Below, piece by piece: positions 1-64,000 of a DNA stretch of 64,000 nt. The notes under the pieces are model-generated. The model was not told where the DNA came from and did not search any database. It saw only the letters and a program-made list of their open reading frames with translations. The translations under genes were made by a program, and so were the position numbers. Where the stretch lies: NCBI RefSeq assembly GCF_004345665.1, contig NZ_SLWR01000003.1, positions 310,001-374,000 on the forward strand. Direction: 5' to 3'. Numbering within the stretch: the stretch's first letter is position 1; every line of letters begins with the position of its first letter. Source of the DNA: Kribbella antiqua. Lineage in GTDB: Bacteria > Actinomycetota > Actinomycetes > Propionibacteriales > Kribbellaceae.

Positions 1-1
1 C

Positions 2-1051
2 ATCGGCCTGATCCTCGGTGGCGCGCTGACCGAGGCGGACTGGCGCTGGACGTTCTTCATCAACACCCCGATCGGCCTGATCGTCGCCGTACTGGCGTTC
101 CGCTTCCTGGGTGAGTCGGCCCGGCAGACCGGCAAGTTCGACCTGCCTGGCGCGATCACCGGTACGGCGGGCCTGACGGGTCTGGTCTACGGCCTGACGC
201 ACGCGGCGCAGGAGGGCTGGGGTGACCCGGTCACGCTGGCGTTCATCTTCGGCGGCCTGGCGCTGATCGCGATCTTCCTCGGCATCGAGGCCCGGTCGCG
301 GCACGCGCTGATGCCGTTCCGGATCCTTGCGAACCGGACCCGAGGGGTCAGCTTCTTCGTCATGCTCGTCGTCGGTGCGGCGATGTTCTCGATGTTCTAC
401 TTCCTGGGCATCTTCGTGCAGAGCATCATGGGCTACAGCGCGATCGAGACCGGTCTCGCCTTCCTGCCGTTCAGCTTCGGCATCGTGGTCGCAGCGCAGG
501 TCGCGTCGACCTTGGTGGCCCGGATCGACCCGCGCTGGATCTCCGGTGCCGGTGGCGTGCTGGTAGCGGCCGGGATGTTCGGGTTCAGCCGGCTCGAGGT
601 CGACTCGACGTACTGGACTCATCTGCTGCCGTACATCCTGGTGCTGTCGTTCGGGATGGGCCTGATCTTCGTGCCGCTCACGCTGACCGCGGTCAGCGGC
701 GTCGCGGCCGAGGACTCCGGTGTCGGTTCCGCGGTACTGAACACGGTCCAGCAGATCGGTGGTGCGGTCGGCCTGGCGCTGCTGGGCACAATCTCCACCA
801 ACGCGATCAAGGACAAGTTCACCGAGCTCGCCCCGGGCCTGCAGAAGGCGGCCGAGTCCGGGCAGTCGCCGGAGCAGCTCAAGCAGTTGGAGGGTCAGTT
901 CACCGCGCTGGCGACAACGCACGGGTTCACTCGCGCGTTCATCTGGTCCGCGTTCCTGGCGCTGGGCGCGGCCGTGATCACCCTGGTCGGCCTGTCGATC
1001 AAGCACAAGGACCTGGCCACCGACGGCCAGAACGCCGTACACGTGGGCTGA
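2..1051 (+). CDS. MFS drug exporter, DHA2 family (5' end outside window)
   Basis: C-terminal part of a 14-TM major facilitator transporter of the EmrB/QacA (DHA2) type, expected to export drugs by proton antiport. The frame is open from base 2. The segment WRWTFFINTPIG near the start is the conserved loop that follows the first half of DHA2 proteins. It is followed by about eight hydrophobic helices and the typical stretch GYSAIETGLAFLP. The start codon and the first five or six helices lie before base 1, so the full length is unknown. A strong hairpin follows the stop. Substrate cannot be told from sequence. Confidence 0.93.
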   Translation: MGLILGGALTEADWRWTFFINTPIGLIVAVLAFRFLGESARQTGKFDLPGAITGTAGLTGLVYGLTHAAQEGWGDPVTLAFIFGGLALIAIFLGIEARSRHALMPFRILANRTRGVSFFVMLVVGAAMFSMFYFLGIFVQSIMGYSAIETGLAFLPFSFGIVVAAQVASTLVARIDPRWISGAGGVLVAAGMFGFSRLEVDSTYWTHLLPYILVLSFGMGLIFVPLTLTAVSGVAAEDSGVGSAVLNTVQQIGGAVGLALLGTISTNAIKDKFTELAPGLQKAAESGQSPEQLKQLEGQFTALATTHGFTRAFIWSAFLALGAAVITLVGLSIKHKDLATDGQNAVHVG

Positions 1052-1065
1052 TCGCCTGCTAGCTC

Positions 1066-1110
1066 GAAGGGCTCGCTTCCCGGGAGGGGGAAGCGAGCCC
1101 TTCGTCTTTT
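1066..1110. terminator. Strong bidirectional terminator
   Basis: Perfect 16-bp stem (arms 1066-1081 and 1088-1103, GAAGGGCTCGCTTCCC and its complement) with a 6-nt loop, followed by GTCTTTT. It lies between two convergent genes, so it probably ends transcription of both the exporter and the acetyltransferase on the other strand. Confidence 0.92.
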
Positions 1111-1590
1111 CTAGAGCTGTTTGCGCATTCTGATGAGCGGGTGGAGTACGCCGTTCTTGTCGTCCCACTCGACTTCCTCGGTGTCGGCGAAACCGTTGCG
1201 CAGGTAGAGCTTGTGCGCCGGTTCATTGCCGACCGCAACCGACAGGTTCAGCGTGCGTATGTCGTTGCCTCGGGCCCAATTCTCGACGGCTTGGATGAGT
1301 GCGTCTCCGACGCCGCGGCCGCGGCCGGTGGGGGCGATCCACATCCCGACCAGTTCCGCGGCGCCATCCATTGGCAGCCCGCCTGCCATGCCGGCCGGCG
1401 TACCGTCGAGGTGCGCGATCACCTGGAAGGCGCCGGGCGTGTTGAGCCGGTCGCGCCAGCGCTGCTCGGATGCGTCGGCCCAGTCCTCGAGGGTCGAGCC
1501 GAAGGCATACGGCGCTTCCTCGAGCGCCGCGAGCCGTAGTTCGCGCCAGAGCTTCCAGTCGTCTGCGCCGATGTCACGTAGTTCGATCAC
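1111..1590 (-). CDS. GNAT family N-acetyltransferase
   Basis: 159-residue single-domain GNAT enzyme that should move an acetyl group from acetyl-CoA to an amine of unknown identity. The acetyl-CoA loop is visible as VGMWIAPTGRGRGVGDALI (R/Q-x-x-G-x-G/A type), followed by the C-terminal NEPAHKLYLRNGF motif. The frame is open further upstream, but those residues are low-complexity and overlap the M48 gene. The GTG at 1590 gives VIELRDIGADDW, a normal GNAT N-terminus. The M48 stop lies 38 nt upstream, so the two genes are probably co-transcribed. Confidence 0.85.
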   Translation of the reverse strand: MIELRDIGADDWKLWRELRLAALEEAPYAFGSTLEDWADASEQRWRDRLNTPGAFQVIAHLDGTPAGMAGGLPMDGAAELVGMWIAPTGRGRGVGDALIQAVENWARGNDIRTLNLSVAVGNEPAHKLYLRNGFADTEEVEWDDKNGVLHPLIRMRKQL

Positions 1591-1628
1591 GGACGACAGG
1601 ATCCGTCGTTGTGGTGCGTTGACGCCAC

Positions 1629-2648
1629 TCAGTTTCGCGGCGGGAACCTGGAGGAGACCCAGTCGCGGACGCCGCCGAGGCCGTCGCCCATCTCGCGGAG
1701 AAGCTTGGCCAGCGGGTCCTGGGAGCGGTTGAACGCGTCGGTGTACGACTTGGCCGCGTTCTTCGCCTCCTGCGACATCGACGCGCTGCTGTCGTGCTGA
1801 CGCTTCGGGTAGGTCCCGGAAACGATGGCGGTGTAGTCGCCCTCGTCGACCCAACGCCGCAACTCATGCGCCCGAATGACGGCCAGCGGGTGGGTCTGGG
1901 CCTCGAGGAGCAGCAGTTTCAGCACGCTGTCGCGCAGGTCGCCCGCGCTCTCGTACTCCGTCCCCTGCGCCAGGAACGCGGTGGTGTCGAGCTCAGCGAG
2001 CTGTCCGCCGCTGGCCAGCTTCATCTGCACCCGCAGCGCGACGGCCGGGTCCTGTACGGCGAGCAGCCCGGCCCGGTCACCAGATAGCTCGGCCTTGCGG
2101 GACCACTCGTGCAGGGCGGCGATGATCGCGCGGATGCCGAGGGCACCGATCGGCATCCAGTTCACCGCGCCGGTGAGCCGCATCAGCCAGAACAGCAGCG
2201 ACTGGTAGAGCGCGTGCCCACTCTGCGCGTGGCCGAGCTCGTGACCGAGGATGAACCGGATCTCCTCCTCGTCCAGGCCCTGCAGCAGGGCGCTGTTGAC
2301 GACGATGAAGGGCTTGTCCATGCCGATGGTGACGGCGTTCCAGATCGGGCTGTTGGTGACGTACAGCTCAGGCAGCTGGCGTACGTCGAGCGTCGTACCG
2401 GCCTCGGTGTACAGCCGGTGCACGGTGGGGAACTGGCGCTCGTCGACCCGGATCGCCGAGCCGAGGAACTGCAGCCGGAAGGCGCGCTCGTTGATCAGCC
2501 CGGACAGCTTGCGCAGGACGAAGTCGAAGCCCTTCAGCTGCCGCAGCGCCACCAGGGCACCGCGGTCCGCCGGGTGCTCCCACGCCCGCGAACTGATATC
2601 CGTCAACGTCGCCCGCTGCCGCGTCGGCCGCTCGTCGTGCTCGCTCAT
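1629..2648 (-). CDS. M48 family zinc metallopeptidase
   Basis: 339-residue protein with the zinc site HELGH at residues 136-140 and a probable third ligand, Glu187, in AELSGDR. This is the M48 (HtpX/Ste24) arrangement. A hydrophobic stretch at about 146-178, between the two metal motifs, suggests membrane association. There is no signal peptide. The N-terminal 100 residues precede the usual peptidase domain. The C-terminal 40 residues are helical and charged and may act in self-assembly or targeting. The purine-rich GGGGGAGCG just upstream supports the ATG at 2648. M48 enzymes generally degrade misfolded membrane proteins; the substrate here is unknown. Confidence 0.88.
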   Translation of the reverse strand: MSEHDERPTRQRATLTDISSRAWEHPADRGALVALRQLKGFDFVLRKLSGLINERAFRLQFLGSAIRVDERQFPTVHRLYTEAGTTLDVRQLPELYVTNSPIWNAVTIGMDKPFIVVNSALLQGLDEEEIRFILGHELGHAQSGHALYQSLLFWLMRLTGAVNWMPIGALGIRAIIAALHEWSRKAELSGDRAGLLAVQDPAVALRVQMKLASGGQLAELDTTAFLAQGTEYESAGDLRDSVLKLLLLEAQTHPLAVIRAHELRRWVDEGDYTAIVSGTYPKRQHDSSASMSQEAKNAAKSYTDAFNRSQDPLAKLLREMGDGLGGVRDWVSSRFPPRN

Positions 2649-2787
2649 CGCTCCCCCTGCCTAGACACCATGTCCACCCAACCTAGCTCGCCCGCGGGGT
2701 CGCCACGCTCGAGCGGAGATGCAACACCTGCGGCAGAGCAGCTACCGTGACCGGTCGGCAGATCGATGCCGAGGCGGAGGAGAATGC

Positions 2788-3576
2788 GTGGCGAGCCGTG
2801 CCGAGGAACTGCTGGAGATCAATCGCACGCTGCTGCAGCTGGAGCGAGACCTGCGGGTGGCCCGAACCGCGCGGCGTCTGCTGCGCATCGCGCTCCTGGT
2901 GCTGCCTGTTCTTCTGTTCGGAGCGTATGCGCTGTACATATCTCCGAACTTCGGTATCGGCAAGAAGCTGATTGCCACCCCGCTCGGTGTCGTCATCGCG
3001 GTGACGGTACTCGGTGTGGTGTTTTATGGGATATCAAAGATGGAGGGCGCTGAGAGTCCCGACGATATCGACCTCAAACTCACGGTCGAGCGTGAGCGAA
3101 AGGCACACCTGCTCGCGGCGCAGTCGCACCAGCCGAAGCTTCGGCAATACACCTATCGTGAAGAGATCAAGTCTGAGCTCGACGCGCTGCGAAAGGGTGC
3201 CGCGCGTTATCGGCGGACCAACAACTACCTCCAGGCCGTCATCATTGTCGGGTCGCTGGCTGCCACCTCGATCACCAGCCTGGCGCTGGCCGAGGAGACT
3301 CTGCGGTGGGCGAGTGTGGGGACGACATTTGCGGTGGGTATCGCTGCCGGCTTCACCGGATACTTCAAGTTCCGCGACCGTAGTTTCTATCTGCAGCAGA
3401 CGGCCGACGCGATCGAGTACGAGCGGAACTGTTTCGATCTCGGGATCGGGCGGTACAAAGGGCGGTCGGAGCAGGAAGCGCTGGTCGAATTGGTGGAGGA
3501 GGTCGAACGCCTGCGCGCCGAGCAACGTAAGCGGGAGCAGAACATCGACCAACCGCCTGAGCGGAACGAAAGCTGA
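2788..3576 (+). CDS. DUF4231 (SLATT-like) membrane protein
   Basis: 262 residues from a GTG at 2788, chosen because GGAGGAGA sits at the right distance upstream; the frame is open further but without a ribosome site. Four hydrophobic helices are visible. A pair lies near the N-terminus (LLRIALLVLPVLLFGAYAL and a second valine-rich helix). A second pair follows TNNYLQAVIIVGSLAATSI and resembles the DUF4231/SLATT two-helix unit, with a soluble helical region between the pairs and a charged coiled C-terminus (VEEVERLRAEQRKREQ). SLATT domains have been proposed as pore-forming effectors in nucleotide-signalled conflict systems. No nucleotidyltransferase or SLOG partner is visible next to it, so a defence role is only a possibility. 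Confidence 0.7.
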   Translation: MASRAEELLEINRTLLQLERDLRVARTARRLLRIALLVLPVLLFGAYALYISPNFGIGKKLIATPLGVVIAVTVLGVVFYGISKMEGAESPDDIDLKLTVERERKAHLLAAQSHQPKLRQYTYREEIKSELDALRKGAARYRRTNNYLQAVIIVGSLAATSITSLALAEETLRWASVGTTFAVGIAAGFTGYFKFRDRSFYLQQTADAIEYERNCFDLGIGRYKGRSEQEALVELVEEVERLRAEQRKREQNIDQPPERNES

Positions 3577-3673
3577 GACCCACCCAGACAGCCCCAACCC
3601 GGTAAACCTGGTCCGGTCCATCCCCTCGTTCGGGCCGGATCGGGCTCGGGCCGGGGCTGCCTGCTCGGCCCGG

Positions 3674-4264
3674 CTAACCCCGTCCGGGCCTGTGAGCCGG
3701 CCGAATCGGCAGTACCCAACTTGGCTGAGCTTCGGTCAGCTCGTCCCAGGCTGGTTCGGCCCAGCCGGGTTGTGCCGTGTTCCGCCGTACGTCGGCTGCA
3801 TCGGGCTGTACCCAGCCCGGGCCGAGCCAGCCTCCGGCGATGCCTGTCTGGACGTAGTCCGGCTGCTGTGGGCTTCCGGCGTACGGCGGCTGAGCCCCGG
3901 CGCCGGAGTCGTCCGGACGAATCCAGGGGTTGGGGCGGCCATGAGGCGCCACCTTGGCGCGGTCCTCGCGGTTGAGGTGCCAGGCGAGGATCAGGGCGGG
4001 CGCCCAGGCGAGCGGAAAGGCGAACATGCCGAGGTGGAGGAAGATGGCGAGACCTCCCATCGCCGGGATGGTGAGAGCGTTTCCGAGCAGCCAGTACCGG
4101 AAGGCGTTCCAGAGCGGCCGATTGAGGTCGCGGCGATAGCCGATCACCGCCAGGGTGACGGTCGCGGGCAGGCCGATGGCAAGGCTGCCGAAGAACAAGA
4201 AGCCTGCCAGCGTCGCGATGTCGGTGAGTCCGATCTCGAAGCCGAGGGGGATCATGCGTCTCAT
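3674..4264 (-). CDS. Hypothetical membrane protein with proline/glycine-rich tail
   Basis: 196 residues with no recognised family. Residues 15-95 hold about three hydrophobic helices ([55 protein letters not shown]). The rest is a disordered tail rich in P, G, W and Q. The layout resembles small actinobacterial DUF4870-like or Trp-tail membrane proteins, but I cannot assign it. Met1 and Met4 are both possible starts. It is convergent with the DUF4231 gene and divergent from the PLP enzyme, 73 nt away. Confidence 0.65.
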
Positions 4265-4337
4265 CGTTCCGGCCGCGAAGCTGGTGACAGAGCGTAGGAA
4301 TACTCAAACCAGCCCAGTACCACCTACTCTGGCCCGC

Positions 4338-5459
4338 ATGAGTGAGGTTGACGGGGTGTGTCGTGAAGTCGATCGGCGCGACGACAAGGCGCGCGCGTGG
4401 GTGTCGGAGGCGATCCGGATCGTCGACGCCGACGCGAACCGGAGCGCGGACACCCATCTGCACGTGTTCCCGATGCCGGCCGTCCTCGGCGTGGACCTGT
4501 ACCTGAAGGACGAGTCCGTGCACCCGACCGGCTCGCTCAAGCACCGGCTGGCCCGCTCGCTGTTCCTCTACGCGCTCTGCAACGGCTGGATCCGCGAGGG
4601 CACCACGGTGATCGAGGCGTCCAGTGGTTCGACCGCGGTCAGCGAGGCGTACTTCGCCCGCCTGCTCGGCCTGCCGTTCATCGCGGTGATGCCGGCGTCG
4701 ACCAGCCGGGAGAAGGTCGAGCTGATCGAGTTCTACGGCGGCCGCTGCCACTTCGTCGAGCGGTCCGGCCAGATCTACGGCGAGGCGAAGCGGCTGGCCG
4801 AGGAGACCGGCGGCCACTACATGGACCAGTTCACGTACGCCGAACGGGCCACCGACTGGCGCGGCAACAACAACATCGCCGAGTCGATCTTCGGCCAGCT
4901 GAGTCTCGAAGAGCACCCGGTACCGACCTGGATCGTGGTCGGCGCCGGCACCGGCGGCACCTCAGCCACCATCGGCCGCTACGTCCGCTACCAGCGCTAC
5001 GACACCAACATCGCGGTGGTCGACCCGGAGAACTCGGCGTTCTTCCCCGCCTTCGAGGCCGGCGACGACGACTACTCCACTGGCCGTCCCTCCCGCATCG
5101 AAGGCATCGGCCGCCCCCGCGTCGAGCCGTCCTTCGTCCTCGGCGTGGTCGACCGCATGATCTCGGTCCCCGACGCCGCCTCCATCGCCGCCATGCGCTT
5201 CTGCTCCCGCGTCACCGGCCGCCTGGTCGGCGGCTCCACCGGCACCAACCTCTGGGGCTCGCTCCGGCTGGCCGCCGAAATGCGCCGTACTGGCGTCCGC
5301 GGCAGCATCGTCACCCTGCTGTGCGACAGCGGCGATCGCTACAGCAACACCTATTACGACGACGCCTGGCTCCGCACCAGCGGCATAGACATAGCCCCCT
5401 ACACAACCACCCTGGAAACCTTCGCCACAACAGGCCGCTGGTCCGAACCCAACACCTGA
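4338..5459 (+). CDS. PLP-dependent cysteine synthase-family enzyme, probable L-cysteine desulfhydrase (Cds1-like)
   Basis: 373-residue fold-type II PLP enzyme. The PLP lysine is probably Lys68 in PTGSLKHR, the substrate loop is SSGST at 95-99, and the phosphate-binding glycine loop is GAGTGGT. The sequence signature matches the mycobacterial Cds1 group, which breaks L-cysteine down to pyruvate, ammonia and H2S, more than CysK or CysM. The ATG at 4338 ([11 protein letters not shown]) is chosen over an open upstream extension that overlaps the divergent gene. It stands alone with its own promoter region. Cysteine synthase activity cannot be excluded. Confidence 0.8.
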
Positions 5460-5770
5460 GGAGTTTCTCTCCCACGCGTACTGCGCAGCCGCTGGGCTCA
5501 TCGCCCGCGGTCTGCGAGCTCCTTCGCCGCGTGCTCGCCCTTTCCGGAAGTTAGCTGCCACCGAGCGCGAACTTTGTACCGGAAAGCTGCCGCGACCGAA
5601 CTGCACCGAGTACGACGGCCGGCGCCGCCGTCGCGGGCCTACCTGCGCTCACGCCGGCCGTCGGCTGCGGCGTCAGGACGGCGTCAGGTCGGTGTCAGAG
5701 CGGTTGGCGATGGTGGGGGACATCAACGGTTCAGCGGTGCGCGAGATCGAGCACTGATGTGAGGAGATTC
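5460..5770. other. Intergenic region without a gene
   Basis: About 310 bases between the PLP enzyme and the serine hydrolase. I see no credible coding frame or RNA gene. It holds one copy of the 43-nt repeat (5544-5586) and, at its end, the GAGGAG ribosome site of the next gene. Confidence 0.6.
5544..5586 (+). repeat. 43-nt inverted repeat, left copy
   Basis: Begins CCGGAAGTTAGCTG and ends TTTGTACCGGAAAG. The reverse complement of 7048-7090 matches it at 37 of 43 positions. The two copies bracket the serine hydrolase gene in opposite orientation. Each copy ends in CCGG-containing half-sites, so each is itself a weak dyad. No other copy was noticed in the window. Confidence 0.75.
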
Positions 5771-7003
5771 ATGATGGGGACTGGTAGCGGCGGCTTCTCG
5801 GCGGCGGGGATGGGCCGGGTGCGGGACGTGCTGGAGCGGCACGTTGAGGCTGGGAAGATTCCTGGGGTTGTTGCCTTGGTTGACCTGGGCGGGGAGACGC
5901 ACGTCGAGGCGATCGGGACGATGCAGTACGACGGTGGCGCGGCGATGAGCCGGGACACGATCTTCCGGATGGCCTCGACGTCCAAGCCGGTCTCGATTGC
6001 GGCGGCGATGGTGTTGCTCGACGAGTGCAGGCTGCGGCTGGATGACTCGGTCGAGCAGTGGCTGCCGGAACTCGCCAACCGCCAGGTGCTGAAGCGCATC
6101 GATGGCCCGCTGGACGACACCGAGCCGGCGCGGCGGCCGATCACCGTGCGGGACGTGCTGACCTCCACGTTCGGGCTCGGCATGGATATGACGGTGCTGG
6201 GTACGCCGATCATGGGCGCGATCTTCGAGCAGGGGCTGACGCCCAACCTGCCAGTGCCGATGCCCGAACCGGACGAGTGGATGCGCCGCCTCGGAACGCT
6301 CCCGTTGATGCACCAGCCCGGAGAGCGCTGGCAGTACCAGATCAGCAGCGACCTGGTCGGCGTACTCGTCGCCAGGGTCACGGGCCAGTCGTTCGAGTCG
6401 TTCCTGCGGGAACGCATCTTCGAGCCGCTGGGCATGAAGGACACCGGCTTCCACGTGCCCGAGGACCAGGTCGACCGGATGCCGACCCTCTACGCCCCCG
6501 ACCCGGCGACCGGAGAGTTCCTGGTGTGGGACGAGGCCAAGGGCGGCCGGTGGAGCAGCCCTCCACCGTTCCAGGGCGGCGGTGGCGGGTTGGTCTCCAC
6601 GGCCGACGACTACCACGCGTACTTCCGAATGCTGCTGAACGGCGGAATGCACGGCAACGAGCGGATCCTGTCCCGGCCCGCCGTCGAGCTGATGACCACC
6701 AACCGCCTCACACCGGAGCAGACCGCCGCTCGGACCGCCCTCGCCCGCGACGCCGTCCACGTGTCGTTCGGCCAAGGACAGCACGGCGGTTGGGGCTTCG
6801 GTATGGCGGTACGCACGTACCGCGGTGACTACGCGCCCATCGGCCAGTTCGGCTGGGACGGCGGCAGCGGCACCTCGACGTACGCCGACCCCACCAACCA
6901 GCTCACCGGCATCCTCCTCACCCAGGTCGGCGCCTCCGCCCCCTACTCAATCCACCTCATGCACGACTTCTGGACCACCCTCTACCAGGCCGTCGACAAC
7001 TAA
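5771..7003 (+). CDS. Serine hydrolase, class C beta-lactamase / EstB-like family
   Basis: About 410 residues with the penicillin-binding fold. The SxxK motif is STSK (nucleophile near residue 69), a Tyr at about 188 in WQYQISSD is the likely second motif, and GWDGGSGTS near the C-terminus replaces the KTG/HxG motif. There is no signal peptide, so a cytoplasmic esterase or peptidase is more likely than a secreted beta-lactamase. GAGGAG at 5761-5766 supports ATG 5771 or the adjacent ATG 5774; a GTG at 5759 is in frame but precedes that site. The gene is monocistronic, ends in a hairpin, and is framed by the two 43-nt repeats. Confidence 0.87.
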   Translation: MMGTGSGGFSAAGMGRVRDVLERHVEAGKIPGVVALVDLGGETHVEAIGTMQYDGGAAMSRDTIFRMASTSKPVSIAAAMVLLDECRLRLDDSVEQWLPELANRQVLKRIDGPLDDTEPARRPITVRDVLTSTFGLGMDMTVLGTPIMGAIFEQGLTPNLPVPMPEPDEWMRRLGTLPLMHQPGERWQYQISSDLVGVLVARVTGQSFESFLRERIFEPLGMKDTGFHVPEDQVDRMPTLYAPDPATGEFLVWDEAKGGRWSSPPPFQGGGGGLVSTADDYHAYFRMLLNGGMHGNERILSRPAVELMTTNRLTPEQTAARTALARDAVHVSFGQGQHGGWGFGMAVRTYRGDYAPIGQFGWDGGSGTSTYADPTNQLTGILLTQVGASAPYSIHLMHDFWTTLYQAVDN

Positions 7004-7017
7004 CCCCGCACCAGGCA

Positions 7018-7051
7018 GGCCGCCCGAGCCCCTCGGGCGGCCCAAGCCTTT
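7018..7051 (+). terminator. Hairpin after the serine hydrolase
   Basis: Perfect 11-bp GC-rich stem (7018-7028 and 7032-7042, GGCCGCCCGAG and its complement) with a 3-nt loop, 14 nt after the stop. Only a short T tract follows (CTTT at 7048-7051), so it may be a GC-rich actinobacterial terminator. Confidence 0.75.
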
Positions 7052-7090
7052 CCGGAACAAAGTTTGCGCTCCGTGGCAGTAAAGTTCCGG
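7048..7090 (-). repeat. 43-nt inverted repeat, right copy
   Basis: Partner of 5544-5586 in opposite orientation. It starts directly after the terminator stem, with CTTTCCGGAAC, and ends AGTTCCGG. Its own ends CCGGAAC/GTTCCGG are exact 7-bp inverted repeats, which suggests a protein-binding or mobile small element. Confidence 0.75.
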
Positions 7091-7115
7091 CAACCGCCGG
7101 AGCGCGCGGGGAGGT

Positions 7116-7988
7116 CTAGCTGCCGAGGGTTAGGCCTATTGCCAGGCCGAGGGCGTAGAGGAGTTCGGTTTGGCCGGTGGCTTTGAGGACTGGGATGAGG
7201 GCGGGGCCTACGGCGTCGCTGAGGACTACGCGGGTGGACTTGATCGCCAGGGGGACGGCGATGAAGGCGAGGAGGGTCCAGGGGGTGGCGATGGCGGAGA
7301 TGGCGGCGAGGATGAAGGCTAGGGCGATCAGGGCGGCGTAGAGCTGCCTCGACCGGGCAGCGCCCAGTACGACGGCTAGCGTGCGCTTCCCACTCACCGT
7401 GTCGGTGGGGATGTCGCGGAGGTTGTTGGCGACCAGTAGGGCGCAGGCGATGGAGCCGATGGAGACTGCGCCGGCGACGGCGGTCCAGTTCAGCTCCGAC
7501 GCCTGGACGTAGGTGGTGCCGAGTACGGCGACCAGGCCGAAGAACAGGAAGACGCTGACCTCACCCAGCGCGCGGTAGCCGTACGGGCGCTTGCCGCCTG
7601 TGTAGAACCACGCCCCGACGAGTGACGCCGCTCCTACGACCAGCAGCCACCAGTTGGAGGTCGCGCAGAGGATCACCCCGAGCACGGCGCCCACACCGAA
7701 GCAGGTAAAGGCTGCGGTCTTCACCTGTCCCGGAGTGGCGACCTTGGAGCCGACCAGACGCAGTGGGCCGACCCGGTTCTCGTCCGTACCGCGGATGCCG
7801 TCGCTGTAGTCGTTGGCGTAGTTGACCCCGATCTGCAGGGCCAGTGCGACGCCCAGGGCGAGCAGCGCCTTCCACCAGACGAAGCCGTCCAGGTACGCGG
7901 CCGCGCCGGTTCCGACGAGGACAGGGGAGATCGCGGCGGGCAGCGTGCGTGGGCGCGCGCCTTCGATCCACTGGGCAGGGGTGGCCAT
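7116..7988 (-). CDS. menA: 1,4-dihydroxy-2-naphthoate polyprenyltransferase MenA
   Basis: 290-residue UbiA-superfamily membrane enzyme that attaches the polyprenyl chain to dihydroxynaphthoate, the membrane step of menaquinone synthesis. The first aspartate motif NDYSD is at residues 59-63 (NYANDYSDG) and the second is in NNLRDIPTD. About eight helices are visible. The ATG at 7988 (MATPAQWIEGARPRTLPA) is the usual MenA N-terminus; the open extension beyond it overlaps menE. It is divergent from menE with 63 nt between starts, so both probably share one promoter region. Confidence 0.95.
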   Translation of the reverse strand: MATPAQWIEGARPRTLPAAISPVLVGTGAAAYLDGFVWWKALLALGVALALQIGVNYANDYSDGIRGTDENRVGPLRLVGSKVATPGQVKTAAFTCFGVGAVLGVILCATSNWWLLVVGAASLVGAWFYTGGKRPYGYRALGEVSVFLFFGLVAVLGTTYVQASELNWTAVAGAVSIGSIACALLVANNLRDIPTDTVSGKRTLAVVLGAARSRQLYAALIALAFILAAISAIATPWTLLAFIAVPLAIKSTRVVLSDAVGPALIPVLKATGQTELLYALGLAIGLTLGS

Positions 7989-8051
7989 GACCGTCGATTG
8001 TGTCAGCCACCCGGCAGGGGCCCGCAGCGAGGGCCGTACGCTCGGAGTGAC

Positions 8052-9143
8052 ATGTCTACCTTGCGCCTGGTCCCTGGTACGCCGGATGCCGTGCTGTCCG
8101 CGCTCACCGCCGTACTGGATGGCAGTGGTACGCCGTTCGCGCCGGTGCCGACTGATCAGGCAGCGGCGGCCCGGGTGAAGCAGGCGGCTGCGCCCGACCA
8201 GCCGCTGGAAGACGACTGTGCTGTAGTGCTGACCACATCCGGGTCGTCGGGCGAGCCAAAGGGCGTACTGCTGTCGCGGGAGGCGCTGCTCGCGTCTGCG
8301 AAAGCCACCCACGACCGGCTGGGCGGACCGGGCCAATGGCTGCTTCCAATGAAGCCGTACTACGTGGGTGGGCTGCAGATCCTCACACGGTCAGTGCTGG
8401 CCGGTCTGGAGCCTGTGATCCTCCAAGAGAGCTTCACCGAAGCGGCTGCCTCCATGACGGGAGTACGCCGCTACACCGCCATGGTGCCGACCCAACTCGC
8501 TCGCTACCTCGAGACGGACCTCGACGCACTGCGCTCGTTCGACGCCATCGTCATCGGTGGCGCCGCCACGCCGGCACCGTTGAAGGAGCGCGCGGCCGCA
8601 GCGGGGGTCACCGCGATCCCGGCGTACGGGATGACAGAGACCGGCAGTGGCTGCGTGTACGCCGGCGAGCCACTCGACGGTACGTCGATCGCGCTCGACG
8701 ACGGGCGGATCCTGATCAAGGGCACCACGCTGTTCTCCGGCTACCGGCTGCGGCCGGAGCTGACGGCGGAGGTGCTGCAGGACGGCTGGTTCCGGACGCA
8801 GGACCGGGGACACCTAACAGGCGGCCGGCTTGAGGTAGTCGGCCGGGTCGACGACGTGGTCATCTCCGGCGGGGTGAATGTCACGCTGCCGTCCGTACAG
8901 TCGCGACTGCTGGAGCATCCGCGAGTCAAGGACGCTGTGGTGCTCGGAGTGCCGGACGAGGAGTGGGGCACGCGAGTGGTCGCCTTTGTCGTGGGGGAGC
9001 CGGGGCGCGACGAGCTGCGCGACTTCGTGGCGGAGGCGCTGCCGCGGACCTGGGCACCGCGCGACGTGGTGCGGCTCGACGCGCTGCCGATGCTTGCCTC
9101 GGGCAAGATCGACCGGCAGCGGTTGCTGGAGGGCGTGCGGTGA
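8052..9143 (+). CDS. menE: o-Succinylbenzoate-CoA ligase MenE
   Basis: 363-residue AMP-forming ligase of the ANL superfamily that activates o-succinylbenzoate with CoA. The P-loop is TTSGSSGEPKG, followed by AYGMTETG, the hinge region GRVDDVVISGG and the C-terminal catalytic lysine in ASGKIDR. It is shorter than typical ligases of about 500 residues because the N-terminal region is reduced, which is usual for actinobacterial MenE. ATG 8052 is preceded by GGAGTGAC. It overlaps menC by 4 nt, so translation is probably coupled. Confidence 0.93.
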   Translation: MSTLRLVPGTPDAVLSALTAVLDGSGTPFAPVPTDQAAAARVKQAAAPDQPLEDDCAVVLTTSGSSGEPKGVLLSREALLASAKATHDRLGGPGQWLLPMKPYYVGGLQILTRSVLAGLEPVILQESFTEAAASMTGVRRYTAMVPTQLARYLETDLDALRSFDAIVIGGAATPAPLKERAAAAGVTAIPAYGMTETGSGCVYAGEPLDGTSIALDDGRILIKGTTLFSGYRLRPELTAEVLQDGWFRTQDRGHLTGGRLEVVGRVDDVVISGGVNVTLPSVQSRLLEHPRVKDAVVLGVPDEEWGTRVVAFVVGEPGRDELRDFVAEALPRTWAPRDVVRLDALPMLASGKIDRQRLLEGVR

Positions 9144-10075
9144 TCACCTACTCCATCGGCTTGAAGAACAAGTTCCGCGGGATCACAGTGCGCGAGGGCA
9201 TGCTGTTCGAGGGTCCTGCGGGGTGGGCCGAGTGGAGCCCGTTCCTGGACTACGACGACGCCACCTGTGTCGCCTGGCTCCGGGCCGCGCAGGAGGCGGC
9301 TGTCGACGGCTGGCCGGCGCCGGTGCGGGACGTCGTACCGGTGAACTGCACTGTGCCGGCGGTGGACCCCCTCACGGCGGCGGAGATTGTACGGCGTTCT
9401 GGCTGCAGCACGGCCAAGGTAAAGGTGGCTGAGCGCGGCCAGACGCTAAACGATGACCTAGCCCGAGTGGAGGCCGTGCGGGACGCAATCGGGGCGTCGG
9501 GGCGGGTGCGCATCGACGCCAACGGTGGCTGGTCGGTGGACGAGGCCGTCCGATCGCTGAAGCAGCTGGACAGATTCGACCTGGAGTACGTCGAGCAGCC
9601 ATGTGCTGCCGTGGAGGACCTGGCCGCTGTACGTCGACGTACAGAAGTACCGGTGGCGGCAGATGAGTCGATACGCCGGGCTGAGGACCCCTTGCGGGTG
9701 AAGGAGCTCGAGGCCGCGGACATCGCCGTACTGAAGGTGCAGCCCATTGGCGGCGTACGGGCGTGCTTGGACATCGCTGAGCAGCTCGGACTGCCGGTAG
9801 TGGTGTCTTCGGCGCTGGAGACCTCTATAGGGATCGCTGCTGGGGTTGCGCTTGCTGCTGCGTTGCCGGAGCTGCCTTACGCGTGTGGGCTCGCGACGGT
9901 GTCGATGTTTACGCAGGAGGTCGTTGCGGAGCCGTTGCTGCCCGTGGACGGCGTACTGCCCGTGAAGCGCGTGCAGCCGGACCCTGCGCTGTTGGAAGCG
10001 TGCCGTGCGGATGCGGCCAGGAGTGCTGTGTGGGAAGAGCGGATGGCCCGAGTGCTGAAGGAGAGTGCGGGATGA
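9140..10075 (+). CDS. menC: o-Succinylbenzoate synthase MenC
   Basis: 311-residue enolase-superfamily enzyme that dehydrates SHCHC to o-succinylbenzoate. The catalytic KxK is at residues 93-95. The metal ligands are Asp126 (DANGG), Glu152 (EQP) and Asp175 (ADES), and the second lysine is Lys199 (LKVQP). The GTG at 9140 overlaps the menE stop (GTGA), and its own stop overlaps menD (ATGA). This gives a tightly coupled menE-menC-menD operon. Confidence 0.94.
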   Translation: MITYSIGLKNKFRGITVREGMLFEGPAGWAEWSPFLDYDDATCVAWLRAAQEAAVDGWPAPVRDVVPVNCTVPAVDPLTAAEIVRRSGCSTAKVKVAERGQTLNDDLARVEAVRDAIGASGRVRIDANGGWSVDEAVRSLKQLDRFDLEYVEQPCAAVEDLAAVRRRTEVPVAADESIRRAEDPLRVKELEAADIAVLKVQPIGGVRACLDIAEQLGLPVVVSSALETSIGIAAGVALAAALPELPYACGLATVSMFTQEVVAEPLLPVDGVLPVKRVQPDPALLEACRADAARSAVWEERMARVLKESAG

Positions 10076-11712
10076 ACCCGTCGACGGCGTTCGCCACTGT
10101 GGTGGTCGACGAGCTGATCCGCTGCGGCGTCCGGGAGGCCGTGGTGGCGCCCGGCTCGCGCAGTGCGCCGCTGGCCTTGGCACTGGCTGCTGCGGACCGT
10201 GAAGGACGACTGCGGCTGCACGTGCGGATCGACGAGCGTACGGCGGGGTTCCTGGCGATCGGGCTGATCCGAGGGACTGGACTGCCCGTGCCGGTCGTGA
10301 CGACGTCCGGCACCGCAGTCGCGAACCTGCACCCGGCCGTACTGGAGGCCTCGCACAGTGGGCTGCCGTTGATCGTGCTGAGCGCGGACCGGCCGCCGGC
10401 CTTGCGGGGGAGCGGGGCCAACCAGACGACGGACCAGCTGAAGGTGTTCGGGTCTGCAGTGCGCCAGTTCCACGAGATGGGCACGCCGGTGCGCGAGGTC
10501 GGCCAGGTGGCGTACTGGCGCTCACAGGTCGCACGGGCCGTGGCCAACGCAGTAGGCGCCCGGTCAGCCGATCCGGGACCGGTGCACCTCAACTGCCCGT
10601 TGGCCGAGCCATTGGTGCCTACTGATGGACCGGAGTGGCCGGAGCCGCTATCCGGTCGCAGTACTGGGCCATGGACTGCTGTGCACGCGGCAGCCGGGCA
10701 GCCGTCGGCCGTCCAGCCTGGGCCGAAGACTGTCGTCGTCGCGGGGGATGGTGCGTCGCAGGCCGCGCGTTTGGCCGCAGAGGCCGGCCAGTGGCCGTTG
10801 TTCGCCGAGCCGTCGAGCCGGGCGCGGACCGGACCGGCGGTCGTCTCGGCGTACCGGTTGTTGCTTCAGGCAAGCTCTCTGGCCGGCGAGATCGAACGGG
10901 TGCTGGTGTTCGGGCATCCGACGTTGTCGCGGCCAATCGCCAAACTGCTGGCGCGGCCCGACGTCGAGGTGATCGTGGTGTCACCGACCGGTCTTTGGCC
11001 GGATGCCGCACGCCGGGCGTCGGCGGTGGTGACCGGGCTCGAGGTCTCGGCCGCCGACACCACCGACTGGCTCGAACGCTGGCAGCACGCCGACCAACTG
11101 GCCCGGCCCGCGATCGACAAGGTCCTCGCCGACGGCATGAACGGCCCGGGGATCGCCGCCATCGTCGGTGAAGCCGCCGGCGCCGACGGCATGCTCGTCG
11201 TCGCCTCCTCCAACCCGATCCGCGACCTCGACCTCGCCCCGGCCGTCCCCATCCGTACGGTCGCCAACCGCGGGCTGGCCGGCATCGACGGGACCATCTC
11301 CACCGCTGTCGGAGCTGCCCTGGCCAACGGCGGTCCGACGTACGCGCTGATCGGTGATCTCGCCTTCCTGCACGACAGCAACGGCCTCGTCATCGGGCCC
11401 GACGAGCCTCGCCCGGACCTGCGCATCGTCGTCGTCAACGACAACGGTGGCGGCATCTTCTCCACCCTCGAACAAGGCGACCCCACCCACGCCACCCACT
11501 TCGAGCGCATCTTCGGCACACCCCACCACACCAACCTCGAAGCCCTCTGCGCCGCCACCAGCACGCCGTACCACCTGGCCGAAACCCCCGAAGCCCTCCG
11601 TGCCGCCCTGACCCCCACCGTCGCCGGCATCGACGTCATCGAAGCCCGCATCTCACGCACCACTCACCGCCCACTGAACGAGGCGCTCGTGGCCGCTCTC
11701 ACCCAGCCGTAA
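10072..11712 (+). CDS. menD: SEPHCHC synthase MenD
   Basis: 546-residue thiamine-diphosphate enzyme that joins 2-oxoglutarate (after decarboxylation) to isochorismate, the first committed step of menaquinone synthesis. The N-terminal VVAPGSRSAPLALALA and IDERTAGFLAIG regions hold the isochorismate and catalytic glutamate sites. GDLAFLHDSNGL near residue 425 is the ThDP/Mg motif. ATG 10072 overlaps the menC stop. The 3' end overlaps the convergent mannosyltransferase gene by 14 nt. Confidence 0.95.
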   Translation: MNPSTAFATVVVDELIRCGVREAVVAPGSRSAPLALALAAADREGRLRLHVRIDERTAGFLAIGLIRGTGLPVPVVTTSGTAVANLHPAVLEASHSGLPLIVLSADRPPALRGSGANQTTDQLKVFGSAVRQFHEMGTPVREVGQVAYWRSQVARAVANAVGARSADPGPVHLNCPLAEPLVPTDGPEWPEPLSGRSTGPWTAVHAAAGQPSAVQPGPKTVVVAGDGASQAARLAAEAGQWPLFAEPSSRARTGPAVVSAYRLLLQASSLAGEIERVLVFGHPTLSRPIAKLLARPDVEVIVVSPTGLWPDAARRASAVVTGLEVSAADTTDWLERWQHADQLARPAIDKVLADGMNGPGIAAIVGEAAGADGMLVVASSNPIRDLDLAPAVPIRTVANRGLAGIDGTISTAVGAALANGGPTYALIGDLAFLHDSNGLVIGPDEPRPDLRIVVVNDNGGGIFSTLEQGDPTHATHFERIFGTPHHTNLEALCAATSTPYHLAETPEALRAALTPTVAGIDVIEARISRTTHRPLNEALVAALTQP

Positions 11713-13132
11713 CCCGAGCCGGGGCCTCAACAGCGTCGGTCACCCTCAACCGTCGCGCCGGATGCAGGGTGCGCAGGTGGTTGAGCAGCGGGGCGATAGT
11801 CGCGATCGCCAACGCTGTGGTGGTGAGGATGGGGATGGTGGCGCCACGGAGTGAGGAGTTGAGGGGCGCTGCGATGGTGAGGATGAGGCTGACTGCGGTG
11901 ATGGTGGTGGTGAGCTGGCGGCCGGGCCGTGCGACGGCCAGGAACGGCAGGCACCACAGGAAGTACCAGTCGTGCGCGCTGGGCCCTAGAAGGACGACGG
12001 CGAGCAGAGCGATGCCGACCGCTCGGGCTGCGTGGTGAATGGACGAGCGGAGGCTCAGTACGGCGATCAGCCCGACCGCGACGAGCATGCCGACCAGCCG
12101 GACCACCTGCAGCGCCTGCGAAGCGGCGTTGTCCTCGCCAAGCCACTCCAGTACGCCGGTAGCCGCCATACCGAGCAGGTTCGCGATAGAGAACGGTGAG
12201 CGGACCAGCCCTGGTACGTCGAGTGCGCCCATCCAGCCGGAGCCCACGCCGGTCAGCTCGCCGATGGTGACCAGCGTGAGTACGGAGACCGCTCCCGCGA
12301 TCGCAAGACTGGCAAAGCGCAGTGCACGCCCAGCCAACGGGCTCATCACCGCAGCGATGGCGATGACCACCAGACCACCGGGCAGCTTCACCGCAGCCGC
12401 AGCGCCCGCGACAACCGCCGCAGTACCCCAGCGACCCGTCAGTGCAAGGGCAAACGCGCTACAAGCCAGCCCCAGCATCAGTACGTCGTTGTGCGCCGCA
12501 CCGATGCCATGAGTGATCAACACCGGGTTGGCGACGACCAGCCAGCTGGCGAACACCGGATCGACCCGGCATGCCGTCGCAAGCCGCGGCACGGCCCAGG
12601 CGATCAGCACAATGCCCAGGACGGCGAGCAGCCGGTGCGCCAGCATCAGCAGGTAGGGGTCCATCGTCAGCCGCGCGACCAGACCGCCGTACGCGAGAGG
12701 CAGGGGTCCGTACGGCGCTGGGGTCGCCATCCACATCGGGTCGACCGCCTCGACGATGTGGCCCGACAGAACGCCGGGGCCTACGTCGTACGGGTTGAAG
12801 CCTTCGGCAACGAGCGCTCCCTGCGCGGCATAGCTCCAGGCATCGCGGCTGAATAGTGGCGGTATGAGGAGCAGAGGTGCGCTCCAGCACGCTGCCATGC
12901 GCAGCACTGGTGGTCGTAGTCCCGCTATGACCTGACGGCCCACGGACAGCCAGGCCCAGGCCATCAGCCCGAGTCCGGCGACCATGAACGTGAGCCCGAC
13001 CATGCGGCCTGGCAATGAGTCACGCAGCGGGAACGACGCCACCCATGAGGAGGGCGGGACCACCGAGGTCACCAGGCTCGCCAGGGCGACTACGACGGAG
13101 CCGACCACCCCACGGACGATCGGCGAGCGCAT
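11699..13132 (-). CDS. MptB-like polyprenol-phosphomannose-dependent mannosyltransferase
   Basis: 477-residue multi-pass membrane protein of the GT-C type with about 12 helices. The first large loop contains SRDAWSYAAQGALVAEGFNPYDVGP, which matches the signature of actinobacterial MptB-type alpha-1,6-mannosyltransferases that use polyprenyl-phosphomannose to extend lipoglycan mannan. The Asp in SRDAWSY is the likely catalytic residue. I infer a role in a lipomannan-like cell-envelope glycan. The polar C-terminal tail overlaps the end of menD on the other strand. Confidence 0.8.
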   Translation of the reverse strand: MRSPIVRGVVGSVVVALASLVTSVVPPSSWVASFPLRDSLPGRMVGLTFMVAGLGLMAWAWLSVGRQVIAGLRPPVLRMAACWSAPLLLIPPLFSRDAWSYAAQGALVAEGFNPYDVGPGVLSGHIVEAVDPMWMATPAPYGPLPLAYGGLVARLTMDPYLLMLAHRLLAVLGIVLIAWAVPRLATACRVDPVFASWLVVANPVLITHGIGAAHNDVLMLGLACSAFALALTGRWGTAAVVAGAAAAVKLPGGLVVIAIAAVMSPLAGRALRFASLAIAGAVSVLTLVTIGELTGVGSGWMGALDVPGLVRSPFSIANLLGMAATGVLEWLGEDNAASQALQVVRLVGMLVAVGLIAVLSLRSSIHHAARAVGIALLAVVLLGPSAHDWYFLWCLPFLAVARPGRQLTTTITAVSLILTIAAPLNSSLRGATIPILTTTALAIATIAPLLNHLRTLHPARRLRVTDAVEAPARVTAG

Positions 13133-13181
13133 GGCCGGAGGCTAACCCGGCCGGGCGACTCCCCGATGAACACCCGGTAGC

Positions 13182-13946
13182 TCAAGCGGATTCCTTCCGG
13201 AACGTACGGGCGCCGGCGGCCAGGCCGATGACCGTCAGCAGGACCACCCAGAACAGCCCCCACAGCGAGGCGCTAGTGGCGATGTCGCCGCGGAACAACG
13301 CCCGTACGCCGGTCACCACGTGCTTCAGCGGGCTGATGTCGGACAGCCGCTGCAACCACGTCGGGCCGATCTGCATCGGGAGCAGGATGCCGGACAGCAG
13401 CAGCAACGGCATCGCGATCCCGTTGAGCAGCGGCGCCAGCGCGTCCTCGCTCTTGGTGATCAGCGCGACCGAGTACGACAGCGACGCGAAGGTCGCACCC
13501 AGCAGGGCGACGATCACCAGTGACAGCAGTACGCCGCTCCACGGTGCCCGCAGGCCCAGCGGCAACGCGGCGACCAGCAACACCACCGACTGCACGATCA
13601 GTACGACGACATCCCGCAGTACTCGGCCGGCCATCAAAGCGATCCGGGACGCCGGGGTGACGCGGTCGGCCTCGATCACGCCAGCCCGGTACTCCGCGAT
13701 CAGGCCGAAGCCGACGAACATCGCGCCGAACATGCCGAGCTGCACGATCAGGCCGGGAATGAACACCTGGTAGGCGTTCGTGGTCGCGCCCTGGCTGATC
13801 TGCGCGGTGATCGGCTTCAGCAGCGGGCCGAACAGGAACAGGTACAGCAACGGCTGGCTGAGCATCAGGACCGACCACATCGGATTGCGCACCGTCAGCC
13901 GCATGGAGCGGTGGAAAACGATCCACGTTTCGCGGAGCACGGTCAT
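13182..13946 (-). CDS. ABC-2 type transporter permease (DrrB-like)
   Basis: 254-residue permease with six helices and the ABC-2 signature region (SRIALMAGRVLRDVVVLIVQS). Its start overlaps the ATPase stop by 4 nt, so the two genes form one transporter operon. DrrAB-type pairs export hydrophobic drugs or natural products. The substrate is unknown, and no biosynthetic cluster lies nearby. Confidence 0.92.
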   Translation of the reverse strand: MTVLRETWIVFHRSMRLTVRNPMWSVLMLSQPLLYLFLFGPLLKPITAQISQGATTNAYQVFIPGLIVQLGMFGAMFVGFGLIAEYRAGVIEADRVTPASRIALMAGRVLRDVVVLIVQSVVLLVAALPLGLRAPWSGVLLSLVIVALLGATFASLSYSVALITKSEDALAPLLNGIAMPLLLLSGILLPMQIGPTWLQRLSDISPLKHVVTGVRALFRGDIATSASLWGLFWVVLLTVIGLAAGARTFRKESA

Positions 13947-14926
13947 GCCGCGGCCTCCTCTTTCGTCGTCGTACCGGAGTCGTCGCGCAGGGACCGGCCG
14001 GTCACGGTCAGGAACACGTCGTCCAGCGTCGGGCGGTGCACCTCGACGCCGTGCAGTTCGATGCCCTGGGCATCGATCTGGCGGAGCAGCAGCGGCAGCA
14101 CCGAACCGCCGCGCGGGATCCGGAAACCGACCACGTCACCGTCGGTCTCGATCTCGGCCGCGCCGTCCAGTTCCTGCACGATCTTGCTCACCGCGGGCGC
14201 CTGGCCGGCATCGGCGAGATCGATCCGGACCGCGTCGCCAGAGACCTGCTGCTTCAGCTCCTCGGGGGTGCCGGAGGCAACGATCTTGCCGTGGTCGATG
14301 ACCAGGATCCGGTCGCAGAGCGCGTCCGCCTCGTCCAGGTAGTGGGTGGTGAGGAAGATGGTGGCACCGCGGCGCCGCAGCTGCCGGATGTGCTCCCACA
14401 GGTTCGCCCGGGCCTGTGGGTCGAGCCCGGTGGTCGGCTCGTCCAGGAAGATCAGCTTCGGGTCGTGGACCAGCCCCATCACGATGTCCAGCCGGCGCCG
14501 CTGGCCGCCGGACAGGGTCTTGCACTGTCGCTGCCAGAGGCCGGACAGGTCGAGTTCCTCGAACAGCCGCTGCCCGTCCGCGATCGCCTTCCGCTTCGGT
14601 ACGCCGTACAGCCGGGCATGGTCGACGACTTCGTCACCGGCGATCGCCTCCGGCAGGGTCGAGCCGCCCTGCGGCACGTAGCCGATGCCGCGGCGGACGC
14701 CGACCGGGTCCTTGGCCAGGTCGCAGCCGGCCACGGTCGCGGTGCCGCTGGTCGGCGTGATCAGGGTGGCGAGCATTCGCATCGTCGTGGTCTTGCCGGC
14801 GCCGTTCGGACCGAGGAAGCCGACGATCTCCCCGTCGGCGACCTGGAGGTCGACCCCCTGCACGGCTGGTACCGACCCTCGCTTGGTCTTGAAGGTGCGA
14901 ACAAGTCCGCGAGCTTCGATCATCAT
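13943..14926 (-). CDS. ABC transporter ATP-binding protein (DrrA-like)
   Basis: 327-residue ATPase. Walker A is GPNGAGKTT near residue 40, the signature is LSGGQRRRLDI and Walker B is LIFLDEPTTGLD, followed by the H-loop TTHYLDEADAL. The C-terminal DrrA extension of about 100 residues is present (VHRPTLDDVFLTVTGR). Two ATG codons are adjacent at the start. A dyad 17 nt upstream (14944-14969) and the neighbouring PadR gene suggest drug-responsive repression. Confidence 0.94.
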   Translation of the reverse strand: MMIEARGLVRTFKTKRGSVPAVQGVDLQVADGEIVGFLGPNGAGKTTTMRMLATLITPTSGTATVAGCDLAKDPVGVRRGIGYVPQGGSTLPEAIAGDEVVDHARLYGVPKRKAIADGQRLFEELDLSGLWQRQCKTLSGGQRRRLDIVMGLVHDPKLIFLDEPTTGLDPQARANLWEHIRQLRRRGATIFLTTHYLDEADALCDRILVIDHGKIVASGTPEELKQQVSGDAVRIDLADAGQAPAVSKIVQELDGAAEIETDGDVVGFRIPRGGSVLPLLLRQIDAQGIELHGVEVHRPTLDDVFLTVTGRSLRDDSGTTTKEEAAA

Positions 14927-14943
14927 GCCGTCAAGTCTGAGTG

Positions 14944-14969
14944 ATCAACCTTGAATAGTCAATGTTGAT
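14944..14969 (-). promoter_or_regulatory. Operator upstream of the drrAB-like operon
   Basis: A 26-nt dyad 17 nt before the ATPase start, with outer arms ATCAAC and GTTGAT and inner arms TTGA and TCAA around ATAG. On the minus strand a TTGACT -35-like hexamer lies inside it. Position and symmetry point to a repressor site, most simply for the PadR protein encoded just upstream. The repressor assignment is inference. Confidence 0.75.
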
Positions 14970-15254
14970 TAGTTGAGGTGGGGTGCAGGCGCCGCGGCGC
15001 TGGTGGGCGTGTGCGGGTAGCTCACCCGGGTGGTCCCGCGCCTGGGTGAATTCTGCGGCTGCGGCCGATGGCGGCATGTTTGACCGATGGCGCGAAGTAT
15101 CCCGCTATCGAGCACATAACCCGCTATTGGCCGCCCTGGGGCCGGCGCTCGGGCATGGGCGGGAGGTCGTGGCGAGGGCTGCAGGCGAGGAGTGCTGGGG
15201 GTGTGGAGGCGGCTGATGGTGAGGACGGAGGAGAGTCGTGAGAGGGGCCTGCGG
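14970..15254. other. Intergenic region without a gene
   Basis: About 285 bases between the ABC operator and the PadR stop. I see no convincing coding frame. Two short direct repeats occur, CCGATGGCG (near 15063 and 15083) and CCCGCTAT (near 15108 and 15119), of unknown meaning. Confidence 0.5.
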
Positions 15255-15878
15255 TTAGTTGGTGGGTGGGTTCGGGATTTCGCCCCAGTGGGTGACCATG
15301 CCGGGGTAGGGCTGCCAGTCGGCGGGTTCGCCGGCGAAGGAGTAGGCGCCGTCGGTGACGCGCTGGTGGAAGGCACGGGTCCACTCGAGCTCGCCGGTGG
15401 CGCGGGCGTCGACGATCCGGAACATCTCGACGACGTGGTTCGGCGTCCCCGGGTCCTCCAGGACCTGCCGCTCCGCGAACGGCTCCGCCTTCTGCTGCTG
15501 CTCGAGTTTCACGATGCGCGCCTCGAGCGCGGCCAGCACCTCGTCCCGCCGCAGCGACCACAGGAAGCTCAGCGCGGCCTGCATCCGGTCCGGGTGGAAG
15601 CTGTCCACGTTCCACAGCAGTTCCCGCAGCAGCGTGAAGTACTCCGTCTCGCCGTCGGCCGTCAGCTTGTACGACGTACGCCCGGGCCTGTCGCCCTCCT
15701 CGAGCTCCTGCAGGTACCCGTGTTTGGCCAGCGTGCGCAGGCCGGTGTAGATCGAGCCCGGGTTGATGTTCGCCCACTGCTGCACGTCCCAGGTGAGCAG
15801 CTCGCGGCGCAGCTGATAGCCGTACGCCGGCTGGAAGATCCGCACGACCCCGAGCAGCAGCAACCGCGTGGTGGACAT
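15255..15878 (-). CDS. PadR family transcriptional regulator
   Basis: 207 residues. The N-terminal winged helix is typical of PadR (LGVVRIFQPAYGYQLRRELLTW...INPGSIYTGLRTLAKHGYL), followed by a helical C-terminal dimerisation domain with a long Glu/Gln-rich helix. It probably represses the downstream DrrAB-like exporter through the dyad at 14944. TACACT lies 6 nt before the ATG, so the transcript is probably leaderless. Confidence 0.88.
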   Translation of the reverse strand: MSTTRLLLLGVVRIFQPAYGYQLRRELLTWDVQQWANINPGSIYTGLRTLAKHGYLQELEEGDRPGRTSYKLTADGETEYFTLLRELLWNVDSFHPDRMQAALSFLWSLRRDEVLAALEARIVKLEQQQKAEPFAERQVLEDPGTPNHVVEMFRIVDARATGELEWTRAFHQRVTDGAYSFAGEPADWQPYPGMVTHWGEIPNPPTN

Positions 15879-15918
15879 GCTCGCAGTGTATGAGTCTGAC
15901 CAGAGGCCGGCACCTTCA

Positions 15919-16548
15919 TCAGGTCACCGATGCGGCCACAGAACTGGTGATCAGTGGGCGGGGTGGGTGCAGACGGACCATGAGCTCCAGGTCGACTGAG
16001 CGGTCCCTCTTGGCCAGTTGTACGTCGTCGAGGGACAGGGATGCCGTGACGACGCACTCGCCGCCGCGCAGCGCGGTCAGAGTGCCAGCTCTGACGATGG
16101 CCTGCAGTGCGGTCAGCTCGAAGACGATCTCGAGTTCGAACTTGAAGGAATGGATCCGCACCCCGTTGGCGACGAGGTCGACATGTGGTGAGTACGTCGA
16201 CCTGACGGTGTGCGCCGCGAGCGGAACGATCTCCTCGCTGCCACTGACGGCCAGAGTACGGCGCGCCGCGTCGGTGAGCTTCGCGTACTTCTGCCAGGCC
16301 GACAGCAGGACGTCGCCGAGATCCAGATTCAGCAGGCCGTCGGTGATGGTGCCGATCTCATGGTCGACGACCGCGATCGACGATGCCGACAGCCGGCGTA
16401 CCGAGCGCAGCGCGGTCCGGGTGCTGCCGAGCTCGTCGAGCGCGGCACCCAGGGCTTCGACCGTCTCGGCCGCGGAGCCGAACAGGAGCGCGTCGGCGCT
16501 CAACGGCGCCTGGACGATCGGATCGTCGATCAGAGTTGGAACGGTCAT
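15919..16548 (-). CDS. Conserved hypothetical protein, partner of the PASTA protein
   Basis: 209 residues with no signal peptide and no membrane helix, so probably cytoplasmic. I do not recognise a named domain. The N-terminal half is helical (SAAETVEALGAALDELGSTRT). The C-terminal half alternates polar and hydrophobic residues like a beta sandwich (FKFELEIVFELTALQAIVRA, GGECVVTASLSLDDVQLAKR). It begins 2 nt after the PASTA-protein stop, so the two are co-transcribed and probably act together. I recall similar uncharacterised actinobacterial proteins, but no function. Confidence 0.7.
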   Translation of the reverse strand: MTVPTLIDDPIVQAPLSADALLFGSAAETVEALGAALDELGSTRTALRSVRRLSASSIAVVDHEIGTITDGLLNLDLGDVLLSAWQKYAKLTDAARRTLAVSGSEEIVPLAAHTVRSTYSPHVDLVANGVRIHSFKFELEIVFELTALQAIVRAGTLTALRGGECVVTASLSLDDVQLAKRDRSVDLELMVRLHPPRPLITSSVAASVT

Positions 16549-16550
16549 GT

Positions 16551-18146
16551 TCAGACTTCCTCGAGGGTGTGCGTGCCGGCGTCGGCGTGCGGCTCAATCC
16601 GTACGACCGGCATCGCGGGCGATCGGTTCGATTCCGTGATCCTCGGACCGCGCAGCGCAGTCTGCCGTACGACGACCTTGACCTTGTTGCGAACAAAACT
16701 CTGGTCGAGCCGTAGTCGCACTACGCGATAGATGGCGGCGCCGACGCCCAGCAGCAGCGCCCCCAGCACAACCACGGCCGCCCACGCTGACGACGGCTGA
16801 TCGAACGTCACGGTGACCGTGGTTCCCACCGGGACGAGCGTGCCGGCCGCAGGCTGCTGGCTCACGATGTCGCGGTCGCTGGCCGAGCCGCCGTCGAACA
16901 CCAACCCCAGGTCGGACAAGGCCGTCCGAGCTCGATCCGCGCCGTGCCCGACAAGGTCCGGCACCTGGACCATCGGGAGTGCGACGAGAGTCACGGTCAC
17001 CACGCTGCGGGGTTTCACGAACGTGCCCGCTGCCGGTTTCTGACTTGCGACCGTACGATCGCCGGCCGGCTGACCGCCAAGCACCAAACCTGCACCCGTC
17101 AACGCTGGGCGAGCGACATTTACCGTGCGCCCGACCACGTTCGGAACCTGCACCAGCACCGGCGCAACCTTGTCTCGCTCGGTTGTCACGCTGACCGCGC
17201 TGCCAACGGGAACCTTGGTCCCGGGCTCGGGGAACTGGTCGCGGATCCGCTCTCCGTCGCCGTCCACCGGGCCCAGCACCAGCCCGCGGTCGCGGAGGAT
17301 TTCGGCGGCGGCCTCGGTAGTCCTCCTGATCACTCGCGGCACGACGACCAACCGCGTCGCCGAGCCGACCGTGATGTCGACTGCACTGTCGCGGCTCACC
17401 GTCTCGCCGGCCTTGGGATCCTGACTCCGTACGACGTCGCCACGCCCGGAAACCCGGCCGAGCCGAAGCTCCGCGGCAGCCAAGGCGGCAATGGCCTGGG
17501 CCCGCGTGAGCCGGACGATGTTCGGTACGACGGTCGGCCGCGGCAGGGTGCCCAGATGGATGTCGACCGCGCTGCCGGCCTCGGCCGTGGTCCCGACGCC
17601 CGGCTTCTGGCGCTGCACGGTCTCGCCATCGCCAGTGACCTGACCGAGCACCAGCCCTTCCCGGATCAGCTCTTCCCCGGCCTCATCGCGATGCATGCCG
17701 ATCAGATCCGGCACCGGAACCAACGTCCGGGTGACTTCGAACTCTTCGGTGTAGGCCACGTCCGGGATGTCCGTGCAGTGTGCCTCGACCGTGTACCTAG
17801 CAGGCTTCGCGTCCCCGGGAACCCTGAACGACGACATGATCGATCCGTTGGACCCAACCGTCGCGGTGGCAACCTCGGTGCCTGACCACAAGATCTGCGC
17901 CGTGTTGGCGACTGCTTGGCGGTTCAGCGCGTTCACCCGGACGACGGTCGGCGCGCACCGATCGAACCCGCCGCCAGTGACGACGACCTCGGTGCCCGGT
18001 GAACCGCTGAGCGGTTCGAGCGTCAGCGCCGCCGCGTCGTCGGTGACAGCGCGCGCGGATCCAGCACCTGCCAGCGCGAGTACGCCGGCCAACACGAGCG
18101 CGGCCCATCGCCAACGAAATCCACCCATACTGAAACGGACCCCCAC
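16551..18146 (-). CDS. Membrane-anchored protein with five PASTA domains and no kinase
   Basis: 531 residues. It has a signal peptide (WRWAALVLAGVLALAGAGSARA) and an Ig/IPT-like domain at about 38-140 (LEPLSGSPGTEVVVTGGGF). Five consecutive PASTA repeats follow, each opening with a VPxxxG/R motif (VPDLIGMHRDEA, VPNIVRLTRAQA, VPRVIRRTTEAA, VPNVVGRTVNVA, VPDLVGHGADRA). One helix near residue 465 precedes a basic cytoplasmic tail of about 55 residues. PASTA domains usually sense peptidoglycan fragments on PknB-type kinases or PBPs; here neither a kinase nor a transpeptidase is attached. Met7 is a possible alternative start. Confidence 0.85.
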   Translation of the reverse strand: MGVRFSMGGFRWRWAALVLAGVLALAGAGSARAVTDDAAALTLEPLSGSPGTEVVVTGGGFDRCAPTVVRVNALNRQAVANTAQILWSGTEVATATVGSNGSIMSSFRVPGDAKPARYTVEAHCTDIPDVAYTEEFEVTRTLVPVPDLIGMHRDEAGEELIREGLVLGQVTGDGETVQRQKPGVGTTAEAGSAVDIHLGTLPRPTVVPNIVRLTRAQAIAALAAAELRLGRVSGRGDVVRSQDPKAGETVSRDSAVDITVGSATRLVVVPRVIRRTTEAAAEILRDRGLVLGPVDGDGERIRDQFPEPGTKVPVGSAVSVTTERDKVAPVLVQVPNVVGRTVNVARPALTGAGLVLGGQPAGDRTVASQKPAAGTFVKPRSVVTVTLVALPMVQVPDLVGHGADRARTALSDLGLVFDGGSASDRDIVSQQPAAGTLVPVGTTVTVTFDQPSSAWAAVVVLGALLLGVGAAIYRVVRLRLDQSFVRNKVKVVVRQTALRGPRITESNRSPAMPVVRIEPHADAGTHTLEEV

Positions 18147-18241
18147 CGCCCGCGCGCTGATACCTGCTGCGGCGAAATTGCGGCGCCCGTGGGGTAAATC
18201 CGCGCGACGTGGTCACGGGTTCAGGCGTAATCTCCGGTGGC

Positions 18242-19072
18242 ATGGATGTGCGGGTGACGAGTGATGCGAAGGCGTTCGAGGCGAGCGTTTTTCCTTTTCT
18301 GCAACAGGATCCGGTGCTGCACACGATCATCCTGAGCAATGTGCATGAGCGCGCCGTCGGCAGCTGTCGCGCGGAAGCCGAGCCGTCGTACTTCGTCTCC
18401 GTCCACGACGAGAGCGGTGCCCTTATCGGCGCGGCGATGCGTACGCCGAACCGGCCGGTGTACCTCGGCGCTCTCCGGACGGACCTCGCCGACGTGGTCG
18501 CGACGGCGTACCTCGAGCTCGTTCCGGAGCCGGGCGGGGTCGCCGGCGTCAGTGAAGCCACTCGGTGCTTCGCCGAAGCCTGGGCCGCGGCGCGGGGAGT
18601 CACCGTGACCGAGGGGCGAGCCTCCCGACTGCACCGGCTTGAGGACCTGACTCTGCTGGCCGCCGCCGACGGCCACGCCCGGCTGATGAAGCCGTCGGAG
18701 GTCGAGCTGGTTGCGAATTGGTCGGCCGACGGGTTCGCGGAGCTCAATGGCCCCGACCTCGACTGGGCCGAGAGTCACCTGCGCGAGGAGCGGATGTGGA
18801 TCTGGGAGGCCGGCGGCGAACCGGTCAGCATGGTCGGGTACCACCTGCCGATCTTCGGTGTGTGCCGGGTGGGTCCGGTCTACACCCCTCCCGAGCACCG
18901 TCGGCACGGCTACGCCGGCGCCCTGACCGCACACGTCTCCGGTGAGATCCTTGCGCAAGGCAACCAAGCCTGCCTGTTCACCGACCTGGCGAACCCGACG
19001 TCCAACAAGATCTACTACCAGGCCGGCTACCGCCCCGTCGCCGACTTCGTCGACCGGGTCTTCACCACCTGA
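18242..19072 (+). CDS. GNAT family N-acetyltransferase
   Basis: 276 residues. The N-terminal half is divergent and the C-terminal half carries the GNAT core: VGPVYTPPEHRRHGYAGALTAHVS is the acetyl-CoA loop and NPTSNKIYYQAGYRPV the closing motif. ATG 18242 (MDVRVTSDAKAFEASVFPFL) is chosen because the upstream extension is short and lacks a ribosome site. The acceptor is unknown. It is divergent from the PASTA operon and convergent with the hydrolase gene 18 nt away. Confidence 0.85.
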   Translation: MDVRVTSDAKAFEASVFPFLQQDPVLHTIILSNVHERAVGSCRAEAEPSYFVSVHDESGALIGAAMRTPNRPVYLGALRTDLADVVATAYLELVPEPGGVAGVSEATRCFAEAWAAARGVTVTEGRASRLHRLEDLTLLAAADGHARLMKPSEVELVANWSADGFAELNGPDLDWAESHLREERMWIWEAGGEPVSMVGYHLPIFGVCRVGPVYTPPEHRRHGYAGALTAHVSGEILAQGNQACLFTDLANPTSNKIYYQAGYRPVADFVDRVFTT

Positions 19073-19090
19073 ATACCCCGGCGCGGTCCG

Positions 19091-19711
19091 TCACGGGATG
19101 TCGGTCGACTCGCCCGGGGCCAGGCCGACGTACGGGCGGCCGCCTGCTTCGCTCAGCCAGCGCTTCTGCATGCCGAGGCCGATGGGGCTGAGGAGGGCGT
19201 CGTGGATGCCCACAGTTTGCTCCGACTTGATGGCGCGGGCGTACTCGATGGCCGGCGGCAGCGAGAACCACGGGCCGGAGATCGGGACCAGGTTGGTGTG
19301 GACGGCGCGGTCGGGCTGGGTGAAGGAGTCGCCCGGGTGGTAGACGGCGTCGTCGATCAGGTAGCCGACGTTTTCGCAGGGGACGCCGAGCTCCGGGAGG
19401 ATGATCGCGTGGTCCTTGCCGTAGGCACGTACTGCGAAACCGGACGCGTCGAAGGATTGGCCGTCGGCGATGACCGTCACCCGGTCGCCCAGATCGGAGA
19501 GCTGCGCGGCGACGCCGGCGTTGGTGTAGACCGGCGCGTCCAGGGCTGAGATGCGGGCGACGTCCAGGTGGTCCGGGTGCTCGTGGGTGACCAGGATCGC
19601 GTCGGCGCGTTCGAAGACCGCGTCCTCGCTGAACGTTCCCGGGTCGACCAGCAGTACCTTGCCGTCCTTCTCCAGCCGGACGCAGGCGTGCGCGAACTTG
19701 GTGAGCTTCAC
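19091..19711 (-). CDS. Metallo-beta-lactamase-fold hydrolase (UPF0173-like)
   Basis: 206-residue MBL-fold protein. The metal motif is HEHPDH, followed by YHPGDS and a late His in GIHDALL, the compact YtnP/UPF0173 layout without a long insert. It starts 3 nt after the menF stop on the same strand, so it is co-transcribed with isochorismate synthase. A hydrolytic role in menaquinone metabolism (for example a MenH-like or thioesterase step) is possible from context only. Confidence 0.85.
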   Translation of the reverse strand: MKLTKFAHACVRLEKDGKVLLVDPGTFSEDAVFERADAILVTHEHPDHLDVARISALDAPVYTNAGVAAQLSDLGDRVTVIADGQSFDASGFAVRAYGKDHAIILPELGVPCENVGYLIDDAVYHPGDSFTQPDRAVHTNLVPISGPWFSLPPAIEYARAIKSEQTVGIHDALLSPIGLGMQKRWLSEAGGRPYVGLAPGESTDIP

Positions 19712-19714
19712 GAT

Positions 19715-20977
19715 TCAGTCTCCCAACGCATCTCTCATCGGAACCAGCTTGGCGTTCGTCTCGGCCAGCTCGGCGACCGGATCGGAGCCGGCCACGATGC
19801 CCGCGCCGGCGAAGATCCGCATCCGCCGCGGGTCGTCCGGGTCGGCCTGGCCGCAGCGCAGCGCGATACACCACTCGCCGTCGCCGGCCGCGTCCATCCA
19901 GCCGACCGGTCCGCTGAACCGGCCGCGCTTCATCCCCTCGATCTCCCCGATCAGGTCGCGCGCGACGTCTGTCGGCGTACCGCAGACTGCCGCCGACGGA
20001 TGCAGCGCGGCGGCGAGGCCGAGTGCGGAGGCTCCGTTCGCGGCGACACCGGCGACGTCGGAGGCGAGGTGCATCACGTTCGGCAGGTGCAGCACGAACG
20101 GGGTCTCCGGGACGTTCATCGACTTGCAGTGCGGCTTCAATGCGTCGGCGACCGAGCGGACTGCGAACTCGTGCTCCTCCAAGTCCTTGCTCGACCGGGC
20201 CAGCGACGCGGCCAGCGCGAGGTCGTGGGCGTCATCGCCGGTACGACGGATCGTGCCGGCCAGCACACGGGACGTGATCAGGCCCTTCTCGCGCCGGACC
20301 AGGAGCTCGGGGGTGGCGCCGATCAGGCCGTCGACGGAGAACGTCCAGCAGTTCGGGTACGCCGCCGCGAGCCGCCGCAACGGCCAGCGCAGGTCGATCG
20401 GCTGCTCGGCGATCGCGATCAGGTCGCGGGCGAGCACCACCTTGTCCAGCTCACCGCTGGTGATCCGCTCGATAGCGTCGGCGACGATGCTCGACCAGTC
20501 GGTGCCGGACCGGGCACCGTCCGCGAACGCCACGTCGTGCACCGGGTCGGGCTGATGGATGACGAGCTCCGGCGGTGCGGCCAGGGACGAAGCCGGCGAG
20601 ATCGTGGTCACCCAGGTCGTCCCGCCGCGGCGGCCGACGATCACCTCGGGTACGACGAGCTCACCCGGATCGTCGTCGGTGAACCCGAACGATCCGAAGC
20701 AGACCAGTCCGGAGCCTGGTACGCCGACCTCGTCGCGAACCACCGCGGCCCCGACCAGCTCCTGCCACCAGGACACCGCGTCCCGGAAGCGGTTGCTACC
20801 GGCAACATCGAGCCGGGCGGCGACACCCCAGCCGACGTGACCGTCGCCACGTCGTACCCAGGCCAGGCCGCCCTCGGTGGGCAGATGGTCCATCAGCTGG
20901 GCGGAGACTCCGTCGATCCGCTGGCTCCGGATCACCAGATGGGGAGCCTGGCTCCGAACCGGCTCAGACAAGCTCAC
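19715..20977 (-). CDS. menF: Isochorismate synthase MenF
   Basis: 420-residue chorismate-using enzyme that converts chorismate to isochorismate for MenD. The conserved core is present: LDKVVLARD, FSVDGLIGATPELLVRR, AGTIRR, SSKDLEEHEFAV, HLPNVMHLASDV, HPSAAVCGTP, GEIEGMKRGRFSGPVGW and the final RIFAGAGIVAGSDP. The Lys/Glu pair for water activation and Mg binding is intact. It is divergent from menG, with 130 nt between starts, and sits about 8 kb from menD. A salicylate or siderophore role is less likely given the men neighbours. Confidence 0.9.
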   Translation of the reverse strand: MSLSEPVRSQAPHLVIRSQRIDGVSAQLMDHLPTEGGLAWVRRGDGHVGWGVAARLDVAGSNRFRDAVSWWQELVGAAVVRDEVGVPGSGLVCFGSFGFTDDDPGELVVPEVIVGRRGGTTWVTTISPASSLAAPPELVIHQPDPVHDVAFADGARSGTDWSSIVADAIERITSGELDKVVLARDLIAIAEQPIDLRWPLRRLAAAYPNCWTFSVDGLIGATPELLVRREKGLITSRVLAGTIRRTGDDAHDLALAASLARSSKDLEEHEFAVRSVADALKPHCKSMNVPETPFVLHLPNVMHLASDVAGVAANGASALGLAAALHPSAAVCGTPTDVARDLIGEIEGMKRGRFSGPVGWMDAAGDGEWCIALRCGQADPDDPRRMRIFAGAGIVAGSDPVAELAETNAKLVPMRDALGD

Positions 20978-21107
20978 CGCACCACTCCTCGCTCGCGCCC
21001 CGCCCCCGGATCACGATGGCTAGAGATGCACTCACAAAACGCAAGCGTATGCCCGCCCCATGTCCAGCGAATTTCGGAGCCCGCTCTACCCGTGATGAAC
21101 TAGACAG

Positions 21108-21806
21108 GTGACCCGCGCAGATCTGAGCAAAGACCCGCATGCCGTGGCGGCCATGTTCGACAACGTGGCCGAGGGGTACGACCGGACGAACGCGGTGGCC
21201 ACGATGGGGCTGGAGAAGCTGTACTGGCGGCCGGAGACGTTCAAGGAGGTCGCGCCGCGGAAGGGGATGAAGATCCTCGACCTGGCGGCCGGCACCGGTG
21301 CGTCGAGTATCAAGCTGCGGGAGGCCGGCGCCGAGGTGGTGTCCTGCGACTTCTCGGTCGGGATGCTGCGGGTCGGCAAGCGGCGCTACCCGGAGCTGGA
21401 CCTGATCGCCGGGGACGCCTTGCAGCTTCCGTTCGCCGACGACACCTTCGACGTGGTGACGATCTCGTGGGCGCTGCGCAACGTCAACGACGTCACCGTC
21501 GCGCTGCGGGAGATGCTGCGGGTGACCCGGCCGGGCGGGCGGCTCGTCGTACTGGAGCAGTCGCACCCGACCTGGAAGCCGTTCCGGATCGTGTACCTGG
21601 AGTACATGATGCGGGCGGTGCCGGTAGTGGCGAAGGCGGTGTCGACGAACCCGGAAGCGTACGAGTACCTGGCCGAGTCGACCCGCGCCTGGCCGGCCCA
21701 GGAGCCACTCGCGCGCACCATCGAAGCCTCCGGCTGGACCCGCGTGCAGTGGCGCAACCTCACCGGCGGCCTGGTCGCCATCCACCGCGCGGTCAAGCCC
21801 GCTTAA
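21108..21806 (+). CDS. menG: Demethylmenaquinone methyltransferase MenG
   Basis: 232-residue class I SAM methyltransferase of the UbiE/MenG family, which performs the last ring methylation of menaquinone. [22 protein letters not shown] is the family N-terminus, written here as one motif region at residues 16-37. The SAM loop is [11 protein letters not shown] and the family motifs [21 protein letters not shown] and LEQSHP follow. It starts with GTG. The prenylated product of MenA is its substrate, and the next gene reduces the prenyl chain. Confidence 0.94.
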
Positions 21807-21907
21807 TTACGCAAGAAAAATCGCGCGTAAATCGCTTGCAGGCAAGGGAAAGCAGGCCGGTTTCGTGTCCGAGTCAGGCAGTCCTAGACTGTCGGGTGTC
21901 GGGGCTT

Positions 21908-21923
21908 CGTGAATCCCTTCACT
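21908..21923 (+). promoter_or_regulatory. Rex-like redox operator upstream of menJ-nuo
   Basis: GTGAA-TCCC-TTCAC (21909-21922) has the inverted half-sites and 4-nt spacing of the actinobacterial Rex operator (TGTGAA-N4-TTCACA); the outermost bases differ. Rex controls nuo in Streptomyces, so NADH/NAD sensing here is plausible. An 11-nt direct repeat, CACTAAGTCAC, overlaps and follows it at 21920 and 21935. Confidence 0.55.
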
Positions 21924-21994
21924 AAGTCACGCAGCACTAAGTCACAGTACGAGCGCACATACGCCCAGATGAACCTTCCAGGCCGGGAATCGAG

Positions 21995-23308
21995 ATGAGC
22001 CAGAGCGTGCCGAGCGGGCAGCAGGCGGAGACCGCTGATGTGATCGTCGTCGGTGCCGGACCCGCAGGCTCGGCCGCCGCCTACCACCTGGCCAACGCCG
22101 GCCTCGACGTCCTGCTGCTGGAGAAGACCGCCTTCCCCCGCGAGAAGGTGTGCGGCGACGGGCTCACCCCGCGCGGCACCAAGCAGCTGATCAACATGGG
22201 CATCGACATCTCCGAAGAGGCCGGCTGGATCCGCAACTACGGTCTGCGCATCCAGGGTGCCGGGCACGTCCTGCAGCTCGACTGGCCGGACCTGTCCAGC
22301 CACCCGAACTACGGCCTGACCCGGAACCGGATGGACTTCGACGACATGCTCGCCCGGCAGGCGGTCAAGGCCGGGGCGCGGCTGCGCGAACGGACCAACG
22401 TGTCCGGCCCGATCCTGGACGACAAGGGCTTCATCGTCGGCGTCACCGCGAAGCCGGTCGACGACAACGGCCGGCGGGCCGGCGCCGACGTCGAGTTCCG
22501 GGCGCCACTGGTGATGGCGGCCGACGGCAACTCGTCCCGGCTCAGCATCGCGATGGGTCTGCACAAGCGCGACGACCGCCCGATGGGTGTCGCCGTACGC
22601 ACTTACTTCACCAGCCCCCGGCACGACGACGACTACCTCGAGTCGTGGCTGGAGCTGTGGGCCGACGACCCGCAGAACCCGGGCCAGCGCAACCTGCTGC
22701 CCGGCTACGGCTGGATCTTCGGGATGGGCGACGGCACCGTCAACGTCGGCCTCGGCATCCTGAACACCTCCGACGCCTTCGGCAAGGTCGACTACGCCGA
22801 CCTGCTGAAGCAGTGGCTGAAGAACACGCCGGAGGAGTGGCAGTTCCGCGACGAGTTCCAGACCATCCCGATCCGCGGCGCCGCGTTGCCGATGGGCTTC
22901 AACCGGCAGCCGCACTACACCCGCGGCCTGATGCTGCTCGGCGACGCCGGCGGCATGGTCAACCCGTTCAACGGCGAAGGCATCCCGTACGCGATGGAGT
23001 CCGGGGCGTTCGCCGCCGAGGTCGCCGCCCAGGCCCTGCGCCGGCAGCCGAATCAGCGGGAGCGCGCGTTGACGGCGTACCCGAAGGCGCTGAAGCAGGA
23101 GTACGGCGGCTACTACACGCTCGGCCGGATCTTCGTGAAGCTGATCGGAAATCCGGAGGTGATGCGGCTGTGCACCAAGTACGGTCTGCCGCGCACCACC
23201 TTGATGAAGTTCACCCTGAAGTTGCTGGCCAACCTCACCGACCCGCGCGACGGCGACGTGATGGACAAGATCATCAACGGGCTCACGAAGGTCGCCCCGG
23301 CCGCCTGA
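21995..23308 (+). CDS. menJ: Geranylgeranyl reductase-family flavoprotein, probable menaquinone reductase MenJ
   Basis: 437-residue FAD enzyme. The dinucleotide loop is VIVVGAGPAGSAAAYHLA near residue 17. The family cysteine lies in REKVCGDGLTPRG, and the second FAD motif is LLLGDAGGMVNPFNGEGI. The family reduces isoprenoid double bonds. Mycobacterial MenJ saturates one isoprene unit of menaquinone. Position directly after menG and before nuo supports that role rather than archaeal-type lipid or chlorophyll metabolism. Partially saturated menaquinones such as MK-9(H4) are typical of Nocardioidaceae, which would fit. Confidence 0.85.
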   Translation: MSQSVPSGQQAETADVIVVGAGPAGSAAAYHLANAGLDVLLLEKTAFPREKVCGDGLTPRGTKQLINMGIDISEEAGWIRNYGLRIQGAGHVLQLDWPDLSSHPNYGLTRNRMDFDDMLARQAVKAGARLRERTNVSGPILDDKGFIVGVTAKPVDDNGRRAGADVEFRAPLVMAADGNSSRLSIAMGLHKRDDRPMGVAVRTYFTSPRHDDDYLESWLELWADDPQNPGQRNLLPGYGWIFGMGDGTVNVGLGILNTSDAFGKVDYADLLKQWLKNTPEEWQFRDEFQTIPIRGAALPMGFNRQPHYTRGLMLLGDAGGMVNPFNGEGIPYAMESGAFAAEVAAQALRRQPNQRERALTAYPKALKQEYGGYYTLGRIFVKLIGNPEVMRLCTKYGLPRTTLMKFTLKLLANLTDPRDGDVMDKIINGLTKVAPAA

Positions 23309-23434
23309 GCGGCGGGGCGAGTGAGCTGAGCCACAGCGGTACTGATAACACAGTGCTGGTAGCAGTGCCTGTAACACAGCTGACCGGAAACAGACCCAGA
23401 CAGACCACCGGCTGAAGGAGGGAGCAGGAACCCG

Positions 23435-23794
23435 ATGCACCCTTACGTACCGATCCTCGTTCTCGGTGTGCTCGCGGCGATCTTCGTGGCGGGCACCTTG
23501 GTGACGAGCGCGCTGGTCGGACCCAAGCGCTACAACCGGGCCAAGCTCGACTCCTACGAGTGCGGGATCGAGCCGACCCCGCAACCGGTCGGCGGCGGGC
23601 GGTTCCCGGTGAAGTACTACATCACCGCGATGCTCTTCATCGTGTTCGACATCGAGATCATCTTCCTCTACCCGTGGGCGGTCGCCTTCGACCAGATGGC
23701 GCTGTTCGGGCTGATCGAGATGGTCATCTTCATCGTCACCGTCTTCGTCGCGTACGCCTATGTGTGGCGCCGCGGCGGACTGGAGTGGGACTGA
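23435..23794 (+). CDS. nuoA: NADH-quinone oxidoreductase subunit A
   Basis: 119-residue membrane subunit with three helices and the family motif LDSYECGIEPTP in the first loop, whose Cys lies near the quinone cavity. First gene of the 14-gene complex I operon. GAAGGAGG lies upstream. The 126-nt leader contains two copies of TAACACAG (23346 and 23372). Confidence 0.96.
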   Translation: MHPYVPILVLGVLAAIFVAGTLVTSALVGPKRYNRAKLDSYECGIEPTPQPVGGGRFPVKYYITAMLFIVFDIEIIFLYPWAVAFDQMALFGLIEMVIFIVTVFVAYAYVWRRGGLEWD

Positions 23795-23797
23795 CTT

Positions 23798-24352
23798 ATG
23801 GGTGTTGAGGAACAGCTCCCGGCCGGCGTGCTGCTGACGACCATCGAGGGCCTGTCCGGGTACATGCGGAAGGCGTCGTTGTGGCCGGCAACCTTCGGGC
23901 TGGCCTGCTGCGCGATCGAGATGATGACCACCGGCGCGCCGCGGTACGACGCCGCCCGGTTCGGCATGGAGGTCTTCCGGGCGTCGCCCCGGCAGGCCGA
24001 CCTGATGATCGTGGCCGGCCGGGTGAGCCAGAAGATGGCCCCGGTACTGCGCCAGATCTACGACCAGATGCCGAACCCGAAGTGGGTGCTCGCGATGGGT
24101 GTCTGCGCGTCGTCGGGCGGCATGTTCAACAACTACGCGATCGTGCAGGGCGTGGACCACGTGGTCCCGGTCGACATGTACCTGCCCGGCTGCCCGCCGC
24201 GGCCGGAGATGCTGCTGGACGCGTTCCTCAAGCTGCACGACCACATCCAGCACAGCAAGCTCGGCGCGCACAAGCGGGCGGAGCTGCAGGAGCGGGAGGC
24301 GGCCGCACTCGCGGCGTCGCCGACCATCGAGATGAAGGGTCTTCTCCGGTGA
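23798..24352 (+). CDS. nuoB: NADH-quinone oxidoreductase subunit B
   Basis: 184-residue peripheral-arm subunit that carries the terminal 4Fe-4S cluster N2, the direct electron donor to quinone. The four ligands are visible: tandem Cys37-Cys38 (LACCAIEM), Cys103 (GVCASSGG) and Cys132 (PGCPPRPE). The start lies 3 nt after nuoA; the stop overlaps nuoC (GTGA). The C-terminal 25 residues are a charged extension. Confidence 0.97.
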
Positions 24353-25056
24353 GCGACACGCAACCCGAGAACCTGCCGGCGACGTCGGCGGCCGGTGACG
24401 CTCAGACCCCGGCGGCCGAGGTGGTGGACCAGCGGCAGGGCATGTTCGGTGTCCGCGGCACCGGTGACACCTCCGGCTTCGGCGGCCTGCGCCGCCAGGT
24501 CGCGTTGCCCGGCGGTACGCCGAAGCCGTACGGCTCCTGGTTCGACGGCGCGACCGAGCGGCTCGAGGGCCTGGTCGGCGACGGTGCGATCGAGAAGGTC
24601 GTGGTCGACCGGAACGAGCTGACTCTGCACATCGCCCGCGAGCGGCTGGTCGAGGTGTGCAAGCACCTGCGCGACGACGAGGCGCTGCGGTTCGAATTCT
24701 GCTCCGGCGTCAGCGGGGTGCACTACCCGAACGAGACCGATCGCGAGCTGCACGCGGTCTACCACCTGCTGTCGCTCACGCACAACCGGCGGATCCGGCT
24801 AGAGGTGTCGGTCCCCGACGCCGACCCGCACATCCCCTCGATCGTCTCGGTCTACCCGGCCAACGACTGGCACGAGCGGGAGACCTGGGACTTCTTCGGC
24901 ATCATCTTCGACGGTCACCCGGCGCTGACCCGGATCCAGATGCCGGACGACTGGCCGGGTCACCCGCAGCGCAAGGACTACCCGCTCGGCGGTATCGACG
25001 TCGAGTACAAGGGCGCCGTCATCCCACCGCCCGACACGCGGAGGTCGTACAACTGA
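24349..25056 (+). CDS. nuoC: NADH-quinone oxidoreductase subunit C
   Basis: 235 residues. The conserved 30-kDa subunit core runs from about residue 70 and includes the signature [17 protein letters not shown] and the C-terminal QRKDYPLGG. The N-terminal 60 residues form a disordered extension common in actinobacteria. The GTG at 24349 overlaps the nuoB stop, and its TGA overlaps the nuoD ATG. NuoC and NuoD are separate here, unlike the E. coli fusion. Confidence 0.95.
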
Positions 25057-26393
25057 TGACCACAACTGACCCGTACGCGACCACTCGCGAAACCACCGAG
25101 GGCAAGGTCTTCACCGTCACCGGCCAGGACTGGGACTCGGTCGTGGCCGGCCTCGGCGAGGAGCCCGAAGAGCGGATCGTCGTCAACATGGGCCCGCAGC
25201 ACCCGTCCACGCACGGCGTACTGCGGCTGATCCTCGAGATCGAGGGCGAGACGGTGACCGAGGCCCGCTGCGGCATCGGCTACCTGCACACCGGCATCGA
25301 GAAGAACATGGAGTTCCGCTCCTGGACGCAGGGCGTCACGTTCTGCACCCGGATGGACTACCTGTCGCCGTTCTACAACGAGACGGCGTACTGTCTCGCG
25401 GTCGAGCGGCTGCTCGGGATCGAGGACCAGGTCCCGGAGAAGGCCAACGTGATGCGGGTGCTCCTGATGGAGCTCAACCGGATCAGCAGCCACCTGGTCT
25501 GTATCGCCACCGGCGGTATGGAGATCGGCGCGCTGACGGTGATGACGATCGGCTTCCGCGAGCGGGAGATGACGCTCGACCTGTTCGAGCTGATCACCGG
25601 CCTGCGGATGAACCACGCGTTCGTCCGGCCGGGCGGTGTCGCGCAGGACCTGCCGCCGGGTGCGCTGGACAAGATCCGCGAGTACATCACCTGGATGAAC
25701 AAGCACCTGCCCGAGTACGCCGAGCTGTGCAACGCCAACCCGATCTTCAAGGCCCGGCTGCAGAACGTCGGCCACCTGGATCTGGCCGGCTGCATGGCGC
25801 TCGGTATCTCCGGCCCGACGGTGCGGTCGACCGGCTACCCGCTGGACCTGCGCAAGACCCAGCCGTACTGCGGCTACGAGACGTACGACTTCGACGTACC
25901 GACCTGGGACTCGGCGGACTCGTACGGGCGGTTCCGGGTCCGGCTGCAGGAGATGCACGAGTCGCTGAAGATCGTCGAGCAGTGCGCCGACCGGCTGGCC
26001 AAGCTGGAGGGTGAGCCGGTGATGATCGCCGACAAGAAGATCGGCTGGCCGAGCCAGCTGGCCGTCGGCACCGACGGGATGGGCAACTCGCTCGACCACA
26101 TCAAGCACATCATGGGCGAGTCGATGGAAGCGCTGATCCATCACTTCAAGCTGGTCACCGAGGGCTTCCGGGTGCCGGCCGGCCAGGCGTACGTGGCGAT
26201 CGAGTCGCCGCGCGGCGAGCTGGGCTGTCACCTCGTCTCCGACGGCGGCACCAAGCCGTACCGGGCGCACTTCCGTGACCCGTCCTTCGCAAACCTGCAG
26301 GCGATGCCGATCATGTGCGAGGGCGGCCAGGTCGCCGACGTGATCGTCGCCGTCGCCAGCCTTGACCCGGTGATGGGTGGAGTGGACCGATAG
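25056..26393 (+). CDS. nuoD: NADH-quinone oxidoreductase subunit D
   Basis: 445-residue 49-kDa subunit that forms the quinone site together with NuoB. Conserved [26 protein letters not shown] and the C-terminal [16 protein letters not shown] are present; the invariant His and Tyr near the quinone head lie in the HPSTHG and [10 protein letters not shown] regions. It shares one base with the nuoC stop. Length is normal. Confidence 0.97.
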
Positions 26394-27200
26394 ATGGCCG
26401 AGAACCACGCGACAGCGACCGACGTGCCGGTGCCCTACAGCACCGGTGACTCGAAGATCACCGACACCACGATCGCGGAGATGCGCGAGATCGCGGCCCG
26501 CTACCCGGTCGCCCGGTCCGCACTGCTGCCGATGCTGCACCTGGTGCAGTCGGTCGAGGGCCGGGTCACCCCGGAGGGCATCGAGGCGTGCGCCGACGTG
26601 CTCGGGCTGACCGGTGCCGAGGTGTCGGCGGTGGCGACCTTCTACACGATGTACAAGCGCCGCCCGGTCGGCGCCTACCACGTCGGGGTCTGCACCAACA
26701 CGCTGTGCGCCGTCATGGGCGGCGACCTGATCTTCGAGCGGCTGAAGGATCACCTCGACGTCGGCAACGACGAGACCACCGAGGACGGCAAGATCACCCT
26801 CGAGCACATCGAGTGCAACGCCGCCTGCGACTACGCGCCGGTGATGATGGTGAACTGGGAGTTCTTCGACGACATGACCCCGGAGTCGGCGACCCAGCTG
26901 GTCGACGACCTGCGTGAGGGCACCGAGGTGAAGTCGCCGCGCGGTGCGACGATCTGCACCTGGAAGGAAGCCGAGCGGGTGCTGGCCGGGTTCCCCGACG
27001 GGCGCGCCGACGAGGGACCGACCGGTGGCAAGGCGACGCTGGCCGGTCTGCGGCTGGCCCGGGAGCGCAACTGGACGGCCCCGGCCGGGCGACAGGGCTC
27101 CGCTCCGGCGCTGGACGGCGTACCGGGTCCGCGGCCGGAAGACCAGCCTGGCCGTGAGTCGCAGGCCGTCCACACCGACGACACCAGGAAGGAGGACTGA
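26394..27200 (+). CDS. nuoE: NADH-quinone oxidoreductase subunit E
   Basis: 268-residue 24-kDa subunit with the N1a 2Fe-2S cluster. Its ligands are Cys100 and Cys105 (CTNTLC) and Cys141 and Cys145 (CNAAC). The thioredoxin-like core ends near residue 200. About 65 further residues, rich in G, P and charged groups, form a C-terminal tail that is longer than in E. coli but usual in actinobacteria. The ATG abuts the nuoD stop. Confidence 0.95.
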   Translation: MAENHATATDVPVPYSTGDSKITDTTIAEMREIAARYPVARSALLPMLHLVQSVEGRVTPEGIEACADVLGLTGAEVSAVATFYTMYKRRPVGAYHVGVCTNTLCAVMGGDLIFERLKDHLDVGNDETTEDGKITLEHIECNAACDYAPVMMVNWEFFDDMTPESATQLVDDLREGTEVKSPRGATICTWKEAERVLAGFPDGRADEGPTGGKATLAGLRLARERNWTAPAGRQGSAPALDGVPGPRPEDQPGRESQAVHTDDTRKED

Positions 27201-27202
27201 CC

Positions 27203-28504
27203 ATGTTGACCCCGGTGCTGTCCGACAACTGGGACCAGATCCGCTCCTGGCAGCTGGCGTCGTACCAGCGACAGGGCGGGTACGACGCACTCCGTACGGC
27301 GCTGCGGATGCAGCCGGCCGACGTGGTCACCGCCGTCAAGGACTCGGGGCTGCGCGGCCGTGGCGGCGCGGGCTTCCCGACCGGGATGAAGTGGTCGTTC
27401 ATCCCGCAGGACAACCCGAAGCCGAAGTACCTGGTGGTGAACGCGGACGAGTCCGAGCCGGGCACCTGCAAGGACATCCCGCTGATGCTCGCCTCGCCGC
27501 ACACGCTGGTCGAGGGCGTCGTCATCGCGTCGTACGCGATCCGCGCCTCGGTCGCGTTCATCTATGTCCGCGGTGAGGTGCTGCACGTGATCCGCCGGCT
27601 GCAGCAGGCGGTCGAGGAGGCCAAGGCCGCCGGTTTCATCGGCCAGAACATCCTCGGCAGCGGCTACGACCTGGACGTGGTCGTGCATGCCGGCGCCGGT
27701 GCGTACATCTGCGGCGAGGAGACGGCGCTGCTCGACTCGCTGGAAGGCCGTCGCGGTCAACCCCGGCTGCGTCCTCCCTTCCCGGCCGTGGCCGGTCTGT
27801 ACGGCTGCCCCACTGTGATCAACAACGTCGAGTCGATCGCGTCCGTTCCCGCCATCATCAAGAACGGCGCCGACTGGTTCTCCTCGATGGGCACCGAGAA
27901 ATCCAAGGGGATGACGCTGTACTCGCTGTCCGGGCACGTCGCCCGGCCGGGTCAGTACGAGGCGCCGCTGGGTATCACGCTGCGGCAGCTGCTCGACCTG
28001 GCCGGCGGCGTCCGCGAAGGACACGAGCTGAAGTTCTGGACGCCGGGTGGTTCGTCGACGCCGCTGCTGACTGCCGACCACCTCGACGTACCGCTGGACT
28101 ACGAGGGTGTCGGTTCGGTCGGCTCGATGCTGGGCACGAAGGCGCTGCAGATCTTCGACGAGACCACCTGTGTGGTTCGCGCCGTACTGCGCTGGACCGA
28201 GTTCTACAAGCACGAGTCCTGTGGCAAGTGCACGCCGTGCCGTGAGGGCACGTGGTGGCTGGTGCAGATCCTGGAGCGGCTGGAGCACGGCAAGGGCACC
28301 GAGGAGGACCTCGACACCCTGCTGGACCTGTGCGAGAACATCCTCGGCCGGTCCTTCTGCGCGCTCGGTGACGGTGCGACCAGCCCGATCACCAGCTCGA
28401 TCCAGTACTTCAAGGACGAGTACCTGGCGCACTTCGAGAACGGCGGCTGCCCGTTCGACCCGATGGCAAGCACTGTCTTCGCTACCGCTGGAGCAAGCGC
28501 ATGA
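27203..28504 (+). CDS. nuoF: NADH-quinone oxidoreductase subunit F
   Basis: 433-residue NADH-oxidising subunit with FMN and cluster N3. [16 protein letters not shown] is the NADH/FMN glycine-rich loop and [12 protein letters not shown] the second nucleotide motif. The 4Fe-4S ligands are in [11 protein letters not shown] plus a later Cys in FCALGDGA. It receives electrons from NADH and passes them to NuoG. The AGGAGG of the ribosome site lies in the end of nuoE. Confidence 0.97.
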
Positions 28505-30930
28505 CGATCCAAGCGAACCCGCCGGCCGGTGCCGAGGTGGAACGCACCGATCTGGTGACGGTCACCATCGACGACATCGAGGTGAAGGTTCCGAAGAACA
28601 GCCTGGCGATCCGGGCGGCCGAGCAGATCGGCATCCAGATCCCGCGGTTCTGCGACCACCCGCTGCTCGACCCGGTCGGCGCCTGCCGCCAGTGCCTGGT
28701 CGAGGTCGTTGACGCGGGCAACGGTCGCGGCATGCCGAAGCCGCAGGCGTCCTGCACGCTGACGGTTGCCGACGGCATGGTGATCCGCACCCAGGTGACG
28801 TCCCCCGTCGCGGACAAGGCGCAGCACGGGAACATGGAGTTCCTGCTGATCAACCACCCGCTGGACTGCCCGGTCTGCGACAAGGGCGGCGAGTGCCCGC
28901 TGCAGAACCAGGCGATGACCAACGGCCGCGGCGAGACCCGGTTCACCGAGATCAAGCGGACCTACCCGAAGCCGATCAACATCTCGGCCGAGGTGCTGCT
29001 GGACCGCGAGCGCTGCGTGCTCTGCGCCCGCTGCACCCGGTTCTCCGAGCAGATCGCCGGCGACCCGTTCATCGCGCTGGTCGAGCGGGGTGCGCTGCAG
29101 CAGGTCGGCATCTACGAGAAGGAGCCGTTCGAGAGCTACTTCTCCGGCAACACCATCCAGATCTGCCCGGTGGGTGCGCTGACGAGTGCGGCGTACCGGT
29201 TCCGGTCCCGGCCGTTCGACCTGGTATCGGTTCCGTCGGTGGCGGAGCACGACTCCTCCGGTGCGGCGATCCGGGTCGACTACCGGCGCGGCAAGGTGAT
29301 GCGCCGGCTGGCCGGTGACGACGCCGAGGTCAACGAGGAGTGGATCTCCGACAAGGACCGGTTCGCGTTCAACTACGCGTCCACCGGTGACCGGCTGACC
29401 CACCCGCTGATCCGTGAGGACGGCGAGCTGCGGCCGGCGTCCTGGCCGGAGGCGCTGACTTTCGCCGCGGAGAAGCTGACCGCGGCCCGCGGCAACGCGG
29501 CGGTGTTGACCGGCGGGCGGCTGACGCTCGAGGACTCCTACGCCTACTCGAAGTTCGCGCGGGTCGCCCTCGGCACCAACGACATCGATTTCCGGGCCCG
29601 CCCGCACTCCGGCGAGGAGGCCGACTTCCTCGCCGCCGCGGTGGCCGGGACCGGCCTGAGTACGACGTTCTCCGACCTGGAGAAGGCCGGATCGGTGCTG
29701 CTCGTCGGGTTCGAGCCCGAGGAGGAGGCGCCGTCGGTGTTCCTGCGCCTGCGCAAGGGCGTCCGCGCGCACGGGACCAAGGTGTTCACGGTCGCGGCGT
29801 ACGCGTCCCGCGGCATCGAGAAGCTGGACGGTGTCGTCGTGCACGCCTCGCCGGGCACCGAGGCCGCCGTACTGAGTGATCTCGGGAACGCCGGTGAGGC
29901 CGGGGCCGCGGCGCTGGGTTCGCTGGGGTCCGACTCGATCATCGTCCTGGGTGAGCGGCTGGCAGCTGTGCCGGGTGGCTACTCGACCGCGCTGCGGCTC
30001 GCCCTCGACACGGGTGCTCAGCTGGCGTGGATCCCGCGTCGTGCGGGTGACCGCGGTGCGCTCGAAGCCGGCTGCCTGCCGGGGCTGCTGCCCGGTGGCC
30101 GACTGGTGACGGACCCGCAGGCCCGGGTCGACATGCAGGCCGCGTGGGGTGTGGAGAACCTGCCGGCCTCGGTCGGCAAGGACCTCACCGAGATCATCGC
30201 GAGTGCGGGATCCCTGCAGGCGCTGGTGGTCGCGGGTGTCGAGATCGACGACCTGCCGGACCCGGCGGCGGCCCTGGCCGCGCTCGAGGCAGCGCCGTTC
30301 GTGGTCAGCTTCGAGGTTCGCAACTCGCAGGTGACCGAGCATGCCGACGTCGTCTTCCCGGTGGTTCCGCCGGCGGAGAAGGACGGCACCTTCGTCAACT
30401 GGGAGGGTCGCGAGCGGCCGTTCCCCGTCGTACTGAAGGTTCCGGCCGCGATGCCCGATGTCCGGGCGCTGGCCGCGCTGGCGCAGGAGATGGGCCTGCC
30501 CCTCGGGTTCAGCACTCCGGCCGGCGCGAAGAAGGAGTACGACGAGCTCGGCCGCTGGGACGGCGAGCGGGCGCAGGAGCCGACGTACAAGGCCGGCCCG
30601 GCGCTCGGCGCGTTCGACTCGACCCGGCTCGCGACCTGGCGGATGCTGATCGACGACAGCCGCGCGAACGACGGTGAGCCGCACCTGAGCGCCACCGCGC
30701 GGAAGCCGGTCGCCCGGATCTCGCTCACCACCGCGCACCGGGTCGGTGTCGCCGATGGCGACGAGCTGGTGATCAGCACCGACGCGGGCTCGATCCGGCT
30801 GCCGGTCGTGATCACCCCGATGACCGACAACGTGGTGTGGCTGCCGACCAACTCGGCCGACTCGCACGTACGCCGGTCGCTGCACGCAGACCATGGCTCG
30901 ATCGTGACGATCGCCGGAGGGAACGCATGA
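28501..30930 (+). CDS. nuoG: NADH-quinone oxidoreductase subunit G
   Basis: 809-residue subunit carrying the electron wire of the peripheral arm. The N-terminal 2Fe-2S domain contains [16 protein letters not shown] and a later Cys. Next comes the His/Cys cluster site [13 protein letters not shown], then [13 protein letters not shown] with the distal CPVGALTS. A molybdopterin-oxidoreductase-like domain that no longer binds the cofactor fills the rest. It overlaps nuoF and nuoH by ATGA. Confidence 0.96.
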
Positions 30931-32255
30931 ACATCCCGCTCGCGACACCGGATGCCGGCTTCGGGCACGACCCGTGGTGGGTCATCGGCCTGAAGGTGCT
31001 GCTGGTCTTCGTCTTCCTGGTCGTGCTGACACTGTTCAACATCTGGTGGGAGCGCCGGGTGGTGGCCCGGATGCAGCACCGGATCGGCCCGAACGTGCAC
31101 GGACCGCAGGGTCTGCTGCAGTCGCTGGCCGACGGTATGAAGCTGATGTTCAAGGAAGACCTGATGCCGAAGGGCGTCGACAAGGTCGTCTTCATCGCCG
31201 CGCCGGTGATCGTGTCGATCCCGGCCTTCCTGACCTTCGCGGTGATCCCGTTCGGGCCGACGGTGAAGATCCCGTTCACCGACACCTACACCCGGCTGCA
31301 GATCACCGACATCCCAGTCTCGGTGCTGTACGTGATGGCGGTCGCCTCGATCGGCATCTACGGCATCGTGCTCGGCGGCTGGTCGTCCAACTCGACGTAC
31401 TCGCTGCTCGGTGGCCTGCGGTCCAGCGCGCAGATGATCTCCTACGAGGTCGCGATGGGCCTGGCGCTGGTGACGGTGTTCCTGTTCGCCGGCTCGCTCT
31501 CCACCTCGGAGATCGTCGCGGCGCAGGGTTCGCACCAGTCGATCAGCCTGTTCGGCGCGGACATCCCGATCCCGGGCTGGTACGCGTTCCTGCTGTTCCC
31601 GTCGTTCGTGATCTACGTGATCTCGATGATCGGCGAGACGAACCGGGCGCCGTTCGACCTGCCGGAGGCCGAAGGCGAGCTGGTGGCCGGCTTCCTGACC
31701 GAGTACTCGTCGATGAAGTACGCGATGTTCTTCCTGGCCGAGTACATCAACATGGCGACCGTGTCGGCGCTGGCCACCACGCTGTTCCTCGGCGGGTACC
31801 GGGCGCCGTGGCCGATCTCGCTGTGGGACGGCGCGAACTCCGGCTACTGGCCGGTGCTGTGGTTCGTCGGCAAGCTGATGTGCTTCATCTTCTTCTACAT
31901 CTGGCTGCGCGGAACGCTGCCGCGACTGCGCTACGACCAGTTCATGAAGCTGGGCTGGAAGATCCTGATCCCGGTCTCGCTGGGCTGGATCCTGCTGGTC
32001 GCCACCGTCCGCGCGGTCGGCCGGGAGACCACTTTCAGCCGTACGACGTTGCTGGTGGCCGCGGGGGTGGTCCTGCTGATCGCGATCGTGACCATGTTCA
32101 TCCCGCAGAAGCCCAAGCCAGAGAAGACGACCGAGGAGGACCGGGCGAAGGACTTCGACGCCTTCGCCGGCGGCTTCCCGGTGCCACCACCGCTCGTTCA
32201 CACGCCGAGCCGAAGCGAGACTGACACCCGTAGCAAGGAAGGCAGCCGTGGCTAG
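30927..32255 (+). CDS. nuoH: NADH-quinone oxidoreductase subunit H
   Basis: 442-residue membrane subunit joining the arms and lining the quinone channel. It has about eight helices and the conserved loops [21 protein letters not shown] and [20 protein letters not shown], with the Glu-rich channel entrance. The 70-residue charged C-terminal tail is an actinobacterial extension. It ends 8 nt inside nuoI. Confidence 0.96.
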
Positions 32256-32799
32256 TGTCAAAGAGTCCCTCTGGGACCCGGTAGCCGGGTTCGGGGTCAC
32301 CTTCCGGACGATGTTCCGCAAGGTGTTCACCGAGCAGTACCCGTTCGAGAAGAAGCCGACCGCGCCACGCTTCCACGGCAGGCACCAGCTGAACCGCTGG
32401 CCGGACGGTCTGGAGAAGTGCATCGGCTGCGAGCTCTGCGCGTGGGCCTGCCCGGCGGACGCGATCTATGTCGAAGGCGCCGACAACACAGAGGGCGGCC
32501 GCATGTCGCCCGGTGAGCGCTACGGCCGCGTCTACCAGATCAACTACCTGCGCTGCATCCTCTGCGGTCTGTGCATCGAGGCCTGCCCGACCCGGGCGCT
32601 CACGATGACGAACGAGTACGAGCTGGCCGACACCACCCGCGAGTCCCTCATCTACGAGAAGAAGGACCTGCTGGCGCCGCTGCTGCCGGGCATGCAGGAG
32701 CCGCCGCACGAGATGCAGCTCGGCACCACCGAGAAGGACTACTACCTCGGGCTCACCGGCGCGGCCGCCGTACCCGCCGAGGGTGGTGACGGCAAATGA
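32248..32799 (+). CDS. nuoI: NADH-quinone oxidoreductase subunit I
   Basis: 183-residue ferredoxin-like subunit with two 4Fe-4S clusters (N6a, N6b). Ligands are Cys58, 61, 64 and 68 ([12 protein letters not shown]) and Cys103, 106, 109 and 113 ([12 protein letters not shown]). It starts with GTG inside the nuoH tail and has a C-terminal extension of about 50 residues. It hands electrons to NuoB. Confidence 0.97.
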
Positions 32800-33641
32800 T
32801 CGGCCTGGTGACCGGATCGCAGGTCGCGTTCTGGATGCTGGCGCCGATCATGGTGCTGGCCGCGATCGCGATGGTGCTGGTCCGCAAGGCGGTGCACTCG
32901 GCGCTGCTGCTGGCGACGGTGATGGTCTGCCTGGCCGTCCAGTACGCCGCTCAGGACGCGCCGTTCCTGTTCGCCGTTCAGATCATCGTCTACACCGGCG
33001 CGATCCTGATGCTGTTCCTGTTCGTGCTGATGCTGGTCGGTGTGGACGCGTCCGACTCCCTGGTGGAGACGATTCGCGGTCAGCGGCTGCTTGCCGGCGT
33101 GGGCTTCCTCGGGATCGCGATCCTGCTGATCTCGGCCATCGGCAACGCGGTGTACGGCGACCCGGTCGGCCTGGGTGACGCCCAGCCGGACGGGAACCCG
33201 AAGGGGATCGCGCAGCTGCTGTTCGGCAAGTACGTGTTCGCCTTCGAGGTGACCTCGGCGCTGCTGATCACCGCGGCACTCGGCGCAATGATGCTGGCGC
33301 ACCGCGAGCGGCTGACCAAGAAGAAGACGCAGCGCGAGTTCGCCGAGGAGCGCATCCGCAAGTACGCCGAGTCCGGCGTCCACCCGGGTCCGCTGCCGAC
33401 TCCCGGCGTACTGGCCCGGCACAACGCGGTCGACACGCCCGCGCTGCTGCCGGACGGTTCGATCGCACCGACCTCGGTTTCGCGGGTGCTGCAGGCTCGT
33501 GGCACCGTGTTCCCCGAAGCCGAGGAGCGCGCGGAGCTCGAGACGGTTCGCGAGATCAGCGAAGGCGACCCCGGCGACAAGGTCCCGTCCGAGCCTGAGA
33601 GCACGGATCTCTCCGGGTATGGCGAAGGAGACAAGCTGTGA
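32796..33641 (+). CDS. nuoJ: NADH-quinone oxidoreductase subunit J
   Basis: 281 residues. The N-terminal 170 hold five helices with the family pattern [20 protein letters not shown] and the pi-bulge helix region. After the last helix comes an unusually long cytoplasmic tail of about 115 residues rich in E and P, typical of actinobacterial NuoJ and absent in E. coli. ATGA overlaps at both ends couple it to nuoI and nuoK. Confidence 0.95.
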
Positions 33642-33937
33642 CAACCGAGCCGTACATCGTGCTCGCGGCGATTCTCTTCAGCATCGGTGCATTGGGTGTG
33701 CTGGTGCGGCGTAACGCCATCGTCGTCTTCATGTGTGTCGAGCTGATGCTGAACGCGACCAACCTCGCGTTCGTCAGCTTCGCCCGTCAGCACGGCAACC
33801 TCGACGGCCAGATCGCCGCCTTCTTCGTGATGGTGGTGGCCGCGGCCGAGGTGGTCATCGGGCTGGCGATCATCATGGCCATCTTCCGCACCCGTCGCTC
33901 GGCCTCGGTCGACGACGCCAACCTGCTCAAGTACTGA
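33638..33937 (+). CDS. nuoK: NADH-quinone oxidoreductase subunit K
   Basis: 99-residue three-helix subunit. The two conserved membrane glutamates of the proton path are present in [15 protein letters not shown] and [12 protein letters not shown]. It starts with GTG overlapping the nuoJ stop. Confidence 0.97.
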
Positions 33938-33947
33938 GGTATCACCG

Positions 33948-35819
33948 ATGAGTCATGAGCTGACGTGGCTGCTGGTGGCAGTCCCGGCCGTGTCCGCGGC
34001 GATCCTGCTGCTCGGTGGCAAGGCCACCAACGCGTGGGGTCACCTGCTCGGCACGCTGGCGCCGCTGATCTCCTTCGCGTTCGGCGTCGTCCTGTTCGTC
34101 CAGATGATGGGCAAAGCGACGGAGGAGCGATCCGAGACGGTCCGGCTGTTCGAGTGGTTCTCGGTCGGCAGTATCAAGGTGGACTTCACCCTGCTGATCG
34201 ACCCGCTGTCGATCCTGTTCGTGCTGCTGATCACCGGTGTGGGTTCGCTGATCCACATCTACTCGATCGGCTACATGGCACACGATCCGCGCCGCCGCCG
34301 GTTCTTCGGCTACCTGAACCTGTTCATCGCGGCGATGCTCTTGCTGGTACTCGCGGCCGACTACCTGCTGGTGTTCGTCGGCTGGGAGGGTGTCGGCCTG
34401 GCGTCGTACCTGCTGATCGGGTTCTGGCAGCACAAGGACTCGGCCGCGGTCGCCGCGAAGAAGGCGTTCGTGGTGAACCGGGTCGGTGACATCGGACTGT
34501 CCCTTGCGGTGATGAGCATGTGGGCACTGTTCGGCACGTCCGCCTTCGCAGGAGTGAACGCCGGCGCCGAGCACGTCTCGTCCACCTGGGCCACGCTGCT
34601 CGGCCTGATGCTGCTGCTGGCCGCCTGCGGTAAGTCCGCGCAGGTGCCGCTGCAGTCCTGGCTGCTGGACGCGATGGAGGGCCCGACCCCGGTGTCGGCG
34701 CTGATCCACGCGGCGACCATGGTCACCGCGGGCGTCTACCTGGTGACCCGCTCGCACGCGATCTACGAGCAGACCGACGCGGCCTCGACCGCGGTGGTGA
34801 TCGTCGGTACGGTGACCGCGCTGGCCGGTGCCATCATCGGTTGCGCCAAGGACGACATCAAGAAGGCGCTGGCCGGTTCGACCATGAGCCAGATCGGCTA
34901 CATGATGCTCGCCGCCGGCCTCGGCCCGGCCGGGTACGTGTTCGCGATCTTCCACCTGCTCACCCACGGCTTCTTCAAGGCGAACATGTTCCTCGGCGCC
35001 GGCTCGGTGATGCACGGCGTGAACGACGACGTGAACATGCGCCACTACGGCGCCCTGCGGACGCCGATGAAGATCACCTTCGTCACCTTCGCGTTCGGCT
35101 ACCTGGCCATCCTCGGCATCCCGCCGTTCGCCGGCTTCTTCAGCAAGGACAAGATCATCGAGGCCGCGTTCGCGGACAACACGGTGATCGGGTTGTGCGC
35201 CCTGCTCGGCGCCGGCATCACCGCGTTCTACATGACCCGGGTGATGCTGATGACGTTCTTCGGCAAGAAGCGCTGGGCCGACGACGTGCACCCGCACGAG
35301 TCGCCCGCGGTGATGACGTGGCCGCTGATCATCCTGGCCGCTCTCTCGCTGGCCGGCGGCGCGCTGTACTTCGCCGGGCACTGGATCGTGAACTGGCTGG
35401 AGCCGGTGGTCGGCGTAGAGGAGCACCACCCGCCGGTCAGCGCGGCGGTGATGACGCTGATCACCCTCGCGGTGGTTGCCGTCGGCATCGTGATCTCCGT
35501 GCTGATGTACCGCCGGGACATCCCGCGCGAGGCGCCGGTCAAGGTCTCGCCGGCCACCACCTTCGCCCGTCGTGACCTGTACGGCGACGCGCTGAACGAG
35601 GCGGTCCTGATGCGCCCGGGCCAGTACCTCACCCGAACGCTGGTCTGGCTGGACAACCGTGGTGTGGACGGCCTGGTGAACGGGCTGGCCGCACTGTTCG
35701 GCGGGCTGTCCGGCCGGCTCCGCCGGTTCCAGACGGGCTTCGTTCGCTCCTACGCACTCAGCATGGTCTTCGGCGCCGCATTCGTGGTCGTCGCCCTCCT
35801 CGCGGTGAGGTTGTCGTGA
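33948..35819 (+). CDS. nuoL: NADH-quinone oxidoreductase subunit L
   Basis: 623-residue antiporter-like proton pump at the end of the membrane arm. It contains the family core [16 protein letters not shown], the proton-path glutamate in [18 protein letters not shown], and the lysine and histidine motifs [19 protein letters not shown] and [14 protein letters not shown]. The C-terminal region forms the long lateral helix. It overlaps nuoM (GTGA). Confidence 0.97.
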
Positions 35820-37339
35820 ACATCGGTTGGCTGACCCTGTTACTGCTCCTGCCGTTCGTCGGGGCCATCGCGACGATGCTGGTGCCCAAGGCGAAGGCGC
35901 TGCTGTCCAAGCAGGTCGCGCTCGGGTTCTCGCTCGTCACTCTGGTGCTCGCCGCGGTCATCGCGATCGGGTACCAGCAGAACGGCGCCGCGGATTACGC
36001 CGAGTCGCACACCTGGATCGAAGCCTTCGGTGCGCACTACGCGCTCGGCCTGGACGGCGTCGGCGTCGTACTGGTGGTGCTGACCGCGCTGCTCACGCCG
36101 ATCGTGATCGTCGCCTCCTGGAACGACGCGCAGAACGGCCGCTGGTCGGAGAAGTCCTTCTTCGCCTGGATCCTCGGCCTCGAGGCGCTGTCGATCGGCG
36201 TGTTCGCCGCCACCGACGTGTTCCTGTTCTACGTCCTGTTCGAGGCCACGCTGATCCCGATGTACTTCCTGATCGGTGGCTTCGGCGGTGCGCAGCGCTC
36301 GTACGCCGCGGTGAAGTTCCTGCTCTACTCGCTGCTCGGCGGTCTGCTGATGCTGGCCTCGGTGGTCGGGCTGTACGTCCTGTCCGCCCGCGCCGGCGAC
36401 CCGTCGTACCTGCTGAGTGACCTGGTCAAGCTGGACATCAGCCAGAACACCGAGCGGTGGCTGTTCCTCGGCTTCTTCTTCGCCTTCGCGGTGAAGGCGC
36501 CGATGGTGCCGTTCCACACCTGGCTGCCGGACGCCGCCGCTGAGGCGACGCCGGGCACCTCGGTGCTGCTGGTCGGCATCCTGGACAAGATCGGCACCTT
36601 CGGGATGATCCGGTTCTGCCTGGGCCTGTTCCCGAACGCGTCCGAGTGGGCCACGCCGGTCGTCTTGGTGCTGGCCCTGATCTCGGTCCTGTACGGCGCT
36701 CTGGTCGCGATCGGCCAGACCGACATCAAGCGGCTGATCGCGTACACCTCGATCTCGCACTTCGGCTTCATCGTGATGGGCATCTTCGCGCTGACGTCGC
36801 AGGGCCTGACCGGGTCGACGCTGTACATGTTCAACCACGGCCTCTCCACTGCCGCGCTGTTCCTGGTCGCCGGGTACCTGATCTCCCGGCGCGGGTCCGC
36901 GCGGATCGCCGACTACGGCGGTGTCGAGAAGGTGGCGCCAGTGCTTGCCGGTACGTTCCTGTTCGCCGGCCTGTCCAGCCTGGCGCTGCCCGGCCTGTCG
37001 CCGTTCATCTCCGAGTTCATGGTGCTGGCCGGCACCTTCAGCCGGCACAAGGTGCTCGCGGTGATCGCGGTGGTCGGTATCGTGCTGGCCGCGCTCTACA
37101 TCCTGATCATGTACCAACGCCTGATGACCGGGCCGGTCCGGGACGGGATCGACAAGCTGAAGGACCTGAACGTGCGTGAGGTGGCCGCGATCGCGCCGCT
37201 CGCCGTTCTGATCATCGGCCTGGGGATCTTCCCGAAGCCGGTGGTGGACATCATCAAGCCCGCGGTGGAGTCGACGATGCAGCGCGTGGGTGTCACTGAC
37301 AAGGCTCCGGAGATCCCCGTGACGGAGGGACAGAAGTGA
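35816..37339 (+). CDS. nuoM: NADH-quinone oxidoreductase subunit M
   Basis: 507-residue antiporter-like pump. The signatures are [40 protein letters not shown] and [19 protein letters not shown], with the conserved Glu and Lys of the proton path. Starts with GTG and overlaps both neighbours. Confidence 0.97.
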
Positions 37340-38925
37340 TCGCGCAGATTCTGCCGCTGGCGGACTTCACCGCGCCGAAGATCGAGTACGGCGAACTCGC
37401 CCCGCTGCTCGTCGTGTTCGGCGCGGCCTGTGTCGGTGTGGTCGCCGAGGCGTTCCTGCCGCGGCCGCTGCGGCACATGGTGCAGCTGGCGATCACGGCG
37501 GTGTCCGTCATCGTGGCCGGCGTACTGACCGCGATGCTGATGAGCGAGAAGAAGGAGCTGATCGCCGCGCAGGGCGCGATCTCGGTCGACGGCCCGGCGC
37601 TGTTCACCTGGATCATCCTGCTGGCGCTGACGCTGATCAGCGTGCTGCTGTTCGCCGAGCGCTCGGTCGACGGCGGGCTGTCCGCCTTTGCCGGCCAGGC
37701 GGCCGCCGTACCGGGGTCCGAGGCCGAGCGAGAGGGCACCGCGGCCAAGGTCGAGCACACCGAGGTGTTCCCGCTGACGCTGTTCGCGGTCGGCGGCATG
37801 ATGCTGTTCGCGTCGGCCAACGACCTGCTGGTGCTGTTCGTCGCGCTCGAGGTGTTCTCGCTGCCGCTGTACCTGCTCTGCGGTCTGGCCCGGCGCCGGC
37901 GGCTGATCTCGCAGGAAGCCGCGATGAAGTACTTCCTGCTCGGTGCGTTCGCGTCGGCGTTCCTGCTCTTCGGCATCGCGCTGCTCTACGGGTACGCCGG
38001 GACGATGTCGCTCGGCGGCATCTCCGACGTACTCGCGTCGGACACCGGCGGCGAGGCGCTGCTGCTGGCCGGAACCGGTCTGCTGGGGGTCGGCCTGCTG
38101 TTCAAGGTCGGCGCCGTACCGTTCCACTCCTGGACGCCGGACGTGTACCAGGGTGCGCCGACGCCGGTCACCGGGTTCATGGCGGCCTGCACCAAGATCG
38201 CCGCGTTCATCGGGCTCATGCGGGTCTTCTACGTCGCACTCGGCGGGTCCCGCTGGGACTGGGCGCCGATGATGTGGATCGTCGCCATCCTGACCATGGT
38301 GGTCGGCTCGATCGTCGCGATCACCCAGACCGACGTGAAGCGGATGCTCGCCTACTCGTCGATCGCGCACGCGGGTTTCCTGCTGACCGCGTTCGTCGGG
38401 GTCGCGCAGGCCGCGAACGGCGTACACAACGGGATCACCTCGACCCAGGCGGTGCTGTTCTACCTGGTCTCGTACGGCTTCCCGACCATCGGCGCCTTCG
38501 CGGTCGTCACGCTCGTCCGCGACGCGGGCGGCGAGGCGACGCACCTGTCCCGGTGGGCCGGACTGGGCAAGAAGTCGCCGCTGCTGGCCGGCATCTTCGC
38601 CTTCTTCCTGCTCTCCTTCGCCGGGATCCCGCTGACCGCGGGCTTCACCGGCAAGTGGGCGGTCTTCAGCGCGGCCTGGACCGGTGGCGCGTGGCCTCTG
38701 GTCGTGGTCGCTGTGCTGTCCAGCCTGGTCGCCGCGTTCTTCTACATCCGGGTGATCGTGCTGATGTTCTTCTCCGACCTGCCGGCGGACTCGCCGGACG
38801 TGGCGCTGCCCGGCTGGCAGACCACGAGCGCGGTCGCACTTGGTCTCGCCGCCACGGTGGTTCTCGGTCTGGTTCCCGGGCCGGTGCTCGACCTGGCGGC
38901 CCGAGCGGGTGAGTTCATCCGTTGA
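37336..38925 (+). CDS. nuoN: NADH-quinone oxidoreductase subunit N
   Basis: 529-residue antiporter-like pump. It shows VLFVALEVFSLPLYLLCGLAR, VPFHSWTPDVYQGAPTPVTGF and TQTDVKRMLAYSSIAHAGFLL. A Gly/Ala/Glu-rich cytoplasmic insertion near residues 115-140 (AAVPGSEAEREG) is an actinobacterial feature. Last complex I gene; its stop overlaps the TTG start of the prenyl synthase. Confidence 0.97.
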   Translation: MIAQILPLADFTAPKIEYGELAPLLVVFGAACVGVVAEAFLPRPLRHMVQLAITAVSVIVAGVLTAMLMSEKKELIAAQGAISVDGPALFTWIILLALTLISVLLFAERSVDGGLSAFAGQAAAVPGSEAEREGTAAKVEHTEVFPLTLFAVGGMMLFASANDLLVLFVALEVFSLPLYLLCGLARRRRLISQEAAMKYFLLGAFASAFLLFGIALLYGYAGTMSLGGISDVLASDTGGEALLLAGTGLLGVGLLFKVGAVPFHSWTPDVYQGAPTPVTGFMAACTKIAAFIGLMRVFYVALGGSRWDWAPMMWIVAILTMVVGSIVAITQTDVKRMLAYSSIAHAGFLLTAFVGVAQAANGVHNGITSTQAVLFYLVSYGFPTIGAFAVVTLVRDAGGEATHLSRWAGLGKKSPLLAGIFAFFLLSFAGIPLTAGFTGKWAVFSAAWTGGAWPLVVVAVLSSLVAAFFYIRVIVLMFFSDLPADSPDVALPGWQTTSAVALGLAATVVLGLVPGPVLDLAARAGEFIR

Positions 38926-39944
38926 GTCCGACCCCGCTGCCGGCCGAGAGCCTGGGATTCGCGTTCGCCGACGAGGCGCTCGAATCCCGGGTTCGTGCTG
39001 GGCTGGAATCCGTCGAGGTCGCGTTGCGCGACGCGACCCAGTCGGAGGCGCCGTTCGTGACGGCGGCCGCGCAGCACGTGATGGTTGCCGGCGGCAAGCG
39101 GTTCCGGCCGCTGCTGGTGCTGCTGGCGGCCGAGTTCGGTACGTCGCCGGCCGACTCGGACGTGATCAAGGCGGCCGTCGTGGTCGAGCTGACGCACGTC
39201 GCGACGTTGCACCACGACGACGTGATGGACGAGGCCGCGCTCCGGCGCGGCTCGGCCACCGCGAACGCGGCCTGGGACAACTCGGTGGCCATCCTGTCCG
39301 GCGACTGGCTGTTCGCCCGGGCGTCGGACCTGGTCGCCGACCTCGGTCCGGAGGCGGTGCGCATTCAGGCCCGTACCTTCGGCCGGCTGGTCGAGGGCCA
39401 GATCCGCGAGACGCTTGGTGTTGCCGATGGCCAGGATCCGCTGGCGCACTACCTGTCCGTGGTCGCGGACAAGACCGGCTCGCTGATCGCCACCTCCGCT
39501 TTTTTCGGTGCCCGGTACGCCGGTGCATCTGAAGAGATCCAGGAGTCGCTGCGAGCCTTTGGCGAGGAGATCGGCGTCGCGTTCCAGTTGGCCGACGACA
39601 TCCTCGACATCGCCTCGGAGTCCGGCCAGTCCGGCAAGACTCCCGGCACCGACCTCCGCGAAGGTGTCCCCACCCTGCCGGTGCTGATCTTCCGCGCCCA
39701 GGCCGATCCGTCCAATCCAACGGATGCCCGGTTGCTCGAGCTGCTCGACTCCGATCTGTCCGACGACGCTCGCTTGGCCGAAACCCTCGAGCTGCTCCGC
39801 GCACACCCCGCCTTCCGCCAGGCCGAGGACGACGTACGCCGTCGGGCCACCGACGCCCGCAAACTCCTCTCCGCCCTCCCCGAAGGCTCAGCCCGCGACG
39901 CCCTCGACTCCCTCTGCGACCTGGTAGCCACCCGCTCAGTCTGA
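38922..39944 (+). CDS. Long-chain trans-polyprenyl diphosphate synthase (menaquinone side chain)
   Basis: 340-residue class I prenyl elongase. The first Asp-rich motif is DDVMD at residues 99-103 and the second DDILD at 225-229, with GGKRFRP before them. Small residues (Ala94, Thr95) sit four or five positions before the first motif, as in enzymes making long chains. A TTG start overlaps the nuoN stop, so it is translated with the nuo operon. It probably supplies the polyprenyl chain used by MenA, like mycobacterial GrcC-type enzymes next to menJ. Confidence 0.92.
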   Translation: MSPTPLPAESLGFAFADEALESRVRAGLESVEVALRDATQSEAPFVTAAAQHVMVAGGKRFRPLLVLLAAEFGTSPADSDVIKAAVVVELTHVATLHHDDVMDEAALRRGSATANAAWDNSVAILSGDWLFARASDLVADLGPEAVRIQARTFGRLVEGQIRETLGVADGQDPLAHYLSVVADKTGSLIATSAFFGARYAGASEEIQESLRAFGEEIGVAFQLADDILDIASESGQSGKTPGTDLREGVPTLPVLIFRAQADPSNPTDARLLELLDSDLSDDARLAETLELLRAHPAFRQAEDDVRRRATDARKLLSALPEGSARDALDSLCDLVATRSV

Positions 39945-39979
39945 AAGCTTTTGAAAGACCTGCGTGATGCGCTGTCGGC

Positions 39980-40542
39980 GTGAGCGCTGCAGAGTCGGTG
40001 GGAAAGCAGCGGCCTTGGATCGTACGGCGGTGGCCGTCAGTCGCGGGTGCGGAGATGGCCGCGTTTGTTGCGGTGGGGATCGCCGGCGGTGCTGAGGCCG
40101 GGTCGATCGTGACCGCATCCGCCTTTGTCTACCTCGGGTCAGCCGCGCTGCAACGTCGTACGGCAGCGTGGCCGGTCTTCGCCGTCAGCTTCGTCGCGGT
40201 CGGCCTCGGCTCGAACGTGGACGGCATCAACGCAACCTGGGTGATGCTCGCCATCGCCCTGGCCCTCGTCGTGTACGGCGTAATCCGCGGCGCCGCCCGC
40301 CCTGGGGCCGCCCGCCCTCTGCAGACGGCCGCCATGGTGGCGCTGGCTTCGGTTGCCCTCATCGCAGCCGACGTCAGCAAAACCTTGGCCGGCTTGCTCG
40401 TAGCCGCCGACTCCTCGTCCACGCCGGCTGGGACATCTACGACCACCGCACCGAGCGCGTCGTCGTACTCTCAATGGCCGAGTTCTGCGTCGTACTCGAC
40501 ACCCTCCTCGCCGCAGCCGGTCTCTACGTCACGTTCACCTGA
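39980..40542 (+). pseudogene. Frameshifted small membrane protein
   Basis: Reading starts at GTG 39980 and gives a good membrane protein (EMAAFVAVGIAGGAEAGSIV and three or four helices) as far as GLLVAA at about 40408. After that, the same frame turns into low-complexity Ser/Thr/Pro. The neighbouring frame from 40411 instead reads LLVHAGWDIYDHRTERVVVL and then SMAEFCVVLDTLLAAAGLYV to a stop at 40540-40542. That matches what I recall as the normal end of this actinobacterial family. Loss of one base (a G in a GGA codon at about 40409) explains both halves. It follows the nuo-prenyl synthase operon by 35 nt. Confidence 0.8.
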
Positions 40543-40660
40543 CACCTACTGCTCAAGGACGAAGCGTCGTGAGTGACCCCTTGTACTCACTGGGGAAACC
40601 CGTCAAGGTGTTCGCCAACGGGCTGCCGGGTGGTGCCCGGGTTGTTTCTGTGGGGGGAAC

Positions 40661-41335
40661 ATGGCAAGGACTACCGCGCGCGGGGGTGCGCGCAGGCTCG
40701 AACATCCGATGCTGGTGGGGATCGTCGCCGCGATCATCAGCGCGTTGATCGGTGCGGGGGCGACCGTCTGGGCAGCCAAGCAGGGCAAGCTCGAGGCGAT
40801 AGTCCCCATCCCTACGGTGACGGTGGTCGCGACGGTGCCCGGTCCGACGGTGACCACGACGGTCACGCAGTCGCCGTCGACCACTGAGGTGGGGACGACG
40901 ACCTCTCCGGTCGACGGTGCGGGGGACAGTTTGGCCGAGCAGTCTCCGATCGATGGCACCTTCACCAAAGGCAGCTTCGCGATCCATGGACGGCGGTTCG
41001 GCGACGGGCTCTATCGATGGCTCGGCAGCTGCTCGCAGAAGGCGTCGGCGACCTGGGACCTGTCCCGTCGGTACACACAGTTCAGTGCTGTGATCGGCCT
41101 GATCGATCGTGGGCAGGACGCCACTCTGAAGGTGAAGTTCACGGCATACGTCACCGACGGCACGAGCCGAACCGCGACCGAACCCGTTGTCCTCGGCAAG
41201 TACCAGGCCCGTGAGCTGAAGGTCCCGCTCAACCATGCCGATGCGATAGAACTCGAAGCGGTCGTCGTCGCGGGCAAGAACTGCACCCAAGCCGGCGCCG
41301 CCGCCTGGGGAGATCCTCGACTCTACGCGAGCTGA
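40661..41335 (+). CDS. Membrane-anchored protein with NPCBM-like carbohydrate-binding domain
   Basis: 224 residues. One N-terminal helix (MLVGIVAAIISALIGAGATVW) is followed by a Thr/Pro-rich linker at about 55-95 and a beta-rich extracellular domain. That domain's pattern (SRRYTQFSAVIGLIDRGQDA, ELKVPLNHADAIELEAVV, AAWGDPRLYAS) resembles NPCBM/NEW2 lectin-like domains. Two Cys (CSQ and NCTQ) may pair. It precedes the kinase gene by 95 nt. Function beyond surface or sugar binding is unknown. Confidence 0.7.
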   Translation: MARTTARGGARRLEHPMLVGIVAAIISALIGAGATVWAAKQGKLEAIVPIPTVTVVATVPGPTVTTTVTQSPSTTEVGTTTSPVDGAGDSLAEQSPIDGTFTKGSFAIHGRRFGDGLYRWLGSCSQKASATWDLSRRYTQFSAVIGLIDRGQDATLKVKFTAYVTDGTSRTATEPVVLGKYQARELKVPLNHADAIELEAVVVAGKNCTQAGAAAWGDPRLYAS

Positions 41336-41430
41336 AGACCGGAGTTGCTCTTGGTCGGAGGCGTGCTCTTTGTGACCTTTCGGTGACTTAGCAGGTGGTT
41401 GTGGTACCGGGCGCGGCTAGGGTCTGGTGG

Positions 41431-43554
41431 GTGAGTGAGCGCACCTTGGCCGAGGGCCGGTATGTGTTGAGTGAGCCGCCCATCGGCGTTGGTGGGATGG
41501 GGACGGTCTGGAAGGCGTTCGACAACGCCCTGCATCGCGAGGTCGCGGTGAAGGAGTTGCGGATTCCGGAGGGACTGAGCCCGGAGGAGCGCGACAAGCT
41601 GCAGGAGCGGGCGCGGCGGGAGGCGCGTGCCGCCGCCGGGCTCGACCACCCGGGCATCGTCACGATCCACGACGTACTGGATGAGGACGGCGCGCCGTGG
41701 ATCGTGATGCGTCTGCTCCCTGGCCGGTCGCTTGATCAGGCGATCCGCACCAACGGGCCGTTGAGCCCGCGCCGCGCGGCCGAGCTCGGCGCGCGTCTAG
41801 TCGACGCGCTTGCGGCCGCCCATGCCAAAGGTGTGCTGCATCGGGATGTGAAGCCGCAGAACGTGATGCAGGGCTCCGACGGCAACTGGATGCTGACCGA
41901 CTTCGGCATCGCCTCGGTCGCCGGCGCCACCCGCACCCTGACCGGCACCGGCATCGTGACCGGCACCCTCGGCTACATCGCACCGGAGCGGCTTTCCAGT
42001 GGCGATCACGGACCGCCGGCAGATCTGTGGGCGCTCGGTGCGACTCTGTACTACGCCGTCGAGGGACAGCACGCGTACGACCACGACGACCTGCCCGCGA
42101 TGATCGCGGCCGTCCTGACCCGCGATCCTGCACCACCGAAGCATGCCGGTCCGCTCGCGCCGGTCATCGCCGGCTTGATGGAACGAGACCCTGCGCAGCG
42201 CCTGGATGCAGAGACGGCCAAGCCTCAATTGGTTGCCATTGCCGACGGTTATCCGACCTTCGAGAATCCGACCGTCCAGCTCGCCGACGCGGACAAGCCG
42301 ACCGAGAAGTTCGGCGGATCGACCAAGGTGCTGCACGACGGAAGCACCCTGGTCGACCGGGGCTCCGAGCCGGGATCTCCGGTCCCGAGCCAGCCGGTCG
42401 TGCGTGCGCTCACCTGGCAAGTAGCGGCGCTGAACAGTGCGGCCGGGGCGCTGGTAGCTCTCATCGGCTACGGCCTCACCGACGGGATGCCGGTGGGACT
42501 CTTCGCCGGACTGATGGTGGCGTTCGCGCTCGGCGGCGGGCTCGGTGCCTTGCTGGCCCCTCGCCTTGCACAGTGGATCGGCGTCCCCGCGGCGCTGACC
42601 GGGAGTGCGTTGCTGATGGGCGAGTCGCTCGGCGCGATCGGCCTCCTGGCGGGGACGAGTTCGCCGGTCGCTGTCATTCTCGCCGGGGTCGCGCTGGTGA
42701 TGTTCGCGGCCTGGCTCCGGTTGTCCCGTTCCCTGCGGCAGCGCGTCGTACCGGCGGCGAGGCTCGACCGGGCGACCACCGCCTATCGGGCTTCGGGTTT
42801 TGCCGGACTCCTGCTCGGCGGTGCTGTTGCGGGCGTGTACTTCTGGCTCAGAGCGACGGATGCGGTCGGCGGCAACTACGTCATCATGACCCTCGCCGGC
42901 GCCGGGATCGTCGTGGTTGTGGCCGCGCTGCTGGGCATACCTGCCGTACGTGCCGCGTCGATCTCCGGCAGGCCGAAGCGGTGGGCGCCGGCCACCACTG
43001 CAGCGGTCGCACTCGTCCTCCCGGTCGTCGTCGGCGTCCAGGCCACCGTGCACTACGTCGACAGCCTGGACGACTTCACATCCGCGCCGGATATCTGCTC
43101 GGTGGACGCGCTGTCGCAGGACAGCGTCGCGAAGTTCATCACCGACCCGCCGGCGGTGGACGCGTACTCCAACGCCGACCACGCCAGATGCCACTGGACG
43201 CTGATTGGTGACGACGGCGACAACAGCGCCGAGCTCAGGATCATCGTCAACACGTACGCCAACTCGCGCGCGGCCGGACATCTTCAGTACGGGCGGGACA
43301 TGGCGGAACGGGATGGGAAGACCATCGTCCCCCTGCAACTCGGCGACGAAGCAATCCGACGCTCGTACGATGGCATGATCACCTCTAAGGACAACACTCT
43401 CGGCATCGCCGTCGAGGTCCGGATCGACAACCTCGTACTGGAGGTGGACTTCGAGCGGGGCGAAGCTCTTGGTGGCGAACCCGATGCGGACCAAGTTGAG
43501 GCGCTGGCCGCCGAGCTGGTGCGTGAAATCGAGAGCCAGAAGCCGCGCCGCTAG
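41431..43554 (+). CDS. Ser/Thr protein kinase with seven predicted TM helices
   Basis: 707 residues from GTG 41431. The kinase domain spans about 10-270, with glycine loop IGVGGMG, Lys41 (VAVKEL), the catalytic loop HRDVKPQN (Asp139), DFG at 157-159 and an activation loop rich in Thr. A linker follows, then about seven hydrophobic helices between 325 and 540. The last 160 residues are predicted outside, with Cys556 and Cys587, and look like a small sensor domain. There is no PASTA repeat, unlike PknB. TAGGGT lies 7 nt before the GTG, which suggests a leaderless start; an in-frame codon 36 nt upstream is less likely. Confidence 0.88.
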   Translation: MSERTLAEGRYVLSEPPIGVGGMGTVWKAFDNALHREVAVKELRIPEGLSPEERDKLQERARREARAAAGLDHPGIVTIHDVLDEDGAPWIVMRLLPGRSLDQAIRTNGPLSPRRAAELGARLVDALAAAHAKGVLHRDVKPQNVMQGSDGNWMLTDFGIASVAGATRTLTGTGIVTGTLGYIAPERLSSGDHGPPADLWALGATLYYAVEGQHAYDHDDLPAMIAAVLTRDPAPPKHAGPLAPVIAGLMERDPAQRLDAETAKPQLVAIADGYPTFENPTVQLADADKPTEKFGGSTKVLHDGSTLVDRGSEPGSPVPSQPVVRALTWQVAALNSAAGALVALIGYGLTDGMPVGLFAGLMVAFALGGGLGALLAPRLAQWIGVPAALTGSALLMGESLGAIGLLAGTSSPVAVILAGVALVMFAAWLRLSRSLRQRVVPAARLDRATTAYRASGFAGLLLGGAVAGVYFWLRATDAVGGNYVIMTLAGAGIVVVVAALLGIPAVRAASISGRPKRWAPATTAAVALVLPVVVGVQATVHYVDSLDDFTSAPDICSVDALSQDSVAKFITDPPAVDAYSNADHARCHWTLIGDDGDNSAELRIIVNTYANSRAAGHLQYGRDMAERDGKTIVPLQLGDEAIRRSYDGMITSKDNTLGIAVEVRIDNLVLEVDFERGEALGGEPDADQVEALAAELVREIESQKPRR

Positions 43555-43796
43555 TCCACGCTCGCTGAGCTACCGCGGGGAGGCCGACCACCCACCGTTC
43601 ACCCGACTGACCAACGTCCCTGGACATCACAGCTAGCCGGCTCATGCCGTACGCGGTGCAGTACGCGCCGCGTTACAACAACCCCGACCCGTCGCGATTC
43701 TGCGGAAGAAGGCGGCGAACCGGCCCGGGCGAGGTCCTCCGCGACAGGTGTGGTCTCCTCCTGCCAGGACTGTGGTCGCGCCGGTGGCTGCTGAGG

Positions 43797-45728
43797 TCAG
43801 GCGGAACGACGGGGGATGTGTGGTGTGTCCGTCCACGGGGTCGGTTGGGCGGAGGTGTCGTCTGGCGGCCACGCTGTTGGTTCGTTTGGTGAGGGGAAGG
43901 GAATGGGCGTGACGGGTCCTCCCGGCGGGTCTTCACCTGCGGGCTGGGCGGTGTGGGGGATGTAGCTGGGCGGTTTGTATTTGCCGAGAGGTGTCGGCGC
44001 GGGATTCGTCCAGCCCGGGCGGGTGACGTGGACGATGCCCGCGGTGATGTGGATGTGCCAGTGGCCGGAGTGGAGGTCGAGGTGGTGGCGCTTGCAGAGC
44101 AGGACGAGGTTGTCGACGCGCGTTTCGCCGCCGTCGATCCAGTGGACGAGGTGGTGCGCTTCGCATTGGATCGGGGGTGCGCCGCAGACGACGCAACCGC
44201 GATCCCGGGCGTTGAGGGCCAGCCGCATGGGTGCGGTGACGAGGCGCTTGGTGGTCCCGACGTCCAGTGGCTGGGACTTCGAGCCGAGGACCACCGGAAT
44301 CACCTGCGCATCACAGGCAAGGCGGCGTACGGCGGCGGCTGACAAGTCTTCACCGAAGACGGTGCTACCGAGCGCGTCGGCGGTCGCGGTCTTGAGAGCG
44401 TGGTAGTCGATGGTGATGGTCAGATGCGCCTTCGGCCCGTGCCCGGGGATGTAGGAGCCGCTGGGGCCGGTGGCGGTGGCGGTGGAGCCGACGGCGGCGG
44501 TGCCGGAGCTGGTGGGGTTGGGATCGGTGGCAGTGGTGCGGTCGGCGTCGGTGGCAGTGGTGGGGTTGGGGTCGAGAGTGTCACGGCTACTGGTGCCGTG
44601 GGAGCTTGTGGCGGTGCTCGGATTGGAGCGAGGGGACCGGCTTGTCGCGGACGTGCTGGTCTGGTGGTCGTCGTCCGGGGGCCAGGCGGCAGCACGGAGG
44701 TTGGTGTCTTGCGTCGAGCCATTGGGACGTTGCTCGTCGTTCCGCGGAGTGGGGGTGGTGCTGCGGTCGCCCTGGGCCGAAGTGGTGAGGGTTACGGCGG
44801 CGGCGGTGTTGAGGAGGGTGGTGAGGGCGTCGGCTTGGCGTTTGTCGCGGGGGCGGGGGTCCAGGGCGCCGTCGATGGTTTTGTGGGGTTTGGCGTTGGC
44901 GTGGATCAACGTGCGGAAGAGCTCGGCGTTGTCGTTGGCGAGGTAGCCGCGGAACTTCACGCCGTTGTCCGCGGGCTGCATGGTCAGGGACTCCCGGTTG
45001 TAGGCGCGGTTCTCGTCAGGTTCGGGGCCGTCGGTGTCGAGGATCTTGCGCATCCGGGCGCCGGCGTCGCGGAGTTGGCCGGGGGTGAAGGTGCGGGCGA
45101 GGATGATCAGCTGTTCTTCGGCGGCTCGGAGGTCTTCGGCGGGGACGGTGTTGGGGACCTTTTCGAGAGCGGACACGATGGCGTTGGCTTGTGCGGGGTT
45201 GATCGGCCGCACCGGATCGGAGCCGGATTCGTTGCCATCAGCACCAGAGTCGTCGGCACCCGGGTCGTCGGCACCCGGGTCGTCGGTACCCGGGACGTCG
45301 GCACGAGAGTCGTCGGCATCAGAGTCGTCGGCATCAGAGTCATCGGCATCAGAGTCATCGGCACCGGGGCCGGCGCTGGAATGATCGGCGCCGGAATGAT
45401 CGGTGTCGGCGGCTGCGTGGGCCGTGGTGTCCGGGAATGGGGCCGCGGGGCCGGGGAGGGCGGCGGAGACGGCGTCGTACTTGGGGAGGGCGTTGGCCAG
45501 GCGCAGGTCGCGACGGGCTACCGCGGCGTCGATGAGGTAGCGCTCGGACAGGAAGCGGGCGGTGTCGCCGGCGCCGATCTCCTTGGCGTATCCGGAGGCG
45601 TCGAGGTCGGCGATCAGCTGCAGGTAGTAGGTCGTCAGCCCACCGATCACGGCGACGGTCGCGTCGAGGCGCGACAGCTTCTCGCTGTCGTTCATCGACC
45701 AGGCGGGCCGTTCGCCGAGGATCTCCAT
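43797..45728 (-). CDS. DUF222 / HNH endonuclease-domain protein (13E12 type)
   Basis: 643 residues. The N-terminal DUF222 helical region is split by an acidic low-complexity insert (residues 123-163). A second low-complexity Ser/Thr/Asn-rich linker follows at about 315-420. The C-terminal HNH nuclease site reads CVVCGAPPIQCEAHHLVHW and then VDNLVLLCKRHH. The Cys pair, His-His and final His are intact, so it could be active. Such genes are multicopy in actinobacteria (13E12 family), often near mobile DNA, but no transposase or terminal repeats are visible here. Cellular role unknown. Confidence 0.9.
   Translation of the reverse strand: MEILGERPAWSMNDSEKLSRLDATVAVIGGLTTYYLQLIADLDASGYAKEIGAGDTARFLSERYLIDAAVARRDLRLANALPKYDAVSAALPGPAAPFPDTTAHAAADTDHSGADHSSAGPGADDSDADDSDADDSDADDSRADVPGTDDPGADDPGADDSGADGNESGSDPVRPINPAQANAIVSALEKVPNTVPAEDLRAAEEQLIILARTFTPGQLRDAGARMRKILDTDGPEPDENRAYNRESLTMQPADNGVKFRGYLANDNAELFRTLIHANAKPHKTIDGALDPRPRDKRQADALTTLLNTAAAVTLTTSAQGDRSTTPTPRNDEQRPNGSTQDTNLRAAAWPPDDDHQTSTSATSRSPRSNPSTATSSHGTSSRDTLDPNPTTATDADRTTATDPNPTSSGTAAVGSTATATGPSGSYIPGHGPKAHLTITIDYHALKTATADALGSTVFGEDLSAAAVRRLACDAQVIPVVLGSKSQPLDVGTTKRLVTAPMRLALNARDRGCVVCGAPPIQCEAHHLVHWIDGGETRVDNLVLLCKRHHLDLHSGHWHIHITAGIVHVTRPGWTNPAPTPLGKYKPPSYIPHTAQPAGEDPPGGPVTPIPFPSPNEPTAWPPDDTSAQPTPWTDTPHIPRRSA
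45241..45360 (-). repeat. Eight 15-nt tandem repeats inside the HNH gene
   Basis: Eight consecutive 15-base units, for example GCATCAGAGTCGTCG and GCACCCGGGTCGTCG, with small variations and no length change. On the coding strand they encode five-residue units of the DDSDA/DDPGA type, making an acidic flexible spacer. Identical neighbouring units (45256 and 45271; 45331 and 45346) indicate recent slippage or unequal exchange. Confidence 0.9.
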
Positions 45729-45846
45729 GCCGCCACTCTAGGCATCACCACCGACAGTTCCCAAGCCGGAATCCCCTGCAAAACAAGAGGATTCAGGCTG
45801 TCCACAGGAACAAATCTCACACCGCGACGACGCCGAAAACGGGTAG

Positions 45847-46302
45847 TCAGCGTCGAGACCAGGCGGTGCTCTCGACGTAGTGGTTGTCGTAGAGGTCGCT
45901 GGTTGCAGCGAGCTCCGCGAAGTCGACCTCACCGCGGTACGCGCGTTCGAGCAGGCGGTAGTACTCGAAGCGGGGCTTGGCGTGGGTGAGGACGAAGAGG
46001 ACTTCGGTGTCCTCGGTGCCGGCGGCCTCGAAGGCGTGCGGGGTGTTCGGCGGTACGACGAGGAAGTCGCCCTGCCCTAGCACGATGATGTCGTCACCGG
46101 TCAGGACGCGGAGCGAGCCGGCCAGGACGAAGAAGAGTTCCGAGGCTTCCTTGTGCTGGTGCGGGGGAGCGCCTTCCTTGCCGGGCTTGAAGATCGACCG
46201 GTGGCTGGTGAGGTGGCCGTTGGTGTCCGGGACGTCGGCGAACAGCGTGACACCGCTCGCGGACAGAACCTCGGCCTCGGCGGCGCGGATCAGAACGGTC
46301 AT
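45847..46302 (-). CDS. Cupin-domain protein
   Basis: 151-residue single-cupin protein. Metal or ligand residues are in PPHQHKEASELFFVLAGSL (two His and a Glu) and in VPPNTPHAFE. The C-terminal 45 residues are a helical extension. It starts 27 nt after the stop of the MFS fragment on the same strand, so it belongs to the unit under the Rrf2-type operator. It might be a quercetinase-like or sugar-binding cupin; the substrate is unknown. Confidence 0.85.
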   Translation of the reverse strand: MTVLIRAAEAEVLSASGVTLFADVPDTNGHLTSHRSIFKPGKEGAPPHQHKEASELFFVLAGSLRVLTGDDIIVLGQGDFLVVPPNTPHAFEAAGTEDTEVLFVLTHAKPRFEYYRLLERAYRGEVDFAELAATSDLYDNHYVESTAWSRR

Positions 46303-46329
46303 GTTGATGCTCCTTCTGTGGCTGGGATT

Positions 46330-47010
46330 TCAGTTGCTGAGGGCAAGAGCTTGGACGCGACGCCGGCCGGTGAGCGCGAGAACGGCAGTGGCAAACACGC
46401 CGACCGCGCTGAGCAGAACAGCGGTTCGCAGACCCTGCACGGGGGTGCTGCTTTGGTTGGCGATAGCAACGAGTACGGCGAGCCCGACGGCGTTGCCGAG
46501 CTGCTGGCCGGTCGAAGCCGTCCCGGACCCGATGCCTTGGTATTCGGCCGCTACAGCTGTCGACGCAGCGGCGTACATCGTGGTGAAGGCGCTGCCCTGG
46601 CCGAGGCCCAGGATCAGCAGTGCCGGCACGAGTACGGCGTACGACGCCGAGATCGAAAGCAGCAGGCCGAGGAACGCGGTGCCGGCTCCGGCTACGGCGA
46701 AGCTGACGGCGAGGATGCGGTGCAAGCCGAATCGGGTCGCCAGCCGGCCGCCCAGGTTGGCGCCGACGAAGATCGCGACGGTGGGAACGAGATACGCGAG
46801 CCCGGTCTCGAGGGCGCTGTAACCGTGCACGTCCTGGAAGTAGACGGTCTCCAAGTACAGCAGCGGGCCGAGCGTCGCGGCGAACATGGTGATCACCAGC
46901 ACGCCGGTGCGCAGGTTCCGCACCTTCAGCAATCCCAATGGCAGCGCGATGATCAGCTGTGCGAACGCGAGCAACGCGAGAATAGGCGGCTTATTCAGGA
47001 TATTAGACAT
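46330..47010 (-). CDS. MFS transporter with large internal deletion (probably non-functional)
   Basis: 226 residues, about half the normal size of a DHA2/DHA1-like exporter. Residues 8-24 (PPILALLAFAQLIIALP) are a normal first helix. The very next residues (LGLLKVRNLRTGVLVITMFA, then YLETVYFQDVHGYSALETGL) correspond to the second half of such transporters. Compare MPFRILANRTRGVSFFVML and GYSAIETGLAFLP in the exporter at 2-1051. Roughly 200-250 residues are missing in frame between them. The ATG lies inside the Rrf2-type operator. Loss of the first six-helix bundle makes transport unlikely. Confidence 0.75.
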   Translation of the reverse strand: MSNILNKPPILALLAFAQLIIALPLGLLKVRNLRTGVLVITMFAATLGPLLYLETVYFQDVHGYSALETGLAYLVPTVAIFVGANLGGRLATRFGLHRILAVSFAVAGAGTAFLGLLLSISASYAVLVPALLILGLGQGSAFTTMYAAASTAVAAEYQGIGSGTASTGQQLGNAVGLAVLVAIANQSSTPVQGLRTAVLLSAVGVFATAVLALTGRRRVQALALSN

Positions 47011-47016
47011 CCAGAA
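46994..47016 (-). promoter_or_regulatory. Rrf2-type operator, copy at the MFS/cupin unit
   Basis: A 23-nt dyad: TTCAGG, then ATATTAGACA, then TCCAGAA. It shares the core GGATATTAGA and the outer TTC/GAA ends with the site at 47535-47557. It spans the ATG of the MFS reading frame (47008-47010), so bound protein would block start or elongation rather than a classic promoter. Confidence 0.7.
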
Positions 47017-47049
47017 TCAACTCCTGGGAAAAGGACGGCCGGGGGAGCC

Positions 47050-47532
47050 TCAGGATTTGAGGTTGGCGAACCAGGTGCGGGTGTTCTCCGGGGCCGCGGG
47101 GGATTGGGCCTCGACGCGGGTGACGATGTCGGCGATGGTCTGGCCGGCGAGTTCGCGGCGGTAGTTGAGCTCGGCCGCCCGCATCGCCTGGGAGACCAGG
47201 CAGACCTCGCGGTAGTCGGCCTTCGGGTCCGCGCCCGGCCCGGCCTTCAGGATCTGGGTGCAGCGGAAGGCGTCGTCGGCGCCGTCGATCGCGGTCAGGA
47301 TGTCCAGCAACGTGATGTTGCGCGGATCCCGCGCGAGCTGGAAGCCGCCCTTCGGTCCCGAGGTCGAGGAGAGGATGCCGGCCCGGGTGAGCGCCTGGAG
47401 CTGTTTGTTCAGGTACGCCGTGGGGAGGTCGTAGAAGGCGGCGAGTCGTTTGGCGGTGACCGCCTCGCCGGGCAGCCAGCTGAGGTTCACGCAGCTGTGC
47501 ATCGCCCACTCGACGCCTTCGTTCATCTTCAT
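47050..47532 (-). CDS. Rrf2 family transcriptional regulator
   Basis: 160 residues. The Rrf2 winged helix is clear (WAMHSCVNLSWLPGEAVTAK, YLNKQLQALTRAGILSSTSG, PKGGFQLARDPRNITLLDIL). Cysteines lie at 14, 91 and 111. The usual three closely spaced cluster ligands of IscR/NsrR are not all present, so sensing may be by thiol chemistry rather than a canonical Fe-S cluster. It is followed by the MFS/cupin genes on the same strand. Met3 is an alternative start. Two copies of one operator suggest it represses itself and the neighbours. Confidence 0.9.
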   Translation of the reverse strand: MKMNEGVEWAMHSCVNLSWLPGEAVTAKRLAAFYDLPTAYLNKQLQALTRAGILSSTSGPKGGFQLARDPRNITLLDILTAIDGADDAFRCTQILKAGPGADPKADYREVCLVSQAMRAAELNYRRELAGQTIADIVTRVEAQSPAAPENTRTWFANLKS

Positions 47533-47534
47533 GG

Positions 47535-47570
47535 TTCTGGATATTAGATGTCCTGAATAGCAGGAGTCAA
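47535..47570 (-). promoter_or_regulatory. Rrf2 gene promoter with overlapping operator
   Basis: On the minus strand: -35 TTGACT (47565-47570), 18-nt spacer, -10 TAATAT (47541-47546), and the ATG at 47532, giving a very short or no leader. The dyad 47535-47557 (TTCTGG, ATATTAGATG, TCCTGAA) covers the -10 completely, the geometry of autorepression. Confidence 0.8.
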
Positions 47571-47601
47571 GAGGCCCGGCAGCAAGCCGCCGCCGGGCCT
47601 C
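47571..47601 (-). terminator. Terminator after phoX
   Basis: Perfect 10-bp stem (47571-47580 and 47592-47601, GAGGCCCGGC and its complement) with an 11-nt loop, 12 nt after the phoX stop. The -35 element of the Rrf2 promoter directly abuts it. Confidence 0.8.
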
Positions 47602-47613
47602 CCGAAGAGAACC

Positions 47614-49674
47614 TCAGCTACCGACGCGGGCGCCGTCCTTGCGCCAGACGCAGGCGATGGCCGGACGGGGGAAGTTGTCCGTGTGCGGCCAGGTGGAGGT
47701 CGGCTTCTCGAAGGTGGCGTCGTCGGTCTCGCCCGGGTGCTGGACGGCGACGAACGCGGTCTTGTCGTCCTCGGAGACCAGCGGGCCGCAGGCCTCGGAG
47801 CCGAACGGCACGGACAGGAACTGCTTGACCTGGCCGCGGTTCGGGCCGGCCACCGGGACGGTGAAGATGCCGTCGTTGGAGCCGAGCACGTTGCCGTCGG
47901 TGGAGATCCACAGGTTGCCGGAGCCGTCGAAGCTGACGTTGTCCGGGCAGGAGATCGGGCTCACCTTGGTCTTGTCGAACCCACCGAAGTACGTCTCCTG
48001 GGCGGTCGGGTCACCGCAGACCAGGAACAGGGTCCAGTAGAAGCCGGTCTTGGCCGCGTCGTCGCCCTCCTCGCTGATCTCGAGGATGTACCCGTTCCGG
48101 TTGCCGGCCTTCTCGATCAGCGGGCTGTCCAGGGTGTCGCGGGTGTGCGACTTCGCCAGCGGGTTCGCCTCGTCGACGGCGAAGGTGCTGCCGCGCTTGT
48201 CGTTGTTCGTCAGCGCCGCGTAGATCCGGCCGTTCACCGGGTTGCGCTCGACGTCCTCGGGGCGGTCCATCCGCGTCGCCCCGGCCTTGTCGCCGGCGAC
48301 CCGGGTGTTGATCAGCACTTCCTGTACGGACATGCCGTCGATGAACGACTTCTTGTCCGTGGTCAGCGGGATCCACTGCCCGATGCCGTCGTAAAGGCCG
48401 TCCTCGGCGCCGTCACCGGTGAACTTGGCGACGTACAGGGTGCCCTCGTCCAGTAGGCCGAAGTTGTTCTTCCGGTTCTTCGCGTCGTACTTGCCGGCCG
48501 AGACGAACTTGTAGATGTACTCGCCCTTCTCGTCGTCGCCGAGGTACACCGCGATCCGCCCGTCGGCGGTGATCGTGGTGGTCGCGCCCTCGTGCTTGAG
48601 CCGGCCGAGCATGGTGCGCTTCTTCGGCGCCGCCTTCGGGTCGTAGGGGTCCACCTCGACCACCCAGCCGGACCGGAACACCTCGGTCGGGGTCTTGGTC
48701 AGGTCGAACCGCGCGTCGACGGTGCTCCACTGGCGGGCGGACTTGGTCACCGTGGTCGGGACGCCGTACCGCTTGTAGCTGTCGACGTACTCCGCCGGGA
48801 CCGTGCCGGTCACGTCGTAGTAGCCGTTGAAGTTCTCCTCGCCGGACAGGATGGTGCCCCAAGGCGTGACGCCGCCGGCGCAGTTGCCGAAGGTGCCGAA
48901 GGCAACCTTTCCGACGCGGCTGTCGGCGGCGGCCGGTCCGGTCACCTCGAACTTGGTGGTGGCGGTGATCCGGCGGTTGTAGCGGGACAGGTCCTTGTCC
49001 CGGACCCACTGGCCCTTGCGACCGACCCGCTCGATCTGTACGACGGTCAGACCGTGGGCCGCCAGACCGATCCGGGCGATCGTGGCGGCGTCGTACTTGC
49101 CGGTCGGGAACATCAGGTTCTCGTCGGTGTACTCGTGGTTGCAGACGAGCAGCGCCTTCCGGTCGTCGCGGAGCGGCACGATCATCGTGTAGTCGTTGTT
49201 GTACCCGAACTGCTTGGCCTGCGCCTCGGGCGTCTGCTTGTACGGGTCGAACTTCGGCGCACCCGGCACGACCGGGTCGCCCCACTTGATGATGACTCCC
49301 TGCTCGTAGCCGGCCGGGATGACGATGTCGTCCTTGCGGTTCGGCGGTACGACGCTGTGCGTCAGCGCACCGTGCCGGTCGAAGCCGGGGAAGTCGCCGT
49401 TGCCGGCGGCGGAACCGGAGACCGGCTGGTCGGCGGCGGCCGGCAGGTTGGCCGCGAGCGATGCGACACCGGCGGCGGCGACACCAGCGGCGCCGACCTT
49501 CAGCACGTTGCGGCGCGAGAACGCGGACCGCATCACCGTCTGGATGTGCTCGTTGCCGGAGGTGTTCGGCTCCGGGTGGTCACACTGGTTGGCGCACTTC
49601 AGCTCGCAAGTGCGGAAACTACGGGATCCGTGGCGGGTGCCGATCTGACTGATCAGCGGCAGGAACTTGGTCAC
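47614..49674 (-). CDS. phoX: PhoX-type alkaline phosphatase (DUF839), Tat-exported
   Basis: 686 residues. A conserved N-terminal region (TCELKCANQCDHPEPNTSGN) precedes the Tat motif SRRNVLKVG at 53-61 and a hydrophobic stretch that ends in PAAADQ. The PhoX core includes VCNHEYTDENLMF, TFGNCAGGVTPWGTILSGEE with the probable iron-ligand Cys265 and acidic calcium ligands, and RPEDVERNPVNGRIYAALTN. PhoX releases phosphate from organic esters outside the cell using Fe and Ca. A PHO box lies upstream, so PhoP control under phosphate starvation is likely. The start is a GTG. Confidence 0.93.
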   Translation of the reverse strand: MTKFLPLISQIGTRHGSRSFRTCELKCANQCDHPEPNTSGNEHIQTVMRSAFSRRNVLKVGAAGVAAAGVASLAANLPAAADQPVSGSAAGNGDFPGFDRHGALTHSVVPPNRKDDIVIPAGYEQGVIIKWGDPVVPGAPKFDPYKQTPEAQAKQFGYNNDYTMIVPLRDDRKALLVCNHEYTDENLMFPTGKYDAATIARIGLAAHGLTVVQIERVGRKGQWVRDKDLSRYNRRITATTKFEVTGPAAADSRVGKVAFGTFGNCAGGVTPWGTILSGEENFNGYYDVTGTVPAEYVDSYKRYGVPTTVTKSARQWSTVDARFDLTKTPTEVFRSGWVVEVDPYDPKAAPKKRTMLGRLKHEGATTTITADGRIAVYLGDDEKGEYIYKFVSAGKYDAKNRKNNFGLLDEGTLYVAKFTGDGAEDGLYDGIGQWIPLTTDKKSFIDGMSVQEVLINTRVAGDKAGATRMDRPEDVERNPVNGRIYAALTNNDKRGSTFAVDEANPLAKSHTRDTLDSPLIEKAGNRNGYILEISEEGDDAAKTGFYWTLFLVCGDPTAQETYFGGFDKTKVSPISCPDNVSFDGSGNLWISTDGNVLGSNDGIFTVPVAGPNRGQVKQFLSVPFGSEACGPLVSEDDKTAFVAVQHPGETDDATFEKPTSTWPHTDNFPRPAIACVWRKDGARVGS

Positions 49675-49703
49675 GCTCGGGACCCTAGGGAGGTCAGGCG
49701 GTA

Positions 49704-49725
49704 ACTGAGTGAAGGTCAGGTGAAC
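49704..49725 (-). promoter_or_regulatory. PHO box (PhoP site) of phoX
   Basis: On the minus strand two adjacent 11-nt direct repeats, GTTCACCTGAC and CTTCACTCAGT, 30 nt before the phoX start. They match the actinobacterial PhoP repeat (GTTCACCnnnn type): strong in the first unit, weaker in the second. Confidence 0.8.
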
Positions 49726-49734
49726 GTCGTGAGG

Positions 49735-49750
49735 CTTAGGTTGCCCTAAG
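49735..49750. promoter_or_regulatory. Perfect palindrome resembling half of an iron box
   Basis: CTTAGG-TTGC-CCTAAG, 10 nt upstream of the PHO box. The left part TTAGGTT matches the start of the DtxR/IdeR consensus; the right half is less similar. Could be an extra regulator site of phoX, whose enzyme needs iron, or chance. Confidence 0.35.
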
Positions 49751-49771
49751 TAGCAAGGAGGAATGGAGCAG

Positions 49772-50689
49772 TCACGCTGCGGAGGCAGTGACCGCGGTCC
49801 GCGCGAGCGACTGGATCCGGCGCCGCTGCATCATGCTGTCCCAGGTGAAGATTGCCAGAGCGAACCACACCAGCCCGAAGCCGGCCCACCGCATCGGCGA
49901 CATCGCCTCGTGGAACAGCAGTACGGCGAGCGCGAACTGCATGCTCGGCGTGATGTAGTTCAGCAGGCCGAGCGTCGTCATCGACACCCGCGTCGAGGCC
50001 GCGCCGAACAGCACCAGCGGAAGCGACGTGATCGGCCCAGCCAGCATCACCACGGCCAGGTAGCCGGCGCCGTGATCTGCGACCGTCGACTGTCCCTGCA
50101 ATCCCAGTACGACGATCGCCGCAAGTGCGACCGGGGCGACGGTAGCGGTCTCGATCGCCATCCCCTCGATCGCCCCGGCGCCGGCCTGCTTCTTCGCCAG
50201 CCCGTACAGCCCGAACGAGAAAGTCAGGACGAGTGCCACCCAGGGCGGCCGCCCATTCTCGATGGTCAATCCGATCACCGCGCCGAAGGCGATCGCGAGC
50301 GCGGTCCACTGCAACGTTCGCAGCCGCTCCTTGAGGACCAGGACGCCGAGCAACACGGTGAACAGCGGAGTGATGAAGTAGCCGAGCGACGTCTCGACCA
50401 CCCGGTTGTTGTGCACACCCCAGATGTAGGTGCCCCAGTTCACCGAGATGAGTACGGCGGCCGCCATCAACCGCCACCGCCGCCGCGGCTCCCGCAGTAC
50501 TGCCTTCACCGTGCCGAACTTCCGCAGTACGACGACCAGCAACGCGATCGTGGCCATCGACCAGACCACCCGATGCGCGAGTACCTCGATCGAACCGGAG
50601 TACTCCAGCAGCTTCCAGTAGAGCGGAAACAGGCCCCAGATCAGATACGCGGCGAGGCCGTAGGCGAACCCTCTCCGCTGTTCTGGCAC
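49772..50689 (-). CDS. rarD: RarD, EamA family membrane transporter
   Basis: 305 residues with ten helices in two EamA repeats. The RarD signature region is clear: GLAAYLIWGLFPLYWKLLEY, EVLAHRVVWSM, then NWGTYIWGVHNNRVVETSLG and YFITPLF. RarD proteins are drug/metabolite-type carriers of uncertain substrate. GTG 50689 (VPEQRRGFAYG) is chosen because it is the usual N-terminus and TAGGGT lies 7 nt upstream (leaderless pattern). An ATG 33 nt further up is also in frame. Confidence 0.9.
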   Translation of the reverse strand: MPEQRRGFAYGLAAYLIWGLFPLYWKLLEYSGSIEVLAHRVVWSMATIALLVVVLRKFGTVKAVLREPRRRWRLMAAAVLISVNWGTYIWGVHNNRVVETSLGYFITPLFTVLLGVLVLKERLRTLQWTALAIAFGAVIGLTIENGRPPWVALVLTFSFGLYGLAKKQAGAGAIEGMAIETATVAPVALAAIVVLGLQGQSTVADHGAGYLAVVMLAGPITSLPLVLFGAASTRVSMTTLGLLNYITPSMQFALAVLLFHEAMSPMRWAGFGLVWFALAIFTWDSMMQRRRIQSLARTAVTASAA

Positions 50690-50832
50690 AACCCACACCC
50701 TAAGCCCGACGGACAGTGGCATCCAACCACTTTGCTCATGACGTGAGACGGGCCGGCGTCCACTGGCGGCTGCACCAGTTGGTGGGCTGGTGTGATGCGG
50801 TTGGATGGAGGGGTGGACACGAGGAGGCTCGC

Positions 50833-51585
50833 GTGGGTGTGAGGACCGGTCTGGTCTCGGTGACGTTCCGCCAGTTGACGGCCGATGAGGTGGTGGACGT
50901 GGCGGCCAGGGCTGGGCTGGGGACGATCGAGTGGGGTGGCGACGTCCATGTCCCGCTCGGGAATCTGCCGGTCGCGCGGCGGGTCAAGGCGTTGTCGGAG
51001 GAGCGTGGGCTGGCGATAGCGGCGTACGGCTCCTATTTGCGGGCCGGCAGCGTCGACCGCGAGGAGATGCGCTCGGCCGTCGCCACGGCCGCCGCGCTCG
51101 GTGCGCCGAGGATTCGCGTCTGGGCAGGCAACGTCGGTACGGCGCAAGCGGGGGTGGGCGACCGGATGGCGGTGACCCGCGGTCTCGCGGAGCTTGCGGA
51201 GATGGCGGCCGGGTCGGATATCGAGATCGCGATGGAGTTCCACCGCAACACGCTCACCGACGAGGTCGACTCGACCATCACCCTGCTGCTCGACGTCGGC
51301 GCCCCGAACCTCAAGACCTACTGGCAGCCGCCGGTCGACGTCGGGGACGCCGAGTGCCTGGGGCAACTCGAGGCCCTGATGCCGTGGCTGAGCACGGTCC
51401 ACGTCTTCTCCTGGTGGCCCTCCAGCACCCGCCTCCCGCTGGCAGCTCGCGAGTCGCTCTGGCGCCGGGTCCTGGAACGGCTCGCCGCCGAACCCCGGGA
51501 GATCAACGCCCTGCTGGAGTTCGTCGCCGATGACTCGCCGGAACAGTTGGCCAAAGACGCAGCGGACCTGCACAGCTGGGTCTGA
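50833..51585 (+). CDS. Sugar phosphate isomerase/epimerase-like TIM-barrel protein
   Basis: 250 residues of the AP-endonuclease-2/xylose isomerase-like fold. Visible are GTIEWGGDVHV (strand 2), IRVWAGNVGT, IEIAMEFHRNTLTDEVD with the metal Glu and His, and HVFSWWP. GAGGAGG at 50821-50827 supports GTG 50833 rather than the open extension. Members handle inositols or keto-sugars; the substrate here is unknown. It is divergent from rarD. Confidence 0.82.
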   Translation: MGVRTGLVSVTFRQLTADEVVDVAARAGLGTIEWGGDVHVPLGNLPVARRVKALSEERGLAIAAYGSYLRAGSVDREEMRSAVATAAALGAPRIRVWAGNVGTAQAGVGDRMAVTRGLAELAEMAAGSDIEIAMEFHRNTLTDEVDSTITLLLDVGAPNLKTYWQPPVDVGDAECLGQLEALMPWLSTVHVFSWWPSSTRLPLAARESLWRRVLERLAAEPREINALLEFVADDSPEQLAKDAADLHSWV

Positions 51586-51701
51586 ATAGTCGGAGCTGGT
51601 TGCCTGGCGTTGGCGGAAAGTTTCGCTGAGTACTGGCCAACGGGCGGATTGTGACGCGATGCTGGCCGGTGACAGGTTCCTTCACCGCCCCGGAGGTATC
51701 C

Positions 51702-52442
51702 ATGATCAGGTCGATTCCCCGGCTTCTCGCCGTACTCCTGCTGTTCGCCGCCACGCTCACCACCAGCCAGGTCCTGACCGCGACCGAGGCGCATGCCGAC
51801 GGCTGCTACACCTGGGGTCGCACGCTCAGCGAAGGAGCCAGCGGCGAGGACGTGCGCCAGCTGCAGATCCGCGTCGCGGGCTACCCCGGGTACGGCGGGC
51901 ATCTGGCGACCGACGGCGCCTTCGGCCCGGCGACCAAGGCCGCGGTACAGCGGTTCCAGTCGGCGTACGGGCTGGGCTCGGACGGGATCGCCGGGCCGGC
52001 GACATTCAGCAAGATCTACGCGCTGCAGGACGACGACTGCACGCCGATCCATTTCACCTACTCCGAGCTGGACGACGGCTGCGGTGGTTCCGGGTACGAC
52101 GGCGGTCCGCTGTCGGAGGCGGCGACGAAGGCGAACGCGTTGCAGACCATGTGGCAGCTCGAGGCGATGCGGCACGCGCTCGGCGACCAGCCGCTGAACA
52201 TCACCAGCGGATTCCGCAGCACCGCGTGCAACAACTCGGTCGGCGGTGCGAGCAACAGCCAGCATCTGTACGGCCGCGCGGCCGACCTGGTCGGCGTCCA
52301 CTCCCTCTGCACCCTCGCCAAACAAGCCCGCAACCACGGCTTCGGCGGCATCTTCGGGCCCGGTTACCCAGGGCACAACGACCACACGCACGTGGATATC
52401 CGCAGCAGCAACGTCTGGGACGCCCCGAACTGCGGGATCTAG
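51702..52442 (+). CDS. Secreted peptidoglycan-binding M15 zinc DD-carboxypeptidase
   Basis: 246 residues. The signal peptide (LLAVLLLFAATLTTSQVLTATEAHA) is cleaved near residue 33. A PG_binding_1 domain covers about 44-105 (GEDVRQLQIRVAGYPGYGG, DGAFGPATKAAVQRFQ). The C-terminal M15 domain has zinc ligands His188 and Asp195 (SQHLYGRAADL) and His230 (HNDHTHVDI). The layout is that of Streptomyces albus G DD-carboxypeptidase. GGAGG precedes ATG 51702. It trims or lyses cell wall outside the cell. Confidence 0.92.
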   Translation: MIRSIPRLLAVLLLFAATLTTSQVLTATEAHADGCYTWGRTLSEGASGEDVRQLQIRVAGYPGYGGHLATDGAFGPATKAAVQRFQSAYGLGSDGIAGPATFSKIYALQDDDCTPIHFTYSELDDGCGGSGYDGGPLSEAATKANALQTMWQLEAMRHALGDQPLNITSGFRSTACNNSVGGASNSQHLYGRAADLVGVHSLCTLAKQARNHGFGGIFGPGYPGHNDHTHVDIRSSNVWDAPNCGI

Positions 52443-52451
52443 CGTGAGCGG

Positions 52452-53408
52452 ATGGACGAACGTCTGGTCGCCGTGGTGGCGTACGACGGTGTCGAGCTGC
52501 TGGACATCGCCTGTGTGACGTCGTGTCTCGACATCGCGAACCGGATCGGGGCCAGTCCGCCGTACCGGGCAATGCTTTTGACGCTGGGCCGGCGCAGCAT
52601 CACCTGTGACTCGGGTATCCAGCTGCAGGCGGACGAGGCCCTCGAGCGGTTCAACGAGCCTTTCGACACCTTGATGGTGTCCGGAGGGCTCGGCCACGAG
52701 GAGGCGGCGTCGGACCCTCGCTTGGTGGGTCACGTACGACGCCTGGCCGCGCTCGCCCGCCGGGTGTCATCGGCCTGTACGGGCGCGACGGTGCTCGCCG
52801 AAGCGGGTCTGCTCACTGGTCGCCGGGCCACCACGCATTGGATGTACGCCGACAAGCTCGCCGAGAGCTACCCCGACGTACAGGTCGACGCCGACCCGAT
52901 CTACATCCGCGACGGGCAGGTGGCGACGTCGGGTGGGGTGACGAGTGCTCTCGACCTCACTTTGTCCTTCATCGAGGAGGACCACGGCGAGGCGTTGGCC
53001 CGCGGCGTCGCGATGGGCACGGTCGCGTACCTGCAGCGGCCGGGTGGGCAGTCCCAGATGAGCATGTTCGTGGCGACCCGGTTGAGCGGCGATCTCCTCG
53101 TACGACGTCTTCGCGACCACATCGTGAGCCACCTGAACAGCGACCTCAGCACGCCGGTGCTGGCCCGCTTCGCCGGTGTCAGCGAGAGGCATCTGTCGCG
53201 GCTCTTCCTGACCCACGTCGAGCAGACGCCGGCGCAGTACGTCCGCGGCGTCCGGACCGAAGCCGCCGCACACCTGGTGATGTCGACCGAGCTGCCCCTC
53301 GGCGCGGTCGCCCGGCAATGCGGCTTCGGGTCGACCGAGTCCCTCCGCCAGGCGTTCCTCGACCGGTACGGCGTACCTCCGTCGAAGTACCGCCGCGCGC
53401 CGGCCTGA
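52452..53408 (+). CDS. GlxA-type AraC family regulator (DJ-1/PfpI + HTH)
   Basis: 318 residues. The N-terminal DJ-1/PfpI domain spans about 1-190 (LVAVVAYDGVELLDIACVTS, VSSACTGATVLAEAGLLTGR, with the nucleophile-elbow Cys in ACTG). The AraC helix-turn-helix pair is at about 215-310 (VLARFAGVSERHLSRLFLTH, GAVARQCGFGSTESLRQAFL). It begins 9 nt after the M15 peptidase stop and may be co-transcribed. The ligand is unknown. Confidence 0.92.
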   Translation: MDERLVAVVAYDGVELLDIACVTSCLDIANRIGASPPYRAMLLTLGRRSITCDSGIQLQADEALERFNEPFDTLMVSGGLGHEEAASDPRLVGHVRRLAALARRVSSACTGATVLAEAGLLTGRRATTHWMYADKLAESYPDVQVDADPIYIRDGQVATSGGVTSALDLTLSFIEEDHGEALARGVAMGTVAYLQRPGGQSQMSMFVATRLSGDLLVRRLRDHIVSHLNSDLSTPVLARFAGVSERHLSRLFLTHVEQTPAQYVRGVRTEAAAHLVMSTELPLGAVARQCGFGSTESLRQAFLDRYGVPPSKYRRAPA

Positions 53409-53434
53409 CCCCAGGAATCCGGCAGGTTTCCCCA

Positions 53435-53468
53435 CAGATCCGGACGCGATCACGTCCTTCCGGATCTG
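53435..53468 (+). terminator. Possible terminator hairpin after the GlxA-type gene
   Basis: Perfect 10-bp arms CAGATCCGGA (53435-53444) and TCCGGATCTG (53459-53468) around a 14-nt loop that itself can pair (GGACG/CGTCC). It lies 26 nt after the stop; no T tract. A protein-binding dyad is the alternative. Confidence 0.5.
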
Positions 53469-53498
53469 GTTGCCGACGTCACTCCGCACGATCAGGGC

Positions 53499-53597
53499 AT
53501 GACGTGGTTCATCACTGCCCTCAAGAAGTACGCCGTGTTCAACGGCACCCCAACCCCCAACCGCTACGGTGACAACCCCAAGCCGGTCTCACGATGA
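53499..53597 (+). pseudogene. Remnant of a DUF805 membrane protein (N-terminus only)
   Basis: An ATG reading frame of 32 residues that begins MTWFITALKKYAVFNG, very close to the standard N-terminus of DUF805 proteins (M-x-W-[FY]-x-x-A-L-K-[KN]-Y-A-V-F-x-G). It then runs into 16 unrelated Pro/Asn-rich residues and a stop. The normal arginine motif and four helices are missing, so this is probably the stub of a deleted gene. Confidence 0.7.
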
Positions 53598-53636
53598 CCC
53601 GCGCCGACGCCGAAGCCCGCAACCTCAGAACACGTG

Positions 53637-56426
53637 TTACTTGAGAGAGCCGAGGGGGCGGGGGATCGGCTTGTCGGTGGGAGTTCCCCATTGGACGGCG
53701 GGCTGGCCGTTGATCCACCAGGTGGCGGTTGAGGGGCGCCAGATGGCGAGGTCTGTCTTGCCGTCGCCGGTGAAGTCACCGGTGAGCGGGATGTCGCCGG
53801 TCTCGCCCCAGCGCTGGGCGGTGCGGCCGTTGATCCACCAGGTCCCAGTTGCCGGACGCCAGATCGCGAGTTCGGTCTTCTTGTCGCCGATGAAGTCACC
53901 CGCGACCGGAATGTCCCCGGGTTCGCCCCAGTGGATTGCTGACTTGCCGCGGATCCACCACATTCCCGTCGACGGACGGAACACGGCGGTTTCCAGCTTG
54001 CCGTCGCCGTTGTAGTCGCCAGGCACCGGGATGTCGCCCTTCTGGCCCCACCGCACCGTCATGACGTTCCGCACCAGCCAGTCGCCGGTGCTTGGCCGCC
54101 AGACCGCGAGATCCGTACGACCGTCGACGCTATAGTCGCCCGGAACCGGCATGTCCCCATTCGCGCCCCACTGCGCCTCGGCGAACCCACGTGCTCGCCA
54201 GACACCGTCCGAAGGCCGCCAGCTCACGATGTCGGTTCGTCCGTCCGAGTTGATGTCGGCCGGGACCTGGATGTCGGTGGCCGCACCGTGCTGAAGGGTG
54301 TGGAAGTTGCGGTCCAGCCAGGTGGTCGTGCCGGGCTGGAAGACCTGGAGATCGGTACGGCCGTCACCGTTGTAGTCGGCGTACCGGCCGGGCACGAACT
54401 TGGCGTAGTTCGCGGTCAGGATCACATCACTCGCAGGCATCGTCAGCGACCGCGTCCGCATCCCACCATCGGACCAGTTGGTGAACACCTGGGTCCCGGA
54501 CATGGCGGGCGGCGCCAGCTCGTTGTGGGAGCCCACGGTCACCTTCACGCTGACCCGCTGGTCACCGTTGATGAGCACCGGGACCGGAGCCACCACGGTC
54601 AGCGTGCGCAGGTCCGGTTCCGCCTTGTACACCTGCTGCGTGACCGTCCCGTCCGAGTCCGTCGCCCAGGCCGTCACCTGCATGGTGGTCATGTCACCGT
54701 GGTCATCAAACAGATCGGAGTACGTCGCTCCAGTGCTGGTCTGCCCCGGATGCTGATGGCACCCACCATCGGGGGCGCAGTGAATCAGATCCGTCCGCCA
54801 GGACACCTGGAGCGGACCGTCCTCGGCATCAGTCGCCGAAGCACTCAGCGAGACCGTGTCACCAACGGCGTACTTCTTGTCAGGCCCGTTCAGCGTGAGG
54901 TCCGGCGGATGGTTGTTCGGCACGACGACAATGTCCTTCGTCGCCGTGAGTCCCAACGAATCCGTGACCGTGAGCTTCGCAGTGACCTTCCCGGCAGCCG
55001 CATAGGTGTGCGTCACCACGGCGCCCGTACCTTGCGAACCGTCCCCGAAGTCCCATGCGTAGGTGAGGTTGTCGCCGTCCAGGTCGTACGACGTCGAGGC
55101 GTCGAAGCTGACGGTCAGGGTCGCCGGGTCCACGGTCGTGGCGGCCTGGGCGATCGGTGCGCGGTTGCCGGCCGAGTAGCGCAGCCGGATCAGATTGCCG
55201 GAAATGATGTCCGCGAAATAGATGTCGCCGTTCGGACCGGTCTTCATCGCGACCGGGCCGCCGATGCCGGTGGCGAAACCCGAGGTCTCCGGCGCGCGCG
55301 TCACCTTGCCCTGGGCATCGATCATCATCGTCCAGAGCTTCTGCTGCGAGTAGTCGGAGAAGAAGTACGCGCCCTGGTACGCCGCTGGGTACGACGTACC
55401 GGTGTACCAGGTGCCACCGGTGATCGAGCCCTGAATGCCGGCCCGCGAGTAGTAGTACAGCGGTGCCGTGACCGACTGCGTATAGATCGGTCCGCATGCT
55501 GCCGTGGCCGAGTACTTCGCCTGCTTGGCCACACCTTCGTAGCACGGCCAGCCGTAGTTGGCGCCCGCGGTCAACGAGTTGAGCTCCTCGTACGAGCTCC
55601 AGCCGACGTCTCCCACGATCACGCGACCGTTCGTCGGGTCGACCGACATCCGGAACGGGTTGCGGAGACCGTAGGCGTACACCTTGCTCCGCCACGACGA
55701 CGGGGAGGCCGCGTTGAAGTAGGGGTTGCCGGCTACACCGGCGCCGGTGGCCGGATCGATCCGCAGGACCTTGCCGAACGGGACGTCGAGGTTCTGGGCT
55801 CGCATGGCCTCGGGGTTCGCCGACGTCATCGGCGCGGCGTTGTCGCCGATGCTGACCAGGAGCTTGCCGTCCGGTGCGACCAGGACGGTTCCGCCGCCGT
55901 GGTAGATGCTCGTCAGCAGCGGTGTCTCGAGGAGGACCTCCTCGCCGGTCAGCGAGGTCGGGTCGGCCGCCGGTTCGGCCGTCCAGCGGGAGACCCGGAG
56001 GACGCGACCGTCCGCGGTGTCGCGCGCGTACAGGACGTAGAGCTTCCCCGTGGTGGCGTAGTCCGGCGCCAGCGTGAGGCCGAGCGCACCGAGGTCCCCG
56101 GTGTGTGCGGCGTTGGGGATCGTGGTGACCGTTCTCGGCGGCGCGTCGTTCGAAACGACCGTGACCTGGCCGTCCCGGCCAAGAGTCAGCACCCGGTCGT
56201 CGGGCAGGAACTCGAAGTTCGTCAGATTGCCTTCGGGCTGACCGGTCGGGATCGGTACCGGCGTGAAGCCGGTCGGAATCGACACCGCGGCGTCGGCGGA
56301 ATCCTGACTGGTCGCCTGGACCACGGTCACCAGCAGCACTGGTGCGATCAGCGCCGCGATCATTGTCCTCGGCCGCACTCGTCGACTGGTCGCAGGCGCG
56401 CCAGAGCGCAGCCAAGTGAATCTCAT
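53637..56426 (-). CDS. Secreted GSDH-like beta-propeller with PKD domain and FG-GAP-type repeats
   Basis: 929 residues. Signal region (IAALIAPVLLVTVVQATSQD, cut near ADA at 47). A glucose/sorbosone dehydrogenase-type six-blade propeller covers about 50-410, with the family motifs LGALGLTLAPDY, LLVSIGDN, VYAYGLRNPFRMSVDP, ANYGWPCYEG and GPVAMKTGPNGDIYFAD. A PKD domain follows at about 420-500 (LTYAWDFGDGSQGTG). Next is a region with paired Cys (HCAPDGGCHQHPG), then six repeats at 679-921. Likely an extracellular PQQ-dependent or lectin-like sugar protein; no membrane anchor or sortase signal is seen. Confidence 0.85.
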   Translation of the reverse strand: MRFTWLRSGAPATSRRVRPRTMIAALIAPVLLVTVVQATSQDSADAAVSIPTGFTPVPIPTGQPEGNLTNFEFLPDDRVLTLGRDGQVTVVSNDAPPRTVTTIPNAAHTGDLGALGLTLAPDYATTGKLYVLYARDTADGRVLRVSRWTAEPAADPTSLTGEEVLLETPLLTSIYHGGGTVLVAPDGKLLVSIGDNAAPMTSANPEAMRAQNLDVPFGKVLRIDPATGAGVAGNPYFNAASPSSWRSKVYAYGLRNPFRMSVDPTNGRVIVGDVGWSSYEELNSLTAGANYGWPCYEGVAKQAKYSATAACGPIYTQSVTAPLYYYSRAGIQGSITGGTWYTGTSYPAAYQGAYFFSDYSQQKLWTMMIDAQGKVTRAPETSGFATGIGGPVAMKTGPNGDIYFADIISGNLIRLRYSAGNRAPIAQAATTVDPATLTVSFDASTSYDLDGDNLTYAWDFGDGSQGTGAVVTHTYAAAGKVTAKLTVTDSLGLTATKDIVVVPNNHPPDLTLNGPDKKYAVGDTVSLSASATDAEDGPLQVSWRTDLIHCAPDGGCHQHPGQTSTGATYSDLFDDHGDMTTMQVTAWATDSDGTVTQQVYKAEPDLRTLTVVAPVPVLINGDQRVSVKVTVGSHNELAPPAMSGTQVFTNWSDGGMRTRSLTMPASDVILTANYAKFVPGRYADYNGDGRTDLQVFQPGTTTWLDRNFHTLQHGAATDIQVPADINSDGRTDIVSWRPSDGVWRARGFAEAQWGANGDMPVPGDYSVDGRTDLAVWRPSTGDWLVRNVMTVRWGQKGDIPVPGDYNGDGKLETAVFRPSTGMWWIRGKSAIHWGEPGDIPVAGDFIGDKKTELAIWRPATGTWWINGRTAQRWGETGDIPLTGDFTGDGKTDLAIWRPSTATWWINGQPAVQWGTPTDKPIPRPLGSLK
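53664..54392 (-). repeat. Six tandem 40-residue FG-GAP/VCBS-like repeats
   Basis: Five units of 40 codons and one of 43, with consensus PGDYNGDGKTDLAVWRPSTG plus a W-rich end (WWINGR.A..WG..GDIPV). The DxDxDG-like loops (DYNGDGR, DINSDGR) suggest calcium binding and a beta-propeller-like adhesion module. The last units are most alike, pointing to recent duplication at the C-terminus. Confidence 0.85.
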
Positions 56427-56457
56427 ACCAATATCCCCACTTACCCCAGGCGGAACA

Positions 56458-56485
56458 GCGTCACCCGCTTAGATGCAGGTGACGC
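56458..56485 (-). promoter_or_regulatory. Inverted repeat upstream of the secreted dehydrogenase-like gene
   Basis: GCGTCACC (56458-56465) and GGTGACGC (56478-56485) around 12 nt, 32 nt before the start of the 929-residue protein gene. Possibly a repressor or activator site. The rest of 56427-56570 shows nothing else. Confidence 0.45.
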
Positions 56486-56570
56486 GGCGAATGTTGCGAT
56501 TTGATTGTGGGGGGCGATGGTTACGCTCTCATGGCCGAGCGCCGCCGCGCCAGTCTTTTGCCCGAACGGG

Positions 56571-57818
56571 TCAGAGCAGCTGGCTGAGGGTGTGGATGAT
56601 GAGGCCGACCAGGGCGCCGACCACCGTGCCGTTGATGCGGATGAACTGGAGGTCGCGGCCGACGTGGAGTTCGATCCGGGCGGCGGCTTCGCGGCCGTCC
56701 CAGCGTTCGATGGTGTCAGAGATCACAGAGACGATCTCGTTGCCGTAGGTGCGGATGACATAGCCGACCGCCTCGGCGGCGCGGACGTCCACCTTCGTCC
56801 TCAGCTCGTCGTCGTTCTGCAGCCGCTTACCGAGATCCTGTAGCGCTGTGGTCGCGCGTACTCGCAAGGTGCTCGACGGATCGTTGATCGACTCGATGAG
56901 TGCTTTGCGTACGGCGTCCCACACGGCGGTCAGGCTGGATCCCATGTCTGGGTGCGTCAGCATCCGGCCCTTGAACGTCTCGAACCGCGCCATCATCTCC
57001 GGATCGTTCTGCAGGTCGTCGGCGAGCTGGCTGAGCAGCCGGTCGACCGCCTGCCGGGCCGCATGCGACTGGTTGTCCCGTACGTCGGCCAGCCAGGCCA
57101 GCGCCTCGCGATGAATCCGGTCGATCACCAGCCGGTCGACCCACTGCGGCGACCAGCGCGGCGCCCGCGGACCGACGACCTCGGTCAGGATCTCCCGGTT
57201 GTCGCGCAGCCAGTCGTGCGCCTCGACCATCAGCAGATCGAACAACGCGTGGTGGGCGCCGTCGTCGACCACCGACTGGAGGAAGTGCCCGGCGATCGGG
57301 CTCAGCGGCTCCCGGACGAACCGCGGCAGCAACGACCCCTGCACGAAGGCGGTCACGTCCTCGTCGCCGAGCCTGGGCAGTGCCGCGCCGATGGTCCGGG
57401 CGCCCTCGGCCACGATCCGCTCGGCGTGGTTGCCGGCGGCAAGCCACTCACCGGCCCGGCGGCTCACCTCGGCGGTGCGCATCTTCTCCGCCACCACCTC
57501 CTTGGACAGGAAGTTCTCGGTGACGAACTGCTCCAGGCTCTCGGCCAGACTGTCCTTCCGTGTCGGCACGATCGCCGTGTGCGGGATCGGCAATCCCAAC
57601 GGGTGGCGGAACAGCGCGGTGACGGCGAACCAGTCCGCCAGCGCACCCACCATCGCCGCCTCGGCCGCCGCGTTCAGATATCCCCAGCCGCCGTCGCGGT
57701 GCAGCGTGGCCACATAGATCACCGCCGCCAGCCCAAGCAACGACAGCGCCACCATCCGCATCTGCCGCAGCCCACGCCGCCGTACGACGTCAGCGGCACC
57801 CAACGTCATTGTCGCCAT
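56571..57818 (-). CDS. DUF445 family membrane-associated protein
   Basis: 415 residues. Two N-terminal hydrophobic segments (MVALSLLGLAAVIYVATLH and AAMVGALADWFAVTALFRHPLG, the family signature) are followed by a long helical region. A C-terminal helix (FIRINGTVVGALVGLIIHTL) also carries the family RxNGTxVGxLxG pattern. DUF445 proteins occur in the envelope of many bacteria with unknown function. ATG 57818 is chosen; an open extension upstream overlaps the MFS gene and is improbable. Confidence 0.9.
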   Translation of the reverse strand: MATMTLGAADVVRRRGLRQMRMVALSLLGLAAVIYVATLHRDGGWGYLNAAAEAAMVGALADWFAVTALFRHPLGLPIPHTAIVPTRKDSLAESLEQFVTENFLSKEVVAEKMRTAEVSRRAGEWLAAGNHAERIVAEGARTIGAALPRLGDEDVTAFVQGSLLPRFVREPLSPIAGHFLQSVVDDGAHHALFDLLMVEAHDWLRDNREILTEVVGPRAPRWSPQWVDRLVIDRIHREALAWLADVRDNQSHAARQAVDRLLSQLADDLQNDPEMMARFETFKGRMLTHPDMGSSLTAVWDAVRKALIESINDPSSTLRVRATTALQDLGKRLQNDDELRTKVDVRAAEAVGYVIRTYGNEIVSVISDTIERWDGREAAARIELHVGRDLQFIRINGTVVGALVGLIIHTLSQLL

Positions 57819-57826
57819 ACACCGAT

Positions 57827-59035
57827 CTAACCAAGTCGGCGGTGATGAGGTCGTGTCTGGTGATCCATCAAGCCGGAAACCAGGGCGAGGATCAGACCGG
57901 CCGCCGCGAGTGCGGCACCGGCTCGGCTGGGCCATTCGTAGCCGTAGCCGGCGGCCAGTACGACGCTGCCGAGCCAGGCGCCGAGCGCGTTCGCGATGTT
58001 CAGGGTCGAATGGTTGAGGGACGCGGCCAGCGACTGGCCTTCGTGTGCGACGTCCATCAGGCGGGTCTGCAGCGCCGGGACCAGGATGCTCGCCGAGAAC
58101 CCCATCGCGAACACTCCGACGAACGCGGTCGGCTTGGTCTGCGCGAGCCAGCCGAACGTACCGAGCACCACCATCACGGCGATCAGGCCGCTGTACAGGC
58201 TGGCCATCAGATTGCGGTCGGCGAGGCGGCCGCCGATCACGGTGCCGCAGGTCATGCCGACGCCGTACACGGCCAGGACGATGGTGACCGCGGCCTCGGA
58301 GAAACCGGCCAGTTCCGTCATCGTCGGCGTGATGTAGGAGTACGTAGCGAACATCCCGCCGAAGCCGACCATGCCGACCAGCAGCGCCATCCATACCTGC
58401 GGCCGGGCCAGCGCGCTTAGCTCACTGCGGACGTTGACGTCACTGCCGACCGGCTGCGGCGTGACCCAGAACCAGACCGCGACGAGGGTGAGGAGCCCGA
58501 GCCCGCCGACCGCGAGGAACGGTGCCTGCCAGCCGAGTTTCTGCCCCATCAGCGTGGTCAGCGGTACGCCGATGACGTTGGCGACCGGCAGACCGACCAT
58601 GCTCATCGAGACCGCCCAGGCCCGCCGGCTGGCCGGCACCATCGAGGCGCCGACGACCGCGCCGATCCCGAAGAACGCGCCGTGCGGCACGCCGGTCAGG
58701 AACCGGGCGGCCATCAGGAATTCGTAGCTGGAGGCAACGGCCGAGAGCACGTTGCCGAGCACGAACACCGCCATCAGCCCCAGCAGCAGCCGCTTCCGCC
58801 CGGTCCGCGCTCCCAGCGCCGCGATCACCGGGGCACCGACGACGACCCCGATCGCGTACGCCGAGACGACATGACCAGCGGTCGGGATCGAGATGCCCAC
58901 CCCGTCCGCGATCTGCGGCAGCAGGCCCATCGTGACGAACTCGGTGGTCCCGATCGCGAATCCGCCGGTCGCCAGCGCGAACAGCGCCAGCCCGACATGC
59001 CGGGCGGTCGTGTCAGGAGTTACCGAAGTTGTCAC
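57827..59035 (-). CDS. MFS exporter, DHA1 family
   Basis: 402 residues with 12 helices. GTTEFVTMGLLPQIADGVGI is the signature of the DHA1 arabinose-efflux/chloramphenicol-type group (AraJ/CmlR-like). GARTGRKRLLLGLM is the MFS loop 2-3 motif. GTG 59035 (VTTSVTPDTTARHVGLALF) is chosen because the extension further up crosses the inverted repeat. It shares a 136-nt divergent promoter region with the lactate monooxygenase-like gene and ends 8 nt before the DUF445 gene start. Confidence 0.9.
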   Translation of the reverse strand: MTTSVTPDTTARHVGLALFALATGGFAIGTTEFVTMGLLPQIADGVGISIPTAGHVVSAYAIGVVVGAPVIAALGARTGRKRLLLGLMAVFVLGNVLSAVASSYEFLMAARFLTGVPHGAFFGIGAVVGASMVPASRRAWAVSMSMVGLPVANVIGVPLTTLMGQKLGWQAPFLAVGGLGLLTLVAVWFWVTPQPVGSDVNVRSELSALARPQVWMALLVGMVGFGGMFATYSYITPTMTELAGFSEAAVTIVLAVYGVGMTCGTVIGGRLADRNLMASLYSGLIAVMVVLGTFGWLAQTKPTAFVGVFAMGFSASILVPALQTRLMDVAHEGQSLAASLNHSTLNIANALGAWLGSVVLAAGYGYEWPSRAGAALAAAGLILALVSGLMDHQTRPHHRRLG

Positions 59036-59064
59036 GCCTGATTGTCGCAGAGGCCGCGATGCGG

Positions 59065-59148
59065 ACCGCCAGGCCATCACAAGTGGCGCTCGCTGCCGGC
59101 CATGAGCGCCGGTGCCCGCGCTTGGCTCGGTTGTGATGGCCTGGCGGT
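59065..59148. promoter_or_regulatory. Long perfect inverted repeat in a divergent promoter region
   Basis: ACCGCCAGGCCATCACAA (59065-59082) is the exact reverse complement of 59131-59148, with a 48-nt spacer. The spacer has its own pair GGCGCTC/GAGCGCC. It lies between the MFS exporter start (59035, minus) and the hydroxy-acid oxidase start (59172, plus). Probably two opposed binding sites for one regulator that controls both genes; a cruciform is also possible. Confidence 0.7.
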
Positions 59149-59171
59149 TCGGCCCCGTGTAAGGATCCGGG

Positions 59172-60323
59172 ATGGCCAACTTTGGGGACTACCAGTTGCA
59201 GATTTACCTGCAGGGGATGTTGCAGGGGGTGCGGCCGGAGATCACGACGGATCTGGGGCGGTTGGAGGCGCAGGCGGCGGGGACGTTGTCGGCGGAGGCG
59301 ATGGGGTACATCGTGCCGAGCGCGGGCAGCGGCGCGACCGCCCGGGCGAACCTGGCAGCCTTTGATCGATGGCGCCTGGTACCCCGGATGATGCGCGGCA
59401 GCACCGAGCGGGATCTGTCCTGCACGATCCTCGGTACGGCGATGCCGGCGCCGGTGCTGATCGCGCCGATCGGCGTACAGACACTGGCGCATCCCGACGG
59501 CGAGCTGGCGACCGCGCGGGCCGCCGACGCGCTCGGCCTGACCTACACGCACTCGACGCAGGCGAGCCACGCGTTCGAGCAGATCGAGTGCGCCAGCAAG
59601 TGGTATCAGCTCTACTGGCCGACCGACCGCGACGTCTGCCTCAGCTTCCTCCAACGTGCAAAGGCCAGCGGGTACGGCGTTCTGGTCGTCACCCTCGACA
59701 CCGGAACGATCGGCTACCGGCCGGCCGACCTGGATCGCGGCTTCCTGCCGTTCCTCAAGGGAGACGGGCTGGCGAACTACTTCAGCGACCCGGCCTTCCA
59801 GGCGAAGCTGGCGAAGCCGGTCGCGGAGGACCCGGCCGCCGCGGTGATGCACTGGGCGCAGATGTTCCCCAACGTGGGCCTGAGCTGGGACGAGCTCTCC
59901 TTCCTCCGCGACAACTGGGACGGGCCGATCGTCCTCAAGGGAATCACCGCCGTCGACGACGCGAAGCTCGCCGCCGAGCACGGCGTGAACGGCATCGTGG
60001 TCTCGAACCACGGCGGCCGCCAGGTGGACGGCGCGATCGCGTCGCTGGACGCACTGCCGGCCATCGCGGATGCGGTTGGTGAGCAACTGACCGTGCTGTT
60101 CGACTCCGGCGTACGTACGGGCGCTGACGCGGCAAAGGCACTCGCATTGGGAGCCAAGGCGGTGCTGCTGGGTCGGCCGTTGCTCTACGGCCTCGCGCTG
60201 GCTGGGCAGGCGGGCGTGGAGCACGTGCTGCGGTGCTTCCTGGCCGAGCTCGATCTCACGCTGGCGCTGTCCGGGTACGCGAACCACCGCGAGCTGAACC
60301 GCGACTCGGTGGTGCGTGCGTGA
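59172..60323 (+). CDS. FMN-dependent alpha-hydroxy-acid oxidase, lactate 2-monooxygenase-like
   Basis: 383-residue TIM-barrel flavoenzyme. The N-terminus FGDYQLQIYLQGMLQGVRPE is typical of lactate 2-monooxygenase, which turns L-lactate and O2 into acetate and CO2. FMN/catalytic motifs: APIGVQTLAHPDGE, YQLYWPTDRD, VLVVTLDTGTIGYR, IVLKGITAVDDA, the catalytic His and Arg in SNHGGRQVDG, and VLFDSGVRTGADAAKAL. Slightly shorter than the mycobacterial enzyme. Oxidase versus monooxygenase cannot be settled here. It overlaps the HAD gene by GTGA. Confidence 0.88.
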   Translation: MANFGDYQLQIYLQGMLQGVRPEITTDLGRLEAQAAGTLSAEAMGYIVPSAGSGATARANLAAFDRWRLVPRMMRGSTERDLSCTILGTAMPAPVLIAPIGVQTLAHPDGELATARAADALGLTYTHSTQASHAFEQIECASKWYQLYWPTDRDVCLSFLQRAKASGYGVLVVTLDTGTIGYRPADLDRGFLPFLKGDGLANYFSDPAFQAKLAKPVAEDPAAAVMHWAQMFPNVGLSWDELSFLRDNWDGPIVLKGITAVDDAKLAAEHGVNGIVVSNHGGRQVDGAIASLDALPAIADAVGEQLTVLFDSGVRTGADAAKALALGAKAVLLGRPLLYGLALAGQAGVEHVLRCFLAELDLTLALSGYANHRELNRDSVVRA

Positions 60324-60967
60324 AAGCAGTCATCTTCGATCTGGACAACACCCTCTTCGACCACACCGCGTCGGTGATCACGGCGCTGCACGGCTGGGTG
60401 CCATCGCTGGGTGGCACGCTGTCCGACGAACTGCTCGCGCAGTGGTTCGAAATCGAGGACCGCAACTTCAACCAGTGGCTGGCCGGGGTCCTGACCCATC
60501 AAGGGCAGCGACGCGGGCGGTTGCGCGAGTTCCTGCCGTTGATCGACCACCCCGTGCCGTCGACCGATGCCGAGCTGGACACGATCTTCGCCGGGTTCCT
60601 CCAGCACTACGAGGCGAGCTGGGCCGCTTTCCCGGACGCGCGACCGGCCCTGGAAGTTGCCCGCAGCAACGGTTGGCGGATCGGCGTGCTGACCAACGGG
60701 AGTACGACGCAGCAGAACGCCAAGCTGGCCGCGATCGGGCTAGCCGACCTGGTCGACGTCGTCTGTACGTCGGAGTCGTTAAGCGTCAGCAAGCCCGACA
60801 GCGCGGCCTACCTGATGACCTGCCAAGCGTTAGGTGTCGAGCCGTCGTACACGGTCATGATCGGCGACAACCTCGAGCTGGACGTGCTGGCGGCCCGGAA
60901 GGCGGGGCTGACTGCTCACCACCTTGACCGGGCCGCCGGCATCACCCTGCTCGAATTGATCAGTTGA
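60320..60967 (+). CDS. HAD-superfamily phosphatase
   Basis: 215 residues. Motif I is FDLDNTLFDH with the nucleophile and acid Asp near residue 8, motif II GVLTNGST, the Lys is in SVSKPDSAAY, and motif IV is MIGDNLELDVLAARKAGL. The helical cap is of the C1 type. It is translationally coupled to the hydroxy-acid oxidase. Phosphoglycolate phosphatase-like activity is possible. The 3' end overlaps korB by 8 nt on the other strand. Confidence 0.9.
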   Translation: MKAVIFDLDNTLFDHTASVITALHGWVPSLGGTLSDELLAQWFEIEDRNFNQWLAGVLTHQGQRRGRLREFLPLIDHPVPSTDAELDTIFAGFLQHYEASWAAFPDARPALEVARSNGWRIGVLTNGSTTQQNAKLAAIGLADLVDVVCTSESLSVSKPDSAAYLMTCQALGVEPSYTVMIGDNLELDVLAARKAGLTAHHLDRAAGITLLELIS

Positions 60968-62039
60968 CCGTCCAGGTGTCGGTGCCGGTGACCAGGGACT
61001 GGAGGTCGCCGGTGCCCTGGGCTTCCTGCGCCGTCGTGATCTGCTGACGGACCAGGTCGTCGTACGCCGGCCGCTCGACCGAGCGGAAGACGCCGATCGG
61101 GGCGCGGTGCAGGACGCCGGCGTCGGTCAGCCGGGACAGTGCGAACGCGTACGCCGGGTCGTCGGTGTGCGCGTCGTGGACGACCAGGTCGGCCTCGCCG
61201 TTCGGTAGGTCAGCCACTTCGCGAACGGCCAGCGAGGCGAACCCGTCGCGAACCACGCCGAGCCGGCCTTCCTTGCCGAAGCGGATCGGCTCACCGTGCA
61301 CTAGCGGGATGATCGCGTCGTCCCGGGTCTCCGGGTCCTTGAACGCCTCGAACGCGTTGTCGTTGAAGATCGGGCAGTTCTGGTAGATCTCCACGAACGC
61401 CGTACCCCGGTGTTCCGCGGCTTCGCGCAGCACCGACGTCAGGTGCTTGCGGTCGGAGTCGACCGTCCTGGCCACGAACGTCGCTTCCGCGCCGAGCGCC
61501 AGCGAGACCGGGTTGAACGGGTTGTCCACCGAGCCCATCGGCGTCGACTTGGTCACCTTGCCCGGCTCGGAGGTCGGCGAGTACTGACCCTTCGTCAGGC
61601 CGTAGATCCGGTTGTTGAACAGCAGGATCTTCATGTTCACGTTCCGCCGCAGCGTGTGGATCAGGTGGTTGCCGCCGATCGACAGCGCGTCGCCGTCACC
61701 GGTCACCACCCAGACGCTCAGGTCCGGCCGGGACACCGCGAGGCCGGTCGCGATCGCCGGCGCGCGCCCGTGGATCGAGTGCATGCCGTACGTCGACAGG
61801 TAGTACGGGAACCGGGACGAGCAGCCGATGCCGGAGACCATCGCGACGTTCTCGCGCTTGATCCCGAGCTCCGGCAGGAACCCCTGGAACGCGGCCAGTA
61901 CGGCGTAGTCCCCGCAGCCCGGGCACCAGCGGACCTCCTGGTCCGACACGTACTCCTTGCGGTTCTGCGGCTCGGTCGCGGCAGGGACGCCGCGCAGACC
62001 GTTCGGCAGGCTCGGCATGCCGAGCTCGACCGTGCTCAT
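60960..62039 (-). CDS. korB: 2-Oxoacid:ferredoxin oxidoreductase beta subunit
   Basis: 359 residues. WCPGCGDYAVL is the ThDP-domain start with its Cys pair. GDGDALSIGGNHLIHTLRRN and NNRIYGLTKGQYSPTS form the ThDP/Mg site. Together with korA it forms the two-subunit oxygen-tolerant enzyme known in actinobacteria as KorAB, which converts 2-oxoglutarate to succinyl-CoA with reduced ferredoxin. Other 2-oxoacids are possible. Its ATG overlaps the korA stop by 4 nt. Confidence 0.93.
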   Translation of the reverse strand: MSTVELGMPSLPNGLRGVPAATEPQNRKEYVSDQEVRWCPGCGDYAVLAAFQGFLPELGIKRENVAMVSGIGCSSRFPYYLSTYGMHSIHGRAPAIATGLAVSRPDLSVWVVTGDGDALSIGGNHLIHTLRRNVNMKILLFNNRIYGLTKGQYSPTSEPGKVTKSTPMGSVDNPFNPVSLALGAEATFVARTVDSDRKHLTSVLREAAEHRGTAFVEIYQNCPIFNDNAFEAFKDPETRDDAIIPLVHGEPIRFGKEGRLGVVRDGFASLAVREVADLPNGEADLVVHDAHTDDPAYAFALSRLTDAGVLHRAPIGVFRSVERPAYDDLVRQQITTAQEAQGTGDLQSLVTGTDTWTVN

Positions 62040-63997
62040 CGTGCTCCCTCCGACTGGTGCAGCTCGTCGCTCAGTGCGGCTTCACCGTGCTTCAGGCTGG
62101 CCGCGGCCAGCCCCAGGTGGCGGGCGTCGTCGTCGATGCCCTCGGTCTCCTCGACCAGGTTGCCGATCACCCCGGCCAGCTCGGCCGCGCCCAGCGGCAT
62201 GCCGCGGACCTGCGCGTACGAGACCACGTCGACCAGGTACTTCGACCGCAGCAGCAGCGCCAGCTGGCCCAGGTTCATCTCCGGGACCAGGACCTTCTCG
62301 TAGCTCTTCAGGATGTCGCCGAGGTTCGGCGGGAGCGGGTTCAGGTGCCGCAGGTGCGCCTGCGCGATCTTGCCGCCGACCTTGCGGACCCGGCGGACAG
62401 CGGCCCCGATCGGCCCGTACGTCGATCCCCAGCCGAGCACCAGCACCTTCGCCGTACCGTCCGGATCGTCGACCGTGATCGGGTCGACGGCGATACCGTC
62501 CACCTTGGCCTGCCGGGTCCGGATCATCAGGTCGTGGTTGGCCGGGTCGTAGGAGATGTTGCCGGTCTTGTCCTCCTTCTCCAGACCGCCGATGCGGTGG
62601 TCCAGGCCCGCCGTACCCGGGATCGCCCAGGCACGAGCCAGGGTCTCCGGGTCGCGGAGGTAGGGGAGGTACGTCGGCTCGCCCTTGTCGTTGGTCGCGT
62701 TCGGCTCGAGCGTGAAGTTCGGGTCGATCGTCGGCAGCTCCTCGATCACCGGGATCTTCCACGGCTCGGAGCCGTTTGCCAGGTAGCCGTCGGACAGCAC
62801 GACCACCGGCGTGCGGTAGGTGACGGCGATCCGCGCCGCCTCGACCGCGATCGCGAAGCAGTCCGCGGGGGACTGGGCCGCGAGCACCGGCAGCGGGGCC
62901 TCACCGTTGCGGCCGAACATCACCTGCAGCAGGTCGGCCTGCTCGGTCTTGGTCGGCATACCGGTCGAGGGCCCGGCGCGCTGGATGTCGCAGACGACCA
63001 GCGGCAGCTCGAGCATCACGCCGAGGCCGATCGTCTCGGACTTCAGGCTGATGCCCGGGCCGGACGACGTGGTCACGCCAAGCGCACCGCCGAAGGACGC
63101 GCCCAGGGCCGCTCCGACGCCGGCGATCTCGTCCTCCGCCTGGATGGTGGTGACGTTGAACCGCTTGAGCTTGGACAGCTCGTGCAGTACGTCGGAGGCC
63201 GGGGTGATCGGGTACGCGCCGAGGACCAGCGGCAGGCCGGCCCGCTGCGCGCCCGTGACCAGGCCGTACGCCAGCGCGAGGTTGCCGGAGATGTTCCGGT
63301 ACGTGCCGGTCGGCATGACCGCCGGCTTCACCTCGTACCGGACCGAGAACTCCTCGGCCGTCTCGCCGAAGTTGTAGCCCGCCCGGAAGGCCGCGATGTT
63401 GGCGTCGCGGATGTCCGGCTTGGAGGCGAACTTGGTCTCCAGGAACGTGATCGTGGTGTCGACCGGCCGCTGGAACAGCCACGACACCAGGCCGAGCGCG
63501 TACATGTTCTTCGCCCTGGACGCGTCCTTGCGGGTCAGCCCGAACTCCTTGACCGACTCGACCGTCATCGCGGTCAGGTTCAGCGGGACCACGTGGTAGC
63601 CGTCGAGTTCACCGGTCTCCAGCGGGTTCTCGTCGTACCCGACCCGCTTCAGGTTGCGGGCGGTGAAGTCCGCGGTGTCGACGATCAGAGTGGCGCCGCG
63701 CGGAACGTCGCCCAGGTTCGCCTTGAGTGCGGCCGGGTTCATCGCGATCAGCACATCGGGCGCATCACCAGGCGTCAGGATGTCGTGGTCGGCGAAGTGG
63801 AGCTGGAACGACGACACACCCGGCAGGGTTCCGGCTGGTGCCCGGATCTCCGCGGGGAAGTTGGGCAACGTCGACAGGTCATTGCCGAACGAAGCCGTTT
63901 CCGCTGTGAACCTGTCCCCCGTGAGCTGCATCCCGTCGCCGGAGTCGCCGGCGAAGCGGATCACCACGCGGTCGAGCTGCTTGACCTCGATGGTCAC
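62036..63997 (-). CDS. korA: 2-Oxoacid:ferredoxin oxidoreductase alpha subunit (gamma-alpha fusion)
   Basis: 653 residues, complete in the window (GTG 63997). The N-terminal 200 residues are the gamma domain (IRFAGDSGDGMQLTGDRFTA). The alpha pyrimidine-binding domain follows (ANLALAYGLVTGAQRAGLPL, GAYPITPASDVLHELSKL, ITLQAEDEIAGVG-like region, TSSGPGISLKSET) and then the CoA-binding C-terminal domain (VLVLGWGSTYG). There is no internal ferredoxin domain. It runs in an operon with korB. Its promoter lies beyond the window end. Confidence 0.94.
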   Translation of the reverse strand: MTIEVKQLDRVVIRFAGDSGDGMQLTGDRFTAETASFGNDLSTLPNFPAEIRAPAGTLPGVSSFQLHFADHDILTPGDAPDVLIAMNPAALKANLGDVPRGATLIVDTADFTARNLKRVGYDENPLETGELDGYHVVPLNLTAMTVESVKEFGLTRKDASRAKNMYALGLVSWLFQRPVDTTITFLETKFASKPDIRDANIAAFRAGYNFGETAEEFSVRYEVKPAVMPTGTYRNISGNLALAYGLVTGAQRAGLPLVLGAYPITPASDVLHELSKLKRFNVTTIQAEDEIAGVGAALGASFGGALGVTTSSGPGISLKSETIGLGVMLELPLVVCDIQRAGPSTGMPTKTEQADLLQVMFGRNGEAPLPVLAAQSPADCFAIAVEAARIAVTYRTPVVVLSDGYLANGSEPWKIPVIEELPTIDPNFTLEPNATNDKGEPTYLPYLRDPETLARAWAIPGTAGLDHRIGGLEKEDKTGNISYDPANHDLMIRTRQAKVDGIAVDPITVDDPDGTAKVLVLGWGSTYGPIGAAVRRVRKVGGKIAQAHLRHLNPLPPNLGDILKSYEKVLVPEMNLGQLALLLRSKYLVDVVSYAQVRGMPLGAAELAGVIGNLVEETEGIDDDARHLGLAAASLKHGEAALSDELHQSEGAR

Positions 63998-64000
63998 TGT

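Follow-up and report, generated by a model that had tools for sequence, protein, structure and literature searches.

The two genes and their products

The window analysed here, a stretch of 64,000 nucleotides from Kribbella antiqua, contains two adjacent minus-strand genes that encode a kinase-less PASTA membrane protein (the receptor) and a 209-residue cytoplasmic protein (the partner). A codon-usage gene caller treats both open reading frames as coding, and their coordinates agree with an earlier note on this DNA, which had placed the receptor gene 2 nt ahead of the partner gene. The features of the locus are as follows:

15255–15878, minus strand: flanking PadR-like gene (named by eye), left of the empty site described below and outside the system
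15891–18194, no strand: two-gene stretch, approximate ends; the left flank ends GCAGTGTA and the right flank resumes TAAATCCG
15919–16548, minus strand: partner gene, 209-residue cytoplasmic α/β protein without a known family (ORF, family searches, AlphaFold2)
16551–18146, minus strand: receptor gene, kinase-less PASTA membrane protein (ORF list, five Pfam PASTA matches, hydropathy)
16554–16730, minus strand: cytoplasmic tail with the conserved elements FVRNKVKVVV ... VVRIEPHADAGTHTLEEV (alignments; tail profile E 1.2e-22, this tail being itself one row of the profile)
16722–16790, minus strand: transmembrane helix, approximate (KD19 maximum 2.38)
16800–17720 (G000:C3:326800-327720), minus strand: five PASTA repeats (five Pfam matches above cut-off)
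17733–18026, minus strand: possible Ig-like (GxPGS-type) segment, approximate limits (weak NCBIfam NF058592 match, below cut-off)
18048–18128, minus strand: predicted signal peptide MGGFRWRWAALVLAGVLALAGAGSARA (by eye and hydropathy)
18242–19072, plus strand: flanking GNAT-like gene (named by eye), right of the empty site and outside the system

The receptor reading frame comprises 531 codons from a GTG at 18146, with an alternative ATG start at 18128, and the gene caller places the start at 18095. Residues 16–34 are hydrophobic (KD19 1.78) and end in ARA-V; judged by eye and hydropathy, the N-terminus is predicted to be a cleavable signal peptide that gives the protein a type I topology, rather than the signal anchor that had been claimed. 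Five stretches of the receptor match Pfam PASTA (E 2.1e-50, 168.9 bits against a cut-off of 23.2), which confirms the five repeats of the earlier note. The single helix and basic inner tail proposed there are likewise present, as one strong transmembrane segment starts near residue 453 (KD19 up to 2.38) and leads into a 59-residue tail with 11 Lys and Arg and 6 Asp and Glu residues. The proposed Ig-like domain is weakly supported, with a GxPGS trace (NF058592, E 0.065, 13.3 bits) that falls below the cut-off of 45 and no Pfam match to residues 1–149.

The claim that the receptor carries no kinase was borne out. Pfam finds no kinase or transpeptidase family on this protein, and NCBIfam kinase and penicillin-binding protein models score far under their cut-offs, matching through their PASTA ends (NF033483, the PASTA kinase test, 109.3 bits against 450 with the best stretch at profile positions 362–561 of 563; TIGR02214, the transpeptidase test, 61.7 bits against 688 with the best stretch at 579–635 of 636). 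The PADLOC models for PD-T4-6, which we take to be a kinase family, also match across the PASTA repeats. PASTA repeats bind peptidoglycan or peptidoglycan fragments.

The partner has no transmembrane-like segment (hydropathy maximum 1.31). It has no match in Pfam or NCBIfam to E 1 or in PADLOC to E 0.01, nothing under E 0.38 among PDB sequences, and one weak PHROG match (E 0.0017) to a family of unknown function, and thus no match to a family with a known, unrelated role. AlphaFold2 models of the partner alone reach a mean pLDDT of 79.1 with 11 sequences and 86.8 with 24 sequences, the latter with long antiparallel strands at residues 130–153 and 156–173. Structural searches with these models returned nothing convincing from the PDB with Foldseek (best E 0.08 and 0.036, TM 0.19 and 0.15), from VIA-align (best Z 4.2 for a designed protein and 4.3 for gasdermin B, where by its own yardstick Z 7–8 is typical without a clear match) or from BFVD (best E 2.8e-3, TM 0.18). 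The absence of a structural match is no proof that the fold is new. An uncharacterised phage protein in BFVD aligns with the partner over 81 columns at 2.9 Å (E 0.12). Weak structural matches to gasdermins were also seen, and neither Pfam nor PADLOC returns a gasdermin match for the window protein. A relationship to EspG (PF14011) was considered and rejected: two of 24 partners match (19.4 and 18.4 bits against a cut-off of 27), both closely related and both over the N-terminal helical region. Across 24 partners no column is invariant and conservation reaches at least 90% at W85, A94, A95, L110, H113 and L193, a pattern that points to a binding protein.

Conservation of the pair and variation of its ectodomain

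The receptor and partner are a real two-gene unit. Across 38 Kribbella-type genomes, counting the window's, all 12 loci with a partner coincide with the 12 places where the tail profile matches strongly (E 2.4e-24 to 6.6e-10), in 10 genomes. Eight of the 12 places supplied rows of that profile, and genome G011, with the same neighbourhood on two contigs, accounts for two of the 12 loci. Two of the receptors at these loci are absent from the gene-caller output and were recovered by tblastn. The other 28 genomes have neither a partner nor a strong tail match. Beyond the genus, a receptor, or at least its transmembrane segment and tail, lies directly upstream of the partner in 20 of 21 assessable loci; over all assessable loci the figure is 32 of 33, the opposite of the rare adjacency that the earlier note had named as refuting. 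The L100 partner locus has no receptor on its 3.6-kb contig, and at L098, L115 and L143 the receptor was seen as transmembrane segment, tail and part of the ectodomain only. These counts leave out L109 (G436) and L117 (G1038), which are short weak matches with no intact partner reading frame seen, and L096 and L107, which lie on contigs that stop upstream. The two reading frames overlap by 4 nt in 13 of 27 measured pairs and by 14 nt in seven, with gene starts outside the window taken from gene-caller or ORF-reading calls; the caller initially missed several receptors.

The pair was found in a dozen or more genera of actinobacteria: 11 of 138 sampled genera, plus two more genomes outside the class. 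Genome counts are lower bounds, as only some candidates were scored per genome. Two Embleya records from a plasmid search, unannotated at that place, both carry it. At the window's own site, the stretch of about 2.3 kb that holds the pair is missing in all eight other genomes that have the PadR-like gene; receptor and partner are present or absent jointly, as a two-gene unit, at this insertion site.

What stays constant across loci is the transmembrane segment, the tail motif WVRxHV ... VRLxPxxDPGxQxxxE and the partner. A tail profile built from four Kribbella A-type receptors ranked four partner-upstream proteins at the top among 531 proteins, of which only the first is a strong match (2e-7; the next three 0.006–0.025), and the reverse search ranked the four A-type Kribbella receptors, the window's included, at the top among 527. 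Divergent tails occur at L101, L102, L106 and L108. In the partner tree Kribbella lineage A stands apart from lineage B and groups with genomes from other families, and each lineage has its own tail type. Tail and partner distances are correlated over 30 pairs (Mantel r 0.89, none of 2000 permutations as high), although such co-divergence is no proof of contact because co-inherited genes likewise yield a high Mantel r.

The ectodomains differ from pair to pair, with PASTA repeats above cut-off, Ig-like modules recognised by eye and Cys-rich types; the L116 ectodomain is of the HYDIN / choice-of-anchor D Ig-like kind, above cut-off. PASTA is thus one ectodomain among several on one tail and partner chassis, and the constant function lies in the tail and the partner. 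The earlier note's interpretation, a kinase-independent muropeptide sensor or scaffold, is partly supported: a kinase-less, receptor-like protein is tied to the partner downstream of it, but the label of muropeptide sensor finds no support in that form. A search for further same-tail receptors in Kribbella gave nine weaker matches (E 1.2e-5 to 0.0092); the seven inspected (L128–L133 and L137, with G014:C7 and G017 left out) show other genes and no receptor.

A sigma factor and protease module beside some Kribbella pairs

In seven of the 12 Kribbella loci the pair adjoins a module of a sigma factor, R152, a TPR-CHAT protein and a subtilase. The co-directional order is pair–sigma–R152 at L025–L028 and L031 and sigma–R152–pair at L021 and L022, with 77 nt from partner to sigma gene in L026 and 88 nt from R152 to receptor in L022. 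The TPR-CHAT protein of L022 scores 113.3 bits for CHAT (cut-off 24) and 29.6 for TPR_12, just below its cut-off of 30.1, and the nearby TPR-CHAT proteins have His and Cys motifs. The module adjoins the pair in two deep lineages and three arrangements.

The flanks read at the remaining five Kribbella loci, the window's among them, contain no such module, and no sigma gene lies beside the window's pair. The window strain does possess a module (L045), away from the pair on another contig, so that any link between the two would act in trans. Outside Kribbella, no module was seen in the flanks read at pair loci, which are short for many loci, and none of 20 TPR-CHAT loci read there carries the pair. 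The module was rejected as a general output because a TPR-CHAT relative (E ≤ 1e-60) occurs in five of 16 partner-bearing genomes outside Kribbella against 63 of 296 class-sample genomes, the strain's own genome included, with fewer candidates scored per genome in that sample. The TPR-CHAT protein is thus frequent across the class as a whole.

Proposed function and alternatives

The pair is probably a receptor–adaptor unit with exchangeable ectodomains, in which the tail docks a cytosolic partner. The first gene would encode a type I membrane receptor with an exchangeable envelope-binding module on the outside, in this case five PASTA repeats, and two conserved strand-like elements in its tail would dock the cytosolic product of the second gene. 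When the receptor is engaged or clustered outside the cell, the tail may change its hold on the partner, which, showing no sign of being an enzyme, would relay the signal by binding to a further component. In several Kribbella relatives the adjoining module (sigma factor / R152 / TPR-CHAT protease / subtilase) is the likely recipient, and an envelope signal would there set off transcription or proteolysis. We infer the physical docking, the ligand, the direction of signalling and the downstream target.

The receptor could instead be a wall-anchoring or positioning protein, with the partner serving in the cytosol as a scaffold or chaperone for its stability, insertion or localisation and no signal passing between them. 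Swappable PASTA, Ig-like or Cys-rich repeat ectodomains suit adhesion or wall tethering, the partner has no invariant catalytic set, and the consulted part of one report gives localisation as a major function of the PknB PASTA domains (PMC3145798); the sigma factor and R152 beside seven of 12 Kribbella loci fit regulation better, and we consider anchoring unlikely. A membrane anti-sigma or sigma-docking device, in which the partner, alone or with R152, retains the adjacent sigma factor until receptor engagement or cleavage by TPR-CHAT, would account for the co-directional gene orders and the nearby TPR-CHAT protein with its His and Cys motifs, and has a precedent in the cutting of the sigma inhibitor Csx30 by Csx29, as described in the sections consulted of PMC10028731. 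It is improbable as an explanation of the pair, given the five Kribbella loci and the loci outside the genus whose flanks, many of them short, were read without a module, and a partner that matches no anti-sigma family.

Far less credible is a gasdermin-like membrane effector, restrained by the receptor and freed by envelope damage or neighbouring proteases to form pores through its hairpins. The long antiparallel strands of the partner model, the weak structural matches, in which pore-form gasdermins, perforin and MAC proteins recur, and the caspase-like (CHAT) protease close by in seven relatives' loci prompt this idea, but all of the matches are weak (Foldseek E 0.036, TM 0.15; VIA-align Z 4.3), the others are unrelated proteins, the partner has no family match and no protease module is seen at most loci. 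Chance proximity of two unrelated genes, for which no supporting point was found, is scarcely tenable in view of the adjacency at 32 of 33 loci, the coinciding places within the genus, the overlapping reading frames and the joint presence or absence at the insertion site.

The receptor–adaptor reading can be set against several known systems. PASTA Ser/Thr kinases (PknB, PrkC, Stk1) share the outside PASTA repeats, the single transmembrane helix and the likely class of ligand, and muropeptide binding by PknB is reported in the consulted part of PMC3145798. In contrast, the receptor lacks a kinase domain, has its PASTA repeats N-terminal to the helix, ends in a 59-residue tail with a separate cytosolic partner, and has homologues that replace PASTA with other modules. 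PASTA penicillin-binding proteins (SpoVD, PBP2x) also place PASTA outside the membrane, whereas the receptor has no transpeptidase match. PASTA on membrane proteins that are neither kinases nor penicillin-binding proteins is known, behind transmembrane segments in iSTAND conflict systems, where the sections consulted describe it as an effector domain of vWA-MoxR/iSTAND systems (PMC7159879); no neighbours of that sort came to notice in the reading of the pair's loci.

ECF sigma / transmembrane anti-sigma pairs resemble the unit in that the sensor spans the membrane once and its cytoplasmic part is short, and a sigma gene lies beside seven Kribbella pairs; they differ in that Pfam and NCBIfam find no anti-sigma domain in partner or receptor, no sigma gene was seen next to most pairs and the constant partner is separate. 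Type III-E CRISPR (Craspase/CASP: Csx29, Csx30, CASP-sigma), in which the TPR-CHAT protein Csx29 cleaves Csx30, resembles the module in combining TPR-CHAT with a sigma factor and a small protein encoded alongside, but the module beside the pair has a subtilase and the consulted text of PMC10028731 names no receptor of this kind. EACC2 conflict neighbourhoods combine a caspase domain, an ECF sigma factor and a TPR protein and likewise build variable parts upon a constant core (PMC8195603); the proteases beside the pair are CHAT and S8, and the word PASTA is absent from the main text of that paper.

A literature search over titles and abstract openings, with subscription journals thinly covered, returned no account of the pair and no CHAT/S8/sigma module described in actinobacteria. 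Kinases, two-component systems or anti-sigma factors are the usual explanation of envelope sensing in bacteria. Less probably, the pair may represent an undescribed class of transmembrane signalling in which a modular receptor, its ectodomains freely exchanged, would act through a non-enzymatic docking tail and a dedicated adaptor of new fold, and which in some actinomycetes would be wired to a sigma factor and caspase-like and subtilisin-like proteases as an envelope-damage switch for transcription or death. If true, a constant tail and partner with interchangeable outside modules would be a different solution to envelope sensing, with a logic near that of animal receptor–adaptor signalling. 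The pair offers a testable way into PASTA function without a kinase, and in Kribbella it may hold a clue to what triggers the sigma / TPR-CHAT / subtilase modules.

Receptor and partner genes and their probable insertion site

The two genes lie side by side in a genome of 8.1 Mb:
16551-18146, minus strand: receptor gene; by eye a signal peptide, then five PASTA repeats (Pfam), a single TM helix and a basic tail of 59 residues
15919-16548, minus strand: partner gene; 209 residues, without a TM-like segment

The five PASTA repeats, single helix, basic tail and 2-nt gap to a 209-residue protein described in the earlier note are all present; the N-terminus, which the note took for a signal anchor, reads by eye as a signal peptide. 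Two other long PASTA ORFs of this genome, with four and three repeats on contigs C1 and C7, have as their best match in the window a kinase-like gene (by eye; 41464-43554), and three further ORFs each contain a single PASTA match. The genome thus encodes this receptor in addition to conventional PASTA proteins. The Ser/Thr kinase-like gene is located ~23 kb from the pair, past a nuo-like gene cluster.

In the window, the pair occupies ~2.3 kb (approximate ends 15891 and 18194) between a PadR-like and a GNAT-like gene. The PadR-like gene was found in 9 of 15 genomes searched, the window's counted, and in all eight other PadR-bearing genomes the start codons of the two flanking genes are ~55-57 bp apart (taken from the alignment for loci L151 and L153). 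Compared with eight losses, an insertion in the window's strain would be the simpler reading. As the site is empty in relatives, neither the PadR-like gene nor the transporter-like genes that follow it belong to the system.

The AlphaFold2 model of the partner (mean pLDDT 86.8) combines N-terminal helices with a six-strand meander that has long strands; no convincing structural relatives of it were found. Among 24 partner sequences no column is invariant; conservation is 90% or higher at W85, A94, A95, L110, H113 and L193, and judged from the alignment these residues do not look like a catalytic set.

Pairing and distribution of the two genes

Within the genus Kribbella, the partner occurs at 12 places in 10 of 38 genomes, the window's included. 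A receptor-tail profile, with rows supplied by 8 of the 12 places and none by the other four, was run on the 38 genomes and produced 12 strong matches (E 2.4e-24 to 6.6e-10); every one of them immediately precedes one of the 12 partners. Nine weaker matches (E 1.2e-5 to 0.0092) were also obtained, and the seven whose loci were read are other genes. One genome, G011, contains the same receptor-partner neighbourhood on two contigs (L024 on C1, L030 on C5), perhaps through duplication or an assembly artefact. Both of its receptors had been overlooked by the gene caller and were located by tblastn; at L024 the receptor ends at ~10207 and the partner gene begins at 10217.

All 8 named loci retrieved in a GTDB scan with the partner are from Kribbella. 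Using a partner profile, relatives were found in 10 of 391 genomes (1 of 40 genera) of the order sample, 15 of 394 genomes (11 of 138 genera) of the class sample at E<=0.01, 5 of 396 genomes of the phylum sample (two new strong matches, G1018 and G1026, labelled 'same phylum', and two weak ones) and 7 of 199 genomes in one genus of family f22. Two more loci are on Embleya plasmids.

The adjacency that the earlier note claimed recurs in other genomes, as a receptor, or a TM segment plus tail, lies directly upstream in 32 of the 33 loci with enough upstream sequence (12 Kribbella; L097, L098, L099, L101-L106, L108; L115, L116; L138, L140-L144; L154, L155). The sole exception is L100, on a 3.6-kb contig. 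Only the TM, tail and a piece of ectodomain are visible at L098, L115 and L143, and the count leaves out L096 and L107 (not judgeable) and L109 and L117 (weak matches). Among 27 measured pairs, the genes overlap by 4 nt in 13, 14 nt in seven and 7 nt in one, and are separated by 2 to 102 nt in six. The receptor and partner form a unit.

Divergence of tails, partners and ectodomains

The tails have in common a WVRxHV-like juxtamembrane element and a C-terminal VRLxPxxDPGxQxxxE element. Two lineages of partner and tail, A and B, are present in Kribbella; the window's receptor is A-type, and the WVR element is absent from B-type tails. When a profile of four Kribbella A tails was run against 531 proteins as a control, ranks 1-4 were the receptors of L097, L098, L099 and L116 (E 2e-7, 0.0063, 0.019 and 0.025). 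In the reverse control (527 proteins), ranks 1-4 were the four A-type Kribbella receptors (1.3e-6 to 0.0019), the window's being fourth. Divergent tails occur in L101, L102, L106 and L108.

Tail and partner distances are correlated over 30 pairs (Mantel r 0.89; 0 of 2000 permutations), a result that shared descent of linked genes can also yield. Kribbella A partners resemble those of the f22 genus and Embleya more than those of Kribbella B (identity 0.346 vs 0.267), and the same holds for the tails (0.266 vs 0.222). The partner tree groups A with three rows from other families (97/94) and places B elsewhere (100/100), with a long-branch warning near B.

The ectodomains differ. PASTA repeats score over the cut-off in the scanned Kribbella receptors (window, L022, L026) and in L101, L103 and L106. 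A PASTA-type ectodomain is also suggested, by BLAST or by eye, in further Kribbella receptors, in L104 and L105 and in the incomplete L115. L116 contains HYDIN/choice-of-anchor D Ig-like repeats, over the cut-off, and the L108 ectodomain is Cys-rich. The receptors of L097, L099, L102, the f22-genus loci and Embleya appear Ig-like by eye; no PASTA was found in them, and a GxPGS match occurs only in L102 (21.5 bits vs a cut-off of 45).

Proposed mechanism and the sigma/TPR-CHAT neighbourhood

Present or absent as a unit, with a common tail that diverges in step with the partner beneath differing ectodomains, the two genes probably encode a receptor-adaptor pair, a reading we favour modestly. The tail would contact the partner, the PASTA ectodomain would bind peptidoglycan, as family knowledge and PMC3145798 suggest, and the pair would produce an output. 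The pair matches none of the families tested. The likeness of the receptor to PASTA kinases is confined to the outside part, and kinase-free occurrences of PASTA behind TM segments were already noted for iSTAND systems (PMC7159879). The pair is best placed among single-pass envelope sensors, a known kind; that it represents a class of its own is rather unlikely.

At 7 of the 12 Kribbella loci (L021, L022, L025-L028, L031), the pair adjoins a module comprising a sigma factor, the ~152-residue R152, a TPR-CHAT protein and a subtilase. The domain scan of L022 detected CHAT (113.3 bits, cut-off 24), subtilase (74.9, cut-off 21.8) and sigma region 2 (43.1, cut-off 24), with region 4 under its cut-off and no match for R152; the L026 scan covered sigma and R152. 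The CHAT His and Cys motifs and the subtilase His and Ser motifs are each present in 4 of 4 proteins checked. The gene order is pair-sigma-R152 in lineage B and sigma-R152-pair in lineage A, where the genes lie near two different TPR-CHAT paralogues (51% identical). With one or two modules per 8-9 Mb genome, this co-location is by rough reckoning far from chance, and because genomes of one genus share ancestry the independent events may number about three, not seven. By analogy with CASP-sigma (PMC10028731) and caspase/ECF sigma/TPR neighbourhoods (PMC8195603), the sigma/TPR-CHAT link is a plausible output, limited to the linked Kribbella loci.

The TPR-CHAT protein is frequent without the pair, occurring in 31 of 38 genus genomes and 63 of 296 class genomes, the window's counted. 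None of the 20 TPR-CHAT loci read outside the genus contains the pair; a subtilase-like gene lies within five genes in all 20 and a sigma-like gene in 14. A TPR-CHAT relative is present in 5 of 16 partner genomes outside Kribbella, and none was seen near the pair there in the flanks read (up to 10 kb; 1.5 kb for L138-L144). The window's strain has the module without the pair on another contig (L045, G000:C2:348000-367900, at 7325-12521).

Several further observations concern these neighbourhoods. Across many actinobacterial genera (L067-L086) the TPR-CHAT/subtilase neighbourhood is found again, in most cases together with sigma and R152, and no description of it was found in the literature searched. 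A 143-residue gene (6737-7168) lies ahead of the module at L045, and look-alikes occur in L031, L047, L048, L050 and L051, close to the sigma or the R152 gene. At L029 (G018), a 682-residue protein whose N-terminus looks GNAT-like by eye (7392-9440) is encoded downstream of the unlinked B-type pair. A 643-residue gene of the window (43797-45728) has a 48% identical relative in L021 (11208-12926), two genes downstream of the pair there, and a shorter N-terminal copy lies in the vicinity.
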